Positions 1 through 20,844 of a stretch of DNA of 20,844 bases are shown piece by piece. Position 1 is the first letter of the stretch; each line of letters starts with the position of its first letter. Source of the DNA: a virus. The stretch covers positions 1 to 20,844 of IMG/VR virus record IMGVR_UViG_3300020446_000100, one strand, 5' to 3'. Both the position numbers and the translations under genes were made by a program. The notes under the pieces were generated by a model. It did not search any database, was not told the DNA's origin, and was given only the letters and a program-made list of their open reading frames with translations.

Positions 1-39
1 GATGTTCCTAATTCATCCTTCACTGCATTTAAAGAGTAA
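1..39 (+). CDS. C-terminal end of an upstream structural gene (partial)
   Basis: Frame 1 reads DVPNSSFTAFKE and stops at TAA 37-39, four bases before the next ATG. This tight spacing is typical of a phage structural operon. In T4 gene order the gene before gp7 is gp6, so this may be the end of a gp6 homologue, but twelve residues cannot prove it. A second frame is also open here and stops at 41-43, so the frame choice is an inference. Confidence 0.5.
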   Translation, partial: DVPNSSFTAFKE

Positions 40-43
40 GTAA

Positions 44-3000
44 ATGGTTGTTGTAAAAACAAAGAGAATATCCACTCTAATAGAAACACAGCTTCCTGAG
101 TTTATTAGTACAGAATACGAACTTTTCAGTAAGTTTGTTACAAAGTACTACGAGCAACAGGAGGTACAAGGTGGTACGTTAGATGTTATTAATAACATCC
201 AAAAATATGCAGATATTGATTACTATGAAAAGAACTTACTTAGACAGCATGATACTTTGGTCACTAGTATCTCTGATAATGATAATACAATTGTATTACA
301 AGATGCAACGAGTTTTCCAAAACAAAACGGATACGTAAGAATTGATGATGAAATAATTTTCTACGAGACTAGAACTGATACAACTTTAAGTGGATGTTCT
401 AGAGGTGTTAGTGGTAACACAAAATTAGGAGATTTGTATAATGAGAGTAACTTTGTAACTACTGATGCTGCAGCACATGCTGCTGGTCAAAAAGTTTTTA
501 ACATCAGTAATTTATTTTTATATGCACTAGTAAAGAATTTTGAAAAACAATATTTGGGTTCATTTCCTGAGAAGTATCTTAGAGGAGAGGTAGATAAAAG
601 AACTTTAATAAAAAATATACAAAATTTCTACAAAGCAAAGGGAACTGACAGTTCAATAAAGTTTGTTTTCAATACTATTGTATCAAAAGATACATCTAAT
701 AAACCAGAGGTATACAAACCAAGAGATTTTACATATAAAGCATCAAATGCCGATTGGATAAACGTATATGCACTTAAGTGTAAAGTAGTATTTGGTAATG
801 TGAATAATTTAGTTGGTAAGAAAATTGTTCAGTCAGATACAGAAGATACTGAATACGCAGATGCTGTTGTAGACAATGTTTATGCAGATGGAACTAGAGA
901 TGGAGAGGTAATTTATAATATCGTCCTAGCACCAGAAACAGTAAATGGATTTTTTAATGTCTCAACTAAGACTCAACTTAAGACAAATTTGTCAGGTACT
1001 GCATCTACAGGAGATAGAATAAATGTTTTCTCTACTGTTGGTTGGGATAAGACAGGATCTATATTGATTGGAGATGAAACAATCACATTTAGTGATAAGA
1101 ATGTAACTCAATTTATTATTGATGAAAGGTCAGCACAAAGTGCTGTACCACATGTTGTTGATACACCAGTATATAAACCAGTCACATTATCAGGATCTGG
1201 TGTCACATTGTTGACAATGGGTGTTGTATATAATTTACAACCATCAGATTCACAACCTTATTCTGCAGTTGGTGATAAAATTCAAGTATCCAATCCTGGT
1301 TTTGAAACTGCTGATCCTAAAATTGTTAATGTAGGCACAAATCAAACTAGATGGTTGTTGGGAACTGGTGCATCAGTTAATGTTCCTACCATACCATCAA
1401 TAGCAACTTCATTAGATCAAGTATCTACAGATGTCTCTGCTATTCTTGCAGATGAACAATATTATTACATTGCTAGTTCTAGTTTTCCATCACATAAAAT
1501 TTTAGATGGTTCTATTGTATCAGAAAAATTATTAGATCAAAAACTTCTTCGTATTATCAGAAGACAAGCAACAAGAACTACAGAAACATATCCTACACCT
1601 AAAAGAGATATTGGTATCGGATTAAATGGTGTTCCTTTTTATGGTCATAAAGATGCGGATAGTATTAGATATGGAAGACTAGAACAAATTAAAGTTGATC
1701 TTCGTGGAACTGGATATGCAAGACCTCCTTTTGTATTGATTGATCAAGTTCCCAATAAAGCAAGGGCAATACTTGCTGGTCAAGTAGTAGAAAGTGTTGT
1801 TGTAGATACCAATGATATATTTCCTAGAGTACCTGATATATTGATTACATCTGGTAGAGGTGCTGTTGTACGTGCTGTTGTAACTGGTGGTAAAGTAACA
1901 AGTTTAATACTTGATAATCCTGGCGAATTTTACTCATCACCTCCACAAATTGTAATTAGAGATAATGCTGGTAGAGGAAGATTTGCTGAATTTGAAGCAG
2001 TGGTTAATACTGATGGACAAATTACAGGATTCAATAAGATTGCTGAAGGTAATTTCTATAATCAAAACACCATAATTGTAGATGTAATTCCAGTAGGAAA
2101 TGGAGCAACTGGTATACCTCTTCTCAAAGAATGGAATTTTAACAGGTATAAAAAATTAGAATCTAATCTAGATACAGAAAATGGTTATGTATTTGATAAT
2201 TTTAATAACGTATTAGAGTATGGATATGGTTATGTTGCAAACCCGAAAGCACTTCGTGTTTCTCTCAACGATAACTTAAACAATGCTGGAACTGAACCAG
2301 CATCTAAATCACACTCACCTATTATTGGTTTTGCATATGATGGCAATCCAATCTATGGTGCGTTTGGTTATGAGAATCCTTTAAATTCTGCATCATCTAT
2401 TATTAGAATGACATCTAGTTATTCTATCAATGGTGGTCGTTCTGAAGGACCTGATTTGACAAACTATCCTATTGGAACTTTTGTCAACGACTATACTTAC
2501 ACTCATAAGAGTGGTACATTAGACGAAAACAATGGACGATTTTGTATTACCCCAGAATTTCCGAAAGGAACTTATGCTTATTTCATTACTATTGATAGCA
2601 ATCAAGTACCGCAATACCCATACATTCTAGGAGAGAATTTTTACTCCCTACCTGTTGATAGTAATTACAACTCAAATATAACTCAAGATGACATTCCTAA
2701 AAATGCAAAACATTTTTATCAAGCAGGAATGCCTAGAAACGGTGATGGTTTCCTTGCACAAATAGAAGAAGTAAAACAAGGAAATGTAGAGGGTGTCAAT
2801 GTAGTAGATTCATCTAGCAATTTTTCTATTAACTCTCAAATATATTTTGATAATACAGGAACAGATGGTTCTGAAGCAGAAGCAATTATATCTTCTGTAA
2901 AAGGAAAACCTGTATCTTACTTACAATCAAAAGAAAATAAGGTTGTTAAATTAACAGTGATTCAGAGTGCATACTTATTTGCAGATGATACTCTAAATCA

Positions 3001-6000
3001 ACCATCATCTGGTGCATCTGGTACAATTGTGGGTACAGTTAAAAATGATAATATAATTGTATTGAAAGAAGTTACTGGTACATTTGATGAAACTGGAACT
3101 TTCTCAGCTGCAATCAAAACATTTGATATTTTATTAGATCAAAGAAGTTCTTACACTAAAGGTGCTACATTAAGTCTTACTGATGGTGTCAATGCTCCTA
3201 TTGCCACTGCTGAGGTATTAGAAGGAACATCTGCTCAAAACGTAGTCCAAATCAAAGTTCTTACGGGCACATGGATAGTTGATGATAATTATTTCTTACA
3301 GTCTGATGATTTGTTTAATACATCTGGAACTAGAATTGTAAGACTTACAACTCTTAGTGATGGATTAGAACCATTTGAAGTTAACCAAAGTGTTGCATTA
3401 GTAGAGACATCAGAAAATCATGGGTTAGGAATTGGAGACAAAGTAAACATTGATATCAATCCTAATGACGCAACAAAAACTAAATTATATTATGTAAGAA
3501 AGAGGTTATATCAAGAAGCAATTCTGACACCTCCTAGTGCTAAAACAAGTATTAATTTTACGGGGATAGGACGCTATGACATACTCAATGGAGGAGCAGA
3601 TTATACTGCTGGAACTTACACTAGTGTTGCTCTTACTGGCGGATCGGGTACTGGTGCCACTGCTACATTTACTGTATCTGACGCTGGCATAGTATCTGGT
3701 ATACAAATACAAGATGCTGGTGTAGGTTATGCACGAGGTGACTTTTTATCTGTTGCTGATGAAGACCTAGTAAGATCTGGTGCATCACAATCCACTGCAA
3801 GATTTACCATTTATGTGGGACACGTTGGTATTGCTGCTGGTGTAACAAAAGTTACAGTTGACAATACACAAGGATTTTCAACAGATGATCTAATACAAAT
3901 TGGTCAAGAAATTTTAAAAATTGTTGGCATAAACGGGAATGATATTTCTGTAATTAGAGGACAAGAAGGAACTTCTGATGTAGATCATTTTGATGGACAG
4001 GAGGTATCTCTTTATAAAGGTCAATATAACTTTACAAATAATTACCAAATATTTACTGGTGCGTTATCTGGTTTCATACAATCATATGATCCTGTATCAC
4101 ATAAGATAGTTGTTGTATATGATTATGCAACATTAAACACTAACGCAAATAAAGTTGTATTAAGTTCTAGTTTCTTTGACACTAGCACACCACAAAGATT
4201 GGTCTCTGTTACCTCGGCAAAAGATGTATTGTATAAGTTTGAATTTTCAGATGATAATAATACATTTGTACCAAATCCTAATTTAGATCTACAAGAATTC
4301 TATAAGTACAAATTCGATACGTCTCATTCTAGTCTCACTGGGACTTATTTTGATATTAGTCCAAGTAGAAATTATAATTTAATTACTGTAGAAAAAACAG
4401 AGTCTACAATATTACCTGGCAATGCAGGATCATTTACAGATGTTAAATTTGGATTTGGTTATAGAATTTCTACTAACATCTATCAAACAAAAATAGGAAC
4501 AGATTTCACAAACTTCTATTACTTTGACAATAAAAATGTAGTAGATGCAGAAGGATCATTCTTTAAAATTATAACAGACCCACTACAAGGAACTAAGACA
4601 CTCAATTATGTTACACCGAATCGTTTTGTATATGATGTTAGCAGTGAACCTCTTTGGGATGGTTCTGGATCCATTTCTTATACTACTACTGGTCAGTTCG
4701 CAATCGGAAAAATTAATGAAATCAGTATAGTAAACTTAGGATTAAATTATAAAAAAGTTCCAGTAATTAGTGGTGTTGACCCATCAGAATCATACAGAGC
4801 AGAAGCAACTGTATCATTTGATGCAGCGTCTCAAATAATTACTGGTGTCAATATTACAAATGAAGGATCTAATTACGTAAATCCTAAAGTTATAATTACA
4901 AAATCTGATGGTGTTGATGCAAAATTCAATGTTCTTGTGAGAGATGGTAAAGTTACCTCTATCACAGTAGATAAACCAGGTAAAGGTTATACCTTTGCAC
5001 CAGAGATTGTTATTGTTGAAGGAGATGTAGAAGCGTATGCTGTTAGTAGTAGCATAGGAGTTCCACAAACTGTAAGAATAACATCAAATGGTGGTGCTTT
5101 CCATTTAGATAAAACTGTATCTTCAACCTTCCGTTCTAATTACATTCTTGCTTTAAAAAATTACAATGGTAATTTTAGATTGGGAGAACAAGTAGTACAA
5201 AAGATTAATAATACAGAAGTATTTCGAGCAACAGTTATAGAATGGAGATTTGGATCTAATTTACTTAAGGTAGCAAACTCTACTGGTATTGTTCGTGAAG
5301 ATGTTCCTATAGAGTCTACATTGATGCCAGTTTCTGGTGTTGTACAATCTATATTTGTAACTATATTTGATGAGGAGATATCTAGTTTTTATGACAATTT
5401 AGGTTTTTATCAATCGGATAGAGGTAAGTTAGGTGTATCAAATCAAAAGATAACAGATAGTTTCTTCTATCAAGATTATTCGTACGTTGTTCAATCAAAA
5501 ACTCCTATTGACCAATGGCGTGATCTAATAAAATCTACAACTCATCCTGCAGGATTTAAGTTATTTGGACAAGTTGATGTAGAGGCAACTGCTAGTTCAG
5601 AGATGCCAGTAAATATGCCAAAGTCGGATCATTTTACTGTAATACAACTTTGGGATCCTAATAAAAATAAAATCACAGTTGAGAATACAAGAAGAACTGT
5701 TACCCAAACTGTGCAGAAGGTAGAAAATCAAAGAATACGTAGAGGTTTCGGTACAGCAGCAACAAGTGAATTTAATTTCAATGAAGTAGAGATATTTGAA
5801 TTTACATTAGGTGCATCATTTGATGGAGCATTTGACAATGATGGTAGATTACAAGGAACTACATCATTTGATACCTTGAAAAATGGATTAGCATTTTCTC
5901 TTGCAGATGGTAAGCAGAAAAATATGATTGTAACTCTTGATGGAGTTATACAAGAACCTGGCATTTCTTATACTATAAGCAATGGTAAAATTGTATTTTC

Positions 6001-9000
6001 AGAACCACCTCTTGCTGGTGTTAGTTTTTATGGAAAAGTATTTACATTTAAAGATGATCAATACAATACAAAATATTTTAAAAAGATAAGAAATATTTTC
6101 CAACGTGGTGGCACTTGGATTGATGCAGCAAATCAAATTGAAAGAAATGTAGGGTTTATTGTAGATGAGACTGTTGGATATGGTAAGGCAAATTATCCAT
6201 CATTAGATTGGGCAACTAAACAAGATGATTATGAAGCAAATATTAGAGCAATATTGGATGCTTACCAACATGATATAAGATTTGGAGGTAACATTAAAAC
6301 TATTGATTATTCATCAATATTCAATAACGATAGTGATTATCTATACATTCAGAATTACAAAGATGAATCTATTAATATATTTGAGTATGCTACTAGATTA
6401 GCGAAATTGGCGATTCGTAACTGGGACTTTATTGATGTTGGTATTGAATACATTCAAGGTCAAAACACAATAAAAGTTACAAGCACAAAAAATCTTGCTG
6501 TTGGTTTATTTGTTAGTTCTGGTAAATCATATCCAGAAGGAACTAAAATTGTATCTATTGATAGTGAAACACAAGTCACAGTAAGTAATGCTGCACTTGC
6601 AAACTCTGGTGGTGGAGGTGGTGCACCATCTGGAACTACTCCTATAAGTGGTACAAGTGGTACAACTACTATTGGTACTAATACAGCACAAGTTCCATTA
6701 GGAGGAACATTTGCTGTGCCACCTGGCTCAACTGTCACAGTACCTCTTTCATTCTCAGGTTCAACACAAGCAAAATTTGGTTGGAGTGCATTGAACAATG
6801 GCATGTTCTATAAAGCAGGAGAGTTAATAGAGAAAAATACAACAGAAATTATTCAAATAGCATTAAACGCAACTCAAACACAATATCCAAACTTAGGTTG
6901 GGGTGGAGGTCCTGGCGTAGCACCATTTTATCCTCTTCAAATGAGACCATTAATAGAGGCGTATGTGTATCATCTTAAATTAGGTGGTAACTTTAAAATT
7001 GTAGAGAATGCACAAGCATATTACAAAGAAAATGATTATCCATATGGTGAAGAGTTATATTATGATACATCAACAATAGGCACAGTTCAAAAAGGAATCA
7101 CTGGAACTGTAGAGTCAACAATTTACATAATGGATCAGGTTAAGATTGCTTGTATACAGGCAATGAGAAATCAATTGTCAATTACAGATCCTAATGTATT
7201 GGTTGATTCACTATCTCCTGCATGTGCAGAGGTAGAGAGTACACTTAACACATACCATAGTATTACTGAGACTATTATTACAGAAGGGCGTAGTCTTGTA
7301 GAAAAGACACCACAGAATCAAAATAAATCTGGTAATTGGACTAACACAGTAACATACTCCAATTACAATATTCTTGGTGATCCTTTGTTACCAGAACAGG
7401 AATGTAATACTGTAATTTCTGCAATGGATTCTCTATACGATAATTTGAGTGATACCATCAAAGAAGAATCTGTAACAAGAAGTTTACCTGATTTTATTGA
7501 CGGTGAGACTACAGATTTTGAATTATATTGGGATGATAATACAGAAGTCAATACAGAAGAAGATGAGGATTTATTTGTTACAATCAACTCTGTATTACAA
7601 AGACCTAAGTTTACAGAAAATTATCCACTAAAAGATGCATATTGGATTGATAGAACTGTTATTCCTAACGTAATTAAGTTTGATGTTGCTCCTATATGGG
7701 ATCAAGATCTAGGTGCTAAAACTATTGGCGAACCAACTGCGGTAGAAAAAATTGCAGGGATTGGTGTTGGTAATTATAAGAGACTCACAATTGATTATGA
7801 ATTAGTAGATGGAGTTAGAAACGGACCTTTCTTAATTCTTGATGTATTGGATGGCACTGTGCAAAGTATCGAGTCTGAAGATAGTTTGTATGTATTTTTA
7901 GATGGTGTATTACAAGTAAAAGGAAAGGCGTATACAGTGTCAGGTCCTAACATCACATTCCATGATTCTATTAAAAAAGAAATGCAGATTGATATGCGTT
8001 ATCTTTATGGTAGAGATGTTGGACAGATATTAAACATATATGATTTTGCACCTGACACTTACTTTGGTCAAGGAAGTTTTTCATTCACCTCCTCTCAAGT
8101 GATTATGGATGAATTCTTGAGATATACATGGATGGGCAACAAAATTGGTAATCCTATTCATGTTTGGCAGTTAAGAGCGAATGGAACTAAAAATGTTATT
8201 GGTGAGATTACAAATCCAATTAGAAATGGAAATAATGTTGCATTTACATTGAAGTGTCAGAACCCTAATATAGAAGCTGGTTTAAATTACACATTTGCAT
8301 CTAAGGGTGATTATAGTAATGTGTACGTGATAGCAGATGCTGATATATCAAATGATCTTCTTGATTTTAAGAAAGATAGTAATGGTAGAAAAATATTACG
8401 AGATGCTAATGGTGACTGGTTCGGAACTTCTTATGGTAAAACATATAAAGCACCATTTGTATATCTCTCTAACGATGACAACATAAGAGTAGATGGAGAG
8501 GACGGATTTAGAAGAATCAAAAAACTTCCTACAGAATCTATAAGTAAAGATGGTAGAGATGGAGAACAAACTTCTGATGATATTTTTAGTGCAGTCTCAA
8601 TTGAGTCTTATACTGGAATTACGAGAGGAGAGGGTTTATCTGTAGTAGCGACTATAGAGAATGGATCTGTTATATCACTCACATGGAACCAACGTAATTA
8701 TGATCCACTCACACAACCAACTGCATATCAATACTTCACACCTCCCATACTTAAGTTTGAATCATTAGATGGTAATGGTGGTGGTGCTAGAGCAAATGTA
8801 TTAGTAAGTAAAGGACAAGTCATTAGTGTTGACTTACTAGATGGTGGTTCTGGATACACTAAAGCACCTAAAGTAATTACAACAAGAGGATTTGATCTTC
8901 TAACTGAAAGAGATATTGGTGTATCATTAATAAACGTAGGGGTTGTACCTTACATAGAAACAGGTGGATTGTTTGCTTTATCTGTCGTTAGTGAGATTGA

Positions 9001-10357
9001 AGAAGCTGGTTTAGATACTGTGACTAGCAGTAATAGTGTAACATTTGGAGAAATAACTGATGCAACAATATCATTAGAAAGAGAGTTTACTCCCGATGAG
9101 TTAGAGGTATTCTCTATTGGAGGTGGATTAGACCCACAAAGAGATTACTTACAAATTGACTTTAAACGTCCTACTCCATCAGCTCTAATTCAAGCATTTG
9201 ATACACAAGTTGATGCTACTGTGCTTTCTGCAGAGGTTCAAGATATTGTATCTCTAAATTCTATTTCTACTGTTTCTAAAGCAATTACAGCAACTACGCA
9301 AATTGATATTCTTAATAATGCAATATCAAATGTTAACTTCTTTGAGAATGCTGCATTATTGGATCTTGACTTTAATATTGGTGATGTTATTGCATACATT
9401 GCTGATACATCTAAGTTTGCTCCTAGTGGCAGATTGATGATTGGTGATGAAGTTGTATTCTATCAGAAAAAACTTAATGATAGATTCTATCAAATTATTA
9501 GAGGATATGAAGGAACACCAGAAAGAGATTGGGTTGCTGGAACATATCTTAGACAGATTGAAGACATAACTGTTATATCTGCTGGTCTAGTGGATATTGA
9601 GTCTGAGAGTGATGTTAGAATGGTTGACATCTCAGTAACTGGTGCTGGTATTGAGAGAAATGTACAAAGACAGATTTCTCCATCAAGTGAGATGTCTGTA
9701 ACCAAAGAACATCTACAAGTTGAATTAATACCACCAGGAAGTGGTGCGATAGATGTATATCTGGAGACTGCATTTATAAATGATCCTATCTTACTAAGAG
9801 ATGGAACTACAGTTGATCTACTTGAAAATAATGTTGGAAACTTCACTGTTACTAAACGTAATGGAACTATAATTGAAATTAGAAATGAGAGATTTGGAAC
9901 TGCTGATTACATTGGAAATTACGCACCTACAAACGTAGGTCCTACTATTGGTAACTGGCAATACATATCATTTGATGATGGAGTTTGTGATGTATCTAAT
10001 TTAACTATTGCTGATCTTACTCAATATTTCCCTGCTTTAACTGTGGGTGATTTTACTGAAAGAAAAACATCTAGTTTCACTAAATCTGGAGAGAAATTTA
10101 ATCTTGGATTACCATCAATTCAAAATCCAGTGGCATTTAGTCAAACTGGCACAGCACCAATTCCAAATACAATATTAGTTGCTAATACCACTTTCTTCCC
10201 AACATCTGGATACATTTATCATTCTAATGGAGGTAATATATTTGGAGTGATTAAGTACACTGGTAAGACAGGAAATGCGTTTACTGGATGCACCCTACAT
10301 AGTGGTAGTAATCAGATTACGTCTGGATCTGAGATAGTACCTATATCAATCGTATAA
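44..10357 (+). CDS. gp7: Giant gp7-like baseplate wedge protein with many inserted modules (3437 aa)
   Basis: Probable baseplate wedge component. Residues 7-65 and 155-215 (key segment VDKRTLIKNIQNFYKAKGTD) followed by 235-300 resemble the C-terminal half of T4 gp7 (DKRDAVARFFESRSYDFYSTKG). Residues about 1817-1850 (PIDQWRDLIKSTTHPAGFKL) match the later gp7 segment around RWKSDVIRFVHPVGFGF. Between and after them lie inserted modules: IGDE-type repeats (72-126, 325-375, 1265-1322, 3112-3170, 3376-3430), G-x-G-Y repeats (548-690, 1178-1245, 1560-1663, 2861-2951), GE/SGA repeats (915-1090, 1709-1766), a YHYH domain (727-863), DGVLQ modules (1961-2005, 2509-2550, 2615-2657) and duplicated helical domains (2027-2134, 2258-2384). 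T4 gp7 is about 1030 residues, so this is more than three times larger and lacks the T4 N-terminal part. The start is supported by GAG at 34-36, seven bases upstream of ATG. No signal peptide or membrane segment is seen. The gp7 assignment also rests on its place directly before gp8. Confidence 0.75.
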   Translation: MVVVKTKRISTLIETQLPEFISTEYELFSKFVTKYYEQQEVQGGTLDVINNIQKYADIDYYEKNLLRQHDTLVTSISDNDNTIVLQDATSFPKQNGYVRIDDEIIFYETRTDTTLSGCSRGVSGNTKLGDLYNESNFVTTDAAAHAAGQKVFNISNLFLYALVKNFEKQYLGSFPEKYLRGEVDKRTLIKNIQNFYKAKGTDSSIKFVFNTIVSKDTSNKPEVYKPRDFTYKASNADWINVYALKCKVVFGNVNNLVGKKIVQSDTEDTEYADAVVDNVYADGTRDGEVIYNIVLAPETVNGFFNVSTKTQLKTNLSGTASTGDRINVFSTVGWDKTGSILIGDETITFSDKNVTQFIIDERSAQSAVPHVVDTPVYKPVTLSGSGVTLLTMGVVYNLQPSDSQPYSAVGDKIQVSNPGFETADPKIVNVGTNQTRWLLGTGASVNVPTIPSIATSLDQVSTDVSAILADEQYYYIASSSFPSHKILDGSIVSEKLLDQKLLRIIRRQATRTTETYPTPKRDIGIGLNGVPFYGHKDADSIRYGRLEQIKVDLRGTGYARPPFVLIDQVPNKARAILAGQVVESVVVDTNDIFPRVPDILITSGRGAVVRAVVTGGKVTSLILDNPGEFYSSPPQIVIRDNAGRGRFAEFEAVVNTDGQITGFNKIAEGNFYNQNTIIVDVIPVGNGATGIPLLKEWNFNRYKKLESNLDTENGYVFDNFNNVLEYGYGYVANPKALRVSLNDNLNNAGTEPASKSHSPIIGFAYDGNPIYGAFGYENPLNSASSIIRMTSSYSINGGRSEGPDLTNYPIGTFVNDYTYTHKSGTLDENNGRFCITPEFPKGTYAYFITIDSNQVPQYPYILGENFYSLPVDSNYNSNITQDDIPKNAKHFYQAGMPRNGDGFLAQIEEVKQGNVEGVNVVDSSSNFSINSQIYFDNTGTDGSEAEAIISSVKGKPVSYLQSKENKVVKLTVIQSAYLFADDTLNQPSSGASGTIVGTVKNDNIIVLKEVTGTFDETGTFSAAIKTFDILLDQRSSYTKGATLSLTDGVNAPIATAEVLEGTSAQNVVQIKVLTGTWIVDDNYFLQSDDLFNTSGTRIVRLTTLSDGLEPFEVNQSVALVETSENHGLGIGDKVNIDINPNDATKTKLYYVRKRLYQEAILTPPSAKTSINFTGIGRYDILNGGADYTAGTYTSVALTGGSGTGATATFTVSDAGIVSGIQIQDAGVGYARGDFLSVADEDLVRSGASQSTARFTIYVGHVGIAAGVTKVTVDNTQGFSTDDLIQIGQEILKIVGINGNDISVIRGQEGTSDVDHFDGQEVSLYKGQYNFTNNYQIFTGALSGFIQSYDPVSHKIVVVYDYATLNTNANKVVLSSSFFDTSTPQRLVSVTSAKDVLYKFEFSDDNNTFVPNPNLDLQEFYKYKFDTSHSSLTGTYFDISPSRNYNLITVEKTESTILPGNAGSFTDVKFGFGYRISTNIYQTKIGTDFTNFYYFDNKNVVDAEGSFFKIITDPLQGTKTLNYVTPNRFVYDVSSEPLWDGSGSISYTTTGQFAIGKINEISIVNLGLNYKKVPVISGVDPSESYRAEATVSFDAASQIITGVNITNEGSNYVNPKVIITKSDGVDAKFNVLVRDGKVTSITVDKPGKGYTFAPEIVIVEGDVEAYAVSSSIGVPQTVRITSNGGAFHLDKTVSSTFRSNYILALKNYNGNFRLGEQVVQKINNTEVFRATVIEWRFGSNLLKVANSTGIVREDVPIESTLMPVSGVVQSIFVTIFDEEISSFYDNLGFYQSDRGKLGVSNQKITDSFFYQDYSYVVQSKTPIDQWRDLIKSTTHPAGFKLFGQVDVEATASSEMPVNMPKSDHFTVIQLWDPNKNKITVENTRRTVTQTVQKVENQRIRRGFGTAATSEFNFNEVEIFEFTLGASFDGAFDNDGRLQGTTSFDTLKNGLAFSLADGKQKNMIVTLDGVIQEPGISYTISNGKIVFSEPPLAGVSFYGKVFTFKDDQYNTKYFKKIRNIFQRGGTWIDAANQIERNVGFIVDETVGYGKANYPSLDWATKQDDYEANIRAILDAYQHDIRFGGNIKTIDYSSIFNNDSDYLYIQNYKDESINIFEYATRLAKLAIRNWDFIDVGIEYIQGQNTIKVTSTKNLAVGLFVSSGKSYPEGTKIVSIDSETQVTVSNAALANSGGGGGAPSGTTPISGTSGTTTIGTNTAQVPLGGTFAVPPGSTVTVPLSFSGSTQAKFGWSALNNGMFYKAGELIEKNTTEIIQIALNATQTQYPNLGWGGGPGVAPFYPLQMRPLIEAYVYHLKLGGNFKIVENAQAYYKENDYPYGEELYYDTSTIGTVQKGITGTVESTIYIMDQVKIACIQAMRNQLSITDPNVLVDSLSPACAEVESTLNTYHSITETIITEGRSLVEKTPQNQNKSGNWTNTVTYSNYNILGDPLLPEQECNTVISAMDSLYDNLSDTIKEESVTRSLPDFIDGETTDFELYWDDNTEVNTEEDEDLFVTINSVLQRPKFTENYPLKDAYWIDRTVIPNVIKFDVAPIWDQDLGAKTIGEPTAVEKIAGIGVGNYKRLTIDYELVDGVRNGPFLILDVLDGTVQSIESEDSLYVFLDGVLQVKGKAYTVSGPNITFHDSIKKEMQIDMRYLYGRDVGQILNIYDFAPDTYFGQGSFSFTSSQVIMDEFLRYTWMGNKIGNPIHVWQLRANGTKNVIGEITNPIRNGNNVAFTLKCQNPNIEAGLNYTFASKGDYSNVYVIADADISNDLLDFKKDSNGRKILRDANGDWFGTSYGKTYKAPFVYLSNDDNIRVDGEDGFRRIKKLPTESISKDGRDGEQTSDDIFSAVSIESYTGITRGEGLSVVATIENGSVISLTWNQRNYDPLTQPTAYQYFTPPILKFESLDGNGGGARANVLVSKGQVISVDLLDGGSGYTKAPKVITTRGFDLLTERDIGVSLINVGVVPYIETGGLFALSVVSEIEEAGLDTVTSSNSVTFGEITDATISLEREFTPDELEVFSIGGGLDPQRDYLQIDFKRPTPSALIQAFDTQVDATVLSAEVQDIVSLNSISTVSKAITATTQIDILNNAISNVNFFENAALLDLDFNIGDVIAYIADTSKFAPSGRLMIGDEVVFYQKKLNDRFYQIIRGYEGTPERDWVAGTYLRQIEDITVISAGLVDIESESDVRMVDISVTGAGIERNVQRQISPSSEMSVTKEHLQVELIPPGSGAIDVYLETAFINDPILLRDGTTVDLLENNVGNFTVTKRNGTIIEIRNERFGTADYIGNYAPTNVGPTIGNWQYISFDDGVCDVSNLTIADLTQYFPALTVGDFTERKTSSFTKSGEKFNLGLPSIQNPVAFSQTGTAPIPNTILVANTTFFPTSGYIYHSNGGNIFGVIKYTGKTGNAFTGCTLHSGSNQITSGSEIVPISIV
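2222..2632 (+). other. YHYH-type domain inside the gp7-like protein
   Basis: Residues about 727-863 contain SHSPIIGFAYDGNPIYGAFG (756-775), then NDYTYTH (815-821), a LDENNGRF segment, FPKGTYAYF and YPYILG (858-863). This order is characteristic of the YHYH domain family found in secreted and surface proteins, and annotated in some marine phage structural proteins. The eponymous motif is degenerate here, reading YTYTH. Its role in the virion is unknown to me. Confidence 0.7.
6122..6445 (+). repeat. Helical module, copy 1 (protein-level repeat)
   Basis: Residues 2027-2134 form a mainly helical module with DAANQIERNVGFIVDETVGY, then YPSLDW, then IRAILDAYQHDIRFGGN, and end in ATRLAKLAIRNW. The H-D-x-R-x-GGN centre and the closing A-x-RN element are shared with the module at 6815-7195. 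I recognise this as a recurrent domain of marine T4-like phage structural proteins; its function is not known to me. Confidence 0.7.
6602..6766 (+). other. Gly/Thr/Pro-rich low-complexity hinge
   Basis: Residues 2187-2241 begin NSGGGGGAPSG, continue with TTPISGTSGTTTIGTN, and end in a VPPGSTVTVPLSFSGST stretch. The composition is low-complexity and differs from the flanking helical modules, so it is probably a flexible linker that lets the two modules move relative to each other. Confidence 0.65.
6815..7195 (+). repeat. Helical module, copy 2 (protein-level repeat)
   Basis: Residues 2258-2384 repeat the architecture of copy 1: AGELIEKNTTEIIQIALNAT, YPNLGW, RPLIEAYVYHLKLGGNFKI, then a Tyr-rich stretch and IACIQAMRNQL. 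It is followed by two related C-x-x-V-x-S helices, ACAEVESTLNTY (C2394) and ECNTVISAMDSLY (C2454), sixty residues apart. The copies have diverged strongly, so the duplication is old. Confidence 0.65.
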
Positions 10358-10360
10358 ATA
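10353..10360 (+). promoter_or_regulatory. T4-type late promoter, first copy
   Basis: The sequence is TATAAATA, the T4 late promoter consensus recognised by the phage sigma factor gp55 with gp33 and the sliding clamp. It overlaps the TAA stop codon of the gp7-like gene and points towards gp8. The ten bases CGTATAAATA recur exactly twelve bases downstream. Confidence 0.8.
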
Positions 10361-10364
10361 AACG

Positions 10365-10372
10365 TATAAATA
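10365..10372 (+). promoter_or_regulatory. T4-type late promoter, second copy
   Basis: This is a second perfect TATAAATA, 40 bases before the gp8 ATG. By T4 spacing, transcription would begin near 10378, giving a 5' leader of roughly 35 bases. With the upstream copy it forms a tandem late promoter for gp8 and the genes after it. Confidence 0.8.
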
Positions 10373-10412
10373 ACTCAGGCACATATTACAATAACGTCGG
10401 AACAGAAAAAAA

Positions 10413-12227
10413 ATGGCTGCTATTATCTCTGATAAGTTTAGAATTTTTAACGCTAAACAATTTTTAGAATCTTTAACCGAAGGTGCAACGGACACCAGTG
10501 CGGAAAGATCAAGAATGTATTTCTTTGTGGGAAGACCACAACCGTGGAAAGCATATTTGGAAATACATACCAAAAATTCTACGGCTTTCATAGTCGGTAA
10601 TGAAGTATATGTTGGTACATATGGATCAACTGCTTTTCGTGCCACAGTTTCTGCAGTTTACGACAACTCTTTATTATTGACCGACGTTTTTGGAAGTAAT
10701 GGTGTTAACTCTGCTCCTCCTCTAGGATCTGCATTAAAAGGTAGAACAGGTGGTGCTGGTGGTTCTGACACAGGTGCTACAGCAGTCTCTGGTGTATATC
10801 GTTACGCTACAGAAGATGTTCCACCACTTCCTCTAGACAATCAAAGAGAAAAGATTGCTCTATATGACGAATTGATTGCTGCCAAGCGTATTACTGATTC
10901 ATTTGCAAGAACAGTTATCCGTCGTTACAACTGGGATCTAGTTGCTAACCCTAAGTTTGACATGTGGAAACCTGACTATTCTGCTACTCCTGGTGGCGGT
11001 GGTCAGATTGGTAAATCTACTGCAACAGGTGCTACAAGTATTGCTGATGCTAAGTTCTATGTGATGAACTCTGCATACGAAGTATTCAAGTGTCTTTACA
11101 ACGGTGAAGATCCTTCAAACACAACAGGTCAAAACGCAACAGAGGAACCATTGGTTTCTGGTGCTAACTATGACTCAGCAACTGGTCTTTATACAGAAAC
11201 AACTGGTGCAGGATACATCTGGAAGTACATGTATACTATTCCTACTGATGATGTTCTTAAGTTTCTTTCATCAGACTTTATGCCAATCGTTCTTCCTGCT
11301 AACGCATCTAGAACGCAAGTTACTGGTATTGCTGTTGCTGGAGCATGTGATGTTGCTCTTATCGAAAATGCTGGATCAGGTCTTCCTGCTTCACAAACAT
11401 TATACACTAGCATCAAAGGAGATGGCACAGGTGGTAAAGTTAAGTTTGTAACAAATGGTGCTGGTACAATTACATCTGCTGAGATTGAAGCACGTGGATC
11501 AGGTTACACATATGGTAACGTATTGTTTGCAAATGGTAACTTATTCTCTAATGCAGGTTTATCAAGTGCTGTAACAACTGGTGCTTCTGCTGTTGGTGCA
11601 ATCGAAATAGTCATGGCACCAGAAGGTGGTCATGGTTCTGATCATGAGACAGAACTCAATGGTAAGCGTGTTATGACAAACATTCGTCTTACATATTCAG
11701 AAGGTTCTGGAGATTTCCCTGTAGATAACGACTTCCGTCGTATTGGTATTATCGCTGATCCATTTAACTGGGGTACAACAACATTTGCAACAAATGATAC
11801 ACTTAGTGGATTAAAAGCAGTCAAGATTACTGGTGCTACTGCAGATTACTCAGTTGATGAAAAAATTACTCAAACAGTGACTGGTGGTACTGCATATGGT
11901 ACAGTTGTATCATGGACACTTGATAGTGGTTCTACAACTGCTGGTGTTCTTAAGTATATCCAAACAAATGATGCACACACAGACAGTGGCGTTGTGAGAG
12001 CATTTGAGTCAAATGGTTCTAATGCAATTACTGGAGAAATATCTGCTGCATCTGGTAATGTAGATACATCTTATGGATCAACTGCATTAGGTGTTACATT
12101 TTCATCTGGACTTGCTGCTCCTGAGATTGAAAATAACTCAGGTAATGTGATCTATGTTGAGAACAGAAGACTAATCACTCGTGCACCTGACCAAATCGAA
12201 GATATCAAGTTAGTAATTGAATTCTAA
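10413..12227 (+). CDS. gp8: Baseplate wedge subunit gp8
   Basis: Homologue of T4 gp8, which dimerises in each baseplate wedge and contacts gp7, gp10 and gp6. Matching landmarks run in order along both proteins: SDKFRIFNAKQFL (6-18; T4 SKFRTEKMLNF), MYFFVGRPQPW (35-45; T4 ITFGRSEPW), VIRRYNWD (168-175), GAGYIWKYMYTIP (265-277; T4 GDGYVWEYLFEIP), DFRRIGIIADP (440-450; T4 GFRQISIITNP) and the C-terminus YVENRRLITRAPDQIEDIKL (581-600; T4 YMENRPPIIMAMDQTEEINI). At 604 residues it is nearly twice the T4 protein. The excess lies mainly at 46-140, 303-400 and 472-570, which carry the same module types as the neighbouring giants. The leader has only a weak purine stretch (GGAA at 10399-10402) before ATG. 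Arginine codons are about half CGT, unlike the AGA-dominated flanking gene. Confidence 0.95.
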   Translation: MAAIISDKFRIFNAKQFLESLTEGATDTSAERSRMYFFVGRPQPWKAYLEIHTKNSTAFIVGNEVYVGTYGSTAFRATVSAVYDNSLLLTDVFGSNGVNSAPPLGSALKGRTGGAGGSDTGATAVSGVYRYATEDVPPLPLDNQREKIALYDELIAAKRITDSFARTVIRRYNWDLVANPKFDMWKPDYSATPGGGGQIGKSTATGATSIADAKFYVMNSAYEVFKCLYNGEDPSNTTGQNATEEPLVSGANYDSATGLYTETTGAGYIWKYMYTIPTDDVLKFLSSDFMPIVLPANASRTQVTGIAVAGACDVALIENAGSGLPASQTLYTSIKGDGTGGKVKFVTNGAGTITSAEIEARGSGYTYGNVLFANGNLFSNAGLSSAVTTGASAVGAIEIVMAPEGGHGSDHETELNGKRVMTNIRLTYSEGSGDFPVDNDFRRIGIIADPFNWGTTTFATNDTLSGLKAVKITGATADYSVDEKITQTVTGGTAYGTVVSWTLDSGSTTAGVLKYIQTNDAHTDSGVVRAFESNGSNAITGEISAASGNVDTSYGSTALGVTFSSGLAAPEIENNSGNVIYVENRRLITRAPDQIEDIKLVIEF

Positions 12228-12242
12228 GCATCGTAAAACTTC

Positions 12243-12250
12243 GCTAAATA
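12243..12250 (+). promoter_or_regulatory. Late-promoter-like element inside the hairpin 5' arm
   Basis: GCTAAATA resembles the T4 late consensus TATAAATA, differing at the first two positions; CTAAATA-type variants fit the relaxed late motifs of marine T4-like phages. With T4 spacing, the RNA would start near 12256, inside the loop, and would lack the 5' arm of the hairpin. Promoter activity is an inference. Confidence 0.5.
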
Positions 12251-12279
12251 ATATGACGAGAATACTAGTATTATTTGGC

Positions 12280-12283
12280 GGAG
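12280..12283 (+). promoter_or_regulatory. Shine-Dalgarno GGAG of the DUF4815 gene
   Basis: GGAG lies four bases before ATG 12288 and fixes this start. It is the strongest ribosome binding site in the window, and it is entirely within the 3' arm of the hairpin. Confidence 0.75.
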
Positions 12284-12287
12284 TAAG

Positions 12288-15200
12288 ATGCCTCAAAAGA
12301 CGAACCTAAACGTAAGCCCATATTACGAAGATTTTGATGCGAAAAAGAATTTCTACAAGATTCTGTTTCGACCTGGTTATTCTATACAAGGTAGAGAATT
12401 AACACAGATACAATCAATTCTTCAAAACCAAGTAGAGAGCTTTGGAAAATTTGCCTTTAAACAAGGTGAACTTGTAATTCCTGGTGAAGTAGGACTTAAC
12501 ACAAAATTAGATTACGTAAAACTATCATCTGTTTCTGAAGTTGCAGTTAATGATGGTCAAGGTAATATTGTTTTTAAAAAATTTGATATAACTCAATTAG
12601 TTGGAGAAGAACTTATTGGGTTAACTTCTGGTGTCAAGGGAAAAATAGTTTCCACGAAACTGGCAACAGAAAGCACAGCAGATACTTTGTTTGTAAATTA
12701 CGTCAATAGTGGTTCGTCTAACACTGAGACTACATTTAGACAAGGTGAGACTCTAGAGGTAGTTGATGGCGTCAATACTCCTCTATTAGTTGTAGGTACA
12801 GATGGTAGTGTTTTACCAACTAGTATTCAAATAACAAATCCTGATACAGGTGAGGTAACTTCATTAGAAAGTCCTGCTATGGGATTTGGTTCTGCTGTCA
12901 AAGTAGAAGAGGGTATTTACTTTGTCAATGGTTACTTTGTTCGTTGTAATGCAGAATTGCTAGTTATTGATGAATATTATGACAAACCATCTGCAAAAGT
13001 TGGTTTTACAATTAAAGAGGATATTGTTACTCCAGAGGAAGATCCGTCACTATATGATAATGCAATAGGATCTTCTAACTACACTGCACCTGGCGGACAT
13101 AGATTAAGGATATCTCTCATATTAAAAGAGTTTGCTCTCAATGCAATCACTGATAAGAATTTTATACAACTTCTTACAGTATCAAGAGGAGTAATCCAAA
13201 GAAAGGTTGAATCTACAGATTTTAGTGTATTAGAACAAACACTTGCTCGTAGAACTTTTGATGAGTCTGGAGATTATGTTGTAGATAATTTTTCTGTAGA
13301 TATCAGAGAGTGGGCACAGAAAGATGGCAACAGAGGTCTATATGCTGTAGATGAATTTAGTTTGTTTAATGGATTAAATGCAACCGAAGCATCTAGAAAA
13401 ATGGTTGCTAGTATAGGACCAGGTAAAGCATACATCAAAGGTTTTGAGATTGTTAATAAAGAAACTAAGTATCTTGAAATAAACAAAGCTAGAGAAAGTC
13501 TCTCTACTGACAATGTAACTCTAAAATCTAAAGGTCTTCCATCATTTAGTGTTACCAATGTATTTGGTAGTGTTCCTCTAAACAAAGAAGGATCTGATCT
13601 TACTGCATATCCTGATGTATTTTTGTATAGTACATTTAATGATGGTTCAATTGGATTAAACGATACAGAATTATCTGGAGACCATAGACAAACAATTAGT
13701 AGAAGAGGACTTACTTTTACTCCTAATGATGGTATAAAAACAATTACTTTACAGATTACAAATCCAACAACTTTGATTGGTGCTGTAACAGATGCAACAT
13801 TTCAAAGTCAGTTCGGAACTCTTTACTATGTTAAAACAAGAAGTGATGTAGGTAGTACAACAGGAGTTGGTTCTTTTAAAACATTATCATTTGCTACCAC
13901 TAATAAACCACTTGTTAACTCATCAGTATCTGTTCAATTTTTAGAACTTACTATTTTTGGTGAAAAAGATGAATTAGAAAATTTACTATTAGAATATGAT
14001 TTAGGTGATGATGAATTTAAAAGAAAAATTTTCTTGACTCAAGGATCTGCACAAACAAATAACTCAGGAGATGAGTTTGGATTTATTGTAGATTATTCTC
14101 CAACAATTACTCCTGTAATTGGTAAAGCAAAACCAAATAACTTCTTCTTGAAAGAAAGAGGTTCTGGATTTAATTCAGATTCAGACATAGTTCTTTCTAG
14201 AGGTCGTCTTGCTGCTGGAACTAATGCATACAATACTACATTTGGATTTTCATATTTTGATCCTCAGTTCTTTACTAAAATTATTTTAGAATCAGTTCCT
14301 AGTGGAACCAATGCTTTTGACGAAGGTAAATATGTATTTGGAGTCAATAGTGGTGCTTATGGAGTTGTAGAGGGAACTGCCTCTGGTGTATATTCAACAG
14401 GAACTATCTTGTTTGTAAAAACTTTATCTGGTAGATTTTTACCTGGCGAGACAATTAGAGATGAGGGTGGTGTAACTGTAAAGATTGCAAAAGAAAATAC
14501 TATATCTCATTTCGTTGTTCAAAATAGAGGATTAGGATATGCGGATGGTGCTACTTTATTGGTAAATGGATTAGAATTTGATAGTTCTAAAATAGAGTTA
14601 TTGAGAAGTGGAAGTGGTGCAATTTACAAAGCATCTATTGCTAATAGATCTGCTGTTGGTATAGAATACGCACAACCTCCTGCAATTACTGTAAAAAATC
14701 CTGATGGTGCAGCTGCACCTAGTTCTGGTGCTTCAGTTGTTCCAATATTATACAGAAACACAGTAACTACATATACACCACAAAATGTAAAATCTATAGG
14801 ATGTTCTTATGGTTCTGGAAATGCTAATAGTTTCTCTGCCGATGTTGTTGTAGACAGTCAAAAGTATTCTGAGATTAAGACTGTTACTGATTATACATTC
14901 TTTGGTTATCAGGGATCCATGTATATAGAATCAACAAGTTTTAGTGCTGATGCATCTACTGTTGTGCAACAAGGAGATCTTATACAGTTCTCTGATGATA
15001 ATAATAATCTTGTTAGATCTATCGTTCAATTTGCCACACAGCAAGAGGGATCATATAAATCTAGAATTTACTTAGATACAGCTTTACCAGGTTCTGTAAC
15101 CAACGCTAGTATTGTAAGATTACGTCCTATAGTAAACAATGCTGCGAGTGGAACATTATTATATGAAACTGGTAGTAAACAAGTATCTAAAATTTCTGCT

Positions 15201-18200
15201 GGTGGTGATGACACTAAAATTAAATACTTCTTCCGTAGAGATTTTGTAACTACCGCAACTACAGGTGGTGGTGTAATTACATTTGCTGCACAGTTACCAT
15301 TTGGTACACAGAGATTTGCTGCATTTAGCGAAGAGAATTATATTATTACTGTATTAGATGCTGGTGATGCACCTGACATCGTAAAGGGTGATATAGTATA
15401 CGTCCCAGAGGATGTTGTAGATATTTCATCTGCCACAGATACTGCTAGTGGTCTTACATCTGGTAGTATTAGTTTACAGTTACCATCAACATATTTTGGA
15501 TCTATTCCTACAAATGGAACTTTCCCTAGACTTAAGTTGACTGCAACTCTTGAGGTATCTAATGCAAAACCAAGACTTAAAACTGTAGTAAGAGATAAAA
15601 GAATTACAGTTACATCTGCTGGTGATCGTGTTGTTCCATTAAGAGGTACAGATTATGATACAGAGGTTGTAGAGATTTTATCTTATGCTGATGCTTTTAA
15701 ATTAAATTACGTATATGAAGGAACATCATCACAACCACCTGAGATTGATAGTGCTGGTAATATAATTTCTGGTACAGATGTTACATCAAGATATACATTT
15801 GATACAGGACAAAGAGATACAATCTATGATGTTTCTAGAATTGTATTGAAACCTGGTTTTCAAGAAACCACAGGTCAACTTGTGATATCTTTTGATTACT
15901 TTGAACACTCACAAGGAGATTTCTGTACTATTGATAGTTATCTACATGAAGCAGGAGTTTCAGAAGATGAGATTCCTACATTTGATTCATCCGTATTAGG
16001 TATAGTAGAACTTAAAAATGTAATTGATTTTAGACCAAAAGTAGATAGCACTGCTATTATACCAGGTTTCCTTGATACATCAACATTAGAGAGAACTGAA
16101 GGATCATTCTCTGGTGCTGGTGCTATTGTTTCTAGTAGTCCTGCTCCCGATAAAAACTTAGAGTTTACTTTCTCATTCAGTCAAGTTCAATACTTAGATC
16201 GTATTGATGGAATATTCTTAGATAAAAAAGGAAACTTTGTAGTCAACGAAGGTAACTCATCTCTAAACCCAACTAAACCAGATCCAATAGAAGATGCTGT
16301 TGCATTATTCTATGCGTATATCCCTGCATTTACTAAGACAAGTAAGGATGTAAGAGTTACTCCTGTGGACAATCGTCGTTATACAATGCGTGACATTGGT
16401 AAGTTAGAGAAACGTATTGAAAGATTAGAATACTACACCACACTTAGCATACTAGAACAGCAAGCACTTAACATGCAAGTTAAGGATGAGATTGGTCTAG
16501 ACAGATTTAAGTCTGGTTTTGTTGTGGATAATTTTGAAGCACATAAAGTTGGTAATCTTAAGTCATTAGATTATCGTTGTGCTGTTGATGCTCAACAATC
16601 TGTATTACGTCCTCAATCAAAAGAAGATTCTATAGGTTTAAAAGAAGTCAATACAAGACAAGATCAAAGAGCAGTTTCTGGATATCAAAAATCAGGACAT
16701 ATGGTGACATTGCCATATTCTCCATTATCATTGTTAGGAAATAATTTTGCTTCTTCTACATTAAATCCAAATCCATTTGTTGTACTACAATACGTTGGTG
16801 ATGCTGATGTATCTCCATCAATAGATCAATGGTATGATGACAGTATAGAACCAGTTGTTGTAGATACAAATACAGATCTATTCAACATATTCTTAGCAAA
16901 AGAAAGTGTAAAAGAAAGTTTTTCTAGTTTACATAACTCATTTGTTATTAACTGGGTAGGTGCTTCTTCATCATTCACTGCTATCAATTCTTTGGGTGAA
17001 GTTAACACACAAGTTGCTAATACATCTGTTCAGAATGCATCAGTAGGAAGTTCTTCTAATATTAGTCCTCAAAATAATGAGGTAGGTAAAGGATTGCAAA
17101 CTAAAACAGTGGGTGACAACATTGTCTCTACATCATTATCATTCTTTGCAAGAAGTAAACCTATCAAGTTTAAAATTGGTAGAATGAAACCTAATACAAG
17201 AATTTACGTATTCTTAGAGGGTAGAGATATTAGTCGTTGGATAAATCCTGACCTTAGATTTACAGGTGTTGCAGGAAATTCTTTATCAGCATTTAACGGT
17301 CCTATAACAACTGATGAATATGGTAATGCGTCTGGTTTAATTATTTTACCAGCTGGATCACCTCCTAATGAAAACGCAACATGGACAGGTGATCTTGATA
17401 CTGTAGGATATGATACATCAGCAGAGGCGTTGAATTTTACTACAGGAATTCTCACATTTAGGTTTACATCAAGTGCTACTAATCAACCAAAAGCAGAGGT
17501 AGACACATACACAGAGGTTAAGTATTATGCTACTGGTATTCTTCCAGAGAATCCCTCTAGTATTGTTTCTACAAAACCATCTATCTTTAAATCTAACGAA
17601 GGTGTTCAGTTAATTGAAAGCAATACTGATAATCCTGTAAGACCCAATCCTCTTGCACAAACATTTAAGGTAGAGAATTTAGATGGTGGATGTTTTGTAA
17701 CAGGTGTTGATTTATACTTTAACAAGAAAAGTTCTACGATTCCTATCAAGACATACATCTCAAATGTAGATGCTGAAAAACCAGCAAAAAATATTGTGCC
17801 AGGCAGTGAAAAAACATTAACACCAAATACATTTTTAAAATGTGCTGCTAGTGGAAATATGTCGATATTTAAAGGTGAAAATGTTACTGGTGCATCATCA
17901 TCTGCATCAGGTCCTATCTTATCAGTGTTTGATAAGAACAATGTAGAATTGGTTGCAACTGCAGCTGGTAGATACAGTCTTACAAATGAACAATGTTACA
18001 CTGTTGTTCTTAGCAATCATAATGGTAAATCATTCATACCCAATGAGGATTTAATTATTCCATCTGTCACTCTTGCTAATGATACAGGCGGTACAGATTT
18101 TGTTCTTTCTATTGTAAAAGATAGTGGTAAATTATCTGATATTAGAATTACAAATACAGGTTTGAATTACGATAGTGCAATTCTTACTATTGAGAGTCCA

Positions 18201-20393
18201 CAACTACCTGGCGGATCTACTGCCACAGCAAGTATCGAGGTTTCTGGTGGTAAAATTTATAATGCTGAAGTAGCACTTAGTGGATTTGGATATACAGAAG
18301 CACCATCAGTTGTTGTCAAAGGCGTCGGAAATGGTGCTGGAGGATGTGAAATACAAACCTTTATAGAAATAGATACACCAGCAGTTAGAATGGGCGTAGC
18401 GACTGATCAGGAAGGTGTCACAGAATCAACAACACCTACACATTTTGCTTTTGATTATCCTGTATATTTGCAAAATGATACTGAGTATGCCCTTACAGTA
18501 GAAACAGATTCTATTGATTATGAGTTATGGTCATCTAAATTAGGAGAGACCGATATAGCAACAAGTACGGTCATCACCACCCAACCATCATTAGGTTCGG
18601 TTTACCGATCACAAAACACTGAGAGTTGGACTGAGGATATATTTGAAGATCTTAAATTCACATTATATCGTGCAGAATTTGATGTGTCTAGACCAGCAGA
18701 ACTATTAATTAAAAATGATAGTTTAGGTTATGAGTTATTAGATAATAATCCATTTGAAACTAATGCGAGTGCGAATACAAATTCCACATCTAAATTATTT
18801 AAAAATAACAACACCATAATCAAAGTAAACCACAGAGATCATGGATTTGAAACTAGTGGTAAGTCGTACGTATTTTATAGAACTGCTAAGGAAATAGGTG
18901 GTATTACATCATCTATTTTGAATGAGTCATTATTCCAAATAAGCAACTCTGGTATTGACACATATAACATAAAATCATCTTCTCAAGCTGCTGGTAATTC
19001 TGTTGGTGGTGGAGATCTTGTGTATGCATCATTCAATAGAAAATTTGAAACATTGTATCCACAGGTATCATACTTGTCATTTACTGGAACTAAATTAAAC
19101 ACAGAAGTTAAGACAACTAATGTTGTTCCTGTAGATTCTACTTCTACAAATTTTGACTCTTATTCATCAGCAAGTTATGAGAAAACATTTTTGAATGAAC
19201 CTCATTATTTCACTAACCAAAAATTTATTGCATCTGATATTAATGAAACTTTGAACAATCTATCTCAATCATTAACTTACAAAATGACGATATCGTCTAC
19301 TTTGTCTCATTTGAGTCCAATAATAGATTTATCAAGTGCTACTGTCAAGACAGTTACAAATAGAGTTGAAAACGCTAAGGGTCAAGAAGATAGATTTGGT
19401 AGAAGAGATCAAATTGTAGAGTTCTTCCCTGTTTATCAATTTAATCTTGCAGGAAATGGTGGTACACAACTACAAGCAGATCAAACAATTAAAGGCGTAA
19501 CTACAAAAACAACTGGTACTATTGCTAGAGTTGATGGTCAAGTTGTATATGTCAGAGTAAAGACAAGTCAATTCTTCCAAAAAGGAGAGACAGTAACACT
19601 AGGAAATCAGTTAAGTCTTACGAACGTTGTTGTAGATTCAAATCCATCACAAGTATTTGCTTCTATAAATGATGCTGCTACTATCGTTGCACGTAATCCA
19701 AATGTATTGAATGATACTTATGATAATGTGATTACTGGTAAGGCAACTATTTGGAATACTCAAACTCAACAATTAACATTGAGAGTTGACACTAATCCAA
19801 TTAATGATGACTTTACTAGTAGAATAATTGACAATGTTCTTTATAATAGAAATGCTGTTACTGGAGATCAGATTGCTGACATATTCCGTGTAGGAGACTT
19901 TATTAAATATCCTAATCAACCAGATGAAGAAAATGCATATCTTGAGGTTGGAAAAATAACTTATACTAATGGTCTAGATTTTGTTGCTGAAGATACATCT
20001 AAGAATGGTTCTTCTATTGCTAAGTATGTAACTAAAGAGGTTACCATATCAAATCCTGCAACTGCAATTGATGTACATCTACTAGCAAATGTTAGAGATA
20101 TAGAAAACTTAAAAGTATTCTATAAATTTAAGAAAGCATCTAGTCAAGAAAACTTTGATGATATTGATTGGATATTCTTTAATGAAAATGGAGAACCTGA
20201 TGTATTTGAGATTGCATCAAGTGAAAATACAATTTCTGGAATTGTAGAGAAACAATCCTCATATCAAGATTTGAAATATAGCGTTTCTGATCTTCCAGAA
20301 TATTCATCATTTGCTATCAAAATAGTGATGACTGGCACTGATCCATCATATGTTCCTAAGGTACAGGATATAAGAGCAGTAGCTGCGTTCTAG
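12288..20393 (+). CDS. DUF4815-type giant virion structural protein (2701 aa)
   Basis: Probable peripheral baseplate or fibre-attachment protein, in the place of T4 gp9/gp10 after gp8. The N-terminus (PYYEDFDAKKNFYKILFRPG, 11-30, then SIQGRELTQIQSIL, 32-45) is the opening signature of DUF4815 phage proteins. Other family-like parts are the KAYIKGFEI segment near 380, the VIDFRPKVDST segment near 1245, a helical stretch KLEKRIERLEYYTTLSILEQ (1372-1391), and a late domain 1787-2140 running from PLAQTFKVENLDGG to QPSLGSVYRSQNTESW and FTLYRAEF. Inserted modules include GE/SGA repeats (103-160, 678-745, 1858-1890, 2395-2445) and G-x-G-Y repeats (621-640, 740-830, 1941-2015). The C-terminus, with LKYSVSDLPEYSSFAIKIVM and a VPKVQDIRAVA end, resembles that of other marine phage structural proteins. 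I see no resemblance to T4 gp9 or gp10 and no signal peptide. Structural role is an inference from family and position. Confidence 0.8.
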   Translation: MPQKTNLNVSPYYEDFDAKKNFYKILFRPGYSIQGRELTQIQSILQNQVESFGKFAFKQGELVIPGEVGLNTKLDYVKLSSVSEVAVNDGQGNIVFKKFDITQLVGEELIGLTSGVKGKIVSTKLATESTADTLFVNYVNSGSSNTETTFRQGETLEVVDGVNTPLLVVGTDGSVLPTSIQITNPDTGEVTSLESPAMGFGSAVKVEEGIYFVNGYFVRCNAELLVIDEYYDKPSAKVGFTIKEDIVTPEEDPSLYDNAIGSSNYTAPGGHRLRISLILKEFALNAITDKNFIQLLTVSRGVIQRKVESTDFSVLEQTLARRTFDESGDYVVDNFSVDIREWAQKDGNRGLYAVDEFSLFNGLNATEASRKMVASIGPGKAYIKGFEIVNKETKYLEINKARESLSTDNVTLKSKGLPSFSVTNVFGSVPLNKEGSDLTAYPDVFLYSTFNDGSIGLNDTELSGDHRQTISRRGLTFTPNDGIKTITLQITNPTTLIGAVTDATFQSQFGTLYYVKTRSDVGSTTGVGSFKTLSFATTNKPLVNSSVSVQFLELTIFGEKDELENLLLEYDLGDDEFKRKIFLTQGSAQTNNSGDEFGFIVDYSPTITPVIGKAKPNNFFLKERGSGFNSDSDIVLSRGRLAAGTNAYNTTFGFSYFDPQFFTKIILESVPSGTNAFDEGKYVFGVNSGAYGVVEGTASGVYSTGTILFVKTLSGRFLPGETIRDEGGVTVKIAKENTISHFVVQNRGLGYADGATLLVNGLEFDSSKIELLRSGSGAIYKASIANRSAVGIEYAQPPAITVKNPDGAAAPSSGASVVPILYRNTVTTYTPQNVKSIGCSYGSGNANSFSADVVVDSQKYSEIKTVTDYTFFGYQGSMYIESTSFSADASTVVQQGDLIQFSDDNNNLVRSIVQFATQQEGSYKSRIYLDTALPGSVTNASIVRLRPIVNNAASGTLLYETGSKQVSKISAGGDDTKIKYFFRRDFVTTATTGGGVITFAAQLPFGTQRFAAFSEENYIITVLDAGDAPDIVKGDIVYVPEDVVDISSATDTASGLTSGSISLQLPSTYFGSIPTNGTFPRLKLTATLEVSNAKPRLKTVVRDKRITVTSAGDRVVPLRGTDYDTEVVEILSYADAFKLNYVYEGTSSQPPEIDSAGNIISGTDVTSRYTFDTGQRDTIYDVSRIVLKPGFQETTGQLVISFDYFEHSQGDFCTIDSYLHEAGVSEDEIPTFDSSVLGIVELKNVIDFRPKVDSTAIIPGFLDTSTLERTEGSFSGAGAIVSSSPAPDKNLEFTFSFSQVQYLDRIDGIFLDKKGNFVVNEGNSSLNPTKPDPIEDAVALFYAYIPAFTKTSKDVRVTPVDNRRYTMRDIGKLEKRIERLEYYTTLSILEQQALNMQVKDEIGLDRFKSGFVVDNFEAHKVGNLKSLDYRCAVDAQQSVLRPQSKEDSIGLKEVNTRQDQRAVSGYQKSGHMVTLPYSPLSLLGNNFASSTLNPNPFVVLQYVGDADVSPSIDQWYDDSIEPVVVDTNTDLFNIFLAKESVKESFSSLHNSFVINWVGASSSFTAINSLGEVNTQVANTSVQNASVGSSSNISPQNNEVGKGLQTKTVGDNIVSTSLSFFARSKPIKFKIGRMKPNTRIYVFLEGRDISRWINPDLRFTGVAGNSLSAFNGPITTDEYGNASGLIILPAGSPPNENATWTGDLDTVGYDTSAEALNFTTGILTFRFTSSATNQPKAEVDTYTEVKYYATGILPENPSSIVSTKPSIFKSNEGVQLIESNTDNPVRPNPLAQTFKVENLDGGCFVTGVDLYFNKKSSTIPIKTYISNVDAEKPAKNIVPGSEKTLTPNTFLKCAASGNMSIFKGENVTGASSSASGPILSVFDKNNVELVATAAGRYSLTNEQCYTVVLSNHNGKSFIPNEDLIIPSVTLANDTGGTDFVLSIVKDSGKLSDIRITNTGLNYDSAILTIESPQLPGGSTATASIEVSGGKIYNAEVALSGFGYTEAPSVVVKGVGNGAGGCEIQTFIEIDTPAVRMGVATDQEGVTESTTPTHFAFDYPVYLQNDTEYALTVETDSIDYELWSSKLGETDIATSTVITTQPSLGSVYRSQNTESWTEDIFEDLKFTLYRAEFDVSRPAELLIKNDSLGYELLDNNPFETNASANTNSTSKLFKNNNTIIKVNHRDHGFETSGKSYVFYRTAKEIGGITSSILNESLFQISNSGIDTYNIKSSSQAAGNSVGGGDLVYASFNRKFETLYPQVSYLSFTGTKLNTEVKTTNVVPVDSTSTNFDSYSSASYEKTFLNEPHYFTNQKFIASDINETLNNLSQSLTYKMTISSTLSHLSPIIDLSSATVKTVTNRVENAKGQEDRFGRRDQIVEFFPVYQFNLAGNGGTQLQADQTIKGVTTKTTGTIARVDGQVVYVRVKTSQFFQKGETVTLGNQLSLTNVVVDSNPSQVFASINDAATIVARNPNVLNDTYDNVITGKATIWNTQTQQLTLRVDTNPINDDFTSRIIDNVLYNRNAVTGDQIADIFRVGDFIKYPNQPDEENAYLEVGKITYTNGLDFVAEDTSKNGSSIAKYVTKEVTISNPATAIDVHLLANVRDIENLKVFYKFKKASSQENFDDIDWIFFNENGEPDVFEIASSENTISGIVEKQSSYQDLKYSVSDLPEYSSFAIKIVMTGTDPSYVPKVQDIRAVAAF

Positions 20394-20402
20394 TTTCCGC
20401 AC

Positions 20403-20618
20403 ATGGAGTTTTTAAAAGTTTCTGGACATGATGGTCTTGTAAGAGACCAAAACACTGGTGCCATAATCAGTTTGGATGATTCTGCAGTCGAAGCTAGACG
20501 TAAAGCAAAACATCTAAGTTCCGCATTGGATGACATAAATACATTGAAGAATGAAGTTTCTGAGATTAAATCTTTACTTAGAGAGTTAATTAAAAATGCC
20601 AGCAATTCAAGTAGCTAA
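20403..20618 (+). CDS. Small coiled-coil protein of the structural cluster (71 aa)
   Basis: A short N-terminal part (MEFLKVSGHDGLVRDQNTGA) precedes a predicted coiled coil at 38-62, with hydrophobic residues in heptad register (L38, I45, L48, V52, I55, L59, L62), and a Ser/Asn-rich tail. Similar small hypothetical proteins sit among the structural genes of marine T4-like phages. It begins nine bases after the DUF4815 stop and overlaps the next gene by 23 bases, so it is probably co-translated with both. There is no good Shine-Dalgarno sequence ahead of its ATG, which suggests translational coupling. It could be a minor virion or fibre-assembly protein; no function can be assigned. Confidence 0.75.
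   Translation: MEFLKVSGHDGLVRDQNTGAIISLDDSAVEARRKAKHLSSALDDINTLKNEVSEIKSLLRELIKNASNSSS
20534..20541 (+). promoter_or_regulatory. Possible late promoter CATAAATA inside the 71-aa gene
   Basis: The sequence CATAAATA differs from the T4 late consensus at one base only and lies 54 bases ahead of the ATG at 20596, a suitable distance. It falls inside coding sequence, so a chance match in AT-rich DNA is possible. Confidence 0.4.
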
Positions 20619-20844
20619 AACAGACACCTTTGAGAAACAAAGGGAAAAAATAAATCAGATTAGTGATCAGATATTTACTATTTCTGCAGGAGGTAGTGAT
20701 CTATCTACTGGTATTTTAAGATTGGGAGATGGTACAAAACCACTTCCGTCATTATCTTTTACAAATGATATTGACACAGGTCTTATCAGGAGTCAATCAA
20801 AAACAATAGGTATAGTTTCAAACACCAAATTAATTACAGAGTTT
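20596..20844 (+). CDS. Tail-fibre-like structural protein, N-terminal part (cut by window end)
   Basis: The frame is open from ATG 20596 to the window end (83 codons). The N-terminus, KTDTFEKQREKINQISDQIF (8-27), looks like the start domain of marine T4-like phage structural proteins and loosely recalls the anchoring start of T4 gp9/gp10. It is followed by LRLGDGTKPLPSLSFTNDID (42-61), then TGLIRSQSKTIGIVSN, the common tail-fibre pattern of a GDG segment, PS-x-SF, DTG-x-R and IGxV. It is probably a fibre or fibre adaptor attached to the baseplate. GAGAG at 20581-20585, ten bases upstream, is a plausible ribosome binding site. The start lies within the last codons of the upstream gene in another frame, indicating coupling. 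The C-terminal receptor-binding part is not in the window. Confidence 0.7.
   Translation, partial: MPAIQVAKTDTFEKQREKINQISDQIFTISAGGSDLSTGILRLGDGTKPLPSLSFTNDIDTGLIRSQSKTIGIVSNTKLITEF

Follow-up and report, generated by a model that had tools for sequence, protein, structure and literature searches.

When a giant structural gene lies close behind a gene read in the same direction, is its protein made from RNA that runs on from the neighbor or from a message of its own? The DNA analyzed here (the window, the whole of the 20,844-base virus record IMGVR_UViG_3300020446_000100) raises this question at the junction between gp8 and a DUF4815 gene. Almost all of the GenBank matches listed for it are Synechococcus and Prochlorococcus phages, pointing to a virus of the T4-like cyanophage kind. 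Both genes lie on the plus strand, 60 bases apart, and their reading frames have the coordinates given in the original prediction:

10413-12227, plus strand: gp8, baseplate wedge subunit of 604 amino acids (Pfam PF09215, E 2.8e-11), the source of any read-through RNA
12288-20393, plus strand: gene for the DUF4815 giant structural protein of 2701 amino acids (Pfam PF16075, E 8.5e-47)
10353-10360 and 10365-10372, plus strand: two TATAAATA late-promoter boxes ahead of gp8 (motif match)

The TATAAATA motif occurs twice in the window, both times immediately 5' of gp8. Further upstream, an open reading frame of 3437 residues (44-10357) carries a YHYH Pfam domain (PF14240), with no TAAATA within the 43 bases available 5' of position 44.

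The gap between the two genes holds a predicted hairpin, a predicted late promoter, and the ribosome-binding site of the DUF4815 gene, all overlapping:

12238-12254, plus strand: 5' arm of the hairpin (predicted fold), the outer part of which pairs with the Shine-Dalgarno sequence
12244-12250, plus strand: CTAAATA, within the 5' arm, predicted to be a late promoter box of the gp55 type
12255-12257, plus strand: predicted RNA start, placed 5-7 nt past TAAATA by the spacing of T4 late promoters
12268-12284, plus strand: 3' arm of the hairpin (predicted fold)
12280-12283, plus strand: GGAG Shine-Dalgarno sequence, wholly within the 3' arm and fully paired in read-through RNA (predicted fold)

The original prediction of a sixteen-pair hairpin that buries the Shine-Dalgarno sequence and carries CTAAATA in its 5' arm holds, and one pair can be added: positions 12238-12253 pair with 12269-12284 and U12254 with G12268, giving a single unbroken 17-pair helix with a 13-base loop. 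All four bases of GGAG are paired, with C12242, U12241, U12240, and C12239, respectively. The fold is well beyond chance, with a z of -4.7 for 12200-12330 and none of 200 dinucleotide shuffles folding as well. When CTAAATA and GGCGGAGTAAGATG were kept in place and the remainder was shuffled 20,000 times, a helix of at least 17 pairs never appeared and the observed energy was reached six times; the longest helix elsewhere in the 20,844 bases has 14 pairs (63-nt windows, step 10). An Rfam covariance-model search of 10200-12700, at E up to 1, returned no matches. Because the gp8 stop lies 10 bases 5' of the stem, a ribosome ending at gp8 should leave the stem unmelted.

T4 late promoters begin their RNA 5-7 nt past TAAATA, and from this spacing we infer a start at 12255-12257. 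Several features lend circumstantial support to a promoter here. CTAAATA is present in a single copy on either strand of the window (6.8 expected), 66 of 67 leaders have a purine at the sixth position past TAAATA, and TAAATA boxes are found about 25-50 nt 5' of many structural genes in the cyanophage S-WAM2. The identity of the late-box motif is known from both T4 and cyanophages, according to the available part of PMC2984593. Within the stem region 12244-12278, the reverse strand reads CCAAATA, and the U-G pair kept in the RNA makes the opposite strand an inexact late box; perhaps this avoids antisense late RNA.

Judging from the folding models, we consider it reasonably probable that the junction carries a start-site gate on DUF4815 translation of the T4 gene e type. 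RNA running on from gp8 would contain both arms, so the hairpin would fold and hide GGAG from the ribosome. The late sigma factor gp55 would start RNA from CTAAATA at about 12255-12257, just past the 5' arm, and the resulting message, lacking that arm, would form no stem and leave GGAG open. DUF4815 would then be translated from a late message of its own instead of arising as a by-product of gp8 transcription.

The T4 genes e, soc, 49, and I-TevI provide the model for such control: long transcripts of e are silenced 100-fold, and the 5' strand is missing from the late RNA (PMC3014915, in the part available). I-TevII, I-TevIII, segB, and Aeh1 mobE have been added to the set of genes with hidden sites, and 25 and 26 have been named as repressed, in the accessible sections of PMC2988022. 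The control of e (on which the original prediction drew), 49, and I-TevI is reported in these parts of both papers, and the layout was reproduced when we folded T4 leaders with the same program: in e, 49, and I-TevI, TAAATA falls within the 5' part of a stem whose pairing takes in the start region, and in I-TevI ATAAATAC pairs with GTATTTAT, much as CTAAATA pairs in the window. In soc, pairing covers the start codon, but the TATAAATA box is outside the stem. The DUF4815 junction shares with e, 49, and I-TevI the late box in the 5' part of the stem, the start region in the 3' arm, a co-directional upstream gene, and, by prediction, the loss of the 5' strand from RNA begun at the promoter. It differs from the T4 leaders in the gene and host group concerned, in a terminator added at 46 of 97 junctions (described below), and in that its gate is predicted from sequence.

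A further difference lies in timing, as upstream RNA is early or middle for e, soc, 49, and I-TevI, whereas gp8 is a late-type gene. The idea that the hairpin would silence early read-through RNA while sparing late RNA therefore fits poorly: since gp8 has its own two late boxes, read-through RNA would also be late, and a gate would sort RNAs by start site more than early from late. Upstream of gp25-gp6 in S-WAM2, and on the same strand, lies a series of small genes of unknown function, from which early RNA may come.

Relatives were collected in two scans, the best 80 viral loci of each giving 160, with some contigs present twice. Counting the window, both gene ends were found in 153 of 161 loci, and these yielded 97 distinct gp8/DUF4815 junctions, the window's own included. 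TAAATA precedes the start in 95 of the 97, and in 92 of those 95 at least eight pairs span the predicted RNA start, the exceptions being L065, L073, and L077. An exact pattern for one class of leader matched 99 stretches in the viral collection, and the 80 listed of these 99 all precede DUF4815. Built from 30 leaders and run on 24 sources, a covariance model placed the element at the gp8/DUF4815 junction in the window and in eight named phages. Over these 24 sources, the whole S-WAM2 genome included, it found no site outside that junction; four weak minus-strand matches fall at the same sites as plus-strand ones. In S-PM2, S-CAM1, S-CAM3, and Syn1, the junction has a gap of 33-55 bases in which the stem was not found. 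Seven phages that are more distant have no room for it, their two genes overlapping or being at most 14 bases apart. The hairpin/promoter element is confined to one cyanophage clade. In the S-WAM2 copy of the DUF4815 leader, the enclosing pairs do not exceed those of shuffles (p 0.185, z -2.0); among 27 late boxes in that genome, three beat shuffles in enclosing pairs at p < 0.05 (gp13, gp18, and a gene at 143205), DUF4815 not being one of them. The same junction in Syn1 (L183, 522-570) has a different strong hairpin of -24.1 kcal/mol with the late box CCTAAATA in its loop, which stops short of the start region, and no Shine-Dalgarno motif was recognized there.

The junctions also differ in what precedes the late box. 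At 46 of the 97, a hairpin followed by at least eight T's lies between the gp8 stop and the box (for example, in L005, L018, and L022), and all 46 of these hairpins have energies of -7 kcal/mol or lower. On a tree of 92 rows, the terminator changes eight times and the hidden start seven times. A link between the terminator and a relaxed stem was considered and dropped: the raw contrast in Shine-Dalgarno openness, with vs without the terminator, is strong (0.62 vs 0.01 in 44 vs 43 leaders, p 5e-6), but six independent pairs on the tree show no association and are too few to decide.

Predicted accessibility of the Shine-Dalgarno sequence was compared between read-through RNA and RNA begun 6 nt past TAAATA in 89 leaders, six without a recognized Shine-Dalgarno motif being left out. 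Median openness is 0.26 in read-through RNA and 0.73 in promoter-started RNA; it is higher by more than 0.3 in the latter in 55 of the 89 leaders and lower in two. In the window's own leader (L161), the unpaired probability of GGAG rises from 0.00 to 0.69. Among leaders without an upstream terminator, the class of the window, the Shine-Dalgarno sequence is less than half open in read-through RNA in 41 of 43, and below 0.1 in 23 of 43. With an upstream terminator, it is at least half open in 25 of 44 and less than half open in 19. Read-through openness among named phages is 0.72-0.75 in ACG-2014e, ACG-2014h, and S-CAM4, 0.54 in Sf-CH1b, and 0.25 in S-RSM4, and near 0 in S-B43 and S-H9-1 only.

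A fixed window of -12 to -7, which takes in GGCG, gives a smaller shift, with medians of 0.18 in read-through and 0.27 in promoter-started RNA (an increase in 74 of 95). The start region remains partly structured in the promoter-started RNA because GGCG can pair with UGCC after AUG. Such residual structure would suit a hairpin that acts as a constitutive brake, or as a sensor of temperature or of a bound factor, reducing the giant gene's translation on every RNA whatever its start site. We regard this as very improbable, as 95 of 97 junctions have a late box in the leader's 5' part, so that RNA begun past it would have no brake, and the Shine-Dalgarno sequence itself is predicted to be open in promoter-started RNA.

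The relatives with an accessible start bear on another explanation, namely that the stem serves RNA stability or processing, protecting the 3' end of gp8 RNA or being cut by a ribonuclease, with the hidden Shine-Dalgarno sequence as a side effect. The original prediction had taken relatives with a free GGAG and a stem not conserved by compensatory change as speaking against a switch, and in part of the relatives GGAG or GGAA is indeed predicted to be open, though the promoter-leader stem is kept; that the stem persists in many such relatives would suit a stability role. So would the start of the stem 10 nt past the gp8 stop and the frequency of terminators in this gap, which suggests that transcripts often end there. 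There is also a cyanophage precedent, as the S-PM2d psbA 5'-UTR hairpin has been suggested to affect regulation or stability (PMC5931967, in the section available). The same section describes that leader, like the DUF4815 one, as combining a gp55-type site with a predicted hairpin; it differs in that its gene is an auxiliary one for photosynthesis and the upstream gap measures 232 bp, and neither a promoter within the stem nor a hidden Shine-Dalgarno sequence is stated in that section. Against a stability role, the stem is not itself an intrinsic terminator, there being no T-run at 12238-12290, where AAGATG comes next, and stability alone would need no stem holding both the promoter and the start region. 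We therefore think this explanation unlikely.

A start-site gate would act through RNA pairing, and we examined the stem for signs of it after leaving out L073 and L077 (without the stem) and L078 and L080 (without TAAATA). RNAalifold found no consensus structure over all 67 leaders, whose 3' arms differ by indels of 1-2 nt. On 30 of the 67, hand-chosen for a plain 3' arm without such indels and so biased toward structure, it gave a weak consensus of -2.08 kcal/mol. In these 30 leaders, 88.5% of cells in the 16-pair stem are paired, against 31-55% when the arms are slid by 1-3 columns, and four of the pairs are held in just 9, 20, 21, and 22 leaders. Two-sided changes occur in two of the 16 pairs and in eight cells, a number of cells reached in none of 500 shuffles and a number of pairs reached in 405 of the 500; other changes are mostly one-sided, exchanging G-C or A-U for G-U. 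Across the 67 leaders, own arms pair better than arms swapped among leaders (z -3.5, with 13 of 20,000 permutations reaching the observed mean), the inner part giving a z of -5.3 and the outer part a weak -1.8. Stem pairing is thus kept in the clade, and classical two-sided covariation is thin, perhaps from the 5' arm being constrained by the promoter and the 3' arm by the Shine-Dalgarno sequence. For the original expectation of compensatory change, this amounts to modest support, as pairing is mostly kept but two-sided changes are few.

The same columns speak to whether the inverted repeat works as DNA, as an operator or the remnant of an old divergent late promoter, with RNA pairing incidental. 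The opposite-strand CCAAATA resembles CTAAATA, palindromes of this kind with facing late boxes are found at the T4 divergent pairs 4/53 and 26/51, and our RNA model gives the minus strand at the window's site a score as well, of 27.6 bits. Unlike those T4 palindromes, whose facing late boxes belong to divergent genes, the DUF4815 hairpin lies between co-directional neighbors, and its reverse box is not an exact CTAAATA, the U-G pair responsible being kept in 30 of 30 subset leaders. In addition, stem columns 6, 7, 14, and 16 vary between C-G and U-G or between U-A and U-G in the 30 leaders, so that RNA pairing is kept while DNA symmetry is broken. A role at the DNA level is, in our estimate, rather improbable. 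The T4 hairpins holding late boxes at 53 (record 77349) and 26/51 (record 116454) also pair a Shine-Dalgarno-like AGGAG.

Returning to the start-site gate, the switch as first described is supported by the layout of the site, by its conservation in relatives, and by folding models in which the Shine-Dalgarno sequence is released, and is weaker in timing, covariation, and novelty. Its use for a baseplate gene had been put forward as new; it is less so than claimed, since the T4 baseplate genes 25 and 26 are already listed with hidden ribosome-binding sites (PMC2988022, available portion). Like DUF4815, the T4 baseplate genes 25, 26, 51, and 53 have structured start regions, and there are hairpin late boxes at 53 and between 26 and 51; for gene 25, the part of PMC3014915 at hand describes the structure as improving initiation. 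Among the titles and abstract openings listed for cyanophage and phage late promoters, hairpins, terminators, DUF4815, and Shine-Dalgarno sites, we found no report of the DUF4815 hairpin, which does not prove that none exists. Most likely, the hairpin gate is a new conserved example, in a new gene and a new phage group, and not a new principle. If the gate is real, a control device of a few T4 genes would be a conserved part of the late program of marine cyanophages, isolating a giant structural gene from its upstream neighbor and helping to explain why the amounts of structural proteins need not be fixed by gene order alone. It would also be testable with existing isolates.

A second form of the arrangement is seen ahead of gp13 in S-WAM2 (record 99288), where the late box CTAAATA lies inside an intrinsic terminator just before the gene. 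In the best 80 of 384 related loci, which give 26 distinct 50-base leaders, CTAAATA is enclosed by at least eight pairs in all 26 and followed by at least five T's in 25. Upstream RNA would end at this terminator, and RNA started from the box, having no 5' arm, should run on, which would extend the logic of the gate from translation to transcription. In T4, 12 of 32 TATAAATA sites have at least eight bridging pairs and an energy of -9 kcal/mol or lower; all 12 lack a T-run, so that none of the 32 combines such a stem with one. Placing a late promoter within a hairpin may be a general means of tying a gene to its own start site. More tentatively, and as a possibility we hold with less confidence than the gate on DUF4815 itself, marine T4-like cyanophages could use late promoters in hairpins as one-way gates, in a ribosome form at DUF4815 and a terminator form at gp13, making output depend on a gene's own promoter in crowded late clusters rather than just silencing early RNA. 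At S-WAM2 record 143180, a gene of unknown function is preceded by a second late box that lies in a terminator-like hairpin with a T-run.
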